From assembly GCF_037971845.1 (NCBI RefSeq), contig NZ_CP150227.1:6076001-6140000 (forward strand): DNA of 64,000 nucleotides. The letters are read 5' to 3'. Numbering within the stretch: position 1 is the first letter of the stretch; the number at the start of each line of letters is the position of its first letter. Made by a program: the position numbers and the translations under genes. Below the pieces are notes generated by a model that ran no database searches, had not been told where the DNA came from, and saw only the letters and a program-made list of their open reading frames with translations. Of this stretch, positions 1 to 64,000 are shown piece after piece. The DNA comes from Paenibacillus sp. FSL R5-0766. Its GTDB lineage: Bacteria > Bacillota > Bacilli > Paenibacillales > Paenibacillaceae.

Positions 1-2154
1 CGCGACGTAATAAGCAACAAGTTGCTTATGGCCGTTCGCGTCGTCCCGGGCGAGTACCACCGCTTCTTCCACGCCCCGGACGTTAAGAAGCTGCGTCTCA
101 ATTTCGTCCAGCTCGATCCGGTACCCGCGGACTTTGACCTGGTGGTCGATTCGGCCGAGGTATTCAATGTTGCCGTCCGGCAGCCAGGTCGCCAAGTCGC
201 CTGAGCGATACAGTTTTTCCCCCTCCGCAAACGGGGAATCAACGAACTTCTCCGCCGTCAGATCCGGACGGTTCAGGTATCCTCTCGCGAGCCCTTCCCC
301 GGCCACATACATTTCGCCCGCTACGCCGATCGGCACTGGGCGGCGGTTTTCATCCAGGACATACACTCTCAGCGTTGGGATTGGCTTGCCAATATTGCTC
401 TTCGCCGCCTCCATTTCGACCCACGTAATTTCCTTATACGTCACGTGAACCGTCGTCTCGGTAATACCGTACATATTGATCAGCTTTGTCTCCGGGTACT
501 TCGTCTTGAAACCCTTGAGCAAAAGCGGACTGAGCGCTTCGCCGCCGAAAATGACGTTGCGAATCAGCAGATCGTACGGATGATCCGCCAAGAGCTTACG
601 CAGCAGCTGATAGAAGTACGTTGGCGTCTGGTTCAAAATCGTGACCTGTTCGCGGCACAGCAGCGCCAGGAAATCGGTCGGATTTTTCGCCGTAAGCGGC
701 GGTACAATGACCAGCTTGCCTCCATACAACAGCGCTCCGTACATTTCCCAGACGGAGAAATCGAAGCAGAACGAGTGGAACAGCGTCCACGTGTCGAACC
801 GCCCGAAGTCGAACAAGTTCTTGTCGTTGAACAGGAGGCGCACGACGTTTTTATGCTCGATCAACGTGCCTTTGGGTTTGCCGGTCGTTCCCGACGTGTA
901 GATGACATATGCCAAGTTGCCCGACCCGGAAATTGGCTCCAGATTTGAAGCGTCCAGCGCACCTTCCGAGTCCGCCCCACTGTCTCCCCAAACGAAATCA
1001 TCTATTTCAAGGCGCGTTCCTGCAAAGTCGGTCTTCTCATGCAAATGCTTTTGAATCAGCAATAACGGTGCACCCGAATCCTCGATCATGAAGCGGATGC
1101 GCTCCTCCGGATAGTCGGGATCGACAGGCACGTAGGCTCCACCCGCTTTGAGAATCGCCAGTATGCCGACAACCATATCGAGTGAGCGTTCGGCCAGAAT
1201 CGCTACCAGCTGGTCCATTTCAACTCCCGTCTCCCTCAGCTTGCGCGCAAGATGGTTGGATCGCTCGTTCAGCTCGCGGTAGGTCAGCTGCCGTTCGTTC
1301 ATGACAACGGCCACGTTGTCCGGGTATAGCTCCGCCTGTTCTTCAAACAAACCGTGAATCGTTTTCCCCCGCTCGAACCCGGTTTCGGTGTCATTAAATC
1401 GATTCAGCAACGTCTCCCTCTCGTCCGGGGAAAGCACATCGGCTTGTCCAAGCTCCAGATCCGGCTGAAATACAAGCACGGACAGAAGCCGAACAAGATG
1501 GTCGGCCGCCTGTTCCACAAATTCCCGCTCGTACCGATTCCGGTCAAAGCTTATTTCCAGCTGAATAGAGTCGTTTTGGTGGTCAAATCGAAAAACCGTA
1601 TCTGCCGCCACCCGGTTACCCAGCGGTTCAGGATGGATCGGGGCGAAGGATGCAACGGTGTTGACGACCGGAAGGCCCTCTCCTGTATAGTCCAGATGGA
1701 GCGGCTCCACCATTTTCCGAAAAGGCAGATACTGATGCTCCAGCGCCTCGCCGATGGAGGCTTTGATGCCCCCGAGCAGCGTTTTCAGCGTAGTCTGGCT
1801 GCTTACGGACGTTTTGATCAACAGGATGTCATGTGGTGGCTGAGTCACGTCCGGGGCCCCGCTATAAGAAGGCATGCCGACAAGTACTTGATCCTGCCCG
1901 GTATATTTGAACAGCAGACTTTTTACTCCTGCCAAAACAATCATGTACAAAGCCAGATCCGAACCATTGGCGAGGCGAATAATTCTCTCCGAGAGCTCAC
2001 TCGGCAGGGTACGGTGAAGCAAAGCCGGCTCTGCCGCAGCTTCGCCGCCCGCAGATAATTTGGAGGATTGACTGTAGGGAAGGAAGCTCAGACTGTCATC
2101 GTCGTCAAACTTACTGCTCCAGTACCGTTCTTCCTTTTCAAATAAAGATTTCAT
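1..2154 (-). CDS. pmxB: Polymyxin-type NRPS subunit, Thr10 module (pmxB-like), partial
   Basis: Open frame from an ATG at 2154 (strong AGGGGAGGT site five bases upstream) running off the left edge, so only about 718 residues are seen. Residues 1 to about 245 are the C-terminal half of a condensation domain without the HHxxxDG motif, so catalytically dead. An adenylation domain follows, with the A3 core YTSGTTGKPKG. Its specificity pocket, read by alignment to GrsA, is D-F-W-N-I-G-M-V-H, the textbook threonine code. The frame ends near the A8 region; carrier and thioesterase domains would lie beyond the edge. It starts 166 nt after the large NRPS, which ends in an unpaired condensation domain that should serve this Thr module. 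Activating the last residue, Thr10, and cyclising the product is the role of PmxB in polymyxin synthesis; the thioesterase part is inferred, not seen. Confidence 0.85.
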   Translation of the reverse strand, partial: MKSLFEKEERYWSSKFDDDDSLSFLPYSQSSKLSAGGEAAAEPALLHRTLPSELSERIIRLANGSDLALYMIVLAGVKSLLFKYTGQDQVLVGMPSYSGAPDVTQPPHDILLIKTSVSSQTTLKTLLGGIKASIGEALEHQYLPFRKMVEPLHLDYTGEGLPVVNTVASFAPIHPEPLGNRVAADTVFRFDHQNDSIQLEISFDRNRYEREFVEQAADHLVRLLSVLVFQPDLELGQADVLSPDERETLLNRFNDTETGFERGKTIHGLFEEQAELYPDNVAVVMNERQLTYRELNERSNHLARKLRETGVEMDQLVAILAERSLDMVVGILAILKAGGAYVPVDPDYPEERIRFMIEDSGAPLLLIQKHLHEKTDFAGTRLEIDDFVWGDSGADSEGALDASNLEPISGSGNLAYVIYTSGTTGKPKGTLIEHKNVVRLLFNDKNLFDFGRFDTWTLFHSFCFDFSVWEMYGALLYGGKLVIVPPLTAKNPTDFLALLCREQVTILNQTPTYFYQLLRKLLADHPYDLLIRNVIFGGEALSPLLLKGFKTKYPETKLINMYGITETTVHVTYKEITWVEMEAAKSNIGKPIPTLRVYVLDENRRPVPIGVAGEMYVAGEGLARGYLNRPDLTAEKFVDSPFAEGEKLYRSGDLATWLPDGNIEYLGRIDHQVKVRGYRIELDEIETQLLNVRGVEEAVVLARDDANGHKQLVAYYVA

Positions 2155-2192
2155 TCGTACCTCCCCTAAAAATGAAGTGACCGCATGCCCCG

Positions 2193-2227
2193 GCGCAGAT
2201 CCGAAAAAACTTGCTTTCGGCCTGCGC
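2193..2227 (-). promoter_or_regulatory. Hairpin in the pmxA-pmxB spacer
   Basis: GCGCAG...CTGCGC (2193-2198 and 2222-2227) encloses CCGAAA...TTTCGG (2201-2206 and 2215-2220), giving a 12-bp stem with a small internal loop. No U-run follows on the minus strand, so it is not a normal intrinsic terminator. It may be a stabilising or attenuating structure between the two NRPS genes. No function is demonstrated. Confidence 0.45.
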
Positions 2228-2320
2228 GTTTACGGGCTTGATTTACGGAGTTGCAAGTTGTTCGCCGTCTTCCTTGGGATGCGCACCACTTTCGCTTGAC
2301 GGCGGAGCACGCTTGTAATA

Positions 2321-5300
2321 TTAGAACGCGAATTCGATCGTATCGACGGCACTCTTTGCGCCTGCCGCCGGTTTATGACATTCAATCCGACTTAGCTCAA
2401 GTTGTGGATTTTCCGCAATTTGAGAAAGTACCCGCAGGTAATCCTCCGTTAAGGTGCGGATCATCGTTTCTTTGAACAGTTTGGTGGCGTAGAAAAAGCC
2501 CCCGCTCAGTGCCCCTTCGTTTTCATACATAAACAGCGTCAGATCAAACTTCGCTTCTTCCAAATGGTCAAGCTCGTAATTCTTCAGGCTGACGCCTTCC
2601 AGCTCGGCATCTCGTTCTTCGATATTTTGCAAGTCAAAAACGGCATCGAACAACGGGAATCGGCCTGGTTCTCGCTTCACATTCAAACGCTCCACGAGTT
2701 CTTCGAATGGATAATCCTGATTCTCAAAAGCTCCCAAAGCCGTTTCCTTCACTTCATCAAGGTAGGACAGGAACGTTTTTTCGCCTGACGGACGACTGCG
2801 GAGCGCCAGTGTATTAACAAACATGCCGATGACCGGCTCCAAATCGGCGTTAGTTCTTCCCGCCACCGGGGTGCCTACGATTAAGTCTTCCTGCCCGCTG
2901 TACTTGGACAGCATCACGGTATATGCCGCAAGCAGTACCATGTACAGCGTGCTTTCACGCTCGGCCGCCAATTCACGCAGCCGCTCAGAGAGAGAAACTT
3001 CGACATCGAACTCCAGATGCGCGCCTTCGTAGTTGCGAACTGTAGAACGTTCGTAGTCCATCGGCAGATCCCCCGTTGGCAGCTCACCTTCGAAGGTTTG
3101 CAGCCAGTACGCTTCCTGCCGTCCGATCCGCTCCCGGTGGGCCTTCGACTGCTGCCAAACAGCATAATCCTTATATTGAATGCGTAGTGGCGGCAGTTCT
3201 TCCCCGGCGTAGAAACTCGAGAACTCATCCATCACAATCGCCATAGATACGCCATCCGACACAATATGGTGCATATCGAAAAGGAGAATATACCGGTTCG
3301 GCTCCAGTTCGACGACTCCGGCGCGCAGCAGCGGCGGCTTGCCGAGATCAAACGGACGAACAAAGTTGCGGACGATCTGCTCAACTTGAGCTGCATCCTC
3401 TGTAACCGCTTGATGATGCTCGATAGCAAAATCGACCTGCGGATAAATCCGCTGGACCGCTTCGCCCTTCACCATTTCAAAACCGGTGCGCAGCGATTCA
3501 TGCCGTGTTATCAGTTTCCGCAATGCGGCTTCCAACCGGTCTAAATCAAACTTGCCTTCCACCTGCACCAGTTCCGGCATGTTGTAAAGCTGATCCGCTC
3601 CATCCAGCGTGTGCTGAATAAACAGCCGTTTCTGCGCAGAGGACAGAGGGTAGTACTCTCTCTCTTCCGCTTGAGGAATGGCCTCATGCTCCCGCCGTTC
3701 CATCCGGGCAATCGCATCGGCCATCGCCGCAATCGTCGAGTGACGGAATACGTCGCGCAGCGGGAGGTTGACGTTTAGTTCCTTAAATACCTTGCCTGCC
3801 AGTGACGTTGCTCGCAGGGAGTGGCCGCCGATGTCGAAGAAGTTATCGTAAACGCCAATCTCCTTCGTAAGTCCCAGCACCTCCTGCCAAATTACCGCCA
3901 GCTTCGTTTCCAGCTCATTGCGCGGTGCGACGTACTCCGTTCCACTTCCAGCTTCCCCTTCCGGCGCCGGCAGCGCCTTCCGGTCCATCTTTCCGTTCGG
4001 CGTCAGAGGCAGGCGCTCCAGCTCCACGAAGTACGACGGGATCATGTAACCTGGCAACTCCTGTGCCAACGCACTGCGCAGATCGTTCACTAACAGCTTC
4101 GCACCAGTATCCGGCGTGTAATACGCACACAGCGCCTTCTGCCCGTTCGCATCACTTCGAACCAGCACCACCGCTTCGCGCACACCTTCCACCCGCAGCA
4201 GCTGCGACTCGATCTCACCCGTCTCGATCCGGTACCCCCGGATTTTCGCCTGATTGTCGATCCGGCCGATGAAGTCCACGTTGCCGTCCTCCATCCATCG
4301 CGCCAAATCTCCCGTGCGATACAATCGCTCACCCGCAGTGAAAGGACTGTCTACAAACTTCTCTTCCGTCAGCTCTGGACGGTTCAAGTACCCACGTGCT
4401 ACCCCAACGCCGCCGATAACCAACTCGCCCAGCACCCCGACCGGTATGGGATTCAGATGTGCATCTACGATGTAAAACTTCGCATTTAACCACGCTTTTC
4501 CAATCGGCACATGACCTGTCGGCGGCAGTTTCTCCAACTCATCGTCATAGAAACTGGAGTCGATTGCCGCTTCCGTTACGCCGTAAGCGTTAATGATGCG
4601 GAATGACGGGCCGAACCGTTCCTGCAAGGTACGGTAATCTGCCACGCTGCAGCTGTCCGAGCTTGTGATCAGCAACTCCATCTCGCTCAACTCCAGCCCT
4701 TGCTCGTGCACGTATTCCATAAACGGCACGATCAGCGCCGGCGTTGATTCAAAGATCGTCACTTGCTCTCGCTCTATCCAGTAGTGCAGACGAGACGGAT
4801 CAATCCGGTCGTCTTTCGGCACAATCACCATGCTGCCTCCGTTGTACAACGTCCGCGCGATATCACCCACGAACACGTCAAACGAGAAGCTGGCGAGTTG
4901 CAACAGCCTTACCGGGAACTGATCCAACCGGTATTCCCGTCGGTAACCCGCTGCCGTGTTCACCAGGCTGCGATGTTCGATCATTACACCCTTGGGCTTA
5001 CCAGTTGTTCCCGACGTGTAGATGACGTACGCCAAGTCCTCCGGACGAGCTTCATGGAAGCTGTCCATACCAACAACATCAACATCATTTGGATGACTCT
5101 CATTACGGTCGTTCACAGCACCCGTCAGCTCGCCGGAGACCAGACCTGAAACCATACCAGAGTCCATCGGTGCATTCTCCCGATCTTCGCTGTACGACGC
5201 TTCATCGTCGAGGTACAGCACCGTCCCCAGTGACAGTTCCTCTTCGCCGAGCCAGGCTTCGGCGCGCTCTCGCAGCGGCGTTTGTGTCAACAGCACCTTC

Positions 5301-8300
5301 GCTCCGCTGTCTTCCAGCATGAACCGCACACGGTCCGCCGGATAATCCGGGTCAAGCGGTATATACGCCCCTCCCGCTTTCCAGACGGCCATCACGGCCA
5401 CCAGCAAGTCCACCGAACGCTCGGCGAGAATGCCAACGATTGACTCCCGGCCGATGCCACTTGTGCGCAGTGTAGCCGCCAAGCGGTTCGCTCGTTCGTT
5501 CAACTCCACATACGTTAGGCGGTTATTTTCATACACGACGGCTTCCGCTTTCGGTGTGCGTTCCGCCTGTTCCTCGAACAACCGGTGGAACGCCGCCGCA
5601 GGAGCCTCTTCCGGCTGCGCCGGGTTAAACGCACTGAGAACTTGTTCTTTTTCCTCTGCTGTCAGCAAGTTCAGCTCCGCAATCTTCGCATCTGGATGGT
5701 TTACAATTGTCACGAGCAACTGCTCGTAATGTTTTGCCAGCCGTTCAATCGTCTCCCTTTTATAAAGAGCCGTCGCATATTCGAAGCTGTAATCCAATCC
5801 GCCGTTTTCCTCTCCCACATCCAAGCTGATATCAAACTTCGCAGTATCCAGTACGCTCGGATAAGGAATCAGGCGAAGCCCTTCCAGCTCAAATTGCTCA
5901 TTCTCCGTATTTTGCATCGTAAACATCGTGTCGAAGAGTGGATTACGACTTAAATCCCGGGTCACTTGCACCTTGTCCACCAATTGTTCGAACGGATAGT
6001 TTTGATGCTCAAAGGCGTGCAGAGTTGTTTCTTTAACTTCGTTCAGGTATGACAGGAATGTCTTCTCCGAAGCCGGATAACTGCGAATCGCCAACGTGTT
6101 TAGGAAAATCCCGATTAACGGCTGCACATCTCCATGATTCCTTCCGGCAATCGGCGTACCAACGATCACGTCTTCCTGACCTGAATATTTGTGCAAAAGC
6201 ACGTTATACGCCGCAAGTAGCACCATAAACAGCGTCGTGCCCGTTTCCGAAGCCAGCTGTTTCAGGCCGTCGGTTTTTGAAGCGTCGAAGAAAAACTCCA
6301 TCGTTTGGCCCTCATAGCTCTGTACAGCAGGACGTGGATAGTCGGTCGGCATTTCCAGCACTGGAAGCTCGCCCTGGAACATGTCCAGCCAATACGCCCC
6401 CTGATGCTGAAGCCGTTCCTGTTGCTCCTGCGAATGCTGCCAAACGGTGTAGTCTTTGTACTGAATGCGCAGCGGCTCCAATTGCTCTCCACCATACAAA
6501 CGCACAAATTCTTCAACAAAGATTTCCATCGAAACGCCGTCAGAAATAATATGATGCATGTCGTACATCAGAATATGGCGTTCCGGAGCCAGTTCAACAA
6601 GGCCCACCCTCAACAGCGGTGGCTTAGCCAAGTCAAACGGACGGACGAAACCGTGAACCACCGCTTCGACCTCTTGCTCATCCGCTTGATAGAACTCCAC
6701 CGAAAAATTCACGTCCTGGTAAACCCGCTGTGATGCTTCGCCATCCACCATTTCGAACCCGGTGCGCAACATTTCATGCCGCGCCACCAGCTTGCGGAAC
6801 GTTTCTTCGAACCTTGCCCGGTCCAAAGCACCCTCCAGCAGCATCGCTTCCGGCATGTTGTAGCTAAGCTCCGCACCTTCCAGCTGATTCAGGATAAAGA
6901 GACGTTTTTGAGCAAAAGATTGAGGGTACACCTCTCGGTCATCCGCCACCGGAATGGCAACAAATGTCTGCTCATCCAGCCGGTAAATGACGGCAGCCAT
7001 GCTCTCGATCGTGGAATGGCGGAACACGTCGCGCAGTGGCAGATCCACGTTCAAGTCTTTATGAATCTTGCTGACCAACGTTGTCGCGCGCAGGGAGTGG
7101 CCACCGATGTCGAAGAAGTTGTCGTGAATACCAATCTCCTTCGTAAGCCCCAGCACTTCCTGCCAAATAACTACCAGCTTCATTTCCAGCTCATTGCGTG
7201 GTGCGACGTACTGTGTTCCGCTTCCCGCTTCTCCTTCCGGCGCTGGCAGCGCCTTTCGGTCAAGTTTCCCGTTCGGCGTCAGAGGCAGGCGCTCCAGCTC
7301 CACGAAGTACGACGGGATCATGTAACCTGGCAGCTCCTGTGCCAACGCACTGCGCAGATCGTTCACCAACAGCCTCGCACCAGTATCCGGCGTGTAATAC
7401 GCACACAGCGTTTTCTGCCCGTTCGCATCACTTCGAACCAGCACCACCGCTTCGCGCACACCTTCCACCCGCAGCAGCTGCGACTCGATCTCACCCGTCT
7501 CGATCCGGTAACCCCGGATTTTCGCCTGATTGTCGATCCGACCGATGAAGTCCACGTTGCCGTCCTCCATCCACCGCGCCAAATCTCCCGTTCGATACAA
7601 CCGCTCACCAGCGGTGAAAGGGCTGTCTACGAACTTCTCTTCCGTCAGCTCTTGACGGTTCAAGTACCCTCTTGCCACGCCAACCCCGCCGATAACCAGC
7701 TCGCCCAGAACCCCGACGGGCACGGGATTCAGATGTGCATCCACGATGTAGAACTTCGCATTCAACCACGCTTTGCCAATCGGCACATGGCCTGTCTGCG
7801 GCAGCTTCGCCAACTCCTCATCATAGAAACTGGAGTCAATTGCCGCTTCCGTCACACCGTAGGCGTTAATAATGCGGAACGACGGGCCGAACCGTTCCTG
7901 CAAGGTCCGGTAATCTGCCACACTGCAGCTGTCCGAGCTAGTGATCAACAGCTCCATCTCGCTCAACTCCAGCCCTTGCTCGTGCACGTATTCCATAAAC
8001 GGCACGATCAGCGCCGGCGTTGATTCAAAAATCGTCACTCGCTCCCGCTCTATCCAATAGTACAGACGAGACGGATCGATCCGATCGTCCTTCGGTACAA
8101 TGACCATGGTGCCTCCGTTGTACAACGTGCGTGCGATATCACCCACGAACACGTCAAACGAGAAGCTTGCGAGTTGCAACAGCCTTACCGGGAACTGATC
8201 CAACCGGTATTCCCGTCGGTAACCCGCTGCCGTGTTCACCAGGCTGCGGTGCTCGATCATTACACCCTTTGGCTTACCCGTCGTACCTGACGTGTAGATT

Positions 8301-11300
8301 ACATAGGCCAAATCCTCTGGACGAGCTTCATGGAAGCTGTCCATATCAACAACATCAACATCATTTGGATGACTCTCGCCACCACCGTTCACAGCACCCG
8401 TCAGCTTACTGGAGACTTTACCGGAAACCATGCTGGAGCCAAGCGGTGCATTCTCCCGTTCTTCGCTGTATGACGTTTCGTCGTCGAGGTACAGCACCTT
8501 CGCCAGTGACAGTTCCTCTTCGCCGAGCCAGGCTTCGGCACGCTCTCGCAGCGGCGTTTGTGTCAACAGCACCTTCGCTCCGCTGTCTTCCAGCATGAAT
8601 CGCACGCGGTCTGCCGGATAATCCGGGTCAAGCGGTATATACGCCCCGCCCGCTTTCCAGACCGCCAGCACGGCCACCAGCAAATCGACCGAACGCTCGG
8701 CGAGAATGCCAACAATCTCCTCCCGGCCGATTCCACTTGCGCGCAGCGTTGCCGACAGGCGGTTCGCCCGTTCATTCAGCTCCGCATACGTAAGCCGATC
8801 GTTTTCGTACACGACCGCCTCCGCTTCCGGAGTGCTCTCCGCCTGTTCCTCGAACAGGCGGTGGAACGCCGCCACAGGAGCCACTTCCGACTGCGCCGGG
8901 TGGAACGCGCCGATAATTTGCTCTTTTTCCTCTGCCGTCAGCAAGTCCAGCTCGGCAATCTTCGCATCTGGACGGGTTACGATCGCCGCAAGCAAATGTC
9001 CAAAATGAATCGATAGCCGCCGGATCGTGCTTTCTTTATAAAGAGCCGTTGCGAATTCAAAGTTGCACTCCAATCCGCCATTTTCTTCCGTAACATCCAC
9101 ACTCAGGTCGAACTTGGCCATACCATATTCACTAGGGTACGGGGACAATTTCAGCCCTTCCAGCTCAAACTCTGACTCCTCCAGGTTTTGCAAGGAGAAC
9201 ATCGTGTCAAACAGCGGGTTGCGGCTCAAATCCCGGCTAACCTGCACTTTATCGACGAGTTCTTCGAACGGATAATTCTGATGCTCGTAAGCGCCTATGG
9301 TCGTTTCTTTCACTTCTTCCAAATACGACAGGAAGGTCTTCTCCGAAGCCGGATAATTGCGGATCGCCAGCGTATTAACAAACATTCCGATCAAGGGCTG
9401 CATATCGCCGTGCGTTCTGCCCGCAATCGACGTGCCAACGATCAAATCATCCTGACCTGTGTATTTATGCAAAAGCACGGTGTATGCGGCAAGCAACACC
9501 ATATATAGCGTCGTTCCTCTTTGAGCGGCTAGCTGCTTCAAGCCTTCGTTCGTTGCCTCGTCCACAAAAGACGTCAGCGTATGTCCCTCATAGCTCTGTA
9601 CAGCAGGACGCGGGTAGTCCGTTGGCATTTCCAGAACCGGCAGCTCGCCCCGGTAACGGTCCAGCCAGTAAGCTTCCTCGCGTTTCAATTGCACTTTTTG
9701 CTCGTCCGATTGCTGCCATACCGCATAGTCCTTGTACTGAATGCGCAAAGGTTCTAATGACTCGCCGCCGTACAAACGAACGAGTTCCTCAACGAACACG
9801 TCCATTGAAACCCCGTCGGAGATGATATGGTGCATGTCAAACATCAGTAAATAACGATCGGCTGCCAGCTCTACGAGCTCGGCACGCAGCAACGGTGGCT
9901 TCGCCAAGTCGAAAGGTCGGATAAAAGCCTGCACGATTGCAGATGCTTCTTCCTCGTTTGCATGTCGACACACAGCGGCAAAATCAACGCTCTCGTAAAT
10001 TCGCTGTACCGCTTCGCCTTGCACGATCTCAAATCCGGTTCGCAACGTTTCATGACGTTCGATCAGTCCGCGGAAAGCTTTCTCCAGCAGGCTGTGGTCA
10101 ATCGATCCTTCGAGCAGCAGCACACCCGGCATGTTATAGCTCTGATCGGCTCCTTCCAGCTGATTCAGGATAAACAGCCGCTTCTGAGCTGAGGAAAGTG
10201 GATAATACGCTCTTTCATCTGCCAGCGGAATCGACGAGAACAACTGCTCTTCAATCCGGGAGAGGGCGAGAGCCATCTCTTCGATCGTTGAGTAGCGGAA
10301 TACGTCGCGCAGAGGCAACTCGACGTTCAACTCCTGATGCACCTTGCTCACCAGTGTCGTTGCCCGCAGGGAATGGCCGCCCAAGTCAAAGAAGTTATCA
10401 TGAACCCCGATGTGTTCCAATCCGAGCACGCTTTTCCATATTTCAGCCAAGCTGGCTTCCAACGGAGTCCGAGGCGGAGTATGTCCTTCGCCCGGCAACA
10501 AGCTCTCCTCAGGTGCCGGGAGGGAGCGGCGGTCAACCTTGCCGTTCGTCGTCAGCGGAAGCCGTTCCAACTGGATCAGGTACGCGGGGATCATATAGGC
10601 AGGAAGTTCCTGGGAAAGAACGCTCTTCAGCTCGGCCGCCGGAAGCTCACGGTCCGCTTCATAATAGGCGCAAAGTTGCTTCTCGCCAGAGGCGTTTTCC
10701 CGCGCAAATACCGTCGTTTTCCGAATTCCCTGCACTTTCTGAAGCTGAGCTTCGATCTCGCCTAGCTCAATACGGAAGCCGCGGACTTTCACTTGATCAT
10801 CCGTCCGCCCCACGTATTCAATCGTGCCGTCCGGTAGCCATTTTGCCAAATCCCCTGTCCGGTACATGCGCTCTCCCGGCACAAACGGATGGTCCACAAA
10901 TTTCTCCGCCGTTAGCTCCGGCCGGTTATTGTAGCCCTGTACCAAGCCTTCTCCGCCGACGCAAAGCTCCCCGGCCACGCCGATCGGCAGAAGTTTATTC
11001 TTGCTGTCGACGATATACACCGTCGTATTGCTGATCGGCCGTCCGATGGGTACGGTAACCGCGGAGTCATCGACAAAGTCGACTGGAAGATACGTGGTAT
11101 AAACCGTGCTTTCTGATGGGCCGTACAGGTGGTTGAGCCTGCCCGGTCCGATATGGGCGAGCGCTTTACGCACATGGCCGACCGACACGCGCTCTCCTCC
11201 GAACAAAATCGCCCGGACATCCCGCAGGCAGTTGACGTTCACATCCACAAGGACGTTGAAGAAAGCCGTCGTGATCAGCATGACCGAGATTCGCTCGCGC

Positions 11301-14300
11301 TGGATGAGATCCGCCAGCTGGCCGATTTCCAGCAAAGTCTCGTGGGGAACCAGCACCAGCCGTGCCCCGTTGGTCAAAGCACCGAAAATATCAAAAATCG
11401 CTCCGTCGAACGAATAGCTCGAAAGCTGGAGGACATGATCCCGCTCAGTGATGTCGATATAATTCGTATTTCGCACGATCCGCACGATATTGCGGTGCGA
11501 AACAAGGTTTCCTTTTGGCTTGCCCGTCGTGCCTGACGTATAGATGATGCAAGCCAGATCTGTCGCTTCGTTGCCCGAATTTAGATTTGTGCGGTCCTCG
11601 TGATAGAAGGACTCGTCATCCAGTAAGATCACGGAGTCCGAACCAGCTAGGCGCTCGCGTAATCGGCTTTGCGTCAGCATGACCTGCGCACCTGAATCCT
11701 CGATCAAGAAACGGATACGCTCCTCGGGATATTCCGGGTCAATCGGTACGTAAGCCGAACCGGCTTTGTGTGCCGCCAGCATACCCACCACCATTTCGAT
11801 GGAACGCTCAGCCATAATGGCGACCAGGCGGCCTTTGGATATCCCGTGGCTACGCAAGGTACGAGCAAGGCGGTTAACGCGTTCGTTCAGCTCGCGGTAG
11901 GTCAGCTCTTGCCCATTCAAGGAGATGGCAGCTGCATCCGGGATGCGCTCCGCCTGCTCTTCGAACAATTGAATGAGCGTTTTCCCGCGCGGAAATTCCG
12001 TTGTGGTGTCGTTAAAACGACCGAGAAGGTCAGCTTTTTCCGCCTCCGTCACAAGTTCCAGCTCACCCACGGTAATTTCCGGGTTATCCGCCACCTGCTC
12101 CAGCAAATGAACGAGATGCCCCTTGAGCCGCTCAATGCTATCTTTATCAAACACTTCTGCGTTAAAGTCGAACCGAATTTCAATCTCGTCTCCCGGCACC
12201 ACGGTGACGTTGAAGTTATAGTTTGTCTGCTCCTCCATCTGAACATCAGCAATCGTCAGGTCGCCGTGCTGCTGGTCCCCCGCCTGCTCCATCTGCTCGT
12301 CCACCGGATAGTTCTCAAAAGCGATGATATGGTTGATCAGGTTCTGCTTTTGCACGCTGCGGGCCTGAATTTCATACAGCGGATAGTAATCATAACGCCC
12401 GGACTCCAGCGCCCGCTCTTGAAGCTTCGCCATCAGGTCGGCGAACACGGTGTCCGCTTCACTCGTGACCCGGACCGGCACCGTATTGATGAACAGCCCG
12501 ATCATCGACTCAATGCCCGGGATTTCCGCCGGTCTTCCGGCCACGACGCTACCGAATACGGCATCGTTTGTTCCGTTATATTTTTGCAGCATCACGCCCC
12601 AAATAGCTTGCAGCAGTGTATTGACCGTAACCAGGCGCTGTTTCGCCACCCGGTCCATCCGCTCGCTCAAGTCCTTGCCCAGCTCGGCGGTGACGTGATC
12701 AGCCGTAAATCTGCCGTTGGGCGCCACTTCCTTTTGTCCCGGGAGTACGGTTTGCCCTTCATAACCTGCCAGGAATGCCATCCAATAGCTTGATGCCGCC
12801 TGATCGTCCTGTTTCTCCAACCATTCGAGATAGGCGCCATAATCCGATCCCTTATCTCCCGCTGACTGCTCGCCGGATGCCAAGGCCGAGTATGCCTCAA
12901 ACAGCTCCTGTGTCAGCTGAGCCAGGCACCAGCCGTCCATCAAAATATGTTGGAAACTCCACAGTACATGATAACTTTGCTCTTCGGTGCGCAGGATCGT
13001 GAACCGAACGAGCGCGTCATGTTCCATGTCGAAGCCGCGAAGCTTGTCCTCCTCGGCCTTTTTATCCAAGTAAGCTTGTTTCTCGTCCATCTGCATATGA
13101 AGCAGCTCTTCATATTCAAAACCGACCGGTTTGTTGCGGTATATGATTTGCAACGGCTCGCCCGCCGGTCCTTTCACAAAATTCGCCCGCAGCACCAGAT
13201 GACGTTTCGCAAGTTCCATCCAACTCCTCTCAAAAAGCTGGACGTCGAGCGCTCCCCGCATCGTAAACCGCGTCTGCTCAAAATAAGCTGCCGTTTGCCG
13301 TTCAAGCGCGCTGTGGAACCACATCCCCTTCTGCATCGGCGTAAGTGAGTAAATATTTTCGATTTCCCCGAGATGGCCCGAGCGCTGGGCGATTTGCTCC
13401 AATTCTGCAATGGTCAAGCCTTTAAATTGCACGTCGCTCGGCGTCAATTCAGTGTTTTCTTTGCCTGCACAGTGGATAATGAGGTCTCGAAGACTCTGCT
13501 CAAGCCGCTGAGCGAGGGCTTCCATCGTTTCCTTGCGATACTGCTTCCGGCTGTAGCTGAGATCGAGCGATAAAGCGCCGTCCAGCACCATACCGTTGAT
13601 ATCCAGCACAAAGCTGCGGGCCTGCCGGTCGCTAGCCGGGCTGCCGCTGGAATAAGAAGATATGCCGATCTCGTCCTGGTCGACATCATCGTCGAACTGG
13701 CCGAGGTAGTTAAAATTAATTTCCGGCTCTGCGCCCCAAACCAATTCATCCTCCAATTTCGAGAGATAGCGGCATATGCCGTACCCTAACCCCTTGTTTG
13801 GAATACGGCGCAAGTTTTCCTTGACCTGTTTAATCTGATATGACAAATCTCGGTCGGTTTCCGGTTCCAGGACGACCGGAAACTTGGTCGTAAACCAGCC
13901 AACTGTACGCGTGATGTCGATATCCGTTCCGATCGATTCACGTCCGTGTCCTTCGAGATTGATCCGCACCCGTTCATGCCCCGTCCATTTGCGTAAGGCT
14001 ATGCCGAGCGCCGTTACCAAAATATCATTCATTTCGGTGTTGTAGGCACGGTGAACCCGCTTCAGTAGCAGCTCCGTTTCTTCGGGAGTCAAACGGACAA
14101 ACAGCGATTCGCTGTCATGCTGCGTCGTAACGTCCGCCTCCATATCCTTCGGCACGGCCAGAACCTCCATTTGTTCCACGGCCTGCCAATAGGCCCGTTC
14201 CTTTGCCATCTCCGGACTTTGCGCGTAAGCAGCCAGCTGCTCGGACCAAGTGCGGTACGCATCTGTTTTCGCCGGGAAACGAATTCCCTCGCTTTTGCCA

Positions 14301-17272
14301 ATCTGCTCGTAACCTAGAGCGAAATCCTCCATCAAAATGCGCCAAGACACGCCGTCTACCACGGCATGATGAACCGCGAGCAACAAATGATCTCCGTCCT
14401 CGCACTGGAACAGTGCCGCCTTCATAAGGGGCCCGTTCACCAGATCGATGCCTGCTTGAATGTCCGTTGCCTTCTCTTCCACAGCCTGTGTGGGATTCTC
14501 CGCATCCTTAAAGTCGAACACGTCAAGCGTGAACAGTCCACCATCCTGAATCGCTCGGGTTAACGCACCAAACCCTTGTTCCGTCTTGCAGAACACCATG
14601 CGCAAGGCGTCATGATGCTCGGCCAGCTTTTGCAGCACCTGATACACTATCTCTTCGTTGAAGCGATCCTTCCGGTACAGCATCACCGACTGGTTGAAAT
14701 GATGCGGGTCTGCAAAGGAACTCTCGAAAAACCAATGCTGAATCGGCGTCAATGCCGTTTCACCCGTTATTTCGCCTTGATCGATGGTACGTCTGATCGG
14801 TTTCACATGCAGGCTGAGCTGTGAAATCGTCGGATATTTGAACAAATCCCGGATTTCCAGCTTGTACCCGGCTTGATGAAGCCGCGAAGATACTTGAATG
14901 GACTTGATCGAGTCTCCGCCCAGCTCAAAGAAATGATCCGTTACCCCAACACGATCAGCGTTTAATACCGCCTGCCACACATCAGCAAGCGTTCGCTCGG
15001 CTTCATTGCGGGGAGCTACGTACGCGCCGCCAGTCAATGCGTTTCCTTCCGGGGCAGGTAAAGCCTTACGATCGATTTTGTCGTTCGGCGTGAGCGGCAT
15101 CCGCGGAAGCTGAACAAAATGCGCCGGAATCATGTAATTCGGCAATTTTTGCGCCAGTGCGCTTCTCAGCTCGCCGAGCGTAAGAGGGAGGCTCGCGACC
15201 AGGTAAGCGCACAGTTCTTGCCCGCTTTTGCCTTCCCGCGCGATTACAATCGTCTCCTGCACCGAGTCGATCTTCAGAAGCTGCTCTTCAATCTCACCGA
15301 CCTCGATTCGGAATCCACGGATTTTCACCTGATGGTCGATCCGGCCCAAGTACTCCATATTTCCGTCCGGCAGCCAGCGGGCGAGATCTCCTGTCCGGTA
15401 AAGGCGTTCTCCCGGCGCAAACGGATGTTCCACAAACTTCTCTGCCGTCAGCTCCGGTTGGTTCAGGTAACCTCTCGCAAGCCCAACGCCTGCCACGCAC
15501 AGCTCGCCGTCCACTCCCGGAGGCACAAGTTGCAGGTGGGCATCCAAAATAAAAATCTGATGATTAGCCAGCGGGCGCCCGATCGGAATGACTCTGCGCT
15601 CCGGCTGCTGCTCATCCGCATCCCAAAGCGTTGTAACAATCGAAGCTTCGGTTGGGCCGTAAGCATTGAAATAGTGAACCTTCGCTTTCCACTGCTGCAC
15701 GAATTCAGCCGATACGGCCGAACCTCCCGTTACAAGCTTTGTTAAGTTGGGAAGACGATCCGGGTTCAAATGAGCGCTATACGTCGGAGGCAAAATCGCC
15801 GCCGTAATCGCATGCTCGTTCATATAACTCTCGAACAGACGAGTGTCGAGAATTGTTTCGGCCGTCGGGATGTACAAAGCCGCGCCGAAATAGAGTGCTT
15901 TGAACACTTCCCAGCAGGATGCGTCGAAGGACAAGCTCGCAAATTGAACGATCCGGTCATGCTCCGTGATGCCCAGCCTGTCTGCGAACATCAGCTTCAA
16001 GCTGACCAAACCACGATGCTCCAGCATGACCCCTTTGGGTTTGCCCGTTGTACCTGACGTATAAATGACATAAGCAAGATCGTTTGGACCGCTGACCGCC
16101 TCCAGGTTCGAGCCATCGCCGCTATAGGCCTGCTCGTCATCAAGCGCCAAAACGGTCCCTTCAAACGGGACTTGCTGTAACAGCTCTCTTTGAGTCAGCA
16201 GCAGCTGCGCGTTCGAGTTCTCCAGAATGTAGCGGATACGTTCTTCCGGGTACTCCGGATCGATCGGCACGTAGGCACCGCCAGCTTTCAGAACCGCCAG
16301 AATGCCAATGACCGTCTCCAGTGATCTCCTGACCATCAAGCCTACCAACTGATTGGGCAGCACACCGACCGATCGTAGCGTACGCGCCAGCTGGTTTGCC
16401 CGTTCGTTCAACTCTGCGTATGAAAGCCGCTGCCCCTCAAAGACAACCGCAGTCGCCTCGGGCACACGCTTCGCTTGCTCCTCCACAAGCTGATGAATCG
16501 TCCGATCACGAGGATAGTCCTTCTCGGTATCGTTGAAGCTTTGCAGTAATTGAAATTTTTCGTCCTCCGACAGCATGTCCGCTCGCACGATGTCCAACTC
16601 CAGCTCATAAAGCCCCACGGACAGCAGGCGATTCAGGTGGCCGACGACCCGATTCATGAACTCGGAGTCATATAAGTGCTCGTTATATGACAGCGCTAGC
16701 TGTATCGTCCCACCGGTTAAACTGAATTCAAATGAACAGTCCGTGACCACGTTTTGCCCAATTTCGTCCAGATGCAGCTCCTTAAGGGATACTAGCGTAT
16801 GGACGATGGGTATCCCTTCTGTATATTGCAGATCCAGCTTCTCCGTCATTTTCAAGAACGGAATATGTTGATGCTGAATCGCTTCCGGCAAGGAAGTCCT
16901 CAGTTCGCTCAGTAGCGTTTTAAAAGTTGCCCCCACCGAAAGCGAGTTTTTCAAAATGACCATATGATTAACGGATCGACGGGTCTCCCCCTTTTTCGGC
17001 ACAACCGGCATGCCGACCAGAATGTCTGAAGCTCCTGTATATTTATGCAAGAGTGCCTGAACACCAGCGAGCAAAATCATAAAAGCAGCCAGCGGAGCAC
17101 CCTTGCTCATTTGAAGGACGCGCTGCGCCGCTTCCTCCGAAAGCGGACCGTCAACGGTTTTCACATTGGGCACCAGGGAGTTTGGAGCTTTGCTGTAAGG
17201 CAACCGCGTCAAGGTATAATCGTCACTACCGAATTTTTCGTTCCAAAACAACGTTTCTTTTTCAAAAGCCAT
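2321..17272 (-). CDS. pmxA: Polymyxin-type NRPS, modules 6-9 (pmxA-like)
   Basis: A 4,983-residue cytosolic NRPS. Domain order with rough residues: half condensation domain 1-245 (no HHxxxDG), A1 250-770, carrier (LGGDS, about 785), epimerase 840-1290 (HHAVVDG), C2 1305-1760 (QHILMDG), A2 1765-2265, carrier, C3 2355, A3, carrier, C4 3439, A4, carrier, C5 4523-4983 (HHIVSDG). Pocket residues by alignment to GrsA: A1 D-A-W-I-V-G-A-I-V (Phe/Leu-like, epimerised), A2 D-G-F-L-L-G-L-V-Y (Ile/Leu-like), A3 and A4 D-V-G-E-I-S-A-I-D (Dab). With Thr on the next protein this equals polymyxin residues 6-10, and the gene length fits the roughly 15 kb known for pmxA. The start at 17272 has a GAGGGG site; the longer frame from 17365 has none. 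A3 and A4 are near-identical copies. The exact polymyxin variant is uncertain. Confidence 0.85.
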   Translation of the reverse strand: MAFEKETLFWNEKFGSDDYTLTRLPYSKAPNSLVPNVKTVDGPLSEEAAQRVLQMSKGAPLAAFMILLAGVQALLHKYTGASDILVGMPVVPKKGETRRSVNHMVILKNSLSVGATFKTLLSELRTSLPEAIQHQHIPFLKMTEKLDLQYTEGIPIVHTLVSLKELHLDEIGQNVVTDCSFEFSLTGGTIQLALSYNEHLYDSEFMNRVVGHLNRLLSVGLYELELDIVRADMLSEDEKFQLLQSFNDTEKDYPRDRTIHQLVEEQAKRVPEATAVVFEGQRLSYAELNERANQLARTLRSVGVLPNQLVGLMVRRSLETVIGILAVLKAGGAYVPIDPEYPEERIRYILENSNAQLLLTQRELLQQVPFEGTVLALDDEQAYSGDGSNLEAVSGPNDLAYVIYTSGTTGKPKGVMLEHRGLVSLKLMFADRLGITEHDRIVQFASLSFDASCWEVFKALYFGAALYIPTAETILDTRLFESYMNEHAITAAILPPTYSAHLNPDRLPNLTKLVTGGSAVSAEFVQQWKAKVHYFNAYGPTEASIVTTLWDADEQQPERRVIPIGRPLANHQIFILDAHLQLVPPGVDGELCVAGVGLARGYLNQPELTAEKFVEHPFAPGERLYRTGDLARWLPDGNMEYLGRIDHQVKIRGFRIEVGEIEEQLLKIDSVQETIVIAREGKSGQELCAYLVASLPLTLGELRSALAQKLPNYMIPAHFVQLPRMPLTPNDKIDRKALPAPEGNALTGGAYVAPRNEAERTLADVWQAVLNADRVGVTDHFFELGGDSIKSIQVSSRLHQAGYKLEIRDLFKYPTISQLSLHVKPIRRTIDQGEITGETALTPIQHWFFESSFADPHHFNQSVMLYRKDRFNEEIVYQVLQKLAEHHDALRMVFCKTEQGFGALTRAIQDGGLFTLDVFDFKDAENPTQAVEEKATDIQAGIDLVNGPLMKAALFQCEDGDHLLLAVHHAVVDGVSWRILMEDFALGYEQIGKSEGIRFPAKTDAYRTWSEQLAAYAQSPEMAKERAYWQAVEQMEVLAVPKDMEADVTTQHDSESLFVRLTPEETELLLKRVHRAYNTEMNDILVTALGIALRKWTGHERVRINLEGHGRESIGTDIDITRTVGWFTTKFPVVLEPETDRDLSYQIKQVKENLRRIPNKGLGYGICRYLSKLEDELVWGAEPEINFNYLGQFDDDVDQDEIGISSYSSGSPASDRQARSFVLDINGMVLDGALSLDLSYSRKQYRKETMEALAQRLEQSLRDLIIHCAGKENTELTPSDVQFKGLTIAELEQIAQRSGHLGEIENIYSLTPMQKGMWFHSALERQTAAYFEQTRFTMRGALDVQLFERSWMELAKRHLVLRANFVKGPAGEPLQIIYRNKPVGFEYEELLHMQMDEKQAYLDKKAEEDKLRGFDMEHDALVRFTILRTEEQSYHVLWSFQHILMDGWCLAQLTQELFEAYSALASGEQSAGDKGSDYGAYLEWLEKQDDQAASSYWMAFLAGYEGQTVLPGQKEVAPNGRFTADHVTAELGKDLSERMDRVAKQRLVTVNTLLQAIWGVMLQKYNGTNDAVFGSVVAGRPAEIPGIESMIGLFINTVPVRVTSEADTVFADLMAKLQERALESGRYDYYPLYEIQARSVQKQNLINHIIAFENYPVDEQMEQAGDQQHGDLTIADVQMEEQTNYNFNVTVVPGDEIEIRFDFNAEVFDKDSIERLKGHLVHLLEQVADNPEITVGELELVTEAEKADLLGRFNDTTTEFPRGKTLIQLFEEQAERIPDAAAISLNGQELTYRELNERVNRLARTLRSHGISKGRLVAIMAERSIEMVVGMLAAHKAGSAYVPIDPEYPEERIRFLIEDSGAQVMLTQSRLRERLAGSDSVILLDDESFYHEDRTNLNSGNEATDLACIIYTSGTTGKPKGNLVSHRNIVRIVRNTNYIDITERDHVLQLSSYSFDGAIFDIFGALTNGARLVLVPHETLLEIGQLADLIQRERISVMLITTAFFNVLVDVNVNCLRDVRAILFGGERVSVGHVRKALAHIGPGRLNHLYGPSESTVYTTYLPVDFVDDSAVTVPIGRPISNTTVYIVDSKNKLLPIGVAGELCVGGEGLVQGYNNRPELTAEKFVDHPFVPGERMYRTGDLAKWLPDGTIEYVGRTDDQVKVRGFRIELGEIEAQLQKVQGIRKTTVFARENASGEKQLCAYYEADRELPAAELKSVLSQELPAYMIPAYLIQLERLPLTTNGKVDRRSLPAPEESLLPGEGHTPPRTPLEASLAEIWKSVLGLEHIGVHDNFFDLGGHSLRATTLVSKVHQELNVELPLRDVFRYSTIEEMALALSRIEEQLFSSIPLADERAYYPLSSAQKRLFILNQLEGADQSYNMPGVLLLEGSIDHSLLEKAFRGLIERHETLRTGFEIVQGEAVQRIYESVDFAAVCRHANEEEASAIVQAFIRPFDLAKPPLLRAELVELAADRYLLMFDMHHIISDGVSMDVFVEELVRLYGGESLEPLRIQYKDYAVWQQSDEQKVQLKREEAYWLDRYRGELPVLEMPTDYPRPAVQSYEGHTLTSFVDEATNEGLKQLAAQRGTTLYMVLLAAYTVLLHKYTGQDDLIVGTSIAGRTHGDMQPLIGMFVNTLAIRNYPASEKTFLSYLEEVKETTIGAYEHQNYPFEELVDKVQVSRDLSRNPLFDTMFSLQNLEESEFELEGLKLSPYPSEYGMAKFDLSVDVTEENGGLECNFEFATALYKESTIRRLSIHFGHLLAAIVTRPDAKIAELDLLTAEEKEQIIGAFHPAQSEVAPVAAFHRLFEEQAESTPEAEAVVYENDRLTYAELNERANRLSATLRASGIGREEIVGILAERSVDLLVAVLAVWKAGGAYIPLDPDYPADRVRFMLEDSGAKVLLTQTPLRERAEAWLGEEELSLAKVLYLDDETSYSEERENAPLGSSMVSGKVSSKLTGAVNGGGESHPNDVDVVDMDSFHEARPEDLAYVIYTSGTTGKPKGVMIEHRSLVNTAAGYRREYRLDQFPVRLLQLASFSFDVFVGDIARTLYNGGTMVIVPKDDRIDPSRLYYWIERERVTIFESTPALIVPFMEYVHEQGLELSEMELLITSSDSCSVADYRTLQERFGPSFRIINAYGVTEAAIDSSFYDEELAKLPQTGHVPIGKAWLNAKFYIVDAHLNPVPVGVLGELVIGGVGVARGYLNRQELTEEKFVDSPFTAGERLYRTGDLARWMEDGNVDFIGRIDNQAKIRGYRIETGEIESQLLRVEGVREAVVLVRSDANGQKTLCAYYTPDTGARLLVNDLRSALAQELPGYMIPSYFVELERLPLTPNGKLDRKALPAPEGEAGSGTQYVAPRNELEMKLVVIWQEVLGLTKEIGIHDNFFDIGGHSLRATTLVSKIHKDLNVDLPLRDVFRHSTIESMAAVIYRLDEQTFVAIPVADDREVYPQSFAQKRLFILNQLEGAELSYNMPEAMLLEGALDRARFEETFRKLVARHEMLRTGFEMVDGEASQRVYQDVNFSVEFYQADEQEVEAVVHGFVRPFDLAKPPLLRVGLVELAPERHILMYDMHHIISDGVSMEIFVEEFVRLYGGEQLEPLRIQYKDYTVWQHSQEQQERLQHQGAYWLDMFQGELPVLEMPTDYPRPAVQSYEGQTMEFFFDASKTDGLKQLASETGTTLFMVLLAAYNVLLHKYSGQEDVIVGTPIAGRNHGDVQPLIGIFLNTLAIRSYPASEKTFLSYLNEVKETTLHAFEHQNYPFEQLVDKVQVTRDLSRNPLFDTMFTMQNTENEQFELEGLRLIPYPSVLDTAKFDISLDVGEENGGLDYSFEYATALYKRETIERLAKHYEQLLVTIVNHPDAKIAELNLLTAEEKEQVLSAFNPAQPEEAPAAAFHRLFEEQAERTPKAEAVVYENNRLTYVELNERANRLAATLRTSGIGRESIVGILAERSVDLLVAVMAVWKAGGAYIPLDPDYPADRVRFMLEDSGAKVLLTQTPLRERAEAWLGEEELSLGTVLYLDDEASYSEDRENAPMDSGMVSGLVSGELTGAVNDRNESHPNDVDVVGMDSFHEARPEDLAYVIYTSGTTGKPKGVMIEHRSLVNTAAGYRREYRLDQFPVRLLQLASFSFDVFVGDIARTLYNGGSMVIVPKDDRIDPSRLHYWIEREQVTIFESTPALIVPFMEYVHEQGLELSEMELLITSSDSCSVADYRTLQERFGPSFRIINAYGVTEAAIDSSFYDDELEKLPPTGHVPIGKAWLNAKFYIVDAHLNPIPVGVLGELVIGGVGVARGYLNRPELTEEKFVDSPFTAGERLYRTGDLARWMEDGNVDFIGRIDNQAKIRGYRIETGEIESQLLRVEGVREAVVLVRSDANGQKALCAYYTPDTGAKLLVNDLRSALAQELPGYMIPSYFVELERLPLTPNGKMDRKALPAPEGEAGSGTEYVAPRNELETKLAVIWQEVLGLTKEIGVYDNFFDIGGHSLRATSLAGKVFKELNVNLPLRDVFRHSTIAAMADAIARMERREHEAIPQAEEREYYPLSSAQKRLFIQHTLDGADQLYNMPELVQVEGKFDLDRLEAALRKLITRHESLRTGFEMVKGEAVQRIYPQVDFAIEHHQAVTEDAAQVEQIVRNFVRPFDLGKPPLLRAGVVELEPNRYILLFDMHHIVSDGVSMAIVMDEFSSFYAGEELPPLRIQYKDYAVWQQSKAHRERIGRQEAYWLQTFEGELPTGDLPMDYERSTVRNYEGAHLEFDVEVSLSERLRELAAERESTLYMVLLAAYTVMLSKYSGQEDLIVGTPVAGRTNADLEPVIGMFVNTLALRSRPSGEKTFLSYLDEVKETALGAFENQDYPFEELVERLNVKREPGRFPLFDAVFDLQNIEERDAELEGVSLKNYELDHLEEAKFDLTLFMYENEGALSGGFFYATKLFKETMIRTLTEDYLRVLSQIAENPQLELSRIECHKPAAGAKSAVDTIEFAF
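3820..5560 (-). repeat. Near-identical Dab adenylation/carrier DNA, copy in module 9
   Basis: The A4-carrier coding DNA matches the A3-carrier DNA at about 7100-8840 with a constant offset near 3,276 bp. Long stretches are identical apart from scattered single-base changes. Both copies also carry an extra segment of about 35 codons before the A3 core. This indicates recent duplication or gene conversion between modules 8 and 9. Boundaries are approximate. Confidence 0.8.
7100..8840 (-). repeat. Near-identical Dab adenylation/carrier DNA, copy in module 8
   Basis: Partner of the repeat at about 3820-5560. Both encode Dab-selecting adenylation domains with the same nine-residue pocket. The flanking condensation domains are clearly more divergent, so the homogenised unit is adenylation plus carrier rather than a whole module. 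Confidence 0.8.
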
Positions 17273-17932
17273 CTGGATCGTTCCCCTCTCTTCATCGGTA
17301 AAAGCAATCCGGCAGAGCATATGCCGAAGCAACGCTCCAGCCTCGCTCCTCTCCTTTTCAAACATCTGACAACAACAAGCATCGTTCTACGCAAGAGATG
17401 CGGTTACTTCGGACTCCTCTGCTTCAATAAGATTGCTGCCGACGAGTCACCCGAAGACGGGATTTGGTTTAACATGGGATTCAGAATTGGATTTGGGGAT
17501 AGACGACAAGGAATGTTCCTCCTGTCGATGTAAGGCTTGCCGCAGGGTTCCAGCCGTCCAGCAGGAAGTCGACCGTACCTCCTGATTTGGCACCCGAGCT
17601 GCCTTTGACGAAGCCTATGTTTAAGGGGTATTGATACACTCTATGTACGATTTGCTTATTCCCCCACAGCCCTGGTGTGGATAAGTAAAGATTCGGCTGC
17701 GGGGTAGTGAGCTTTTCCTGACGATTATATTTAACGAGGGTACTGCATGAGACTCAAGGAATGCTCCGTATGGCACGAACGGTACTGCCCTTGGATTGCC
17801 GGAGAATTCCATGCTGATTGACGTTACCGCAGGTAGCATGAGGAGAAAGCGCTACCTTAACATCAAGTCCGCACGCCTTCCGGAAGGCACTTTCATGCCT
17901 CTTGCCGGGGGCGGCCATCGGCTTGGCCAAGC
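17273..17932. other. Spacer between ectB-like gene and pmxA
   Basis: 660 nt without a convincing gene. It holds an AT-poor leader, a 7-bp hairpin (AGGTAGC 17831-17837 with GCTACCT 17851-17857), a 14-nt perfect palindrome (17875-17888), a GGCCA/TGGCC stem right after the ectB stop, an isolated TATAAT on the minus strand (17724-17729) and the startless open frame listed separately. No U-tract terminator is seen, so ectB and pmxA may be co-transcribed. Confidence 0.5.
17481..17753 (-). pseudogene. Startless open frame, possible gene remnant
   Basis: Ninety sense codons between two in-frame stops on the minus strand, with no ATG or well-placed GTG/TTG. The translation reads like real protein (segments such as NIGFVKGSSGAKSGG and TGGTFLVVYPQIQF, few rare residues) and ends in a TGA. 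I do not recognise a family. It could be the tail of a gene broken when the cluster was assembled, or chance in GC-rich DNA. Confidence 0.25.
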
Positions 17933-19216
17933 TTAGGTCGTTACTAACAAATCCTTGGTCTCCTGAGAGATCACCTGCTGCATACTGGACTTGATAATGG
18001 CGCAGCCGGCGGTCAGATGCTCCATCGAGACGGTAAGCGGAGGCATGATCTTCAGCACACAATCTCCTCTGCCGGCTCTTTCAATGATGAGCCCGTTCTC
18101 GAAGCTGATATCCGTCACCCGCTTCGCCCCGGCTTCATCCATGAACCCCGAGACGTCAATACCCCAGATCAGGCCGAGTCCGCGGATGGCGATGGACGGA
18201 TGCAGAGGCTTGATTTCTTGATCAAGGAACGAGCGCACATACTCTTCCTTCTGCTTCACCTGAGCTTCCAGTTCGGTTCTGTCCCGGAACTCGAGAGCAG
18301 CCTTCGCGGCCACAAAAGCCAGCTGGTTGCCGCGGAAGGTGCCGTTGTGCTCGCCTGGCGTCCAGATATCCAGTTCGGGCTTCAACAGCAGGAGGGACAT
18401 TGGCAGGCCGTACCCGCTGATCGACTTCGACAGGGTAATGAGATCCGGCTCGATCCCCGCACGTTCGAAGGAGAAGAATTCGCCTGTCCGGCCGCACCCT
18501 ACTTGAATCTCGTCTGTAATGAGCAGAATATCGTGCCTGCGGCAAAGCTGCTGCAGCTCGCGTAGCCACTGCGCGTCGACAACGTGAATTCCGCCTTCGG
18601 CTTGTACCGTTTCAAGCAGGATCGCGGCCGGCTTATCGATTCCAGAGTGCGAATCAGTCAGGATATTCTCGATATAGCCGAGCGTATCCATTTCTGCGAA
18701 AGCCCCGCTCGGGTGTGGCATGAACGTAACTCCGTCCAGAGGAAGCCCCGCCCCTTCTCTCATGGACTTGGAGCTTGTCGCCGACAGACTGCCGAGCGAC
18801 ATGCCGTGGAAGCCACCCATGAATGCGAATATTCCACTTCTCTTCTTCGCCTTGCGTGCGAGCTTCAGGGCCGCTTCCACCGCATTCGTCCCTGTTGGAC
18901 CGCAGAATTGAAGCTTGTAATTCAGCTTCTTCGGCTCCAGGATCCGCTCTGAGAAGCTCTGGATGAATTCACGTTTGGCCATTGTATACATATCCAGACC
19001 GTGCATAATCCGGTCGGAAGTCAAGTAATCGAGAACCCGGTCTTTAATATAATCGTTGTTATGGCCGTAATTGAGTGCCCCGGCACCTGCAAAGAAATCA
19101 ATATATGCTCTTCCGTCCTCAGAATATAAAAGGTCTCCCTTGGCCCGGTCGAATACCACCGGAAAACTTCTGCAGTAAGATCTTACGTTGGATTCCAGCT
19201 TTTCAAAAATGCTCAC
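17933..19216 (-). CDS. ectB: Diaminobutyrate-2-oxoglutarate aminotransferase (EctB-like)
   Basis: 427 residues, full length for EctB-type class III aminotransferases. The enzyme transfers an amino group from glutamate to aspartate semialdehyde, making L-2,4-diaminobutyrate (Dab), with PLP as cofactor in the cytosol. Visible motifs: GPTGTNAVEAALK and the GGFHGMS PLP-phosphate region, LLETVQAEGG, ITDEIQVGCGRTG (PLP-ring Asp), and the Schiff-base lysine in TLSKSISGYG. The start is a GTG at 19216 with GGAGG nine bases upstream. It lies just upstream of an NRPS with two Dab-selecting domains and on the same strand, so it most likely supplies precursor for the antibiotic rather than for ectoine; no ectA or ectC is present here. 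The DNA is GC-rich like the NRPS genes. Confidence 0.9.
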   Translation of the reverse strand: MSIFEKLESNVRSYCRSFPVVFDRAKGDLLYSEDGRAYIDFFAGAGALNYGHNNDYIKDRVLDYLTSDRIMHGLDMYTMAKREFIQSFSERILEPKKLNYKLQFCGPTGTNAVEAALKLARKAKKRSGIFAFMGGFHGMSLGSLSATSSKSMREGAGLPLDGVTFMPHPSGAFAEMDTLGYIENILTDSHSGIDKPAAILLETVQAEGGIHVVDAQWLRELQQLCRRHDILLITDEIQVGCGRTGEFFSFERAGIEPDLITLSKSISGYGLPMSLLLLKPELDIWTPGEHNGTFRGNQLAFVAAKAALEFRDRTELEAQVKQKEEYVRSFLDQEIKPLHPSIAIRGLGLIWGIDVSGFMDEAGAKRVTDISFENGLIIERAGRGDCVLKIMPPLTVSMEHLTAGCAIIKSSMQQVISQETKDLLVTT

Positions 19217-19455
19217 TCACTTCATCCTCCATCGGAATTGGGATAAGGTTGGCTCCATCTTTCTGAACCTTCCTTTCTGAACCTTCTGACGTCATGGAGC
19301 AACATATTCTAGGCTGTCATTTTCCACAATTGTTGGTCTCCGCATCCCGGCTTGTTGGTTAGCCAGTAGACTGGTCTCTCGCACACAGCTTGGATGGGTA
19401 TAAAAAACCCTACAATTCCATTTATTAGAATAATAGGGAATAAGACCTAGGTTGA

Positions 19456-19464
19456 ATTATATCA
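19456..19464 (-). promoter_or_regulatory. Extended -10 promoter for ectB-like gene
   Basis: The minus strand reads TGATATAAT, an extended -10 (TGnTATAAT). No good -35 is seen at 16-18 nt. It lies about 240 nt upstream of the ectB GTG and is the best sigma-A candidate for the antibiotic operon in this stretch. Confidence 0.4.
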
Positions 19465-19625
19465 AAATTTACAAGAATGTATAGTGAAATTTTTGTTAAA
19501 TATAGTCATTATATTGTTAAATTTGGTTTATGGAACATAATGTGTTAACATTTTTCGTTAAAAAGAGTGAATAGCGAAGAAACGTTGAGAATTGGTTTTA
19601 CATCAATCGAGGAATTCGACGCGTG

Positions 19626-19653
19626 TTGACATTCATCCGTGAAACAGGATAAT
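19626..19653 (+). promoter_or_regulatory. Orphan plus-strand sigma-A-like promoter
   Basis: TTGACA (19626-19631), a 16-nt spacer and GATAAT (19648-19653). No plus-strand gene follows for several kilobases. It may drive a small RNA, be a relic of a mobile element, or be chance. Confidence 0.4.
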
Positions 19654-19794
19654 TTGGTATATATTACCTTTCAATAATCTTTGCCAGTGTTTCGAATCCT
19701 TGCACTTTGCATTAACTTAACTTGATTACCTGACCAATTTCTGAAAGCCTGGCTGGAAGCTTGCCGCAGCACCCACACGGATGGCAGCCGACAT

Positions 19795-19915
19795 CGTTTT
19801 GTATCACGCCTTCTTCTCAACAACTCTGTTAGAATAAAGGGTAAATATATTATGCTCCTCCTCATCAAACCGTACGTGAGATTTTCCCTTATACGCTTTC
19901 CGATGTCCTTCACTC
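19795..19915 (-). mobile_element. Probable decayed group II intron 3' end (domains V-VI)
   Basis: The minus strand carries AAAGCGTAT, a GGGAAAA loop and CACGTACGGTTT, closely resembling the 34-nt domain V hairpin of bacterial group II introns. A GAGGAGGAGC stretch and a TTTATTCTAAC-like tail resemble domain VI. The usual AGC triad is altered and no reverse transcriptase gene is nearby, so it would be an inactive remnant. The 80-codon frame over it is not considered a gene. Confidence 0.4.
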
Positions 19916-20162
19916 ATTTACATATAGATTACCAATGACGTTCTGAATCCAAGTTAAACAGACAATGATTTCACTTCGCGTAATAAGCTTCTTCATTCAG
20001 CAAATTGTTGCTTCTTGGCATACCATTTTGTAAGTCGCTGAAAGATGTTCCAGTCACGTTCAGTCATCTTCCTTTATCGTTAAAATGATCTTTTATGCCC
20101 GATCCACATCCTTCTTGGGGATATATTGGCACTTACGGTTTACAATGTACAAACACAAATAA

Positions 20163-20187
20163 GGTGGTTCTAATATTCAGAACCACC
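20163..20187 (-). terminator. Secondary hairpin downstream of glmS
   Basis: GGTGGTTC and GAACCACC form a perfect 8-bp stem with a 9-nt loop. On the minus strand it is followed by a T-rich but interrupted stretch (TTATTTGTGTTT). It probably backs up the main glmS terminator. Confidence 0.5.
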
Positions 20188-20200
20188 CTCCTGAAACATC

Positions 20201-20233
20201 AAAAAAGTCCTGATGACTTAGAGTCATCAGGAC
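20201..20233 (-). terminator. Intrinsic terminator of glmS
   Basis: A 12-bp perfect stem (GTCCTGATGACT with AGTCATCAGGAC, 3-nt loop) followed on the minus strand by TTTTTT. It separates core-genome transcription from the antibiotic genes. Confidence 0.9.
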
Positions 20234-20384
20234 CATTATTTTGTTTATACTTTATTAATTTACTGAATCTATTGATCAACCCATTATCCATGTCATTGGA
20301 CAACAGTTCGTGTAGTTCCATACTTTTGTAAATGGTTCTACACCTATTTATCATTGGAAAATAAACTAATTTGTACAGAATACC

Positions 20385-22217
20385 TTACTCAACCGTTACA
20401 CTTTTCGCCAGGTTACGTGGTTTATCCACATCATGACCCAGTGCCAGGGAAGCATAGTATGCCAGCAATTGCAGCGCAACTACAGACAAAGCAGGGCTTA
20501 GCAATGGCAGCGTCTTAGGAATTGCAAACGCTTGGTCTACGGATTTCAGCAATGGTGCTACGTGCTCTTCGTACGTAATTGCCAGTACATCCGCACCACG
20601 TGCTTTCACTTCTTTGATGTTGCTCACTGTTTTCTCAAGTACGTTCTCCTGAGTTGCCAAAGCAATAACAGGGATGCCGTCTTCGATCAATGCAAGCGTA
20701 CCGTGTTTCAACTCACCGGCAGCATACGCCTCGGAGTGAATGTAAGAGATCTCTTTCAGTTTCAATGATCCTTCTTGAGCTACTGCGTAGTCAAGACCAC
20801 GACCAATGAAGAAGAGATGTTCATGTTTGGAGATTTGCTCTGCATATCCTTTGATTGCCTCCGCTTGCTCCAACATGGACTCCACTTGCTCAGGCAATGC
20901 TTGCATTGCTGCCAGCGTGTGTGCAATCTCTTCTGCAGATTGCGTACCACGAACTTGTGCAAGGTACAGACCAAGCAAGTTGAACGCGATCAACTGCGAA
21001 GTATACGCTTTGGTAGAAGCTACTGCAATCTCAGGACCTGCCAATGTTGCAATAACATCATCTGCATCACGTGCAATGGAGCTGCCCACTACGTTTGTGA
21101 TTGCCAGTACATGTGCACCATTGGATTGTGCTTCACGCAATGCAGCAAGCGTATCGGCAGTTTCACCGGATTGGCTCACTACGATTACAAGTGTATCTTT
21201 GTGCACGATTGGGGAACGGTAACGGTACTCGGAAGCCACATCTGTTTCAACCGGAATACGTACCAATTGCTCAATCACTGTACGTCCAACCAGACCTGCA
21301 TGGTACGCTGTACCACATGCAATGATTTGAACGTTACGGATATTTTTAATTTGTTCTTCAGTCATTTTCAACTCAGGAAGTTGAACTTTTTTGCCTTCAT
21401 TATCGATGCGACCCAGCATAGTATCACGATATGCTTTTGGTTGCTCATGAATTTCTTTCAGCATGAAGTGCTCGAATCCGCCTTTTTCTGCGGTTACAGC
21501 ATCCCAATCGACACGAATCATTTCCCGAGAAATAAAGTTGCCTTCAATCGTCATCAATTCGACAGCATCATGTGTCAATACAGCCATTTCACCATCATTC
21601 AGAATGTACACGTTACGTGTATGTTCCAGAATTGCCGGGATGTCGGAACCAATGAAGTTCTCGCCTTCACCAATACCAATAATCAATGGGCTTGCTTGAC
21701 GCACAGCTACGAGTTTCTCAGGCTCATGCTCTGTCAATACACCCAGTGCAAATGCGCCACGCAACAACGTGATCACTTTTTGAACTGTTTTGACGATATC
21801 ACCATTGTATTCACGTGCGATCAGGTGAGAGATAACCTCAGTATCTGTCTCGGAAGTGAACGTGTGACCTTGAGCCATCAATTCATCCTTCAGATCCAGG
21901 TAGTTCTCAATAATACCGTTATGCACAACAGAGAACTTCTGGCTTCCATCTGTGTGTGGATGAGAGTTCTCATCTGATGGTTTACCATGAGTTGCCCAAC
22001 GTGTATGTCCGATTCCGGCATTACCTACCAGTGGTGCACCATCCAGCTTGGCTTCAAGGTTCGCAAGACGACCAAGAGCTTTTGTGATTTGCAGACCTTC
22101 TGGTGTGAATACTGCGATACCTGCAGAATCATAACCACGATACTCAAGTTTCTTCAATCCTTCAACCAATACCGATTGAGTGTTCTTATTACCAATATAT
22201 CCAACAATACCGCACAT
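20385..22217 (-). CDS. glmS: Glutamine-fructose-6-phosphate aminotransferase (isomerising)
   Basis: 610 residues, full length. It makes glucosamine-6-phosphate from fructose-6-phosphate and glutamine, the first step toward UDP-GlcNAc and peptidoglycan. The N-terminal glutaminase begins MCGIVGYIG with the nucleophile Cys2 (after Met removal); HTRWATHGKPSDENSHPH is the glutamine-binding region. Two SIS sugar-isomerase domains follow (SQSGETADT near residue 350; SLKLKEISYIHSEAYAAGE near 490). The C-terminus DKPRNLAKSVTVE is the conserved stretch used by Tn7 TnsD proteins as target in other bacteria. An AGGAAATAA site precedes the ATG. Expression is expected to be controlled by the self-cleaving ribozyme upstream. 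Confidence 0.98.
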   Translation of the reverse strand: MCGIVGYIGNKNTQSVLVEGLKKLEYRGYDSAGIAVFTPEGLQITKALGRLANLEAKLDGAPLVGNAGIGHTRWATHGKPSDENSHPHTDGSQKFSVVHNGIIENYLDLKDELMAQGHTFTSETDTEVISHLIAREYNGDIVKTVQKVITLLRGAFALGVLTEHEPEKLVAVRQASPLIIGIGEGENFIGSDIPAILEHTRNVYILNDGEMAVLTHDAVELMTIEGNFISREMIRVDWDAVTAEKGGFEHFMLKEIHEQPKAYRDTMLGRIDNEGKKVQLPELKMTEEQIKNIRNVQIIACGTAYHAGLVGRTVIEQLVRIPVETDVASEYRYRSPIVHKDTLVIVVSQSGETADTLAALREAQSNGAHVLAITNVVGSSIARDADDVIATLAGPEIAVASTKAYTSQLIAFNLLGLYLAQVRGTQSAEEIAHTLAAMQALPEQVESMLEQAEAIKGYAEQISKHEHLFFIGRGLDYAVAQEGSLKLKEISYIHSEAYAAGELKHGTLALIEDGIPVIALATQENVLEKTVSNIKEVKARGADVLAITYEEHVAPLLKSVDQAFAIPKTLPLLSPALSVVALQLLAYYASLALGHDVDKPRNLAKSVTVE

Positions 22218-22489
22218 AATTTATTTCCTCCGTTTGTATATGAATACTGTGTCACGAAGATAAACAGGCAGAGGCGGCACATCGGAAAAATGAGTGATTG
22301 CCTAGCGTTTCATGAATACTTGGTACTTATTCAATTATCAATGATCAGAGCGACCTCGTGTAGCCCCGCTGTCATCATAAGTGTTATGAATGCAATCATG
22401 AATGTACATCATTTTCCCGTCCGCGTACTGTTTACGCTCTTCACGCACATTCATTTGAATTTTAGTTTAACTCTTGCACCTGCACCGGC

Positions 22490-22684
22490 GCGTTGTGTGG
22501 ACAGTCACCTATCCATTTTCCGCAATCCGGTTTACGGCTCTGGTGCTTCACCGGGAGGTCCCCGCCGAACAATCCGAACACCTCCACCTCGTCAGCTTGA
22601 TTGCCGTTGATCTTAATCAGCCGTTCTTCAACCTAGAAGAAATCCTGATCAACATCATCCCGCGCAACTCCAAGCTCTGGCGCT
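22490..22684 (-). ncRNA. glmS ribozyme: glmS ribozyme (GlcN6P-sensing, self-cleaving)
   Basis: The minus strand carries AAGCGCCAGAGCTTGG at 22685 downward, matching the cleavage site (between A22684 and G22683). Further on, CTGACGAGGTGGAGG, TTCGGCGGGGACCTCCCGG and a GGTGACTGTCCAC segment match the conserved core and P4 region of Bacillus glmS ribozymes. It sits about 270 nt before the glmS ATG. Known function: glucosamine-6-phosphate acts as coenzyme for cleavage, and the cut message is degraded, giving feedback control. The 3' limit is approximate. Confidence 0.93.
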
Positions 22685-22740
22685 TGTGTAACTGTAACCT
22701 TACGTTCCTCACTTTCTGTGTCTGAATGACAACTCCACTC

Positions 22741-22769
22741 ATTATATGCACGTCAGGTCCATTTTGCAA
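22741..22769 (-). promoter_or_regulatory. glmS promoter
   Basis: The minus strand reads TTGCAA (22764-22769), a 17-nt spacer, then TATAAT (22741-22746). The transcript would start near 22734, about 50 nt before the ribozyme cleavage site, as expected for a glmS leader. Confidence 0.8.
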
Positions 22770-22799
22770 TGGAGCAAAGTACCTGTGACAATTTTAGCA

Positions 22800-22862
22800 T
22801 ATTTACCTACAATCCCGACCGGATAAACGGACCTATGGTCTCATCAGGCCGGGACGCAGGAA
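22800..22862 (-). terminator. Possible attenuating hairpin after glmM
   Basis: The minus strand has TCCCGGCC ... GGTCGGGA with an inner GACC ata GGTC stem. There is no U-tract, so readthrough from glmM into glmS is likely partial. Boundaries are approximate. Confidence 0.35.
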
Positions 22863-22915
22863 TATCCATCATTAGAGGTAATTCAAAAATTCCGTATCTC
22901 TTACATCTTCCAGTC

Positions 22916-24256
22916 CTATACCAGTTCTTTTTGCACTACATCTGCGATGTGAGACACAAATTGTTCAAGTTCGTCTTTATCTGGTCCTTCCGCCATAACA
23001 CGGATCAGAGATTCAGTACCTGAAGCCCGAACGAGTACACGTCCATTATCGCCGAGTTGCTGTTCTACTGTAGCAATAGCCTGCTCGATTGCAGCATTGC
23101 CCTCGTATTTGCTCTTATCTTCAACACGCACATTCACCAATACTTGTGGGTACTGGGTCATTAGCGCTTTTAGTTCACTCAGTTTTTTACCGGAAGCCTT
23201 GAGCGTATCCACGAGTTGAATCGCAGTCAGCATACCGTCTCCAGTTGTATTGTAATCCAGGAAAATAACATGGCCAGATTGTTCTCCACCCAAGTTGTAA
23301 CCGCCGCGACGCATTTCCTCCATCACATAACGATCACCTACTGCCGTTTTAGCTGTTTTCAGTGCAAGTTTCTCTGTTGCTTTGTAGAATCCGATGTTAC
23401 TCATAACGGTCGATACAACAGTACTGTCCTTCAACTTGCCTGCACGATTCATCGCATCACCGCAGATACACAGAATGAAGTCTCCATCCACCTCAGCGCC
23501 TGTCTCATCAATAGCAATCAGACGATCCGCATCCCCGTCAAAAGCAAGACCCAGATCTGCTTTATGTTTAAGCACTTCTTGTTTCAGGTTCTCTGGATGA
23601 GTTGATCCACATTGCTCATTAATATTCAGGCCGTTAGGCTCAGCGCCAATGGCAATGACTTCTGCACCTAGTTCACTGAACAATTTTGGTGCCAGTTCAT
23701 AAGCTGCTCCGTTTGCACAGTCCAGAACAATTTTAAGTCCAGAGAACGACTCATTTACAGTCGTTTTCAGGAAATCAAGGTAACGATAACGGGATTCTTC
23801 ATCTGTCGTTACAGTACCCAGACCGCCACCTACTGGCCGTGGCAATTGATCTGTCTCCGCATCCATCAGTTCTTCAATCCGGTTCTCTGTTTCATCAGAC
23901 AGCTTGAAGCCATCTCCGCCAAAGAACTTGATTCCGTTATCCTCAACCGGATTGTGGGAAGCGGAGATCATCACGCCCGCGTCAGCTTTCAACAAACGTG
24001 CAATATACGCCACTCCAGGAGTGGATACAACGCCCAGACGGATCACATCAGCGCCAATGGACAACAGACCTGCAACCAGTGCGGATTCCAACATCAATCC
24101 CGAGATACGAGTATCCATGCCGATAACCACTTTTGGTCTTTCCACACCACCTGCAAGCACGTAACCACCACAACGTCCAATGCTGTAAGCCAGCTCTGCC
24201 GTTAACTCTTTATTGGCAACCCCTCTTACACCGTCTGTACCAAAATATTTCCCCAT
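22916..24256 (-). CDS. glmM: Phosphoglucosamine mutase
   Basis: 446 residues, the family length. It converts glucosamine-6-phosphate to glucosamine-1-phosphate in UDP-GlcNAc synthesis. Motifs: N-terminal [12 protein letters not shown], the phospho-serine loop ISASHNP (near residue 100), the metal-binding loop DGDADR (near 240), the sugar-binding GGEQSGH (near 325) and the C-terminal phosphate-binding RASGTES. It follows cdaR by 72 nt. In Bacillus the CdaA-CdaR-GlmM trio form a complex in which GlmM restrains cyclic di-AMP synthesis, linking cell-wall precursor supply to this second messenger. Confidence 0.97.
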
Positions 24257-24328
24257 GATTTAACTCCTTCTATTCGCATCATATACGAGCACTATTATTA
24301 TTTTTTGAGAATTTTAAAATTAGAACGT

Positions 24329-25822
24329 TTACGGATTCGCGCCACTTTTACTGCCAGTACCGCTGTTATTATTATTTAAATTACCTCGACTGCTTGTGCT
24401 CCCCTGTTGGCCCTGATCCTGAGTATCCGTATTCGATTCCGTTTCTTCTTCATCAGGAACAGGCTCCGTTTCCCCGTTTTCGACCTCGGCTGGTGAAGGG
24501 TCAGGTGCTACCGTTCCCTCGTCCGTCGGTTCTTCGCCAGGAGTGGTAGTGGTGTCTTCAGCCTTTTCGCTAATTTTGACCGTCGCACTTAATGCAGTGG
24601 ATGATTCATCCAGTTTGGCATAACGGGGCAGATCGGCTTCAAGCTTGATCTCATGCGTTCCGACCGCAAGTCCAGCAAGATCCCCGGTTAACGTGAGATC
24701 ATCACTACTTAGACCCTCAAGCATACTAGCTGAGCCTGTGAGTGTGAGGTTCAGACCGCCACTTTTAGGCGTAACGAGTGTACCTTCCAGCCCATTCCCC
24801 GCATCGGTAAGTGTGATGGGGACGCTCGGAAAGACTTTGGTAGTCTCCTCTGCCTCGTCAAATGGGGATATGGTTACCTTGATCTGAATCGAACTAGGCT
24901 CGATTTTCTCAAAACCGGAAGGCGGCGTCAAGTCCACGTTAACTGTTGACGTACCTGACTGCTCAAACTGCGTTAGATCAAGGGTTACTTGGTCGTAGGC
25001 CTGTATACCCGCAAGCGCATCCTCTGATCCATAAACCGAGACTTCTTTCACGCTTGGCTCTACCGTGGAGAGTACCAGGCCTTCCGGAAGCTGTCCCGAA
25101 TATTTGATTCTTAAGGGTACAGATGTATAGGGCTGATTGACCGGAACCCGGACTTCAACCGTTTGAGGCGTTATAATCGCATTTTCAAGGACCTTGCCCT
25201 CAGCATCGTATGCTTGAAGTTTCACTTTTTTCTGTATGACATCTTCCTTGACATCTTTCACGCTCACACTGCCCTGGACCTTCGCTACAGCCTCGAGTTG
25301 TCCTTCGGGCAGAGTTACCTTAACCGGCGTCGAAGGTTCAATTACGGGCGTTCCAGCGCTGTATCCGGCGGATGGTTCCCCTTCGGGTACAATATTCACA
25401 TTGAAGGATTTGGTGCCCAATTTTTCTACGTTCACCGTAACCATGGAAGGTTCCATGCTGACCACTTCTACCCCGGAAGGCAGATCAGGTACAAGTGGCA
25501 GTGTATTGGACCCATCTTTCACCTGACTCAGATCGACCAGTACCTTGTAATCATCATTCGTAAAAATCGATGTTAGCATCGAGCGCTGTCCTTTGATCTC
25601 AAGCCGGACCTCATCCGTACTTAATGAAGTAAGCACATAGCTGTTGTTGTCTAATCCATAAGGTTGAACAGGCACCGTACGTTCCACAACCTTGTTGGTT
25701 GTCCCTGTTGTAATCGTAGGAGTGGTTGGTACCTCATCCAGATGAATCATGAACCAGAGCAGCAGGCTCACCGCAAGCGCAAGTATTTTGGCAAAGTTAT
25801 TATTGTTAAACCACTTATCCAT
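24329..25822 (-). CDS. cdaR: CdaA regulatory protein (YbbR-domain protein)
   Basis: 497 residues. An N-terminal transmembrane anchor (FAKILALAVSLLLWFMIHL, about residues 9-27) is followed by an extracytoplasmic part with several YbbR-type beta repeats of about 80 residues. A low-complexity acidic/Thr/Pro-rich C-terminus (EEPTDEGT, PVPDEEETES) ends in Asn/Gly/Ser repeats, longer than I recall for B. subtilis YbbR. The ATG at 25822 has a GGGAGG site and overlaps the cdaA stop by 8 nt, indicating translational coupling; the longer frame from 25864 has no site. CdaR modulates the diadenylate cyclase CdaA at the membrane. Confidence 0.93.
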   Translation of the reverse strand: MDKWFNNNNFAKILALAVSLLLWFMIHLDEVPTTPTITTGTTNKVVERTVPVQPYGLDNNSYVLTSLSTDEVRLEIKGQRSMLTSIFTNDDYKVLVDLSQVKDGSNTLPLVPDLPSGVEVVSMEPSMVTVNVEKLGTKSFNVNIVPEGEPSAGYSAGTPVIEPSTPVKVTLPEGQLEAVAKVQGSVSVKDVKEDVIQKKVKLQAYDAEGKVLENAIITPQTVEVRVPVNQPYTSVPLRIKYSGQLPEGLVLSTVEPSVKEVSVYGSEDALAGIQAYDQVTLDLTQFEQSGTSTVNVDLTPPSGFEKIEPSSIQIKVTISPFDEAEETTKVFPSVPITLTDAGNGLEGTLVTPKSGGLNLTLTGSASMLEGLSSDDLTLTGDLAGLAVGTHEIKLEADLPRYAKLDESSTALSATVKISEKAEDTTTTPGEEPTDEGTVAPDPSPAEVENGETEPVPDEEETESNTDTQDQGQQGSTSSRGNLNNNNSGTGSKSGANP

Positions 25823-26651
25823 TGTTACGTCCTCCCTTCCGTTTCCAGAAGGTTGTCCAGCCATTCTTTTTCAGATTGGATGTAGGGCGCAACTCCTCAT
25901 ACAGTTTGGCAATCAGCGATTCTTCCTTAATATCACGAACGACCTGTCCATTCATTGCAAGTGACACTTGTCCTGTCTCCTCGGAGACAACCAAACAGAT
26001 CGCATCTGCAACTTCGGTAATCCCGATTGCTGCACGATGACGTGTTCCCAATTCCTTACTGATAAAAGGATTCTCTGATAATGGCAAATAACAAGCTGCC
26101 GCCGAAATCTGTTTTCCCTGTATAATAACGGCTCCATCATGGAGCGGTGTATTTGGAATAAAGATGTTAATCATCAGCTCCGAGCTGACCAGAGAGTGCA
26201 TCTTAATGCCCGATTCCGTGTAATCGTTCAGACCCGTTTCACGTTCAAATACGACCAAAGCGCCAATTTTACGCCGTGACAAATAATTAACTGACTTAAT
26301 AATCTCACCAATTAACACGGTTAATTCTTCATCACTCGCTGCCGCTGAACGTCCAAACAGCTTACCGCGTCCCAATTGCTCCAGACCACGACGCAGTTCC
26401 GGCTGAAAGATAATGAACACCGCAACAACACCAAACGTAAACATCTGGTTCATTAACCATTTGAGCGTATACAGGTTTAGCCACGTACTTAATGCCCAGA
26501 TCAGCACAAGGAACAGAATCCCTTTCAGGAGCTGAACCGCACGTGTCCCCCGCACAAGCAAAATCAGTTTGTACATAATATAGGTAACGATCAATATATC
26601 GATAACGTCCTTAATGGACTCTGTCCACGTTAAGTCAGCAAAATAATTCAT
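25815..26651 (-). CDS. cdaA: Diadenylate cyclase CdaA (DisA_N/DAC domain)
   Basis: 278 residues. Three hydrophobic segments in the first 95 residues (about 15-35, 42-60, 67-85) are followed by a cytosolic DAC domain. Signature motifs are PLHDGAVII (catalytic DGA) and GTRHRAAIG (RHR). It condenses two ATP to cyclic di-AMP, the essential messenger for potassium, osmotic and wall homeostasis. The start at 26651 is chosen because MNYFADLTW aligns with the family start and a GGGGG site lies about eight bases upstream. It is followed by overlapping cdaR and then glmM, the conserved operon. Confidence 0.96.
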   Translation of the reverse strand: MNYFADLTWTESIKDVIDILIVTYIMYKLILLVRGTRAVQLLKGILFLVLIWALSTWLNLYTLKWLMNQMFTFGVVAVFIIFQPELRRGLEQLGRGKLFGRSAAASDEELTVLIGEIIKSVNYLSRRKIGALVVFERETGLNDYTESGIKMHSLVSSELMINIFIPNTPLHDGAVIIQGKQISAAACYLPLSENPFISKELGTRHRAAIGITEVADAICLVVSEETGQVSLAMNGQVVRDIKEESLIAKLYEELRPTSNLKKNGWTTFWKRKGGRNNG

Positions 26652-26803
26652 AAGCCAGCCCCCGCTATCCCCATTGATGAGTAACCCTGATCTCATATTA
26701 ACCCATTAGGATTTTATATAATCCTTTGTCTCCGCGTTTTGCATCATTCGATTTGTGCAAAATGCGTATCTATATGTAGTAGTATGTTCTCTTTAGTATC
26801 TAG

Positions 26804-26830
26804 GTTATAACGTTAACGTTCAGGTTGCAA
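26804..26830 (-). promoter_or_regulatory. Possible cdaA promoter
   Basis: Minus-strand TTGCAA (26825-26830), a short 15-nt spacer and TATAAC (26804-26809). The spacer overlaps a self-complementary AACGTTAACGTT (26809-26820) that could be an operator. The spacing is suboptimal. Confidence 0.35.
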
Positions 26831-26892
26831 GTTACGGCAGTCTCAAACTGCACATAAACATCACATTTCCCATGATTTACAAAGTTTCGTAT

Positions 26893-26928
26893 AAAAAAAG
26901 AGTACCCCATGCAATCTGGAGGTACCCT
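26893..26928 (-). terminator. Intrinsic terminator after rsiW
   Basis: An 8-bp stem (AGGGTACC with GGTACTCT, one G-U pair, 14-nt loop) followed on the minus strand by seven Ts. It ends the sigW-rsiW transcript before the cdaA operon. Confidence 0.85.
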
Positions 26929-26962
26929 GCTTGGTATATACCATTGAAGATTTTACCCTGTT

Positions 26963-27577
26963 CTAGCGATAAGCCACTTCATTTACCATATTGGTTATTT
27001 TGTACCAGAACCAGTCCAGCGCCTGATCAATACTTTTCACCTGACCTGAAATATGCGCCGTTGAAGCCTGAAACAGTTGTCCGTCGATAACCGTCAGATT
27101 GCCGTTCACATCACCATATACTTGTGCGGTTCCATTTTCTATCGTAAGATCGCCAGCAATTGACTTACCTTCAGGAACAATAACCGTGTTACCCTGAATC
27201 ACGATCTGGTCCAGATTATTTCCCTTAACAACCATCTCGTTATTCTGATTCCAGAAATTCAAGGCGCTAAAGAGCATCACGACCAAAAAGAAGGCTGCCG
27301 CCGTCAGCGCGGGATGTCCTTTGACCCATTTGAGCCATGCTTGCTGTCTCTTGGGCTGGGGCAGAGCATTCATAATTCGATTGGTCAGCTCATCAGAGGC
27401 AGACGGTGAATAGTGTTTCATGGCAAAGAGTAACATTTCCGTCTGTTCCAACTCTTTAAAGCGCATGCGACAATCCGGACAGATCACAAGGTGACTTTTC
27501 AGTTCAACCTTCTGGGCCGGGGACAACGACTCATCCAAACATTCATGCATTAAAGAGACGGCCGAGTTGCAATCCAT
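26963..27577 (-). CDS. rsiW: Anti-sigma-W factor RsiW
   Basis: 204 residues. The N-terminal zinc-binding anti-sigma (ZAS) motif HLVICPDC lies near residue 30. One transmembrane helix (about 90-110, ALTAAAFFLVVMLFSALNFW) separates a cytosolic sigma-binding part from an outer domain of about 95 residues, with short Gly/Asn beta-like repeats (GDLTIENGTAQVYGDVNGNL). RsiW holds sigma-W inactive at the membrane until proteolysis under envelope stress. It starts about 135 nt after sigW on the same strand. The ATG has an AAAGGA site at a slightly long 11-nt distance. Confidence 0.92.
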   Translation of the reverse strand: MDCNSAVSLMHECLDESLSPAQKVELKSHLVICPDCRMRFKELEQTEMLLFAMKHYSPSASDELTNRIMNALPQPKRQQAWLKWVKGHPALTAAAFFLVVMLFSALNFWNQNNEMVVKGNNLDQIVIQGNTVIVPEGKSIAGDLTIENGTAQVYGDVNGNLTVIDGQLFQASTAHISGQVKSIDQALDWFWYKITNMVNEVAYR

Positions 27578-27713
27578 ATGAGAGCCAATCCTTTCTTAAA
27601 TCACTTAGTCCATGTGCCATTAAAAAGCACGCATAAGACTTGCATACATTACATACGCATCCGTTTCGGATATGTTTCAAATAATTTCGCCCATATTTAA
27701 AGGCGTTTAACAT

Positions 27714-28280
27714 TTATAACTTATACTCCAATTTTTTACGTAGAAAATCACGGCCCCGATGAACGCGTGTCTTGATCGTTGTTACGGGCATACCTGTCAC
27801 GTCACTGATTTCCTGTAGCGACAAGTCCTGTAAATATCTCAGAATCATAACGGACTTATACTTGGCTGGCAAACTGTCAATGGCCTCACGAATGAGTGTC
27901 TGCGTTTCTGACAGGAGCGCTTCACTCTCCGGTGTACGATCATCACTCGGGAGCATCGCATAACCATCAGATCCTTCCTGATCATTCAGTTCAGCATCCA
28001 AAGAGTATGAAGGTTTCTTTCTGCGCAGTCGGTCAATACACAGATTGGTTGCGATCCGGTAGATCCAGGTTGAGAACTTCTGGTTCGGGTCGTACTTCTC
28101 CATATTACGAAACACACGCAAAAACGTCTCCTGCACAACGTCTTCAGCTTCATGACGATTGTTCAGCATCCGGTATGCCAAATGAAATAGCTTGTCCTTA
28201 TATAGTTCAACGATTTCTGCAAAGGCTCTTTGGTCGCCCTTGAGCACCAGTTTAATAAGCCTGTTCTCCAAATTGTCCAC
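27714..28280 (-). CDS. sigW: ECF RNA polymerase sigma factor SigW
   Basis: 188 residues from a GTG at 28280 with GGGGGA seven bases upstream, matching the 187-residue B. subtilis protein; the longer frame from 28349 is not supported. Region 2: AYRMLNNRHEAEDVVQETFLR and FSTWIYRIATNLCIDRLRR. Region 4 helix-turn-helix: LSLQEISDVTGMPVTTIKTR. Sigma-W directs genes for resistance to envelope-active compounds and antimicrobial peptides, which could be relevant in a strain that seems to make a polymyxin. An autoregulatory TGAAAC/CGTA promoter was looked for and not found with correct spacing. Confidence 0.94.
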   Translation of the reverse strand: MDNLENRLIKLVLKGDQRAFAEIVELYKDKLFHLAYRMLNNRHEAEDVVQETFLRVFRNMEKYDPNQKFSTWIYRIATNLCIDRLRRKKPSYSLDAELNDQEGSDGYAMLPSDDRTPESEALLSETQTLIREAIDSLPAKYKSVMILRYLQDLSLQEISDVTGMPVTTIKTRVHRGRDFLRKKLEYKL

Positions 28281-28413
28281 CCTTATTCCCCCAGACATGC
28301 TGATGGGTCTTCCGTCTTCTGATACCCGTCCACACTTGTAATTCACCAATCAAATCGTAAATCAACTTTGGTCAAAAATCAAGACTGTATGACAAATATC
28401 CGCCAAAAACAGT

Positions 28414-28444
28414 AAAAACGGGAACTCCCGCAGGAGTCCCGTTT
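28414..28444 (-). terminator. Intrinsic terminator after ppc
   Basis: AAACGGGA-CTCC with GGGAG-TTCCCGTTT around a 3-nt loop, then TTTTT on the minus strand. It lies between ppc and sigW. Confidence 0.85.
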
Positions 28445-28540
28445 CATCTCTCACTCCGTAGAGCAGAGAATGGAGCTTTTATTCAACAAAGTAATAGGTA
28501 CTTTGTTACATATGATTATTCAAATGAAGCAGTTCAATCA

Positions 28541-31333
28541 TCAACCTGTATTACGCAGTCCTGCAGCGATGCCGTTAATTGTCAGCAACACTTCTCTGAG
28601 CAGTTCCGTATCATCCTCACCACGTTCACGCATATCTCTGAGCTCGCTCAGAAGTTGAACTTGCATGTAGGACAACGGATCTACATAAGGGTTACGAAGA
28701 CGAATGGATTCTTGAATAACCGGTACATCATCCAAAATTTCAGCTTCTCCGGTAATTTTCAGAATCAGCTCTTTTGTGAGCTTGAATTCGGCTTCAATCT
28801 GACCGTATATGCGATCACGGGCTTCCTTGTTCGAAGTCATTGCTGAATATTCTTTGGCAATCACCAGATCTGCCTTGGCTACGGCCATCTGTACCGTATC
28901 AATTAATGTACGGAAGAATGGGAAGCTTGCATACATTTCTTTCAGGACAACCAGATTTTCCTCTTTACCCTGATAGTAACTTTGCAATCCTGTTCCTGCC
29001 GCATACCATGCCGGAAGCAGATAACGACTTTGAGTCCAGGCGAATACCCAAGGGATCGCTCTCAGATCTTCAAACTTATCACTATTTTTACGCTTGGATG
29101 GACGGGAGCCAATGTTCAGCTCACCAACCTCCGGAAGCGGCGTTGATTCTTTGAAGAATGTGAAGAAGTCTGGATCACGGAAAATCAGATCCTGATATTT
29201 CGTCAGAGATACTTCCGAAATCTCTTTGATGATGCTGTCCCAATGACGTTCGGATGCTGACTCTTGCGGCTCAAGCCCATTAAGTGCTGCTGTGATTAGA
29301 GCCGAAGTTGCCTGCTCCAGACTGCGGTATGCAATCCCCTGAAGGGAATAACGGGAAGAAATAACCTCTCCCTGCTCCGTAATCTTGATGCCCCCACCAA
29401 TCGTATGTGGTGGTTGAGCAAGAATACTGCGGTTGAGTGGCATGCCTCCACGTCCCAGAGCCCCGCCACGTCCATGGAAGAACTTCAGCTTAACGCCATG
29501 TTCATTACCTACAGCCGTGATGGCATTCATTGCTACACGCAGTTCCCAGTTGGCTGTAACCACTCCGCCATCCTTGTTACTGTCAGAATAACCAAGCATG
29601 ATTTCATGCAGTTCATTCCGTCCTTTTACGCTTGCGCGGTATACAGGAAGGTTGAACAGCTTCTGCATAATGTCCGAAGCCGCATGTAGATCATCAATGG
29701 TTTCAAACAGTGGTACCGCTTGAAGAGTAGATACAACCTCACCGTTGTGTCCTTTGGTGAATAAGCCCACTTCCTTGGCAAATACCATAACCTCCAGCAA
29801 ATCACTTGCGCCCTGCGTCATACTGATCAGGTAACTTGTGATACAGCCGTTCCCAAATTCGTTTTGGGCACGCTTAATGGTACGGAAGACATCCAGACAT
29901 TCTTTGGTTCCCTCCGTGTATTGATGATAAGGAGAAGTAAGCGGACGTGGATCATCCAGCAAACGAGCAAGCAGATCGATTTTACCGTCTTCAGTCAGAC
30001 GCGCATAATCCTCTACAATGTTCATTTTCGCCAAAATCTCCGACATCGCATTTTCATGTTCCTTACTGTGCTGACGCACATCCAATGCTGCAGTATGGAA
30101 ACCAAACAACTCTACTTGACGAATCATTTTGCGAATGGTCGTATCTGCTACGTAATCGGCAAAATGATGGCGCAGACTTCGATCAATAATCATCAGTTCA
30201 TCAATCAAATCCTGTGCGCTATGATAACGGTCAGGCTGACCTAATTTGTTCTCATCCAGTACATTGTTCAGCTTGGCAATCATATAAGCCAATTTGATGC
30301 GGTATGGCTCTTTTTCATTCCGCCAGATATCCACTTTTTTCAATGTAACAGAATTACGGTCCTGCTCAATCGACTGCACCAGCTCATCCGATACGTGAAT
30401 GATGTTTGTGCTGAAGCTGAGATGGCCCATAAGTTCAATCATAATCCGTTGGTATTCACGCAAAGCGAGCTTGCGTTGCATCAAGAGTGTCTGCCATGTT
30501 ACATCTGAAGTTACCGAAGGATTTCCATCCCGGTCTCCACCGATCCAGGAACCGAACCGCAAATACGTCGGCACATGCCAGTCATGGTCAGGATAAAATT
30601 TGTTCAGGCAGCGTTCCAGCTCCTGATATACATCCGGAAGTACGTGGAACAACGTTTCATGAAAGTAATACATCCCGTTCCGCACTTCATCAAGCACAGT
30701 CGGTTTACGGTCACGAAGCTCATCAGTCTGCCATAGTGTAATGACTTCGTTCAGCAACTTCTCCCGCAACTGTTCACGTTCACGCAACGTCAGCGTAGGA
30801 TTATCAAGTGACATGACGTCTTCGGATATCCGCTTGTGGATGTCCAGAATAACCCGGCGCATGGCTTCGGTTGGGTGAGCTGTCATAACGAGTTCCAGTG
30901 ACAAATCATCAAGAATCTCTTCCACCTCTGTATGAGACAGTCCACGTTCCTTAAGATCCTGTACTGCTTTCTCAATCGATCCTGGCTGCACAGCGTCCCC
31001 AGCAGAACGTTCATAATCCCGTTTACGCCGGATCCGATGGTTTTGTTCAGCAATATTAACTAATTGAAAATAAATAGCGAAAGCCCGAATAACCTGGTGA
31101 CGATTGTCCGAGTCTAATTCCTGGATCATCGTTTTGAACTCTGCATAGAGTTCTGGCAGAAATTCTGCACGCAACGATTTGCTCGTTTCCCGAATCTTCT
31201 CAACGATATCTAGAAGCTCCGTGCCGCCTTGATGGACAAGAACTTCTCCGAGTATATTGCCCAGGAACCGCACGTCTCGCCGAAGCAGGTTGTTGGATTG
31301 GCTTTTGCTGGCGGTTACCATAGTTTCAGTCAT
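28541..31333 (-). CDS. ppc: Phosphoenolpyruvate carboxylase
   Basis: 930 residues, full length. It carboxylates phosphoenolpyruvate to oxaloacetate to refill the TCA cycle. Motifs: the catalytic His in VMTAHPTEAMRR (near residue 155), GSWIGGDRDGNP, the second catalytic segment FHGRGGALGRGG (near 620) with adjacent QPPHTIGGGIKITEQGE, and a conserved C-terminal RNTG carboxylate. The ATG at 31333 has a GGGAGGA site; the extra 22 codons of the longer frame are not supported. It is monocistronic, with its own terminator. Confidence 0.97.
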   Translation of the reverse strand: MTETMVTASKSQSNNLLRRDVRFLGNILGEVLVHQGGTELLDIVEKIRETSKSLRAEFLPELYAEFKTMIQELDSDNRHQVIRAFAIYFQLVNIAEQNHRIRRKRDYERSAGDAVQPGSIEKAVQDLKERGLSHTEVEEILDDLSLELVMTAHPTEAMRRVILDIHKRISEDVMSLDNPTLTLREREQLREKLLNEVITLWQTDELRDRKPTVLDEVRNGMYYFHETLFHVLPDVYQELERCLNKFYPDHDWHVPTYLRFGSWIGGDRDGNPSVTSDVTWQTLLMQRKLALREYQRIMIELMGHLSFSTNIIHVSDELVQSIEQDRNSVTLKKVDIWRNEKEPYRIKLAYMIAKLNNVLDENKLGQPDRYHSAQDLIDELMIIDRSLRHHFADYVADTTIRKMIRQVELFGFHTAALDVRQHSKEHENAMSEILAKMNIVEDYARLTEDGKIDLLARLLDDPRPLTSPYHQYTEGTKECLDVFRTIKRAQNEFGNGCITSYLISMTQGASDLLEVMVFAKEVGLFTKGHNGEVVSTLQAVPLFETIDDLHAASDIMQKLFNLPVYRASVKGRNELHEIMLGYSDSNKDGGVVTANWELRVAMNAITAVGNEHGVKLKFFHGRGGALGRGGMPLNRSILAQPPHTIGGGIKITEQGEVISSRYSLQGIAYRSLEQATSALITAALNGLEPQESASERHWDSIIKEISEVSLTKYQDLIFRDPDFFTFFKESTPLPEVGELNIGSRPSKRKNSDKFEDLRAIPWVFAWTQSRYLLPAWYAAGTGLQSYYQGKEENLVVLKEMYASFPFFRTLIDTVQMAVAKADLVIAKEYSAMTSNKEARDRIYGQIEAEFKLTKELILKITGEAEILDDVPVIQESIRLRNPYVDPLSYMQVQLLSELRDMRERGEDDTELLREVLLTINGIAAGLRNTG

Positions 31334-31912
31334 GCTTATCCTCCCATCTGATCGTTCCATTCGTACACGTAAATTTGACACCTTCATAACATCATACAAT
31401 AAAATGGTACGAAAATCTTTATTTTTCTACTAGAAAAAATGGGGATTATCCCCGATTTACAGCACAAAAACACGCTTTTTTATTCATTTTCTTGTTCTGC
31501 TTCAATTAATGGTCATATGCTGTCGCATGATACCTTTTTCACGTACTTTAGATAAATCAAATATCTCATACCTATGCTTAAAAATTTATAAATATACAGT
31601 TACTTTAGATATGATTCCATGGTACCTGATCGTAAGGTTATACCGCATAATTTCATTATTTGAGAACAGATGATATACAAAGAAACATGACCGGCAAAGC
31701 AAGCTTTTGTATACTTTACCACAGTGACGTAATAAATTAAAGATAAAATTATAAATTCCTTCCCACTACAAGTCTGCTTATTAGGGGAGTTTCTTATGTA
31801 TGTTCCTAACCTACTGTAAACGTAGGGATATCTTAACAGACCATTTCTACATAATGTTCTTAGCTTTTTGGGCAGATTAATCTATAGCTCTTACTAAAAA
31901 GGAGGAATCCAA
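31334..31912. other. Divergent intergenic region ppc / WGxxGxxG gene
   Basis: 579 AT-rich nt with no open frame worth calling. Near the ppc side is a 17-nt palindrome TTTTTCTACTAGAAAAA (31422-31438), then a GGGGATTATCCCC hairpin. A TATGAT element (31391-31396, minus strand) may be the ppc -10. The last 15 nt carry the AAAGGAGGA site of the plus-strand gene. Confidence 0.5.
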
Positions 31913-32260
31913 ATGATGAAGAAAGGTACAACAATTATTGCTTCCGTGCTTCTGGTGGCCGCGATGGCTGGCCCTGCTGCTGCTGATGGTCAAATGTCCA
32001 AAGGAATGGATACAACCGGCTCACGTGTCCGGTCTTATCAGGACACCAACTACATGGACCGCACAAACACTAATTCCAACATGAATATGAACATGGATGG
32101 AAACTACCGCAACAATGGTGACTATCGTACCAACAATGTTCGGGCAAATGCTACAACAACCGACCGTGACAACGGCATGGATTGGGGCTGGCTTGGTTTG
32201 CTGGGACTGCTTGGATTAGCTGGCATGCGTAAAAGAGTGACGGACCACAACGAACGTTAA
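31913..32260 (+). CDS. Small secreted WGxxGxxG-type protein
   Basis: 115 residues with a clear AAAGGAGGA site seven bases before ATG-ATG. A signal peptide (MMKKGTTIIASVLLVAAMAGPAAADG, cleavage probably after AAA) leads into a low-complexity Asn/Met/Thr/Arg-rich linker (NTNSNMNMNMDGNYRNNGDYR). A C-terminal WGWLGLLGLLGLAG hydrophobic segment and a basic tail RKRVTDHNER follow. This three-part layout is the WGxxGxxG family, whose C-terminus resembles a sorting signal; function is unknown. It is the only plus-strand gene between glmS and the rRNA operon and has its own terminator. Confidence 0.8.
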   Translation: MMKKGTTIIASVLLVAAMAGPAAADGQMSKGMDTTGSRVRSYQDTNYMDRTNTNSNMNMNMDGNYRNNGDYRTNNVRANATTTDRDNGMDWGWLGLLGLLGLAGMRKRVTDHNER

Positions 32261-32328
32261 ATTGTGCGCTCTTCACTATACAATAGCTGCTACGTCTTAG
32301 AGGCAGCTCACCCATAGAGATAAACAGA

Positions 32329-32378
32329 AGAGCCAAGACCTCCCTAATTGGATAGTAAAGGGGTCTTGGCTCTTTTTT
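32329..32378 (+). terminator. Intrinsic terminator of WGxxGxxG gene
   Basis: AGAGCCAAGACC pairs perfectly with GGTCTTGGCTCT (12 bp), followed by TTTTTT. Confidence 0.9.
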
Positions 32379-32447
32379 AAATAAACCTGTATTGTACTTT
32401 ACATAAAATATTATATAAATAACTGCTAATTCTTACGTTAATAAAAG

Positions 32448-32477
32448 TAAAAAGCCTCTGCATCTGCAAAGGCTTTT
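32448..32477 (-). terminator. Terminator of the rRNA/tRNA operon
   Basis: AAAGCCTTTGCA and TGCAGAGGCTTT form a long stem with one mismatch, followed on the minus strand by TTTTTAC, just beyond the last tRNA. Confidence 0.8.
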
Positions 32478-32491
32478 CGTTATATCCTGTA

Positions 32492-32562
32492 AGCGGGTGA
32501 TGGGAATCGAACCCACGCTATTAGCTTGGAAGGCTAAAGTTCTACCATTGAACTACACCCGC
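32492..32562 (-). tRNA. tRNA-Gly (TCC)
   Basis: 71-nt cloverleaf with acceptor GCGGGTG/CACCCGC, anticodon loop CTTCCAA and TPsiC GGTTCGATTCC. No encoded CCA. It is the last gene of the array. Confidence 0.95.
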
Positions 32563-32573
32563 ATAAACAAAAA

Positions 32574-32647
32574 TCGGGATGACACGATTTGAACATGCGA
32601 CCCCCTGGTCCCAAACCAGGTGCTCTACCAAGCTGAGCTACATCCCG
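32574..32647 (-). tRNA. tRNA-Pro (TGG)
   Basis: 74 nt, acceptor CGGGATG/CATCCCG, anticodon loop TTTGGGA, discriminator A, no encoded CCA. The TPsiC arm reads TGTTCAAATC. Confidence 0.95.
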
Positions 32648-32665
32648 ATACTAAAAAAATAATGG

Positions 32666-32739
32666 CGCGCCCTGAGAGATTCGAACTCCCGGCCTTTTGA
32701 TTCGTAGTCAAACGCTCTATCCAGCTGAGCTAAGGGCGC
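32666..32739 (-). tRNA. tRNA-Arg (ACG)
   Basis: 74 nt, acceptor GCGCCCT/AGGGCGC, anticodon loop CTACGAA, followed by an encoded CCA. The A34 is expected to be deaminated to inosine to read CGU/CGC/CGA. Confidence 0.95.
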
Positions 32740-32749
32740 AAAATATTGG

Positions 32750-32821
32750 AGCGGAAGACGGGAATCGAACCCGCGACCCTCGCCTTGGCAAGGCGATGCT
32801 CTACCGCTGAGCCACTTCCGC
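32750..32821 (-). tRNA. tRNA-Gly (GCC)
   Basis: 72 nt, acceptor GCGGAAG/CTTCCGC, anticodon loop TTGCCAA, followed by an encoded CCA. Confidence 0.95.
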
Positions 32822-32831
32822 AAATAAAGGA

Positions 32832-32912
32832 TGCGCGTGGAGGGACTTGAACCCCCACGTCAAAGACGCTAGATCCTAAGTCTAGTGCGTCTGCCAATTC
32901 CGCCACACGCGC
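32832..32912 (-). tRNA. tRNA-Leu (TAG)
   Basis: 81 nt class II tRNA with a long variable arm, acceptor GCGCGTG/CACGCGC, anticodon loop CTTAGGA, no encoded CCA. Confidence 0.95.
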
Positions 32913-32921
32913 ATATGATGG

Positions 32922-32994
32922 TGAGTCATGAAGGGCTCGAACCTTCGACACCCTGATTAAAAGTCAGGTGCTCTACCAACTGAGCTAATGACTC
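32922..32994 (-). tRNA. tRNA-Lys (TTT)
   Basis: 73 nt, acceptor GAGTCAT/ATGACTC, anticodon loop CTTTTAA, discriminator A and an encoded CCA. Confidence 0.95.
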
Positions 32995-33006
32995 ATACTA
33001 AAATGG

Positions 33007-33078
33007 CTGGGGATATAGGATTTGAACCTATGCATGACGGAGTCAAAGTCCGTTGCCTTACCGCTTGGCTAATCCCCA
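33007..33078 (-). tRNA. tRNA-Gln (TTG)
   Basis: 72 nt, acceptor TGGGGAT/ATCCCCA, anticodon loop CTTTGAC, discriminator G and an encoded CCA. Confidence 0.95.
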
Positions 33079-33090
33079 ATAAAAATATGG

Positions 33091-33163
33091 TGGAGGCTGA
33101 GGGGATCGAACCCCCGACCCTCTGCTTGTAAGGCAGATGCTCTCCCAGCTGAGCTAAGCCTCC
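33091..33163 (-). tRNA. tRNA-Val (TAC)
   Basis: 73 nt, acceptor GGAGGCT/AGCCTCC, anticodon loop CTTACAA, encoded CCA. Confidence 0.95.
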
Positions 33164-33170
33164 AACTATA

Positions 33171-33242
33171 TGACCCGTAGGGGATTCGAACCCCTGTTAC
33201 CTCCGTGAAAGGGAGGTGTCTTAACCCCTTGACCAACGGGCC
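33171..33242 (-). tRNA. tRNA-Glu (TTC)
   Basis: 72 nt, acceptor GGCCCGT/ACGGGTC with one G-U pair, anticodon loop CTTTCAC, no encoded CCA. Confidence 0.95.
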
Positions 33243-33252
33243 CCATTTCCAA

Positions 33253-33325
33253 AGCTCTCAACCGGGATCGAACCGGTGACCTCATCCTTACCATGGATGC
33301 ACTCTACCTACTGAGCTATGAGAGC
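33253..33325 (-). tRNA. tRNA-Thr (GGT)
   Basis: 73 nt, acceptor GCTCTCA/TGAGAGC, anticodon loop ATGGTAA giving GGT. The array carries no TGT isoacceptor. Confidence 0.92.
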
Positions 33326-33331
33326 AAATGG

Positions 33332-33404
33332 CTCCCCGAACAGGGCTCGAACCTGTGACAACTCGATTAACAGTCGAGTGCTCTACCAACTGAGCTATCA
33401 GGGA
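33332..33404 (-). tRNA. tRNA-Asn (GTT)
   Basis: 73 nt, acceptor TCCCTGA/TCGGGGA with a G-U pair, anticodon loop CTGTTAA, encoded CCA. It is the first tRNA after the distal 5S gene. Confidence 0.95.
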
Positions 33405-33487
33405 ATATATGCATTTGCAGTGCAAATGCAATTCATCGTACAACATCAACATGCAGAGCCTGTTTTCTATGTATGATGAAAGAGTTC

Positions 33488-33604
33488 GCTTGGCGGCGTC
33501 CTACTCTCCCAGGACCCTGCGGTCCAAGTACCATCGGCGCTAGAGGGCTTAACGGTCGTGTTCGGGATGGGTACGTGTGGAACCCCTCCGCCATCGCCAC
33601 CAAA
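33488..33604 (-). rRNA. rrf: 5S rRNA, distal copy
   Basis: 117 nt beginning TTTGGTGGCGATGGC and ending GCCGCCAAGC, with the conserved CCCGAACACGACCGTTAAG core. It lies after the 23S gene in the normal place. It differs from the proximal copy at eight positions. Confidence 0.96.
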
Positions 33605-33682
33605 CGCGTAGCTTACATTTCAGAGTTGTTGTTCTCTGAAAACTAGATTCGAAACAAAACATGCGAATTATCACTTGCTATT

Positions 33683-36730
<3,048 letters not shown>

Positions 36731-36939
36731 ATTTTGTTCCGGTTTCGGTCGCTCGCTTCCCTTGTTTTGCTTGCGCAAAGCCAAAAGTCGCTCTCACCCG
36801 ATACCATCACAAAAGCAATTTAACTACCTTTATACACTTGACTTGTTTGCACAAGTTCAGCTAAAAAGGAATGTTCTAATTCGCGTTTGTTTCGTTTCGA
36901 TATCTAGTTTTCAAAGAACAAACTTGTAAATCATTTTGG

Positions 36940-37012
36940 TGGAGCCAAGCGGGATCGAACCGCTGACCTCCTGCTTGCAAGGCAGGCGCTCTCCCAGCTG
37001 AGCTATGGCCCC
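36940..37012 (-). tRNA. tRNA-Ala (TGC)
   Basis: 73 nt, acceptor GGGGCCA/TGGCTCC, anticodon loop CTTGCAA, encoded CCA. It lies in the spacer in front of the 23S gene. Confidence 0.96.
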
Positions 37013-37037
37013 ATATGAAATGAAAAGGTGTAGATGG

Positions 37038-37111
37038 TGGGCCCTGGTGGACTCGAACCACCGGCCTCACCCTTATCAGAGGTGCGCTCTAACCAACTGA
37101 GCTAAGGGCCC
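37038..37111 (-). tRNA. tRNA-Ile (GAT)
   Basis: 74 nt, acceptor GGGCCCT/AGGGCCC, anticodon loop CTGATAA, encoded CCA. It lies between the proximal 5S gene and tRNA-Ala. Confidence 0.96.
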
Positions 37112-37147
37112 ACATTATATATACTATTTGAACCCAAAATGGGTTAC

Positions 37148-37264
37148 GCTTGGCGGCGTTCTACTCTCCCAGGACCCTGCGGTCCAAGTACCATTGACGC
37201 TGAAGGGCTTAACGGTCGTGTTCGGGATGGGAACGTGTGGAACCCCTTCGCTATCGCCACCAAA
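37148..37264 (-). rRNA. rrf: 5S rRNA, proximal copy inside the 16S-23S spacer
   Basis: 117 nt, same ends as the distal 5S, intact core, eight base differences. It stands between 16S and tRNA-Ile, so the operon order is 16S-5S-Ile-Ala-23S-5S. Most bacteria have the 5S only after the 23S gene. Confidence 0.95.
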
Positions 37265-37380
37265 CGTTTGAGAGTTTGAGCTCTCAAAACTGAGCAACGA
37301 GTGAGTAACTAGCCGACCTGGCTAGGTTTTGCAGCTAAGCTGCGTATTTGAATGTTTCCGTTGCAGGAAACGATTCTCCA

Positions 37381-38937
<1,557 letters not shown>

Positions 38938-39070
38938 GTATTGAAAAGAGCGATAAGCTCATTTTGAATCTGACGAGATTAAAAATCTCATTTGTGCTCC
39001 AGCCGATCCAAGCCAAGGCTCGTCTCAAACTTTTGCGTTCATTCTGCAAGCAGAATGTTTACTCACTCGT

Positions 39071-39092
39071 TGTTCAGTTTTCAAAGATCAAA
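39071..39092 (-). promoter_or_regulatory. rrn leader processing/antitermination segment
   Basis: The minus strand reads TTGATCTTTGAAAACTGAAC. Related TTTGAAAACT or TGAAAACTAGAT copies recur before the 23S gene (about 36901) and in the other spacers (about 37280 and 33635). Such repeats are typical of Bacillales rRNA processing stalks and boxA-like antitermination sites. Confidence 0.55.
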
Positions 39093-39146
39093 CATTCAAT
39101 TTACTGCTGTCTTTCATGTTGTCGTCGTTTCAGCGGCGACTTTTAT

Positions 39147-39175
39147 AATATATCATGTTGAAGTTCTCTTTGCAA
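39147..39175 (-). promoter_or_regulatory. rrn promoter P2
   Basis: Minus-strand TTGCAA (39170-39175), a 17-nt spacer, TATATT (39147-39152). It is the promoter nearer the 16S gene. Confidence 0.75.
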
Positions 39176-39256
39176 GCATTATTTTTTCAATTCTTTTCAA
39201 TCGCTTTATTTTCATGCTTGTTTCGGTGAACCGCTCCTAAAAAAGGAACGAAAATT

Positions 39257-39285
39257 AATTTACCATATGAAATTAGAAAGGTCAA
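39257..39285 (-). promoter_or_regulatory. rrn promoter P1
   Basis: Minus-strand TTGACC (39280-39285), a 17-nt spacer, TAAATT (39257-39262). It lies about 110 nt upstream of P2; tandem promoters are usual for growth-rate-controlled rRNA operons. Confidence 0.78.
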
Positions 39286-39415
39286 CCCTTTTTCGACAAA
39301 AAGTATGAAACCCCCAACAATTTCACATTTTCATGGTTCAGAGGTACAGCACCCGCTATTGAGAGCCGCACCTCACTTCCACTACTGTAAATCGAATATA
39401 TGACCAGCTTCAGCA

Positions 39416-39646
39416 TTACGGCTTCGACTTTTTCAGTTTTCCACCTCTTGCATACTTGGACAACTCTTTTGGCGGGGCAAAGCGTGCATACATGCGGAAC
39501 ACAGTCTTATATCGGCTCGCGATAGCATATTTGATCTCTTGGTCAAGACGATTATCACTCAGATCGAACAGCATTTCATCTAATTCTTTACGTAGCACAT
39601 AGTCTAATTCCTTGCATTCCTTATCGTTAAACAACATACCCAGCAT
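39416..39646 (-). CDS. Small conserved-looking protein of unknown function
   Basis: 76 residues from an ATG at 39646 with AAGGAGA seven bases upstream; the longer frame from 39715 has no such site. It is charged and helical in appearance, with no signal or membrane segment: an acidic N-terminal half (NDKECKELDYVLRKELDEML), an internal RYKTVFRMYARFAPPKEL and a basic C-terminus (GGKLKKSKP). I do not recognise a family. It lies between the rRNA promoters and a spoIIM-family gene, and its transcript would run into the rRNA operon. Confidence 0.75.
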   Translation of the reverse strand: MLGMLFNDKECKELDYVLRKELDEMLFDLSDNRLDQEIKYAIASRYKTVFRMYARFAPPKELSKYARGGKLKKSKP

Positions 39647-39799
39647 TAGAGTTCTCCTTTTTGTGCATAGCCTCTTTATCACACTTACACAAGTTTCATG
39701 CAACAACCCGTGCATTCGCTTTTATGGGTGCTGCTGGAACCCGTTTTATTGTTATGGTCAACTTTCTGAAAATTTATGAATGCCAACCAACACAAAATT

Positions 39800-40417
39800 T
39801 TATCCTCTCACCAGAGTATACGTAAGTGTGCTTTCGATGATTGCTGCAACAAGAAGCAAGATGACAACCCAGAAGGATGCCGTTAACGTCCTATTCATGA
39901 ATGCTCTCCACCGGGTACCCATCGTATTTCGCTTGTCACTTCCAAGTTGTGCAAGGCTTTTGATAACCAGACCACCAAACTTCAGTCCGAAGGCGCAAGC
40001 AATAATAATGACCGGAATCTCAATAATGCCATGCGGAAGTAAACCTTTAACCACAATATCATAGAAGCTTGCTCCATAATTCATCGTGGTGTGCACCACA
40101 AATCCAAGGACCATCCCATTGATCAGCAGGAAGATGACAGGCAGAATTCCGAAGAATATACCGGCATAGATGACAAGTACACTTTTGATGGCATTATTGA
40201 AAAAGATAAACAGGAAGAAGTTCCATTGCACATTGCCCCCCTGCTCCAGCCGTTCACTGACTTCACGTAAACCTCCGATTTGGTTCAACAACAGTTCTTC
40301 CAGTGGTCCTGTACTCACCCACCCTGCCCCTATTCCAACAGCAAACAAAACTACGGACCAGATTAATGCACTGCGGATGGAACCAAGATCTTTAAGAAAT
40401 GTACTGAATTTTAACAT
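39800..40417 (-). CDS. Stage II sporulation protein M family membrane protein
   Basis: 205 residues, five or so hydrophobic helices (about 18-38, 70-90, 95-115, 125-150, 180-200). The family signature KGLLPHGIIEIP lies near residue 123, with a preceding NGMVLGFVVH helix. SpoIIM itself is part of the DMP peptidoglycan machine used in engulfment. This gene is next to pdaB, unlike B. subtilis spoIIM, so it may be a paralogue with a different role. CAGGAGG lies seven bases before the ATG. It is divergent from pdaB over a 122-nt shared promoter region. Confidence 0.82.
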   Translation of the reverse strand: MLKFSTFLKDLGSIRSALIWSVVLFAVGIGAGWVSTGPLEELLLNQIGGLREVSERLEQGGNVQWNFFLFIFFNNAIKSVLVIYAGIFFGILPVIFLLINGMVLGFVVHTTMNYGASFYDIVVKGLLPHGIIEIPVIIIACAFGLKFGGLVIKSLAQLGSDKRNTMGTRWRAFMNRTLTASFWVVILLLVAAIIESTLTYTLVRG

Positions 40418-40483
40418 AATAACCTCCTGTAGAATCTAAAATGATGGACAAACAAGGTTCCGTTACGAATAACTGGAGAGTAC

Positions 40484-40516
40484 GAGCATACATTGGAGAG
40501 TAAACAAGCATTTCTT
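40484..40516 (+). promoter_or_regulatory. Possible sporulation (sigma-G-like) promoter of pdaB
   Basis: GCATA, an 18-nt spacer and CATTTCTTA resemble the sigma-G consensus (GHATR, N18, CATNNTA) imperfectly in the -10. In B. subtilis pdaB is under sporulation sigma control. A weak call. Confidence 0.3.
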
Positions 40517-40539
40517 ATGGGAGAGGGGCGCTTATTGAA

Positions 40540-41316
40540 ATGAACTCGTTCTATGTATTTAGCGGGAAAAAGATTAAACGGTACCTGATTGTCTTCGTTG
40601 CTGCCATCTTTGCGATCGGTATTATTTATCTGGAGCGTGGCAATGTCTCCGTATTCTCGGAGGAAGCACCATCGGCCGTCTACAGCGTTCCAACCGAGAA
40701 GAAGGTAATTGCACTTACCTTTGACATCAGCTGGGGAGATAAACGGACAGAGCCGATTCTGAAAGTTCTTCAGGAAAATAAAGTGCAGAAGGCAACCTTT
40801 TTCCTTTCGTCCCCCTGGAGCAAGACACACCCCGAAATTGTTACTGCCATCAAAGAGGCAGGATATGAAATTGGCAGCCATGGTCACAGACATGAGAACT
40901 ACAGCAGCCTGACTGAAGAAGAAATTCGCAAAGAAATTTCGACAGCTCATAGCATTTTAACCGATTTAACGGGAAAAGAACCGAAATTAATACGTCTGCC
41001 CAACGGGGACTTTGACAAGCGAGTGCTTCAGGTAGCCAATAGTCTGAATTATCAGGTTGTTCAGTGGGATACCGACTCTTTGGATTGGAAAAACCCTGGT
41101 GTACAGACCATAGTTGATCGCGTAGTAAGCAAAGCACATCCAGGGGACATCGTACTGCTGCATGCTAGCGATTCCTCTAAACAAACTCATGAAGCACTCC
41201 CTGTCATTATCGACAAATTAAAAAATCAGGGCTATGAATTCGTAACCGTGTCTGAGTTGCTTAACCATTCCAGTGTAGAAGGTAAGGAAGTTCGTGATCA
41301 AGCCAGCGGTCAATAA
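40540..41316 (+). CDS. pdaB: Polysaccharide deacetylase PdaB
   Basis: 258 residues. An N-terminal membrane anchor (YLIVFVAAIFAIGIIYL, about 15-31) precedes a NodB-homology domain. Catalytic motifs are seen in order: TFDISWGD (motif 1, Asp base and metal Asp), SHGHRHE (motif 2, metal His pair), RLPNGDFD (motif 3, where many deacetylases have RxPxG), DTDSLDW (motif 4) and LLHAS (motif 5). PdaB is needed to keep spores dormant after late sporulation, acting on spore peptidoglycan. The AGAGGGG site is about 11 nt before the ATG, rather far. It is convergent with kbaA and they share a terminator. Confidence 0.94.
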   Translation: MNSFYVFSGKKIKRYLIVFVAAIFAIGIIYLERGNVSVFSEEAPSAVYSVPTEKKVIALTFDISWGDKRTEPILKVLQENKVQKATFFLSSPWSKTHPEIVTAIKEAGYEIGSHGHRHENYSSLTEEEIRKEISTAHSILTDLTGKEPKLIRLPNGDFDKRVLQVANSLNYQVVQWDTDSLDWKNPGVQTIVDRVVSKAHPGDIVLLHASDSSKQTHEALPVIIDKLKNQGYEFVTVSELLNHSSVEGKEVRDQASGQ

Positions 41317-41362
41317 TTGGTAGATCGCTTGGGCTACAGCTCAAATACGAGTGTAAAAGTTG

Positions 41363-41390
41363 AAAAGAGCTAACCAGGTTAGCTCTTTTT
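41363..41390. terminator. Bidirectional terminator pdaB / kbaA
   Basis: A 12-bp perfect stem AAAAGAGCTAAC/GTTAGCTCTTTT with a 3-nt loop; it has a T-run on either strand and lies between convergent genes. Confidence 0.9.
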
Positions 41391-41414
41391 GGTATGTTTT
41401 TATGCAAAAGGATT

Positions 41415-42047
41415 TTATGCTCGGCTTTCTTTCAACTGTTCTGCCTTTCCACTTACACTCCCGTTCGTAGATACATCCACCAGCCTGTGCAATATCAGCA
41501 TTTGGTATGCATTACATAAGAGCAAGGGAACCACAATAAATATGGTTGCAGCATTCACATCAATACGTAATACGCCGATCGTCTCCACTATGGTGACGGC
41601 AATCATGAAAAAGAGTGTAGGTACAAGCGCGGAGATATGAGTGAGCTTTACTTTAACGTAAGCGGTAACAATTGCAGCTGCCAAAATAATGATACCTAAC
41701 ACAATATCCGATATGCGCTCCCGGTCTCCCCCAACAAACAGGCGTAAAAACATCACGTCAAGCAGGGCTAACACCGTTAGTACAATCTGCACGATCTGCC
41801 AACCGCGCTTTGGAAATACACCTTTACCCATATAATTCAATATCAGATATGCAAAGAAACCCATTTGTGAATAAACGCTGATCATAACCCCTGATCCAAA
41901 TAGGATCAAAAGATACAGAAGAAAATCATTCAATCCATTTGTTTTCTCCCCGTTCACCAGCATCATAATCAATCCTGTACCCAATGCTCCCGCGGCCCCA
42001 ATAAGCAAGGCTGTCCAAAACAGGAAAAACCATCTACGTAAATTCAA
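41415..42047 (-). CDS. kbaA: KinB-signalling pathway activator KbaA
   Basis: 210 residues, six or so transmembrane helices spread through residues 8-190, ending in a short hydrophilic tail (GSVSGKAEQLKESRA). In B. subtilis KbaA is needed for activation of the sporulation kinase KinB and so for entry into the phosphorelay. It starts with TTG at 42047, with GGGGGTGG eight bases before it. It is divergent from gerD, as part of the conserved cwlD-salA-gerD-kbaA-pdaB neighbourhood beside an rRNA operon. Confidence 0.9.
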   Translation of the reverse strand: MNLRRWFFLFWTALLIGAAGALGTGLIMMLVNGEKTNGLNDFLLYLLILFGSGVMISVYSQMGFFAYLILNYMGKGVFPKRGWQIVQIVLTVLALLDVMFLRLFVGGDRERISDIVLGIIILAAAIVTAYVKVKLTHISALVPTLFFMIAVTIVETIGVLRIDVNAATIFIVVPLLLCNAYQMLILHRLVDVSTNGSVSGKAEQLKESRA

Positions 42048-42172
42048 AAGTTTTCCACCCCCGAGTGTTTATTTTACCAACCTTCTCAGCAAAAAACCAT
42101 CATTGCTCAACATATTTCCCCCTTTCCCATCACATACTACATCCAGTATCTAATCAAGGAGGGATTGTACAC

Positions 42173-42931
42173 ATGAAACGGCCTTTGTGGCAGCTATGCT
42201 GTGTCGTACTGGGGCTATCCGTCATGCTTGCCGGCTGCGGTTCAGATCAGAGTTCTTCGCCTCCTCAGGGCAGTTATAAAGAGATGAAAACAATGGTTGT
42301 AGATATTTTGAAAAGTGACGAAGGCAAGAAAGCGGTGGAGGAAGCTCTTACAGGTCAAAGCTCATCCAGCAGTGAAGGCGGCGGTTCAGAAGAAGGTGGT
42401 GGCGGATCGGGTGGTGGTTCGGGAACCATTGGTATGAAAATGTTAATGCCTGTGCAATCTTCGGAACAAATACGTATTGCAGTAAAAGACACCATCACAG
42501 CTCCCGAATACCAGAAGGAATTCGAGAAGATCATGACAGATCCACAGTTTGCTGGGGAGTTCGCCAAAGTGATTAACGCTCAAAGCAAACAACTTCATAT
42601 GCAGTTGATTAAAGATCCCACATATCAAAAATCTGTTGGAGACATCATGAAGTCACCTGAAGTATCCAAGATGTTCATGGATATGACCAAGACTCCGGAT
42701 TACCGTAAACAGACGATGACTGTCATGCAAGAAGTGATGCAAAACCCGTTGTTCCGTATGGAAGTACTCACTTTGCTCAAGAAGGTAGTACAGGACGAAT
42801 TGCAACCCAAAGTGGAAAGTGGCGGAAAACAGGGGGAAGAGCAAGGCGGACAGCAAGAGGGTCAGGGCGAAGGTGGTAGTGATGGCGGCGATGGTGGAAG
42901 TGGAGATTCTGGCAACGGTGGAGGTTCATAA
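42173..42931 (+). CDS. gerD: Spore germination lipoprotein GerD
   Basis: 252 residues from ATG 42173 (AAGGAGGG nine bases upstream; the longer frame is unsupported). A lipoprotein signal peptide with lipobox LAGC puts the lipid-modified Cys near residue 22. The helical core with short repeats (YQKEFEKIMTDPQFAGEFAK, TYQKSVGDIMKSPEVSKMF) is the GerD fold, which makes a trimeric helical rope. GerD clusters germinant receptors in the spore inner membrane. Two unusual features: a Gly/Ser/Glu-rich insert after residue 62 and a C-terminal Gly/Gln/Asp/Ser tail of about 40 residues (EEQGGQQEGQGEGGSDGG), making it longer than B. subtilis GerD. Confidence 0.93.
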   Translation: MKRPLWQLCCVVLGLSVMLAGCGSDQSSSPPQGSYKEMKTMVVDILKSDEGKKAVEEALTGQSSSSSEGGGSEEGGGGSGGGSGTIGMKMLMPVQSSEQIRIAVKDTITAPEYQKEFEKIMTDPQFAGEFAKVINAQSKQLHMQLIKDPTYQKSVGDIMKSPEVSKMFMDMTKTPDYRKQTMTVMQEVMQNPLFRMEVLTLLKKVVQDELQPKVESGGKQGEEQGGQQEGQGEGGSDGGDGGSGDSGNGGGS

Positions 42932-42961
42932 ACAGTAGATGTTGGTATATCACAGAAACTG

Positions 42962-42993
42962 AAAAGCCTGCATCCGAATGGACGCAGGCTTTA
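42962..42993. terminator. Bidirectional terminator gerD / salA
   Basis: AAAGCCTGC with GCAGGCTTT, a 12-nt loop and A/T-rich sides on both strands. It lies between convergent genes. Confidence 0.8.
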
Positions 42994-43017
42994 TTTGTAT
43001 TTATAACACTCATACCA

Positions 43018-44118
43018 TTAGAATTTGGATTCAATGGACCTGGCCACTTCATCGTAGATAGCCCCTATACGGGAATCTGCTTTGTATACCGAAGGTGAGA
43101 AATCAGGCTCGGAAGGATGATTATCCGGTGTACCTAATGGAATCTGGGCAAGCAAGCTTGTATGCAGACTTTCCGCAAGTCTTCCCCCGCCTCCACGACC
43201 AAAGACATAATCCTTCTCTCCGCAACTGCCACACTCATAATAAGCCATATTCTCAACCACACCAAGTAACTCATGATCGGTCTGAATGGCCATCGCACCC
43301 GCACGTGCTGCGACAAAAGCTGCTGTTGCATGCGGCGTGGTAACGATGATTTCCTTGCTCTGTGGCAACATCTGATGCACATCCAAAGCAACATCTCCCG
43401 TACCTGGTGGCAAATCCAGTAATATATAATCCAATTCGCCCCACTGGACATCCGTAAAAAATTGACGCAGCATCCGACCTAGCATGGGTCCACGCCAAAT
43501 TACCGGGTTGTTCTCCCGAATAAAGAAGCCCATCGACATGACTTTGACGCCAAAACGTTCAACTGGTTGAATAACGCCATCTTCAACGACCGGATATTCT
43601 TCAATCCCCATCATGTCGGGTACACTGAAGCCATAGATATCCGCATCAATTAAGCCCACTTTTTTGCCTTGACGTGCCAAAGCTGCAGCGAGATTAACGG
43701 TTACCGTTGATTTACCAACGCCACCTTTACCACTGGCCACAGCAATAAAACGAACACCTGATTCAGGACTTAACAATTCATGTCCATCCAGACCCGCTGC
43801 GTGACCTTTTACGAGCACTTCGTCCCGATCTGGCTCATTATCGGGTTGTCCCATATTCAGGCTCTCACGATCATGCTCAGAAGCCGCACGTACACGAATA
43901 TGTACATCCTTCAGTCCGTGCTGAGACAACAGATTACGCGTTGCATCACTCAAGGCCGTTGTATCCTCAGGTCGATTTTCAAGTGTCACTATGGTCAGAG
44001 CCACATGATTTTCTTTCACCATAATATCTCGAACCCATTCCAGTTCGGTCAGACTTACTCCCAATTGTGGTTCTTGTAATGGCTGTAATAGTTCAAGTAT
44101 CTGTTCTTTTGATAACAT
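43018..44118 (-). CDS. salA: Mrp/ApbC-family P-loop ATPase (SalA)
   Basis: 366 residues. An N-terminal MIP18-like domain (about 1-90) is followed by a deviant Walker A GKGGVGKST (near residue 130), a Walker A' DADIYGFSVP and Walker B LLDLPPGTGD. A CxxC (CGSCG near 300) matches the Fe-S carrier signature. Family members carry Fe-S clusters; B. subtilis SalA (YbaL) also represses scoC and so raises exoprotease expression. Its place between cwlD and gerD matches salA. Whether Fe-S transfer or regulation is the main role cannot be told from sequence. Confidence 0.92.
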   Translation of the reverse strand: MLSKEQILELLQPLQEPQLGVSLTELEWVRDIMVKENHVALTIVTLENRPEDTTALSDATRNLLSQHGLKDVHIRVRAASEHDRESLNMGQPDNEPDRDEVLVKGHAAGLDGHELLSPESGVRFIAVASGKGGVGKSTVTVNLAAALARQGKKVGLIDADIYGFSVPDMMGIEEYPVVEDGVIQPVERFGVKVMSMGFFIRENNPVIWRGPMLGRMLRQFFTDVQWGELDYILLDLPPGTGDVALDVHQMLPQSKEIIVTTPHATAAFVAARAGAMAIQTDHELLGVVENMAYYECGSCGEKDYVFGRGGGGRLAESLHTSLLAQIPLGTPDNHPSEPDFSPSVYKADSRIGAIYDEVARSIESKF

Positions 44119-44197
44119 CAGACAGCACCTCAGCTTTATCTATTGGCATGTAATTAGGTATGCTGATCCAATTATATCATTACCTTTCTTGTTCTGA

Positions 44198-44953
44198 CTA
44201 ACTTTTAGGCCGTTCTCCTGAGGAATATCTGAGAATTCCATTATAGATCGAAGCAGCTACCTTGCGTTGATAAGCTTCGTCGGCAAGCATACGTGCCTCT
44301 TCCGGGTGAGAAAGGAAACCCACTTCTACCAGCGCTGAAGGGATCTTCAGAGCCTGTAACAGATAAACCGTATTCACCGTTTTGGCGATTCGATCTGTAT
44401 TCTCCAGATTACGAACCATCTCTTGTTGAAGCAGATTAGCCAAACCTTCGTTATCCGGATGATTAGTTGTATAGAAAACCTGCGCTCCACTCCATCGGTT
44501 GGATGGGACACTGTTCATGTGAATGCTAATAAAGAGATCTGCTTGCTTATCCTCTATCCGCCGTACTCTTTGTTTCAGATCTTCCGTCTTACGTTTGGAA
44601 TACCCCTTCGTGTCCGATTCGGCCAAATCCGTGTCTATTTCTCGTGTCATCACCACTAAGGCCCCTGCCTGTTGCAAATAATCTCTCACATACAGGGCGA
44701 TAGACAGATTGATATCTTTTTCAATAACCCCCTGTTTACTCACCGCTCCTCCATCTGGACCTCCGTGTCCTGCATCAATGGCAATGACTTTACCTGCCAT
44801 CGGCAAACTCCAATAACCTGACGTCTTAGCGGAAGGCAGTTCATAGGACATTACCGCCACTAACATGGCCAGTAGACAGAGACTCAGCATGACCCTTTTG
44901 ATTGTTTTTAACCTAATCCAGACTACAAAGTGTTTCCCCATATTTTTACGCAT
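44198..44953 (-). CDS. cwlD: Spore cortex N-acetylmuramoyl-L-alanine amidase CwlD
   Basis: 251 residues from ATG 44953 with GAGGTGG eight bases upstream. An N-terminal membrane anchor or signal (about 20-35, VMLSLCLLAMLVAVMS) precedes an Amidase_3 zinc domain: IDAGHGGPDGG (first Zn His), KDINLSIA (Zn Glu region), SIHMNS (Zn His) and VEVGFLSH (catalytic Glu). CwlD removes peptide side chains so that muramic-delta-lactam can form in the spore cortex, the mark read by germination lytic enzymes. It is 79 nt upstream of salA on the same strand. Confidence 0.95.
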   Translation of the reverse strand: MRKNMGKHFVVWIRLKTIKRVMLSLCLLAMLVAVMSYELPSAKTSGYWSLPMAGKVIAIDAGHGGPDGGAVSKQGVIEKDINLSIALYVRDYLQQAGALVVMTREIDTDLAESDTKGYSKRKTEDLKQRVRRIEDKQADLFISIHMNSVPSNRWSGAQVFYTTNHPDNEGLANLLQQEMVRNLENTDRIAKTVNTVYLLQALKIPSALVEVGFLSHPEEARMLADEAYQRKVAASIYNGILRYSSGERPKS

Positions 44954-45022
44954 AAAAAAAACCACCTCGTCCCTATAAATGACTCTAATCATCTATATGG
45001 GACAAGATGGGCAAATATACCG

Positions 45023-46192
45023 CTAGGACCGGACTTGCTCCGCCATTCCTTCAATCAGCACCTCAGCTACCTCAGGACGTGTAAATTCAGGTGGAGGGCA
45101 CTGGCCGTCACGGAGCAGCCCGCGTACTTTGGTGCCGGAAAGCGCCATATGATGTTCTTTATCATGTGGGCAAGTTTTGCTGGATGCCATATTTCCACAT
45201 TTGGTACAGAAGAAACTATGTTCGAAGAACAACGGAGTGATCCCCAGTTCCTCTGCTGTAAAGTTCGTAAAGATCTCCTGTGCTTCATATGTTCCATAAT
45301 AATCACCAACACCCGCATGGTCACGACCAACAATAAAGTGGGTACATCCGTAATTTTTGCGAACCATTGCATGAAAAATAGCTTCACGTGGACCAGCATA
45401 CCGCATCGCTGCGGGGAACACACCAAGGAACGCACGATCAGCCGGGTAATAGTTCTCCAGTAATACCAGATAACTCTTCATCCGAACATCTGCGGGAACA
45501 TCGTCCGACTTTGTCTCTCCAACAAGCGGATTCAGGAAGAGTGCGTCGACAATCTCCATAGCGCTCTTCTGAATGTACTCATGAGCCCGATGGACCGGAT
45601 TACGTGTCTGAAAACCAACTACCGTCTTCCAACCCTTCTGCTGAAAAATCTTCCGGGTATCTGCAGGATCATAATAGAATTCTTCGAATTTCGAAGGTTT
45701 GGGACGATTCAACACTTGGATTGGACCACCTACGTATGTTGCAGGACGCTCCAACAGTTTTTTAACACCCGGGTGCTCGGGATCATCTGTTTTGAATACA
45801 CGCCGGGCTTCTTCACCCTGATCCACCTGGTATATACTTTGGACTTCGAGCAATCCATAAGTGACTCCATCTTGATCACCAACAAGTTTCACACGTTCAC
45901 CAATCTGGAGGGATGCCGCTTGTTTATCGTCAACAGCAAGTGTAATCGGTATACTCCAGACTGTTCCATCGGCGAGACGCATGCGAGACACCACCGAGAG
46001 GTAATCTTCCTCATTCAAGAAACCTTCTAATGGTGAGAACGCACCCACACCAATCAGATCCAAATCTGATATCGTCCAGGTATTAATAAGCAAAGAGGAT
46101 AAGTTTTTACTGTCTTGCAACAACTGCTCCCGTTCTTCTCCTTGTACGATACGCTGAACCAGCGTACCTCCATGAGGCAGAATCGATGTCAT
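45023..46192 (-). CDS. sat: Sulfate adenylyltransferase (ATP sulfurylase)
   Basis: 389 residues, the single-subunit Sat type. It makes adenosine 5'-phosphosulfate (APS) from ATP and sulfate. Motifs: the PUA-like N-terminal part, [13 protein letters not shown] (catalytic HxxH loop, near residue 195), [13 protein letters not shown] (near 270) and a [15 protein letters not shown]ys pair near the C-terminus. An AAGGAGC site lies seven bases before the ATG. It lies 23 nt after cysH on the same strand, forming a two-gene sulfate activation/reduction unit. Confidence 0.96.
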
Positions 46193-46215
46193 CTTGTCAG
46201 CTCCTTGTATATCTA

Positions 46216-46908
46216 TTATTTATGAAGGCCACATTCCGTTTTATCATTACCAGACCAGCGTCCGGCACGTGGGTCCTCTCCAGGCATAACTTGACGTGTG
46301 CAATGCTCACAACCAATACTTGGGTAGTTCTGATCATGAAGAGGGTTATATACAACGTTATTGTCACGAATATATTGCCATACATCCTCAGTCGTCCAGT
46401 GCGCAATCGGATTAAACTTCATCAGGCCAAATTTGGAATCATATTCAACCTTCTTCGAGTTTGCACGAGTTGGTGCTTGATCTCTACGAATACCTGTAAT
46501 CCATGCATCGTACTGAGAAAGAATACGTGTTAACGGTTCGACTTTGCGAATGTTACAGCACCCATTGGGATCAGACTTCCACAACTCTTCACCGTGTTGA
46601 GCTGCCTGCTCTTTCGGAGTAATCTTAGGTGACACGCGTACAAATTCAAGGTTGTAGTTCTCCTGCATCTTATCACGTGTTTCGTATGTTTCTTTAAAGT
46701 GAAAATCTGTATCCAGATAAAAAATGTCTGTGGATGGGCTGATCTTCTGCAACATATCTACAAGTACAACATCTTCTGCACCAAAGCTACATGCAAAAGT
46801 GATATTTGGGAATGTTTCAATAGCATACCGAATAATATCCTCTGGACTGGCATGTTCCAGTTCCTCTGCCTTTGCCCGTGCCAATTCTTCTTTCTCCAAC
46901 AAGTTCAT
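46216..46908 (-). CDS. cysH: Assimilatory APS/PAPS reductase CysH
   Basis: 230 residues from ATG 46908 with GGGGGA nine bases upstream, close to the 233 of B. subtilis; the longer frames are unsupported. A PP-loop domain ([13 protein letters not shown] near residue 40) is followed by [10 protein letters not shown] (near 120) and CEHCTRQV (near 200), giving the CC...CxxC set that binds a 4Fe-4S cluster. This is typical of enzymes using APS. The C-terminal ECGLH carries the redox-active Cys. It reduces APS to sulfite with thioredoxin. It is transcribed with sat from the strong promoter upstream. Confidence 0.95.
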
Positions 46909-46975
46909 CTGTGAATTTCCCCCATTCTGCATTTCAACACACCTAAAGCCGACTAATCTAATATGAATTATGTTT

Positions 46976-47003
46976 AGTATAAATCTTTCATTGGGGATGT
47001 CAA
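46976..47003 (-). promoter_or_regulatory. cysH-sat promoter
   Basis: Minus-strand TTGACA (46998-47003), a 16-nt spacer and TATACT (46976-46981), a strong sigma-A promoter about 70 nt before the cysH ATG. The leader carries ATAATTCATATTAG, possibly an operator for a sulfur regulator; this is not proven. Confidence 0.8.
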
Positions 47004-47681
47004 TGCCTGCCATATGGTAAAATAAATCAGTTTTTGACCATTTTGATCGTTGCTCTCATACAATAATTTGGTTCAATTTATCCATTTCTCTGTTAACGAT
47101 ATAAAAACAATGCTGTTGGCTCAGATCATTAGGCAGGTATAAAAACATCTCATGGCCTGTGAAACCTTTGCTGCTGCTGGGTTTGGACAGTTCATGTCGC
47201 AAAGAGCATCATCAAAAATTCACTGCCCGATTGAAAATGAAGGACAAAAAGAAGCAGTTTTAAGAGGATCAGCGTTGCGACATTTAGCGGTTGATATGTA
47301 AGGGACTTTTATCGTTTCCATAAGAAATACTGATATGGATTGCAATAAAGATTTAAGCGCAAAAAACAGTAAACCGAGTGCATTCAAGAAATCCGGCGTG
47401 AGCTCTAATCGATGATTTTATAGGAGCTGTTATAAAATGTGTGGTGAGCGATAGGTAAGAGCGTAAGAGCAAATCCAATGATCTATGCGATTAGAGAGGT
47501 TCAGTATGCTGTAGATGTTTATTACGTACATATTATAGGACTGTATTGAGGGACATTAAGAGAACATTGAAAAGGTAAAGGTAATGAAGGAAAAATGCAC
47601 AAGCATGGGGAAAGACATCAGAGGTATGAGAGCTATCGTACAAACTAATATAATAAATGGCGGAATGGTCATGAATATATA
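47004..47681. other. Intergenic region without recognised content
   Basis: About 680 nt between the cysH promoter and the rpsI terminator. All frames are broken by stops. I see no tRNA, no T-box or SAM-type leader, no clear promoter pair and no repeat. B. subtilis has ybaJ-ybaK in the equivalent gap; no trace of them can be read here. Confidence 0.6.
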
Positions 47682-47712
47682 AAAAAGCCTTTGACCGAGG
47701 CCAAAGGCTTTT
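47682..47712 (-). terminator. Terminator of rplM-rpsI
   Basis: AAAAGCCTTTG pairs with CAAAGGCTTTT around a 7-nt loop, followed by TTTTTTA on the minus strand, five bases beyond the rpsI stop. Confidence 0.92.
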
Positions 47713-47716
47713 AATA

Positions 47717-48109
47717 TTAACGTTTGGAGAACTGAGGTGCGCGACGAGCCGCTTTAAGACCGTATTTTTTACGCTCTTTCATACGTGGGTCACGAGTCAA
47801 GAATCCTGCTTTTTTCAGGGATGCACGGTATTCCGGATCTGCTTTGAGCAGAGCGCGGGAGATACCATGACGGATAGCGCCGGCTTGACCGGAGATTCCG
47901 CCACCATGAGCAATAACAAGAACGTCATAGTTGTTGAGCGTTTCTGTCAAGTTCAGTGGTTGTTTTACGATCAGTTTGAGTGTTTCCAAACCGAAGTATT
48001 CATTAATATCACGTTTATTGATGACAATGCGTCCTTCACCCGGTACAAGGCGAACACGTGCTACCGAATGTTTACGACGACCTGTCCCATAGTATTGTAC
48101 TTGTGCCAT
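47717..48109 (-). CDS. rpsI: 30S ribosomal protein uS9
   Basis: 130 residues, full length. The N-terminus [20 protein letters not shown] and the universally conserved C-terminal SKR, whose tail reaches the P-site tRNA, are both present. It lies 19 nt downstream of rplM, in the standard two-gene L13-S9 unit, with a GGAGGACAG site before the ATG. Confidence 0.98.
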
Positions 48110-48128
48110 GAAACTGTCCTCCTTTTAA

Positions 48129-48566
48129 TTAACCGCGAAGTTCGTAAACTTCTGGTTTTTGTGCTGCATGTGGATGCTCAGTGCCTCTGTACGCTTTAAG
48201 TCTCAACTTCATTTTCTCGCCCATGCGAGTTTTAGGAAGCATACCGCGAACAGCCAGTTCCAACATACGCTCAGGTTTGTTTTTAACCATCTCTTCAGCT
48301 GTAGTTACTTTCAAACCACCTGGGTGCATTGAGTGACGGTAGTATTTTTTACCTTGCATTTTCTTACCAGTCAATACGATTTTCTCAGCATTGATGATAA
48401 CAACGAAATCGCCAGTGTCCACATGTGGAGTGAATTGTGGCTTGTGTTTGCCGCGAATCAAAGCTGCTGCTTCGCTCGCCAAACGTCCGAGGGTTTTGCC
48501 TTCAGCATCAATGATGTGCCATTGGCGCTCAACTTCGTTAGGCTTCGCCATGTACGTAGTACGCAT
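48129..48566 (-). CDS. rplM: 50S ribosomal protein uL13
   Basis: 145 residues, the usual bacterial length. Motifs: [12 protein letters not shown] near the N-terminus, [12 protein letters not shown] and the C-terminal [13 protein letters not shown]. uL13 is an early assembly protein of the large subunit. AAGGAGGA lies eight bases before the ATG. First gene of its transcript, behind a good promoter. Confidence 0.98.
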
Positions 48567-48713
48567 GAAAAGTTCCTCCTTAAAATGTTCAAAATCATCA
48601 TTTTCATTTATCTTCGTTCGTTAAGTTATAACTTTAGGTGTTGATGGATTGTAAATTTGATGTGAACCTCTTAATTGGGGCTGTGGGAAAGCCATTAAGA
48701 AAACACAACTTTT

Positions 48714-48742
48714 ATATTACATGATAGGCGATTAAATCGCAA
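48714..48742 (-). promoter_or_regulatory. rplM-rpsI promoter
   Basis: Minus-strand TTGCGA (48737-48742), a 17-nt spacer, TAATAT (48714-48719). It leaves a leader of about 140 nt before rplM, which could house L13 autoregulation; no known leader motif was recognised. Confidence 0.75.
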
Positions 48743-48771
48743 GTGTTAATTAAGCTTTTCACTCACCAAAT

Positions 48772-49545
48772 TTAATCTTTTTTGTATTCAAGATCCCAGA
48801 GCATTAAACCGCAGCTAACTGCAGTAGGTCCTGCAGCAGATCGATTACATGCAGCAATCATATTCGGTACATCAGAGGCTTTCCGTTTGCCCTCTCCGAT
48901 CTCCAGCAGTGTCCCTACAATGATACGAACCATATGCTGCAAAAAGCCGTTACCACTCACATAAATGTGAATGACACCCTGATCGCGCGGATGGTCTCTG
49001 CACATTGATCGGTCCACTTCCATCCATGCTTCGTATACCGAACGGACATGATTCTCTTTCTGAGACTTGCGTGAAGCAAAAGAGGTAAAATCATACGTCC
49101 CTATGAAATGTCGTAAGCCCTCCTGCATTGCCATAATATCAAGCTTCGCATGATGATGATACTGCAGTCTTCTGTTGAATACATCCGGAAATTGATTCGC
49201 ATTGACTGTATAACGATACGTTTTCTTTTTCGCTGCATAGCGAGAATGAAAATCAGCCGAAACTTCAATCGCATCAATAACGACAATATCGGATGGTAGT
49301 CTGGAGTTGAGTGCAATACACCAACGTTCAATCGGGATCTGGGACTCCGTAGGAAAATTGAAGATTTGTCTGCGGGCGTGAACACCTGCATCTGTTCGGC
49401 CTGAACCTGTAATTTTAACTTTCTCACCGGTTAAAGCACGAATCGCATCTTCAAGATGATCCTGAATGGTATTCCCACCCGGCTGTACTTGGAAGCCGTA
49501 ATAGGCAGTGCCATCATAAGTTAACGTCATACATAAGTTCCGCAT
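48772..49545 (-). CDS. truA: tRNA pseudouridine(38-40) synthase TruA
   Basis: 257 residues from ATG 49545 (AAGGTG eight bases upstream; the longer frame is unsupported). The catalytic Asp is in GSGRTDAGVHA (near residue 52); YRYTVN, FIGTYDFTSFAS and FLQHMVRIIVGTLL are further family blocks. It isomerises uridines 38-40 in the anticodon stem-loop of many tRNAs. It lies between the alpha-operon terminators and the rplM promoter. The ecf energy-coupling transporter genes that separate rplQ from truA in B. subtilis are absent here. Confidence 0.96.
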   Translation of the reverse strand: MRNLCMTLTYDGTAYYGFQVQPGGNTIQDHLEDAIRALTGEKVKITGSGRTDAGVHARRQIFNFPTESQIPIERWCIALNSRLPSDIVVIDAIEVSADFHSRYAAKKKTYRYTVNANQFPDVFNRRLQYHHHAKLDIMAMQEGLRHFIGTYDFTSFASRKSQKENHVRSVYEAWMEVDRSMCRDHPRDQGVIHIYVSGNGFLQHMVRIIVGTLLEIGEGKRKASDVPNMIAACNRSAAGPTAVSCGLMLWDLEYKKD

Positions 49546-49597
49546 TAATACCACACCTTTGTTCCATACTATACATATCCCTATCCCGAACAGCAAA

Positions 49598-49619
49598 AGA
49601 AGCCCCTTACGGAGCTTCT
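49598..49619 (-). terminator. Second terminator after rplQ
   Basis: AGAAGCTCC with GGGGCTTCT, a 4-nt loop, then TTTTG on the minus strand. Confidence 0.7.
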
Positions 49620-49647
49620 ATTACAGCACGAATTCCGAAATGAAGAG

Positions 49648-49688
49648 AAAAAAAGGGTTAATCCAGAATCGTTGATTCTGTCCCCTTT
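49648..49688 (-). terminator. Main terminator of the alpha operon (rplQ)
   Basis: An inner stem CAGAATC/GATTCTG and an outer AAAGGG/CCCTTT, followed by TTTTTTT on the minus strand, 17 nt beyond the rplQ stop. It ends the long ribosomal transcript. Confidence 0.82.
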
Positions 49689-49704
49689 CCTCATCTCAAC
49701 TGTT

Positions 49705-50070
49705 TTACGCGCGGTCTACCAGTTCCAAGTAAACCATTGGCGCTGCGTCACCACGACGAGGTCCCAGTTTCAAGATACGAGTGTATCCACCTGGACGCTC
49801 AGCGTAACGACCGGACAATTCGCTAAACAGTTTTTGGATTGCATCTTGCTCACCATCGATAGTTTCGCGGCGAACATAAGCTGCCACTTGGCGACGGGCA
49901 TGAAGATCTCCCTTTTTCGCTTTAGTGATCAGTTTTTCAGCAATAGAGCGAACCTCTTTTGCTTTCGCTTCAGTTGTCTGAATGCGTTCGTATAAGAACA
50001 GGTCGGTTACCAGGTCACGGAACAAAGCTTTACGTGCGCTGGAATTACGGCCCAACTTTTGGTATGCCAT
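49705..50070 (-). CDS. rplQ: 50S ribosomal protein bL17
   Basis: 121 residues with the typical N-terminus [18 protein letters not shown] and a [18 protein letters not shown]-terminus. bL17 sits near the exit of the peptide tunnel. Last gene of the alpha operon, 34 nt after rpoA. Confidence 0.98.
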
Positions 50071-50104
50071 TGTTTTCCCTCCTTCACTTCAAGCACTCGG
50101 CTGT

Positions 50105-51049
50105 CTATTCTTCTGTACGGAGTCCCAAACCAAGTTCCTCAAGCTTCTCTTGAACTTCTTCCAAAGACTTGCGTCCGAGGTTACGGACTTTCATCATGTC
50201 TTCTTCCGTTTTCGTAGTCAGCTCTTGCACGGTATTAATACCAGCACGTTTGAGGCAGTTGTAGGAACGAACAGAGAGATCCAGCTCTTCAATCGTCATT
50301 TCGAGTACTTTTTCTTTTTTGTCTTCTTCTTTTTCGACCATGATCTCTGCATCTTTCGCTTCGTCTGTAAGACCCACGAAGAGCATCAAATGCTCAGTCA
50401 AAATTTTAGCGCCGAGGCTTACAGCCTCTTCAGGACGAATACTTCCATCAGTCCAAACTTCCAACGTGAGCTTGTCATAGTTGGTCACTTGACCGACACG
50501 CGTATTTTCCACAGCGTAGTTAACGCGACTGATCGGGGTGAAGATGGAATCGACTGGGATGACGCCGATCGGCTGGTCATCGCGTTTATTCCGATCTGCC
50601 TGGACGTAGCCGCGACCGCGATTGGCAAAAATACGCATGTGAAGTCTCGAACCTGGTCCGAGCGTAGCAATGTGCAAATCCGGGTTAAGGATTTCCACAT
50701 CGGAGTCAGCACGGATATCTCCAGCCGTAATTGCTCCTTCGCCTTCAGCATCAATCTCGAGCACTTTCTCCTCGTCCGAATGAATCTTAAGCGACAAAGC
50801 TTTCAGGTTAAGAATAACCTCCGTTACATCTTCCATTACGCCAGGAACTGTAGCAAATTCATGCAGAACGCCATCGATTTGAACCGAAGACACTGCCGCA
50901 CCCGGCAGTGACGAGAGCAAGATTCGGCGAAGCGAGTTTCCTAGCGTCGTACCGTATCCGCGCTCAAGCGGTTCTACTACGAATTTCCCATAGGTGCCAT
51001 CATCGTTGACGTCTACCGTCTCAATTTTCGGCTTTTCGATTTCAATCAC
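50105..51049 (-). CDS. rpoA: RNA polymerase alpha subunit
   Basis: 314 residues. The N-terminal assembly domain (about 1-230; [30 protein letters not shown]) is joined by an acidic Lys/Glu linker ([13 protein letters not shown]) to the alpha-CTD (about 250-314; [32 protein letters not shown]), which contacts UP elements and activators. Standard place between rpsK and rplQ. Confidence 0.99.
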
Positions 51050-51185
51050 TGCAATACCCCTCCTTCAAAACGTCGGTCCTCTATGAAACATTTACCTTCT
51101 CTTGCGAAAACATGTAGTAGTATGCCTAATCAACCATTATTAGCAGATTGTGCCGGAAATATACCACATGCAGGGGCAAATCTCA

Positions 51186-51581
51186 TTAGACACGACGACG
51201 TTTTGGAGGACGGCATCCGTTATGCGGGACTGGAGTTACGTCTTTGATCAGGTTAACTTCAAGACCAGCAGCTTGCAAAGAGCGGATCGCTGCTTCACGG
51301 CCTGCGCCTGGTCCTTTAACCATAACCTCAACGGCTTTCATCCCATGTTCCATTGCAGCTTTGGCAGCAGTCTCAGCAGCCATTTGTGCAGCAAACGGAG
51401 TCGATTTACGGGAACCTCTGAATCCGAGGCCGCCGGAGCTTGCCCACGAAATTGCGTTTCCGTGAGGATCCGTAATAGTAACGATAGTGTTATTGAAAGT
51501 GGAACGGATATGCGCCACGCCAGATTCAATATTCTTACGGTCACGACGTTTAGTACGTACGACTTTTTTCGGTTTAGCCAT
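51186..51581 (-). CDS. rpsK: 30S ribosomal protein uS11
   Basis: 131 residues, with the conserved [14 protein letters not shown] and [19 protein letters not shown] blocks and the C-terminal [13 protein letters not shown]. It lies on the platform of the 30S next to the E-site mRNA. An AGGGGGGAT site lies upstream, with a spacer of 19 nt from rpsM. Confidence 0.98.
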
Positions 51582-51600
51582 TTTCTCTTATCCCCCCTTA

Positions 51601-51969
51601 TTATTTCTTCTTGTTCGCTACTGTACGACGAGGACCTTTACGAGTACGAGCATTCGTTTTCGTACGTTGTCCACGAACAGGCAGACCACGACGATGACGA
51701 ACTCCACGGTAACAACCGATCTCCGTCAAACGTTTAATATTCAAAGAGATTTCTCGACGCAGGTCACCTTCTACTTTGACCTCTTTATCGATACTTTCAC
51801 GCAATTTGCTGACTTCATCTTCCGTCAAATCACGAACACGAGTGTCCGGATTGATGCCTGTTGTGCTCAGAATTTTCTGGGAAGTCGTTTTACCGATTCC
51901 GAAAATATAAGTCAAGGCGATCTCAACGCGCTTATCACGTGGCAAATCCACACCAGCTATACGTGCCAT
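51601..51969 (-). CDS. rpsM: 30S ribosomal protein uS13
   Basis: 122 residues: N-terminal [18 protein letters not shown] turn, [23 protein letters not shown] basic region and a KKK end reaching toward the P site. It is the head protein contacting the 50S in bridge B1. Confidence 0.98.
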
Positions 51970-51989
51970 TTTACGCTACACCCCCTTCT

Positions 51990-52230
<241 letters not shown>

Positions 52231-52255
52231 CACAGTTCATTGCAACTGTCTACTA

Positions 52256-52471
52256 CTATTTACGGTAAGTTATGCGACCTTTTGTTAAATCATAAGGCGA
52301 CAACTGAACAACTACTTTGTCTCCAGTCAGGATACGGATAAAGTGCATCCGCAGTTTTCCGGAAACGTGAGCGAGAATTTGATGACCGTTCTCAAGCTCA
52401 ACCTTGAATGTTGCATTCGGTAGCGGTTCGAGAACCGTACCTTCCACTTCAATGACATCTTCCTTAGCCAT
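52256..52471 (-). CDS. infA: Translation initiation factor IF-1
   Basis: 71 residues, one OB fold: [44 protein letters not shown]. It blocks the A site during initiation. It sits between a KOW-domain gene and rpmJ, with AAAGGAGACTG upstream. Confidence 0.98.
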
Positions 52472-52474
52472 TAG

Positions 52475-52783
52475 TCAGTCTCCTTTCTCTTCAGCTTGAA
52501 TGTTGGTGGATTCCAGAAATGAATGAACCGCGTAACGGAGCTTTCCATTTGTCACCCGACCACTCTCGTTTAAACTGTTCACAACCTCGCTGCTAATCAT
52601 GGGCTGGAGTTCAAGATGAAGAAGATTCTTCTTCTTTGGTTGATCAAACTTACGTTTGTCTCCATCCGCAATATATACGAACTTACCGTCCGCTATAGCA
52701 ACAATTACTGCGGCTTGGTCCGCATTGCGGCCTTTACGGATCTTCACAAGTTGACCGAGCTGCGGATTAGACTGACTGTTCAT
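52475..52783 (-). CDS. KOW-domain RNA-binding protein (L14e/L6e-like)
   Basis: 102 residues. The KOW motif lies near the N-terminus (GQLVKIRKGRNADQAAVIVAI), followed by VYIADGDKRKFDQPKKKN. It is similar in size and position to the small KOW protein between map and infA in Bacillus (ybzG). RNA binding is likely; a precise role is not established. Its stop is 3 nt from infA, so they are coupled. Confidence 0.85.
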   Translation of the reverse strand: MNSQSNPQLGQLVKIRKGRNADQAAVIVAIADGKFVYIADGDKRKFDQPKKKNLLHLELQPMISSEVVNSLNESGRVTNGKLRYAVHSFLESTNIQAEEKGD

Positions 52784-52793
52784 GCCTCATCAC

Positions 52794-53546
52794 CTACGCA
52801 TTCAGTTTCGTGAAAATTTCCATACCATCTGGTGTAACTGCTACGGTGTGTTCAAAGTGGGCACATAACTTACCATCAACCGTGACGACAGTCCAGTTAT
52901 CTTCCAACGTTTTCACATACCGTCTACCTACGTTAACCATCGGCTCTATGGCCAGCACCATGCCCGCTTTAAGCCGTGGTCCCCGATCGGGAAGACCATA
53001 GTTCGGAATCTGTGGTTCTTCGTGCAGATCTGCGCCTATGCCGTGACCGACATATTCACGAACTACGGAGAACCCTTCATCTTCAATATATTTCTGAATC
53101 GCATGAGATATTGTAAACAAGCGAACGTCCGGTTTTACCAGCGCCAGACCTGCGTATAACGAAGCCTCGGTAACGTCCAGAAGACGACGGGCTTCTTCGG
53201 AAATACGGCCGACCGGATAAGTCCAGGCGGAATCTCCATGATACCCCTGGTACTGCGCGCCAATGTCAAACGTAACGATATCGCCCTCGTTCAACTTGCG
53301 TTTGCCGGGAAATCCATGTACCAACTCTTCATTGACTGAAGCGCACACACTGGCAGGGAAACCGTTATAACCTTTGAAAGACGGCACAGCTCCTTGACTG
53401 CGGATATATTGATCAGCCATATGGTCAAGTTCTCCAGTCGTAATACCGGGAGCGATATGCTCTGCCAAGAGACGATGCGTTTCCGCAACAATTCTCCCTG
53501 CTTCCCTCATCAAGCCCAGTTCCGTTTCGGACTTACCAATGATCAT
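52794..53546 (-). CDS. map: Methionine aminopeptidase, type I
   Basis: 250 residues. Metal ligands: the Asp pair in [19 protein letters not shown], His in YVGHGIG, Glu in LAIEPMV and Glu in AHFEHTVAV. It removes the initiator Met from nascent proteins. The ATG at 53546 has GAGG seven bases upstream and is preferred over the adjoining TTG at 53549. Only 3 nt separate it from the adk stop. Confidence 0.97.
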
Positions 53547-53549
53547 CAA

Positions 53550-54194
53550 TTAACCTCTCAGTAAGGACACGATTTCTTGAGAAACTTGATCGATATCCTG
53601 TTCTCCGTTCATTTGACGAAGAAGACCTTTAGTCTCATAGAACGTGAGGAGTGGTGCTGTTTTGTTGATATACTCGTCCAGTCGTGTACCTACACTCTCT
53701 TCATTATCATCAGAGCGTTGATACAACTCACCAGCGCATTTATCACAAATACCTTCCTGCTTAGGCGGATTGAATACCACATGATAAGTGGAACCACAGT
53801 TTTTACAAATTCGACGACCCGTCAAACGAGCCAGCAATTTGTTGCGATCCACTTTCAGGTTGATTACATGATCGAGACCTGAGTTCAATCTATCCAGAAT
53901 GCCATCGAGCGCTTCTGCTTGGGAAAGGGTTCTTGGAAATCCGTCCAAGAGAAAACCTTCTCTGCAGTCAGGCTGCTGCAAACGTTCTTCAACGATGCCA
54001 ATGGTTACATCATCTGGTACAAGCAATCCTTGATCCATATATTCCTTGGCTTTCATGCCAATGGGAGTTCCCTGTTTGATCGCGAGACGAAATGCATCGC
54101 CTGTTGAAATATGGGGAATACCGAACTCTTTCACGATGACGTCTGCTTGCGTTCCTTTTCCTGCCCCCGGAGGGCCCATGAATAGGATGTTCAC
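53550..54194 (-). CDS. adk: Adenylate kinase
   Basis: 214 residues, the long LID form. P-loop GPPGAGKGT near residue 7, FLLDGFPRT (NMP site) and a zinc LID with four cysteines in CKNCGSTYH and CDKC. It interconverts ATP + AMP with 2 ADP. Between secY and map, the usual order. Confidence 0.98.
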
Positions 54195-54284
54195 GTTATG
54201 TCACTCCCTCCAAGACTACCCTACATCAACAAACAGCACAATAGGTGCCGGCAAGTAAATCTTCACTCGACCGGTACCTATTGC

Positions 54285-55583
54285 CTATTTATTGATAAAA
54301 CCTTTGTAGTGGCGTTTGATCAATTGGCTTTCGATTTGCTTCATCGTATCCAGCGCAACACCGATAACGATCAGGAGGGATGTTCCTCCAATTTGCGCAG
54401 ATTGAGGCAAACCAGAAAGTGCCCCTAAGAATACAGGCAGAACGGAAATGACTGCCAAGAAAATGGCTCCGGCCATTGTCAAACGAGTCATGACACGGGT
54501 CAGATATTTCTCGGTTGCTTTACCCGGGCGAATGCCTGGGATGTAACCGCCGTTCTTTTTCATATTATCAGCCATCTGCTGTGGATTCATCTGTACGAAA
54601 GTATAGAAGAATGTGAAACCGAAGATCATCACGACATACAGCAACATACCCAGAGGTTTGTGTGTAGTCAGGTTCTGTCCGATCCACTGTGCCCAGAGGC
54701 GATCTGCCCAGAAGTTGGCGATGATCGTTGGGAACATCAACAGCGATGAAGCAAAGATGACAGGGATAACACCTGCTGCATTAATTTTCAGCGGGATATG
54801 TGTATTCTGTCCACCGTACATTTTGTTACCTACGACACGTTTAGCGTACTGTACCGGAATCTTCCGAATCGCCTGCTGAATGTAAATGACCCCTATGATG
54901 ATCAACACAATAACAATTGCGATGATAACACCTTTAAGAATATTCATAAACAGTTGGTCAGGTTGAATGAAGTCAGATTCGACCGTTTGTTTGATAATGT
55001 TAGGTACCGTAGATAGGATACCCGCAAAGATCAAGATCGAAATTCCGTTTCCTATGCCCTTCTCGGTGATCTGCTCACCAAGCCACATCAGGAATGAAGT
55101 ACCAGCCGTAAGTACAATCGCGATCAAGATATAATCTGCAAATGTAGCGTTAGGCACCATCTCTGTATTGTACAAGCGGTTGAATCCGATCGACGTACCA
55201 AACGCTTGAATCAATGCCAGCCCGATGGTTAAATAACGGGTCAACTGTGCAGATTTCTTCTTACCTTGTTCACCTTGCTTTGCCCACTCCGCTAATTTAG
55301 GAATAACGTCCATGGAAAGCAACTGTACTATGATAGACGCAGTGATGTAAGGTACGATCCCGAGCGCAAATATCGAGAACTGGAAGAGCGCTCCACCCGA
55401 GAACGTATTGAGAAGTCCAAAAACTTCTTTACCCGCAGAATTTGTCGCTTCGAACACATCTTTGTTAACTCCCGGCACGGGGACAAAGGAGCCGATGCGG
55501 TAAATGATCAGTACAAAAAGGGTAAATAATACCCTTTTGCGCAGATCCTCAACCCGCCAGATATTCTTTAGGGTCTTGAACAT
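54285..55583 (-). CDS. secY: Preprotein translocase subunit SecY
   Basis: 432 residues with ten predicted transmembrane helices; N-terminal RVLFTLFVLIIYRIGSFVPVPG, plug and pore region FSIFALGIVPYITASIIVQLL, C-terminal loop with RPGKATEKYL. It forms the Sec channel for protein export and membrane insertion. The ATG overlaps the rplO stop by one base (TAATG), indicating coupled translation. Confidence 0.98.
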   Translation of the reverse strand: MFKTLKNIWRVEDLRKRVLFTLFVLIIYRIGSFVPVPGVNKDVFEATNSAGKEVFGLLNTFSGGALFQFSIFALGIVPYITASIIVQLLSMDVIPKLAEWAKQGEQGKKKSAQLTRYLTIGLALIQAFGTSIGFNRLYNTEMVPNATFADYILIAIVLTAGTSFLMWLGEQITEKGIGNGISILIFAGILSTVPNIIKQTVESDFIQPDQLFMNILKGVIIAIVIVLIIIGVIYIQQAIRKIPVQYAKRVVGNKMYGGQNTHIPLKINAAGVIPVIFASSLLMFPTIIANFWADRLWAQWIGQNLTTHKPLGMLLYVVMIFGFTFFYTFVQMNPQQMADNMKKNGGYIPGIRPGKATEKYLTRVMTRLTMAGAIFLAVISVLPVFLGALSGLPQSAQIGGTSLLIVIGVALDTMKQIESQLIKRHYKGFINK

Positions 55584-56023
55584 TAAATCACCTCAGTTGT
55601 ACCGCCGGCAGCTTCAATTTTCTCAATAGCAGATTGAGAAAACTTGTTAGCTTTAACAGTCAGCTTCACAGTGACATCACCGTTACCCAGGATTTTGATT
55701 CCGGATTTAGCGTTTTTAACTACGCCATTCGTCATCAAGAATTCTGGAGTTACTTCAGTACCCGCAGCAAAACTGTTCAGGTCTTCAGTATTCACAACTG
55801 CATATTCTTTGCGAGTTGGGTTTACAAAACCACGTTTTGGCAAGCGACGATACAATGGATTTTGTCCACCTTCGAAGCCTGGACGAACTCCACCGCCAGA
55901 ACGAGAATTTTGTCCTTTGTGACCGCGACCTGATGTTTTACCTGTACCACTACTTGGACCGCGACCAAGACGTTTACGTTCTTTGCGGGATCCAGGAGAT
56001 GGTGAAAGCTCATGTAACTTCAT
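55583..56023 (-). CDS. rplO: 50S ribosomal protein uL15
   Basis: 146 residues from ATG 56023; the upstream in-frame GTG lies inside the GGAGGTG site and is rejected. A Gly/Arg/Lys-rich N-terminal extension ([19 protein letters not shown]) threads into the 23S rRNA; a globular C-terminal half ends GGTTEVI. Confidence 0.97.
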
Positions 56024-56066
56024 CGTTCGTTGCACCTCCTTAAAGATTTGTGGGATTAACCCGTTA

Positions 56067-56252
56067 TTAAGCTTCTACTTCTTTAACAGCAACCAAGTGG
56101 CTTACTTTGTTAATCATACCACGAATGGCAGGATTATCGTTTTGTACCACTTTGCTATTGATTTTGCGCAAACCCAATGTTTTCACAGTTGTTCTTTGCG
56201 TCTCCGGACGTCCGATCAAGCTGCGGACGAGGGTAATTTCTAATTTAGCCAT
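56067..56252 (-). CDS. rpmD: 50S ribosomal protein uL30
   Basis: 61 residues from ATG 56252 (AAGGAGGG upstream): [31 protein letters not shown], the short bacterial type. It lies 13 nt after rpsE. Confidence 0.97.
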
Positions 56253-56265
56253 GAGAATTCCCTCC

Positions 56266-56763
56266 TTAACCCAGAAGCTCTTCGACGGATTTTCCGCGCA
56301 GTTTAGCCACGTCTTCAGCACGCTTCAAACGGGACAAACCTTCCAAAGTCGCATTGACCATGTTCATGGAATTCGAAGAACCCAGAGATTTTGTCAAAAT
56401 GTCACCTACACCAGCAAGTTCGAGAACCGCACGTACAGGACCACCAGCGATAACACCAGTACCTTCAGATGCTGGTTTCAACAGCACGCGTCCTGCGCCG
56501 AACTTACCTGTTACCAAGTGAGGAATCGATGTTCCTACGAGTGGAACGTGTACAAGGTTTTTCTTAGCATCTTCAATACCTTTGCGAATTGCATCAGGTA
56601 CTTCGCCCGCTTTACCGATACCAGCTCCAACCCAGCCGTTGCCGTCGCCGACTACAACCAGTGCGCTAAAGCTGAAACGGCGTCCGCCTTTTACTACTTT
56701 AGCTACGCGATTAATATTTACAACTCTTTCAGTCAGTTCCAAAGTATTCGGATCTACACGCAA
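56266..56763 (-). CDS. rpsE: 30S ribosomal protein uS5
   Basis: 165 residues. N-terminal double-stranded-RNA-binding fold ([20 protein letters not shown], the loop altered in spectinomycin resistance) and [14 protein letters not shown]-terminal [16 protein letters not shown]. The spectinomycin-contact loop reads wild type (VKGGRRF). Confidence 0.97.
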
Positions 56764-56790
56764 GTCGTTAACCTCCTTTTGAAAAATATC

Positions 56791-57159
56791 TTAAAACTCA
56801 AGTCCTGCTTCACGAGCCGCTTCAGCCAATGCTGCGATACGACCATGGTACAGATAACCGCTACGGTCAAATACGATGTTGGAAACACCCTTGTCTTTAG
56901 CACGTTTAGCAACGAGTTCGCCAACTTTACGAGCTGATTCAACAGATGCACCATTTTTGATGTCAGTGCTCAATTCTTTGTCTACGGTAGACGCGGAAGC
57001 GATTGTTACACCAGCAACATCATCGATGATTTGAGCATACATATGTTTACCAGAACGGAATACGTTCAAACGAGGACGTGCTGCCGTTCCTTGGATTTTC
57101 TTACGAACACGAAGGTGTCTTTTCAGACGAGCCTTATTTTTATCTGGTTTCGTAATCAT
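56791..57159 (-). CDS. rplR: 50S ribosomal protein uL18
   Basis: 122 residues: N-terminal basic arm [17 protein letters not shown], then [20 protein letters not shown] and the C-terminal [19 protein letters not shown]. It binds 5S rRNA together with uL5. Confidence 0.98.
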
Positions 57160-57276
57160 CTCAAAGATTCACTCCTTTCAGGTTACCTCGCTGGCTTCAA
57201 AGCAGAAGCCACGGGGTATATTAGAAACACACGAAGCAAGCAAGCCGAAAGCCGCGCAAAGGCGGTAAGAGAAATC

Positions 57277-57819
57277 TTATTTCTTCTTACCGGCTTTACC
57301 TTCCTTACGGATGATACGCTCGCCTTCATATTTAATACCTTTACCTTTGTATGGCTCAGGTTCACGTACGGAACGGATTTTAGCAGCGTAAGCACCTACA
57401 CGCTCTTTGTCAATTCCGCGAACGATGATTTTTGTATTCGAAGGTACTTCGAATTCAATTCCCGCTTCCGGTGTAATTTCAACCGGGTGAGAGTAACCAA
57501 CGTTCAGAACGATTTTATCTCCGGATTTGCTTGCACGATATCCGACCCCAACCAATTCCAGAGATTTCGCGAATCCTTCAGTAACGCCGCTCACCATATT
57601 GTTTACAACGCTACGCGTTGTGCCGTGCAAAGAACGGTGAGTTTTGTTATCGGAAGGACGCACAACTGTGATTTCGTTATTTTCAACTGTAACCTTCATG
57701 TCTTTATGAAGCTCACGAGTCAAAGTTCCTTTAGGTCCTTTTACCGTAATAACGGTGTTGTCCAGGGTGATGTCTACACCACTTGGTACTGTGATTGGTT
57801 TGCGACCAATACGAGACAT
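57277..57819 (-). CDS. rplF: 50S ribosomal protein uL6
   Basis: 180 residues from ATG 57819 (AGGAGGTG upstream; an in-frame GTG within that site is rejected). Two alpha/beta repeats, N-terminal SRIGRKPI and C-terminal [13 protein letters not shown]; ends with a Lys-rich tail. Near the factor-binding site of the 50S. Confidence 0.97.
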
Positions 57820-57849
57820 ATGTTGCACCTCCTATCTTGTGACGTTATA

Positions 57850-58248
57850 TTACCAAACGTAGCAAACGACTTCTCCGCCGGATTTCGATTGACGAGCTTC
57901 TTTGTCCGTCATGATACCTTTAGATGTCGAGATGATCGCGATTCCCAGGCCACCAAGTACACGAGGTACTTCGTTACTTTTCGTGTAAACACGAAGACCA
58001 GGTTTACTGATTCTTTTCAGACCAGTGATAACGCGCTCGTTATTTTGACCGTATTTCAGGAAAACACGGATAATCCCTTGTTTGTTATCATCGATAACTT
58101 CAGCGTCACGGATGAAACCTTCACGCTTCAGGATATCGGCGATTTGTTTTTTCATTGTCGAAGCAGGCATTTCTACCGTTTCGTGACGAACAGTGTTCGC
58201 GTTACGAATACGAGTAAGCATATCTGCAATTGGATCAGACATAGTCAT
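57850..58248 (-). CDS. rpsH: 30S ribosomal protein uS8
   Basis: 132 residues: [19 protein letters not shown] at the start, [20 protein letters not shown] and GGEVVCYVW at the end. A key binder of the 16S central domain. The first or third codon could be the start (ATGACTATG). Confidence 0.97.
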
Positions 58249-58280
58249 TGTGAGTTAACCTCCTTCCCGTTCAGGACTTT

Positions 58281-58466
58281 TTACCAGCTTGCTTTTTTCA
58301 CGCCAGGGATCTGGCCTTTATAAGCTAATTCACGGAAACAAATTCTGCAAATTTTGAACTTTTGCAGGACCGAATGTGGACGTCCGCAACGCTCACAGCG
58401 TGTATATGCACGTACTTTAAACTTAGGTGTACGTTGTTGTTTAACTTTCATCGAAGTTTTTGCCAC
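58281..58466 (-). CDS. rpsN: 30S ribosomal protein uS14, zinc type
   Basis: 61 residues, the short zinc-binding form, with Cys pairs in [10 protein letters not shown] and [10 protein letters not shown]. It lies between rplE and rpsH. A zinc-free paralogue, if any, would be elsewhere. Confidence 0.97.
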
Positions 58467-58539
58467 TTAGCCTGACACCTCCTAAATAATTTCGGAGAAA
58501 AGGGAGTCTTTCCAGACACCCGGAAACGTTATGCCAACA

Positions 58540-59082
58540 TTACTTAACGAAAGGCATTCCCATTTGCGTGAGCAATTCGCGGGACTCTTCGTCTGTTTTC
58601 GCCGTTGTTACGATGACAATATCCATACCGCGGACTTTATCAACTTTATCATACTCGATCTCTGGGAAGATCAGTTGCTCTTTCAGACCCAGTGTGTAGT
58701 TACCACGTCCATCGAAAGCTTTACTCGATACACCGCGGAAGTCGCGGACACGAGGAAGCGTTACGTTGAGCAATTTATCTAGGAAGTAGTACATACGCTC
58801 ACCGCGTAATGTTACTTTCACACCGATAGGCATATTCTCACGCAGTTTGAAACCTGCGATAGATTTTTTAGCACGAGTGATTACAGGTTTTTGACCTGCG
58901 ATCAGTTGCAAATCGCTTACTGCGGAATCCAACACTTTAGAGTTTTGGACAGCGTCGCCCACACCCATGTTGATAACGATTTTCTCGATTTTCGGCACTT
59001 GCATTACCGTTGTATAGTTAAACTTCTGCATCAAAGCAGGAGCGATTTCTTGCAGGTAACGTTCTTTCATTCTTGATGCCAT
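58540..59082 (-). CDS. rplE: 50S ribosomal protein uL5
   Basis: 180 residues: [33 protein letters not shown] and [20 protein letters not shown]. It binds 5S rRNA and contacts P-site tRNA through the intersubunit bridge. Confidence 0.98.
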
Positions 59083-59114
59083 GAATCATAGCCCTCCTTT
59101 CTCATTCGGTTCAA

Positions 59115-59468
59115 TTAGTCGATAATTTCTCCGGAACGTTTAGCAACGCGCACTTTCTTACCGTTATCCAAAACTTTGTAACCTACACGGGTTACTTTTC
59201 CGCTCTTCGGATCGATGTGCATTACGTTGGAAACGTGAATCGGAGCTTCCTTCTCGATAATGCCGCCTTGCGGATTTTGCTGGTTAGGCTTCTGGTGTTT
59301 TTTCACCATGTTAACACCTTCCACAAGGACGCGGTTCTCACGAGGATAAGCAGCGATGACACGGCCTTTTTTACCTTTGTCTTTACCGCTGATCACCATA
59401 ACCGTATCTTCCTTTTTAACGTGAAGTTTGTTGTTATGGGATTCCAGAACTTTTTTCACTCTTGGCAT
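59115..59468 (-). CDS. rplX: 50S ribosomal protein uL24
   Basis: 117 residues from ATG 59468 (GGAGG eight bases upstream; an upstream GTG overlaps the site). A KOW motif [20 protein letters not shown] is followed by the [19 protein letters not shown] loop. It is an assembly initiator near the tunnel exit. Confidence 0.97.
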
Positions 59469-59507
59469 TTCGTACACCTCCTGTTTCTAACATCACGAGA
59501 TTAAGCT

Positions 59508-59876
59508 TTAGATAACTTCTGGAGCCAAGGAAACGATTTTCATGAAGTCTTTATCGCGAAGTTCGCGAGCAACTGGTCCGAAAATACGTGTTCCACGTGG
59601 GCTTCTGTCGTCTTTTACAACAACCGCTGCATTTTCATCAAAACCGATGTAGGAACCGTCTTTACGACGTACAGAACGTTTCGTACGTACGACAACCGCT
59701 CTAACTACATCACCTTTTTTGACAACGCCGCCTGGTGTTGCTTGTTTAACAGAACAAACGATCAGATCACCGATTTGAGCTGTACGACGTCCCGTACCGC
59801 CGAGTACGCGGATACACATCAGTTCCTTCGCACCGGAGTTGTCAGCCACAGTCAAACGTGTAAATGGTTGAATCAT
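59508..59876 (-). CDS. rplN: 50S ribosomal protein uL14
   Basis: 122 residues: [34 protein letters not shown] and [19 protein letters not shown]. It contacts 16S rRNA in bridge B8 and binds the silencing factor RsfS. Confidence 0.98.
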
Positions 59877-59910
59877 TTAGTATTCCTCCTTTCAGCAGTG
59901 CTGCTGAGCA

Positions 59911-60177
59911 TTAGATGATAACCGCTTTTTCTACGATTTCAGTAAGTCTCCAGCGTTTATCTTTCGAAAGCGGACGAGTCTCCATGATTTTCACCGTGTC
60001 ACCGATTTTCGCAGTGTTTTCTTCGTCATGTGCTTTGAATTTTTTAGTAACCTTAATGCGTTTATGGTACAAGTTGTGTTTTTTGTAAGTTTCTACAGCA
60101 ACAACAATTGTTTTGTCCATTTTATCGCTGACCACTTTACCAGTTTGCACTTTACGTGCGTTACGTTCTTCGCTCAT
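59911..60177 (-). CDS. rpsQ: 30S ribosomal protein uS17
   Basis: 88 residues, OB fold: [43 protein letters not shown]. Primary 16S binder at the body. Confidence 0.98.
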
Positions 60178-60225
60178 TGTTGGCCTCCTTCCTGATTACG
60201 GACGGATTGTCCATCCTATCCCTAA

Positions 60226-60423
60226 TTAACCGATTCCCAATTCTCTCTCACGGATAATGGTTTTAGCACGAGCTATTTCTTTCCGCACATCACGGATGCG
60301 AGTCGGGTTATCCAGCTGACCGGTAGCTAATTGAAAGCGGAGGTTAAAGAGTTCTTCTTTAAATCCGGCAATCTTTTGCTCAATTTCAGCAGAGGTTAGG
60401 TTGCGAAATTCACTAGCTTTCAT
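60226..60423 (-). CDS. rpmC: 50S ribosomal protein uL29
   Basis: 65 residues from ATG 60423 (GGTGG upstream, inside the rplP end). Two-helix protein: [35 protein letters not shown]. It overlaps rplP by 11 nt and sits at the tunnel exit where SRP and trigger factor dock. Confidence 0.96.
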
Positions 60424-60847
60424 TTGCTTCACCACCCAATTCTTCACGTTTCACGAACTTCGTTTTGATTGGCAGTTTGTGAGCGGCAAGACGCATTGCT
60501 TCGCGTGCAATTTCCTCCGGTACACCAGCAAGTTCAAACATGATCTTACCTGGTTTCACTACTGCAACCCATTTTTCTACGTTACCTTTACCGCTACCCA
60601 TCCGAACCTCGAGAGGCTTTTGAGTGATTGGTTTGTCTGGGAAAATTTTGATCCAAACTTTACCACCACGTTTGATGTAACGAGTCATCGCAATACGAGC
60701 CGCTTCGATCTGACGGTTCGTAATCCAAGCCGGTTCCGTAGCTTGCAGACCGTATTCGCCAAAGTTCAGAGTCGTTCCGCCTTTAGCTTGGCCTTTCATA
60801 TGTCCACGTTGTTGCTTACGGTGTTTTACACGTTTTGGTACCAACAT
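60413..60847 (-). CDS. rplP: 50S ribosomal protein uL16
   Basis: 144 residues: [39 protein letters not shown], and an RMGSGKGN loop near the A-site tRNA elbow. It starts 2 nt after the rpsC stop. Confidence 0.98.
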
Positions 60848-60849
60848 GA

Positions 60850-61515
60850 TTAGTTGCCTCCTTCCTTAGCAGCTTGTTTCTTAGCCGTAGGAAGAACCTC
60901 TCCACGATAGATCCATACTTTTACGCCGATACGTCCGTAAGTAGTATGAGCCTCTGCAGTACCATAGTCAATGTCAGCACGCAGTGTGTGCAGTGGAACA
61001 GTTCCTTCGCTGTAGCCTTCAGAACGTGCGATCTCAGCACCGCCAAGACGTCCGCCTACTTGAGTTTTGATACCTTTAGCACCGGAGCGCATAGTTCTTT
61101 GAATTGCTTGTTTCAGAGCACGACGGAAAGAAACGCGACGTTCCAATTGTTGTGCAATGCTTTCAGCTACAAGAACAGCATCCAAGTCCTGGTTCTTAAT
61201 TTCAGAAATGTTGATGTGTACTTTTTTACCGCCAGCAATTTTCGTAATTTGGTTACGAAGATTTTCAACTTCCGAACCACCCTTACCAATAACCATACCT
61301 GGTTTAGCAGTGTGAATCGTTACGTTTACGCGGTTAGCCGCTCTCTCAATTTCTACACGAGATAGAGCGGAGTCTTTCAATTTATTTTTCAGGAATTCAC
61401 GAATTCTCACGTCTTCCATCAAAAGATCACCGAAGTCTTTGCCTGCATACCACTTAGATTCCCAGTCACGGATAATTCCGACACGGAGTCCGACTGGATT
61501 TACCTTTTGGCCCAC
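60850..61515 (-). CDS. rpsC: 30S ribosomal protein uS3
   Basis: 221 residues. KH domain with [11 protein letters not shown] (GxxG loop) near residue 79, C-terminal [19 protein letters not shown]. It forms part of the mRNA entry tunnel helicase. Confidence 0.98.
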
Positions 61516-61530
61516 ACATTTCCCCTCCTT

Positions 61531-61863
61531 CTACTTCTCAGATACCACCAAAGTAATGTGGCTAGTACGTTTGTTAATACGACTTGCACGTCCCATTGCA
61601 CGAGGGCGGAAACGTTTCATTGTCGGTCCTTGGTTCACGTAAGCTTGCGAGATAACCAAGTTGTTAACATCCAAAGAATAGTTATGTTCCGCATTCGCAA
61701 TAGCGGAGTTAAGCAACTTCTCAACGATTGGAGAAGCGGATTTCGGAGTGTGACGGAGAATGGCAACCGCCTCACCTACTTGCTTGCCGCGAATCAAGTC
61801 AACAACGAGTTGAACTTTACGAGGAGCAATCCGGATAAACTTAGCATGTGCTTTTGCTTCCAT
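61531..61863 (-). CDS. rplV: 50S ribosomal protein uL22
   Basis: 110 residues from ATG 61863 with AGGAGG seven bases upstream. [19 protein letters not shown] start and the long beta-hairpin ([20 protein letters not shown]) that lines the peptide tunnel and can mediate macrolide resistance; no deletion is seen. Confidence 0.97.
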
Positions 61864-61898
61864 TGTGTAACCTCCTCTCAAACATTAAAGATGTTCAT

Positions 61899-62177
61899 TT
61901 ATCTTCTTGTTTTCTTATCATCATCAGTATGGCCTTTGTACGTACGGGTTGGAGCGAACTCACCCAGTTTGTGTCCGACCATGTCCTCAGTTACATACAC
62001 TGGCACGTGTTTACGACCGTCGTAAACGCCAAATGTGTGACCGATGAATTGTGGGAAAATTGTAGAACGACGGGACCAGGTTTTGATTACGTTCTTCTTG
62101 CCTGAAGCTTCCATCTCTTCTACCTTTTTGAGCATGTAGCCATCAATGAATGGCCCTTTTTTCAAACTGCGACCCAT
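61899..62177 (-). CDS. rpsS: 30S ribosomal protein uS19
   Basis: 92 residues: [18 protein letters not shown] and a [17 protein letters not shown]-terminal block, ending KTRR. Head protein partnered with uS13. Confidence 0.98.
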
Positions 62178-62248
62178 GTGGAGATCCTCCCTTCAAACGT
62201 AGCTATTATGCATCCGCAGATGCCTCACGAAGTTATGCACAGTGTGTA

Positions 62249-63079
62249 TTACTTCGTGCGGCGGCGAATGATGTATTTATCAGAAGCTTTATTTTTCTTA
62301 CGCGTTTTGTAACCAAGAGTAGGTTTACCCCATGGTGACATTGGCGATTTACGTCCGATTGGAGCACGACCTTCACCACCACCGTGTGGGTGATCGTTAG
62401 GGTTCATTACTACACCACGAACCTCAGGACGTTTACCCAACCAACGGCTACGACCGGCTTTACCGATTTTGATGAGCTCGTGGTCTTGGTTACCAACAGA
62501 TCCGATTGTCGCGCGGCAAACTTTCAAAATACGACGAACTTCTCCGGAAGAGAGACGAACGGAAACGTATTTTTCTTCTTTACCAAGCAATTGAGCTTCT
62601 GTACCAGCAGCACGAACCAATTGTCCGCCTTTACCTGGTTTCAACTCGATGTTGTGGATAACGGTACCTACTGGAATGTTTTCGAGTGGCAGTGCGTTAC
62701 CGATTTTGATGTCTGATTCAGGTCCGGAGAATACTTGATCTCCAACTTTCAAACCTTTAGGAGCGATGATGTAACGTTTCTCACCATCAGCATAGTGAAT
62801 CAAAGCGATGTTGGATGTACGGTTCGGGTCATACTCAATCGTAGCAACGCGGCCCGGTATTCCATCTTTAGTACGTTTGAAGTCAATGATACGGTATTTA
62901 CGTTTGTGTCCACCACCATGGTGACGAACTGTAATTTTACCTTGGTTGTTGCGGCCTGCTTGTTTGCTCAACGGGGCCAACAACGATTTCTCCGGCTGAT
63001 TTGTGGTGATTTCCTCAAATGTAGAAACGGACATGTTCCGTCTTGCCGGGGATGTTGGTTTATACTTTTTGATTGGCAC
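62249..63079 (-). CDS. rplB: 50S ribosomal protein uL2
   Basis: 276 residues: [13 protein letters not shown] start, [18 protein letters not shown], the catalytic-region loop [16 protein letters not shown] (His near residue 230) and the C-terminal basic extension. Needed for subunit association and peptidyl-transferase structure. Confidence 0.98.
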
Positions 63080-63109
63080 TGGGTTTCCCTCCTTACTTCA
63101 AAAATTCAA

Positions 63110-63400
63110 TTATACAGTTTCAAAGAACTCAAGCGTTTTGCTGTCTTTTGTCAGCGTTACAAACGCTTTTTTCCATTCGCTAGTATATCCGGAATAACGT
63201 CCGTACCGTTTCGGCTTAGCTGGAACACGAAGCGTGTTCACGTTTTTCACTTTTACATTGAAAATAGCTTCTACTGCCTTTTTGATCTCGGTTTTGTTTG
63301 CACGGATATCGACTTCAAATACATATTTCAAGTCGTTCATCATGTCAGCAGTACGTTCCGTAATAATCGGACGTTTTACAATATCACGAGGATCCTTCAT
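63110..63400 (-). CDS. rplW: 50S ribosomal protein uL23
   Basis: 96 residues: [50 protein letters not shown]. Main docking site of trigger factor and SRP at the tunnel exit. The ATG overlaps the rplD stop by one base. Confidence 0.98.
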
Positions 63401-64000
63401 TACGCGAGCACCTCCTCTACCTTCTGAACTGCTTCTTTCGTAATGATCAATTTGTCGTGCGAGAGCACGTCAAGAACATTAATACCGTCAGCAGCTACGA
63501 ATTTCACGCCTGGAATATTCCGTGCGGAAAGAGCTACATTATCATCATAGCTAGGAGCTACGATCAAAGCTTTACGTCCCACTTTGAGGTTACTCAAGAT
63601 GGCTGCAAATTCTTTAGTTTTAGGCGTACTCAACGTAAGAGCGTCCAAAACGATAATGTCATTGTCAAGCACTTTGGATGAAAGGGCTGATTTGATCGCC
63701 AAGCGGCGAACTTTCTTAGGCAGTTTATACGCATAGCTCCGTGGTGTTGGACCAAATACGATACCGCCGCCTTTCCATTGTGGTGAACGAATTGAACCTT
63801 GACGAGCGCGACCTGTACCTTTTTGTTTCCAAGGCTTACGTCCACCGCCACGAACTTCAGAACGTCCTTTTACTTTGTGGGTACCTTGACGAAGGGAAGC
63901 GCGTTGCATAAGAACTGCATCGTACAGAACGTGTTGGTTCGGCTCAATTCCGAAAACCGCATCGTTCAATTCAACTTCGCCTACTTGGCTACCATCTACA
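63400..64000 (-). CDS. rplD: 50S ribosomal protein uL4, partial
   Basis: About 200 codons are visible; the first few lie beyond the right edge, the visible part beginning [13 protein letters not shown]. Conserved tunnel loop [20 protein letters not shown], with [11 protein letters not shown] after it, then an alpha/beta C-terminal half. Part of the S10 operon, upstream of rplW. Confidence 0.97.

Follow-up and report, generated by a model that had tools for sequence, protein, structure and literature searches.

The locus analysed here lies on the minus strand of the single 7,001,614-base contig of a complete 7.0 Mb genome, and the window, the whole stretch of 64,000 nucleotides under analysis, spans genome positions 6076001-6140000. 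The genes follow one another in the order ectB-pmxA-pmxB-pmxC-pmxD-pmxE, all on one strand and with zero internal stops (Table 1). The T and TE domains of pmxB fall outside the window. Further to the left, where a sequence-only reading of the window had placed the rest of the cluster, we found two ABC transporter genes and a five-module pmxE.

Table 1. Features of the pmx locus (window positions unless marked as genome positions)
Feature	Position	Strand	Description
ectB	17933..19216	-	diaminobutyrate--2-oxoglutarate transaminase, 427 aa; TIGR02407 585 bits, cut-off 552
Leader between ectB and pmxA	17273..17932	-	660 bases
pmxA	2321..17272	-	4,983 aa; half-C, A6(Leu)-T-E, C7-A7(Leu)-T, C8-A8(Dab)-T, C9-A9(Dab)-T, C10, tail
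PmxA N-terminal half condensation domain	16568..17272	-	Pfam Condensation positions 187-456 only; C-terminal lobe, lacks HHxxxDG
A6	15026..16474 (approximate limits)	-	DAWIVGAI (Leu), code compared with PMC3708778 Table 2
E6 epimerase	13424..14764	-	HHAVVDG and EGHGR motifs
A7	10586..11968 (approximate limits)	-	DGFLLGLV (Leu), code compared with PMC3708778 Table 2
A8	7316..8854 (approximate limits)	-	DVGEISAI (Dab), from code
A9	4046..5578 (approximate limits)	-	DVGEISAI (Dab), from code
PmxA C-terminal complete C domain and tail	2324..3658	-	ends VDTIEFAF
pmxB	1..2154 (first 718 codons); genome 6074846-6078154	-	1,102 aa; half-C, A10 (DFWNIGMV, Thr)
ABC transporters (pmxC/pmxD)	left of window; genome 6073030-6074856, 6071300-6073033	-	608 and 577 aa
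pmxE	left of window; genome 6052054-6071163	-	6,369-aa frame

The longest open frame of pmxA runs uninterrupted from 17365 to 2321 (minus, 5,014 aa), and no Shine-Dalgarno-like site is visible at its upstream ATG (17365). Because the Shine-Dalgarno-like GAGAGGGG lies directly upstream of 17272, the longer form was set aside in favour of this start, which gives the 4,983-aa protein. A chance origin of pmxA is no issue, given the 15-kb open frame and the repeated profile matches, the best Condensation match (Pfam) having an E-value of 3e-136. For pmxE, the annotated frame is probably too long at its start by about 50 codons; a Met stands behind a purine-rich stretch at codon 50, and PmxE of strain E681 is given as 6,312 aa (PMC6429003). 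The sizes that the same source gives for PmxB, PmxC and PmxD of E681 (1,102, 608 and 577 aa) equal those found here. The leader between ectB and pmxA had no Rfam match at the gathering score; a review reports that AbrB binds the pmxA promoter. Adjoining the locus, a glmS ribozyme (22476-22695) lies upstream of glmS, and the window also holds an rRNA operon (33488-38936) with a 5S and two tRNA genes between 16S and 23S, followed by a second 5S and 11 tRNA genes.

In PmxA, Pfam finds four AMP-binding, four PP-binding and six Condensation-family stretches, the last including the N-terminal half-C and the E6 epimerase. PmxE opens with a divergent C domain and closes with another C domain, with five A domains, five T motifs and a module-3 epimerase in between, so that the ten modules are split 5 (PmxE) + 4 (PmxA) + 1 (PmxB). 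PmxB is composed of a half-C, A, T and a terminal TE; its end, at which the sequence-only reading had wished to see a thioesterase, indeed reads A-T-TE. The polymyxin hallmarks of a terminal thioesterase, two ABC transporters and, for the non-polar D-residue at 6, an epimerase in module 6 (DAWIVGAI followed by an E domain) are all present, and the divergent first C of PmxE is predicted to supply another, the lipid-loading starter C domain. Three ACPS-family (phosphopantetheinyl transferase) genes occur in the genome.

The adenylation codes were read with position 278 anchored by hand on family-specific anchors, since automatic multi-family alignment misplaced this position. Modules 1 to 5 (PmxE) read DVGEISSI, DFWNIGMV, DVGEISSI (followed by E), DVGEISAI and DVGEISAI, and modules 6 to 10 (PmxA and PmxB) read DAWIVGAI (followed by E), DGFLLGLV, DVGEISAI, DVGEISAI and DFWNIGMV. 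From the window alone, a hydrophobic residue with epimerase, an aliphatic residue and two Dab had been assigned to the 4,983-residue protein and Thr to the next, with the Thr and Dab codes spelled out; these assignments and both codes are borne out. So is their equation with polymyxin residues 6-10 across the PmxA/PmxB split, the partner synthetase PmxE having the order Dab-Thr-Dab(+E)-Dab-Dab of residues 1-5. According to Table 2 of PMC3708778, the ten codes correspond to Dab-Thr-Dab-Dab-Dab-Leu-Leu-Dab-Dab-Thr, module 6 agreeing with E681 (D-Leu), module 7 with PKB1 (Leu) and the remaining codes with M-1 and E681. The polymyxin rule described in PMC11019560 includes Dab at positions 1, 4, 5, 8 and 9 and Thr at position 2, and this is what the codes DVGEISSI/DVGEISAI and DFWNIGMV give. 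The residues that mark colistin against the entries of PMC3708778 Table 2 (Dab3, D-Leu6, Leu7 and Thr10) are likewise found in the codes.

The ten codes therefore predict the sequence of colistin (polymyxin E), with the proviso that A-domain codes can be promiscuous and substrate activation would have to follow them. Leu6, Leu7 and Thr10 argue for polymyxin E and not B, a division that the sequence-only reading had left open; its polymyxin type stands, and its B half falls with the Leu6 code. A polymyxin B product with Phe6 is accordingly very improbable, even though relatives with the Phe6 code DAWTIAAI exist (L041, L043, L045, L050-L052, G038-G040), as DAWIVGAI is the code listed for D-Leu of E681 (PMC3708778 Table 2). 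Macolacin is ruled out by Dab, Leu and Thr at residues 3, 7 and 10. A non-functional line or a differently ordered lipopeptide, such as octapeptin or pelgipeptin, could appeal to the shared Dab modules and to nothing else, and given ten modules, Thr as residues 2 and 10, and unbroken frames, we consider it next to impossible. Octapeptin, which had already been judged a misfit, is ruled out by the ten modules with Thr last; the probable octapeptin cluster described below has eight, ending in Leu. Pelgipeptin, to which the sequence-only reading gave Ser as last residue, is ruled out by the number of modules.

A scan of contigs with the first 260 residues of PmxA returned 24 named Paenibacillus loci. 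In 23 of them pmxA is preceded by an EctB match (in L042 one of 80 residues only), the exception being L061 of P. chitinolyticus, whose pmxA-like gene has no EctB match in the 10 kb on its upstream side. For 15 of the 24, a GlmS match stands no further than 10 kb upstream of pmxA. Of 75 genomes of the genus, the host's own among them, 23 have a closely matching PmxA N-terminus (78-100% identity, in one of them split in two frames); the other matches listed are 33-41% alike. We decoded 19 polymyxin clusters: the window's own, nine belonging to the named loci and nine from further genomes of the genus. Of 12 named genomes searched, ten supplied these nine and the octapeptin line described below, while ISL-58 and P. 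amylolyticus stand outside this set. One code of G065 was unreadable, and an additional unreadable match next to masked sequence in P. agilis was discarded. The starter C of PmxE (genome 6069694-6071010) is 84-99% identical in the other 18 clusters. Colistin codes together with a module-3 epimerase are found in nine of the 19 (the window, PCH8, OVF10, P. polysaccharolyticus, P. aquistagni, G063, G062, G015 and G065, the last with DAWIIGAI at module 6). Elsewhere, the codes are those of polymyxin A in P. alvei DSM 29 and of polymyxin P in G039 and G040, and DGFFLGVV stands at module 7 of P. woosongensis and P. agilis. The clusters of P. xylanexedens, PAMC 26794 and G080 are macolacin-type, with Ser3 (code DVWHFSLV, which we take to specify Ser), DGFFLGVI at 7 and Leu10. 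Macolacin is described as differing from colistin by replacements at positions 3, 7 and 10 (PMC10221052) and as carrying D-Ser3 (PMC11019560); our script, the same throughout, reads Ser3, a changed module 7 and Leu10 for P. xylanexedens, in agreement with these sources, and this served as the positive control. The pmx frames are partly broken in OVF10 (L087-L089), PCH8 (L084-L086) and G037 (L127-L129), possibly through sequencing errors.

The stereochemistry of residue 3 deserves separate attention. Polymyxin E is described with L-Dab throughout (PMC4454717), whereas the cluster studied here has an epimerase in module 3, and because of this domain D-Dab is probably residue 3. Were the epimerase inactive or bypassed, ordinary colistin with L-Dab3 would be made. 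Clusters lacking this domain do exist: G037, with colistin codes, and G038, with polymyxin B codes, have no second E domain, and PMC8532632 reports a colistin cluster, that of P. polymyxa P4, without a module-3 epimerase, adding that earlier published polymyxin clusters had one. In the window's cluster, however, E3 retains the intact motifs HHLVVDG and EGHGR. Such a domain is present in 17 of the 19 decoded clusters, and the sequence found here is 81-97% identical to those of the 16 others. Moreover, the C domain after E3 is 46% identical to the C domain after E6, and the clusters without E3 also lack this type of C domain at module 4 (best other match 25%). Ordinary L-Dab3 colistin is thus an unlikely product, and D-Dab at residue 3 is the expected one.

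Taken together, the cluster is almost certainly an intact polymyxin E (colistin) cluster, as judged from its genes and codes, in which EctB would make L-Dab. PmxE, with its starter C domain and modules 1-5, would build acyl-Dab-Thr-Dab-Dab-Dab, the fatty acid being attached at the start and the Dab of module 3 epimerised. PmxA would then append D-Leu-Leu-Dab-Dab, the D-configuration of residue 6 being predicted from E6, and PmxB would append Thr. The thioesterase of PmxB would release the peptide through ring closure onto Dab4, and PmxC/PmxD would export it, presumably as an active lipopeptide. Within the genome, ectB is the sole gene above the TIGR02407 cut-off; a second, weaker EctB-like gene (380 bits, under the cut-off) is also present, so ectB need not be the sole source of Dab.

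P. xylanexedens DSM 21292 (L039/G001) has its macolacin-type cluster at the same locus, next to glmS and ectB. Over the initial 10.8 kb, its pmxA is 92.9% identical in DNA to the window, and the transporters and much of pmxE are mostly 94-98% identical, yet the cluster encodes Ser3, DGFFLGVI at 7 and Leu10 where the window has Dab3, Leu7 and Thr10. The glmS-side flank is 96.5-97.0% identical to those of P. xylanexedens, PAMC 26794, OVF10 and ISL-58, from which we infer that the host belongs to the P. xylanexedens/amylolyticus group. One of these loci, L041, is labelled P. polymyxa ISL-58; at glmS it shares 96.6% identity with the window, so the label may be mistaken; its modules 6-7 read Phe-Leu.

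How two such similar lines come to encode different residues was judged by identity comparisons. In 250-base steps, the two clusters are mostly 84-98% identical. Identity falls to 43-46% in the A core of module 10 and to 38-76% over module 3, one step at the annotated pmxE frame start is at 34%, and module 7 lies just slightly under its surroundings; the P. xylanexedens stretch stops before the end of pmxE, so the final zeros are an artefact, and PAMC 26794 covers that part. The cores were then compared step by step (60 bases each) over a stretch that begins 20 bases ahead of the A3 motif and reaches 700 bases past it. The module-10 core of P. xylanexedens (L075-L077) is 87-98% identical in DNA to its own module 6 and 35-78% to module 10 of the window, while the region upstream of it (-500 to -80) is 85-93% identical to the window's module 10. 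As protein, this core is 96% identical to A6 of its own cluster and at most 36% to the other A domains there. The A6 cores of other strains are equally close (95-96% in protein; for P. alvei, 90-100% in DNA), and the idea of a copy of its own module 6 was therefore dropped; the Leu10 core looks as though it was copied from a module-6 core of its own or a foreign genome. Over 1.5 kb, the Thr7 domain of P. alvei (L081-L083) shares 88-100% identity with module 2 of its own cluster, with other strains equally close. In G040 (L121-L123), the identity between Thr7 and module 2 of the same cluster is 93-100% from -440 onward and 100% in every step from +280 onward, pointing to copying inside a single synthetase. 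In each case the direction of copying is our reading of the identities. Apparently, then, related lines at one locus encode colistin-, macolacin- or polymyxin B-type codes (the last in L041, modules 6-7) by exchange of A-domain cores. Such natural exchanges correspond to the domain swaps that engineers attempt and mark workable breakpoints.

The most novel observation concerns the junctions between the subunits. Both PmxA and PmxB open with the second half of a condensation domain and lack HHxxxDG. These half-Cs are 38% identical to one another and 19-29% identical to the C domains of the line (alignments of more than 100 residues), and structural alignment places a model of the PmxA half-C on the C-terminal lobe of C domains of solved structure. 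At the other side of each junction, PmxE and PmxA close with a complete C domain and a tail, ..IDIIF in PmxE and ..TIEFAF in PmxA (2324-2371). IEFAF closes 18 of 18 PmxA ends compared (17 polymyxin, one octapeptin; PCH8 and OVF10 left out), and ID-I-x-F closes 14 of 14 PmxE ends (13 polymyxin, one octapeptin; P. xylanexedens, P. woosongensis, P. aquistagni, P. agilis, OVF10 and G037 left out). For six of six other half-C starts from genomes of the genus, the upstream frame ends likewise (..IEVDFF, ..IDFVF, ..IELNF, ..IEISI); about four of these are independent, as two pairs look like one line in two species. A family-wide search gave 30 loci, of which ten are pmxA, where PmxE is not the neighbour, and the half-C stands at the frame start in 29, being internal in L167. 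Among 18 adjacent upstream frames other than ectB, 15 carry the tail [ILV][DES][FILV]x[FLI], and L166, L169 and L173 lack it. Over all DNA compared, the pattern occurs in 45 of 335 distinct frame ends (frames of at least 300 aa), 44 of them by eye from NRPS loci (22 being PmxA/PmxE or octapeptin ends) and one (L102) not; since it was written after many of these tails had been seen, it is a description and not an independent test. Matches to the half-C profile in 41 of 118 genomes mix half-Cs with ordinary C domains and do not amount to a count of half-Cs.

We tentatively propose, giving the idea somewhat less than an even chance, that PmxE, PmxA and PmxB are joined through docking elements other than the COM, PAX and beta-hairpin types, and that the same pair of elements serves at other NRPS junctions of the family. 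The upstream subunit would present a complete C domain with a short acidic tail ending ..I(D/E)(F/I)xF, and the catalytically dead C-terminal C lobe of the downstream subunit would receive this tail and complete the C-A platform. If true, this would give a testable rule of subunit pairing and a new tool for joining NRPS proteins. The docking classes set out in a 2021 review are COM, PAX and beta-hairpin, with no half-C/tail kind among them (PMC9113145). A limited check of the literature met no description of a half-C docking element, which does not establish its absence from print. Outside the window, the genome carries a second large NRPS line (2914511-2957679; L036-L038) of three proteins with 12 A-domain matches and four E motifs. 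Its subunit ends are of other kinds than half-C/tail and presumably resemble the known docking classes. An NRPS pair also lies outside the window (genome 5990864-5997736); one frame, of 1,252 aa, gives a match to the half-C profile, and another, in L016, ends ..EDLDFNF.

Among known systems, the line for polymyxin E, a last-resort antibiotic, is itself of a known kind, and the cluster is one more intact example; ordinary as such, it has its value in comparison, as the named neighbour species employs almost identical genes for a different antibiotic, macolacin. The P. chitinolyticus line (L061/G011) has eight modules with the codes Dab, Dab, Dab, Leu, Leu, Dab, Dab, Leu, which we take to be the octapeptin order, and is a probable octapeptin cluster. 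It shares with the window's cluster the richness in Dab, related transporters and TE, and the half-C/tail junctions, and differs in having eight modules with Leu last where the window's line has ten with Thr last. The colistin clusters of P. alvei B-LR and P. polymyxa P4, as described in PMC8532632, have the five-gene architecture and the polymyxin E product in common with the window, P4 differing in the missing module-3 epimerase. Finally, the polymyxin A, B and P clusters of E681, PKB1 and M-1 have the same gene content and differ from the window at residue 6 and/or 7 (PMC3708778 Table 2), the remaining modules having the same specificities.
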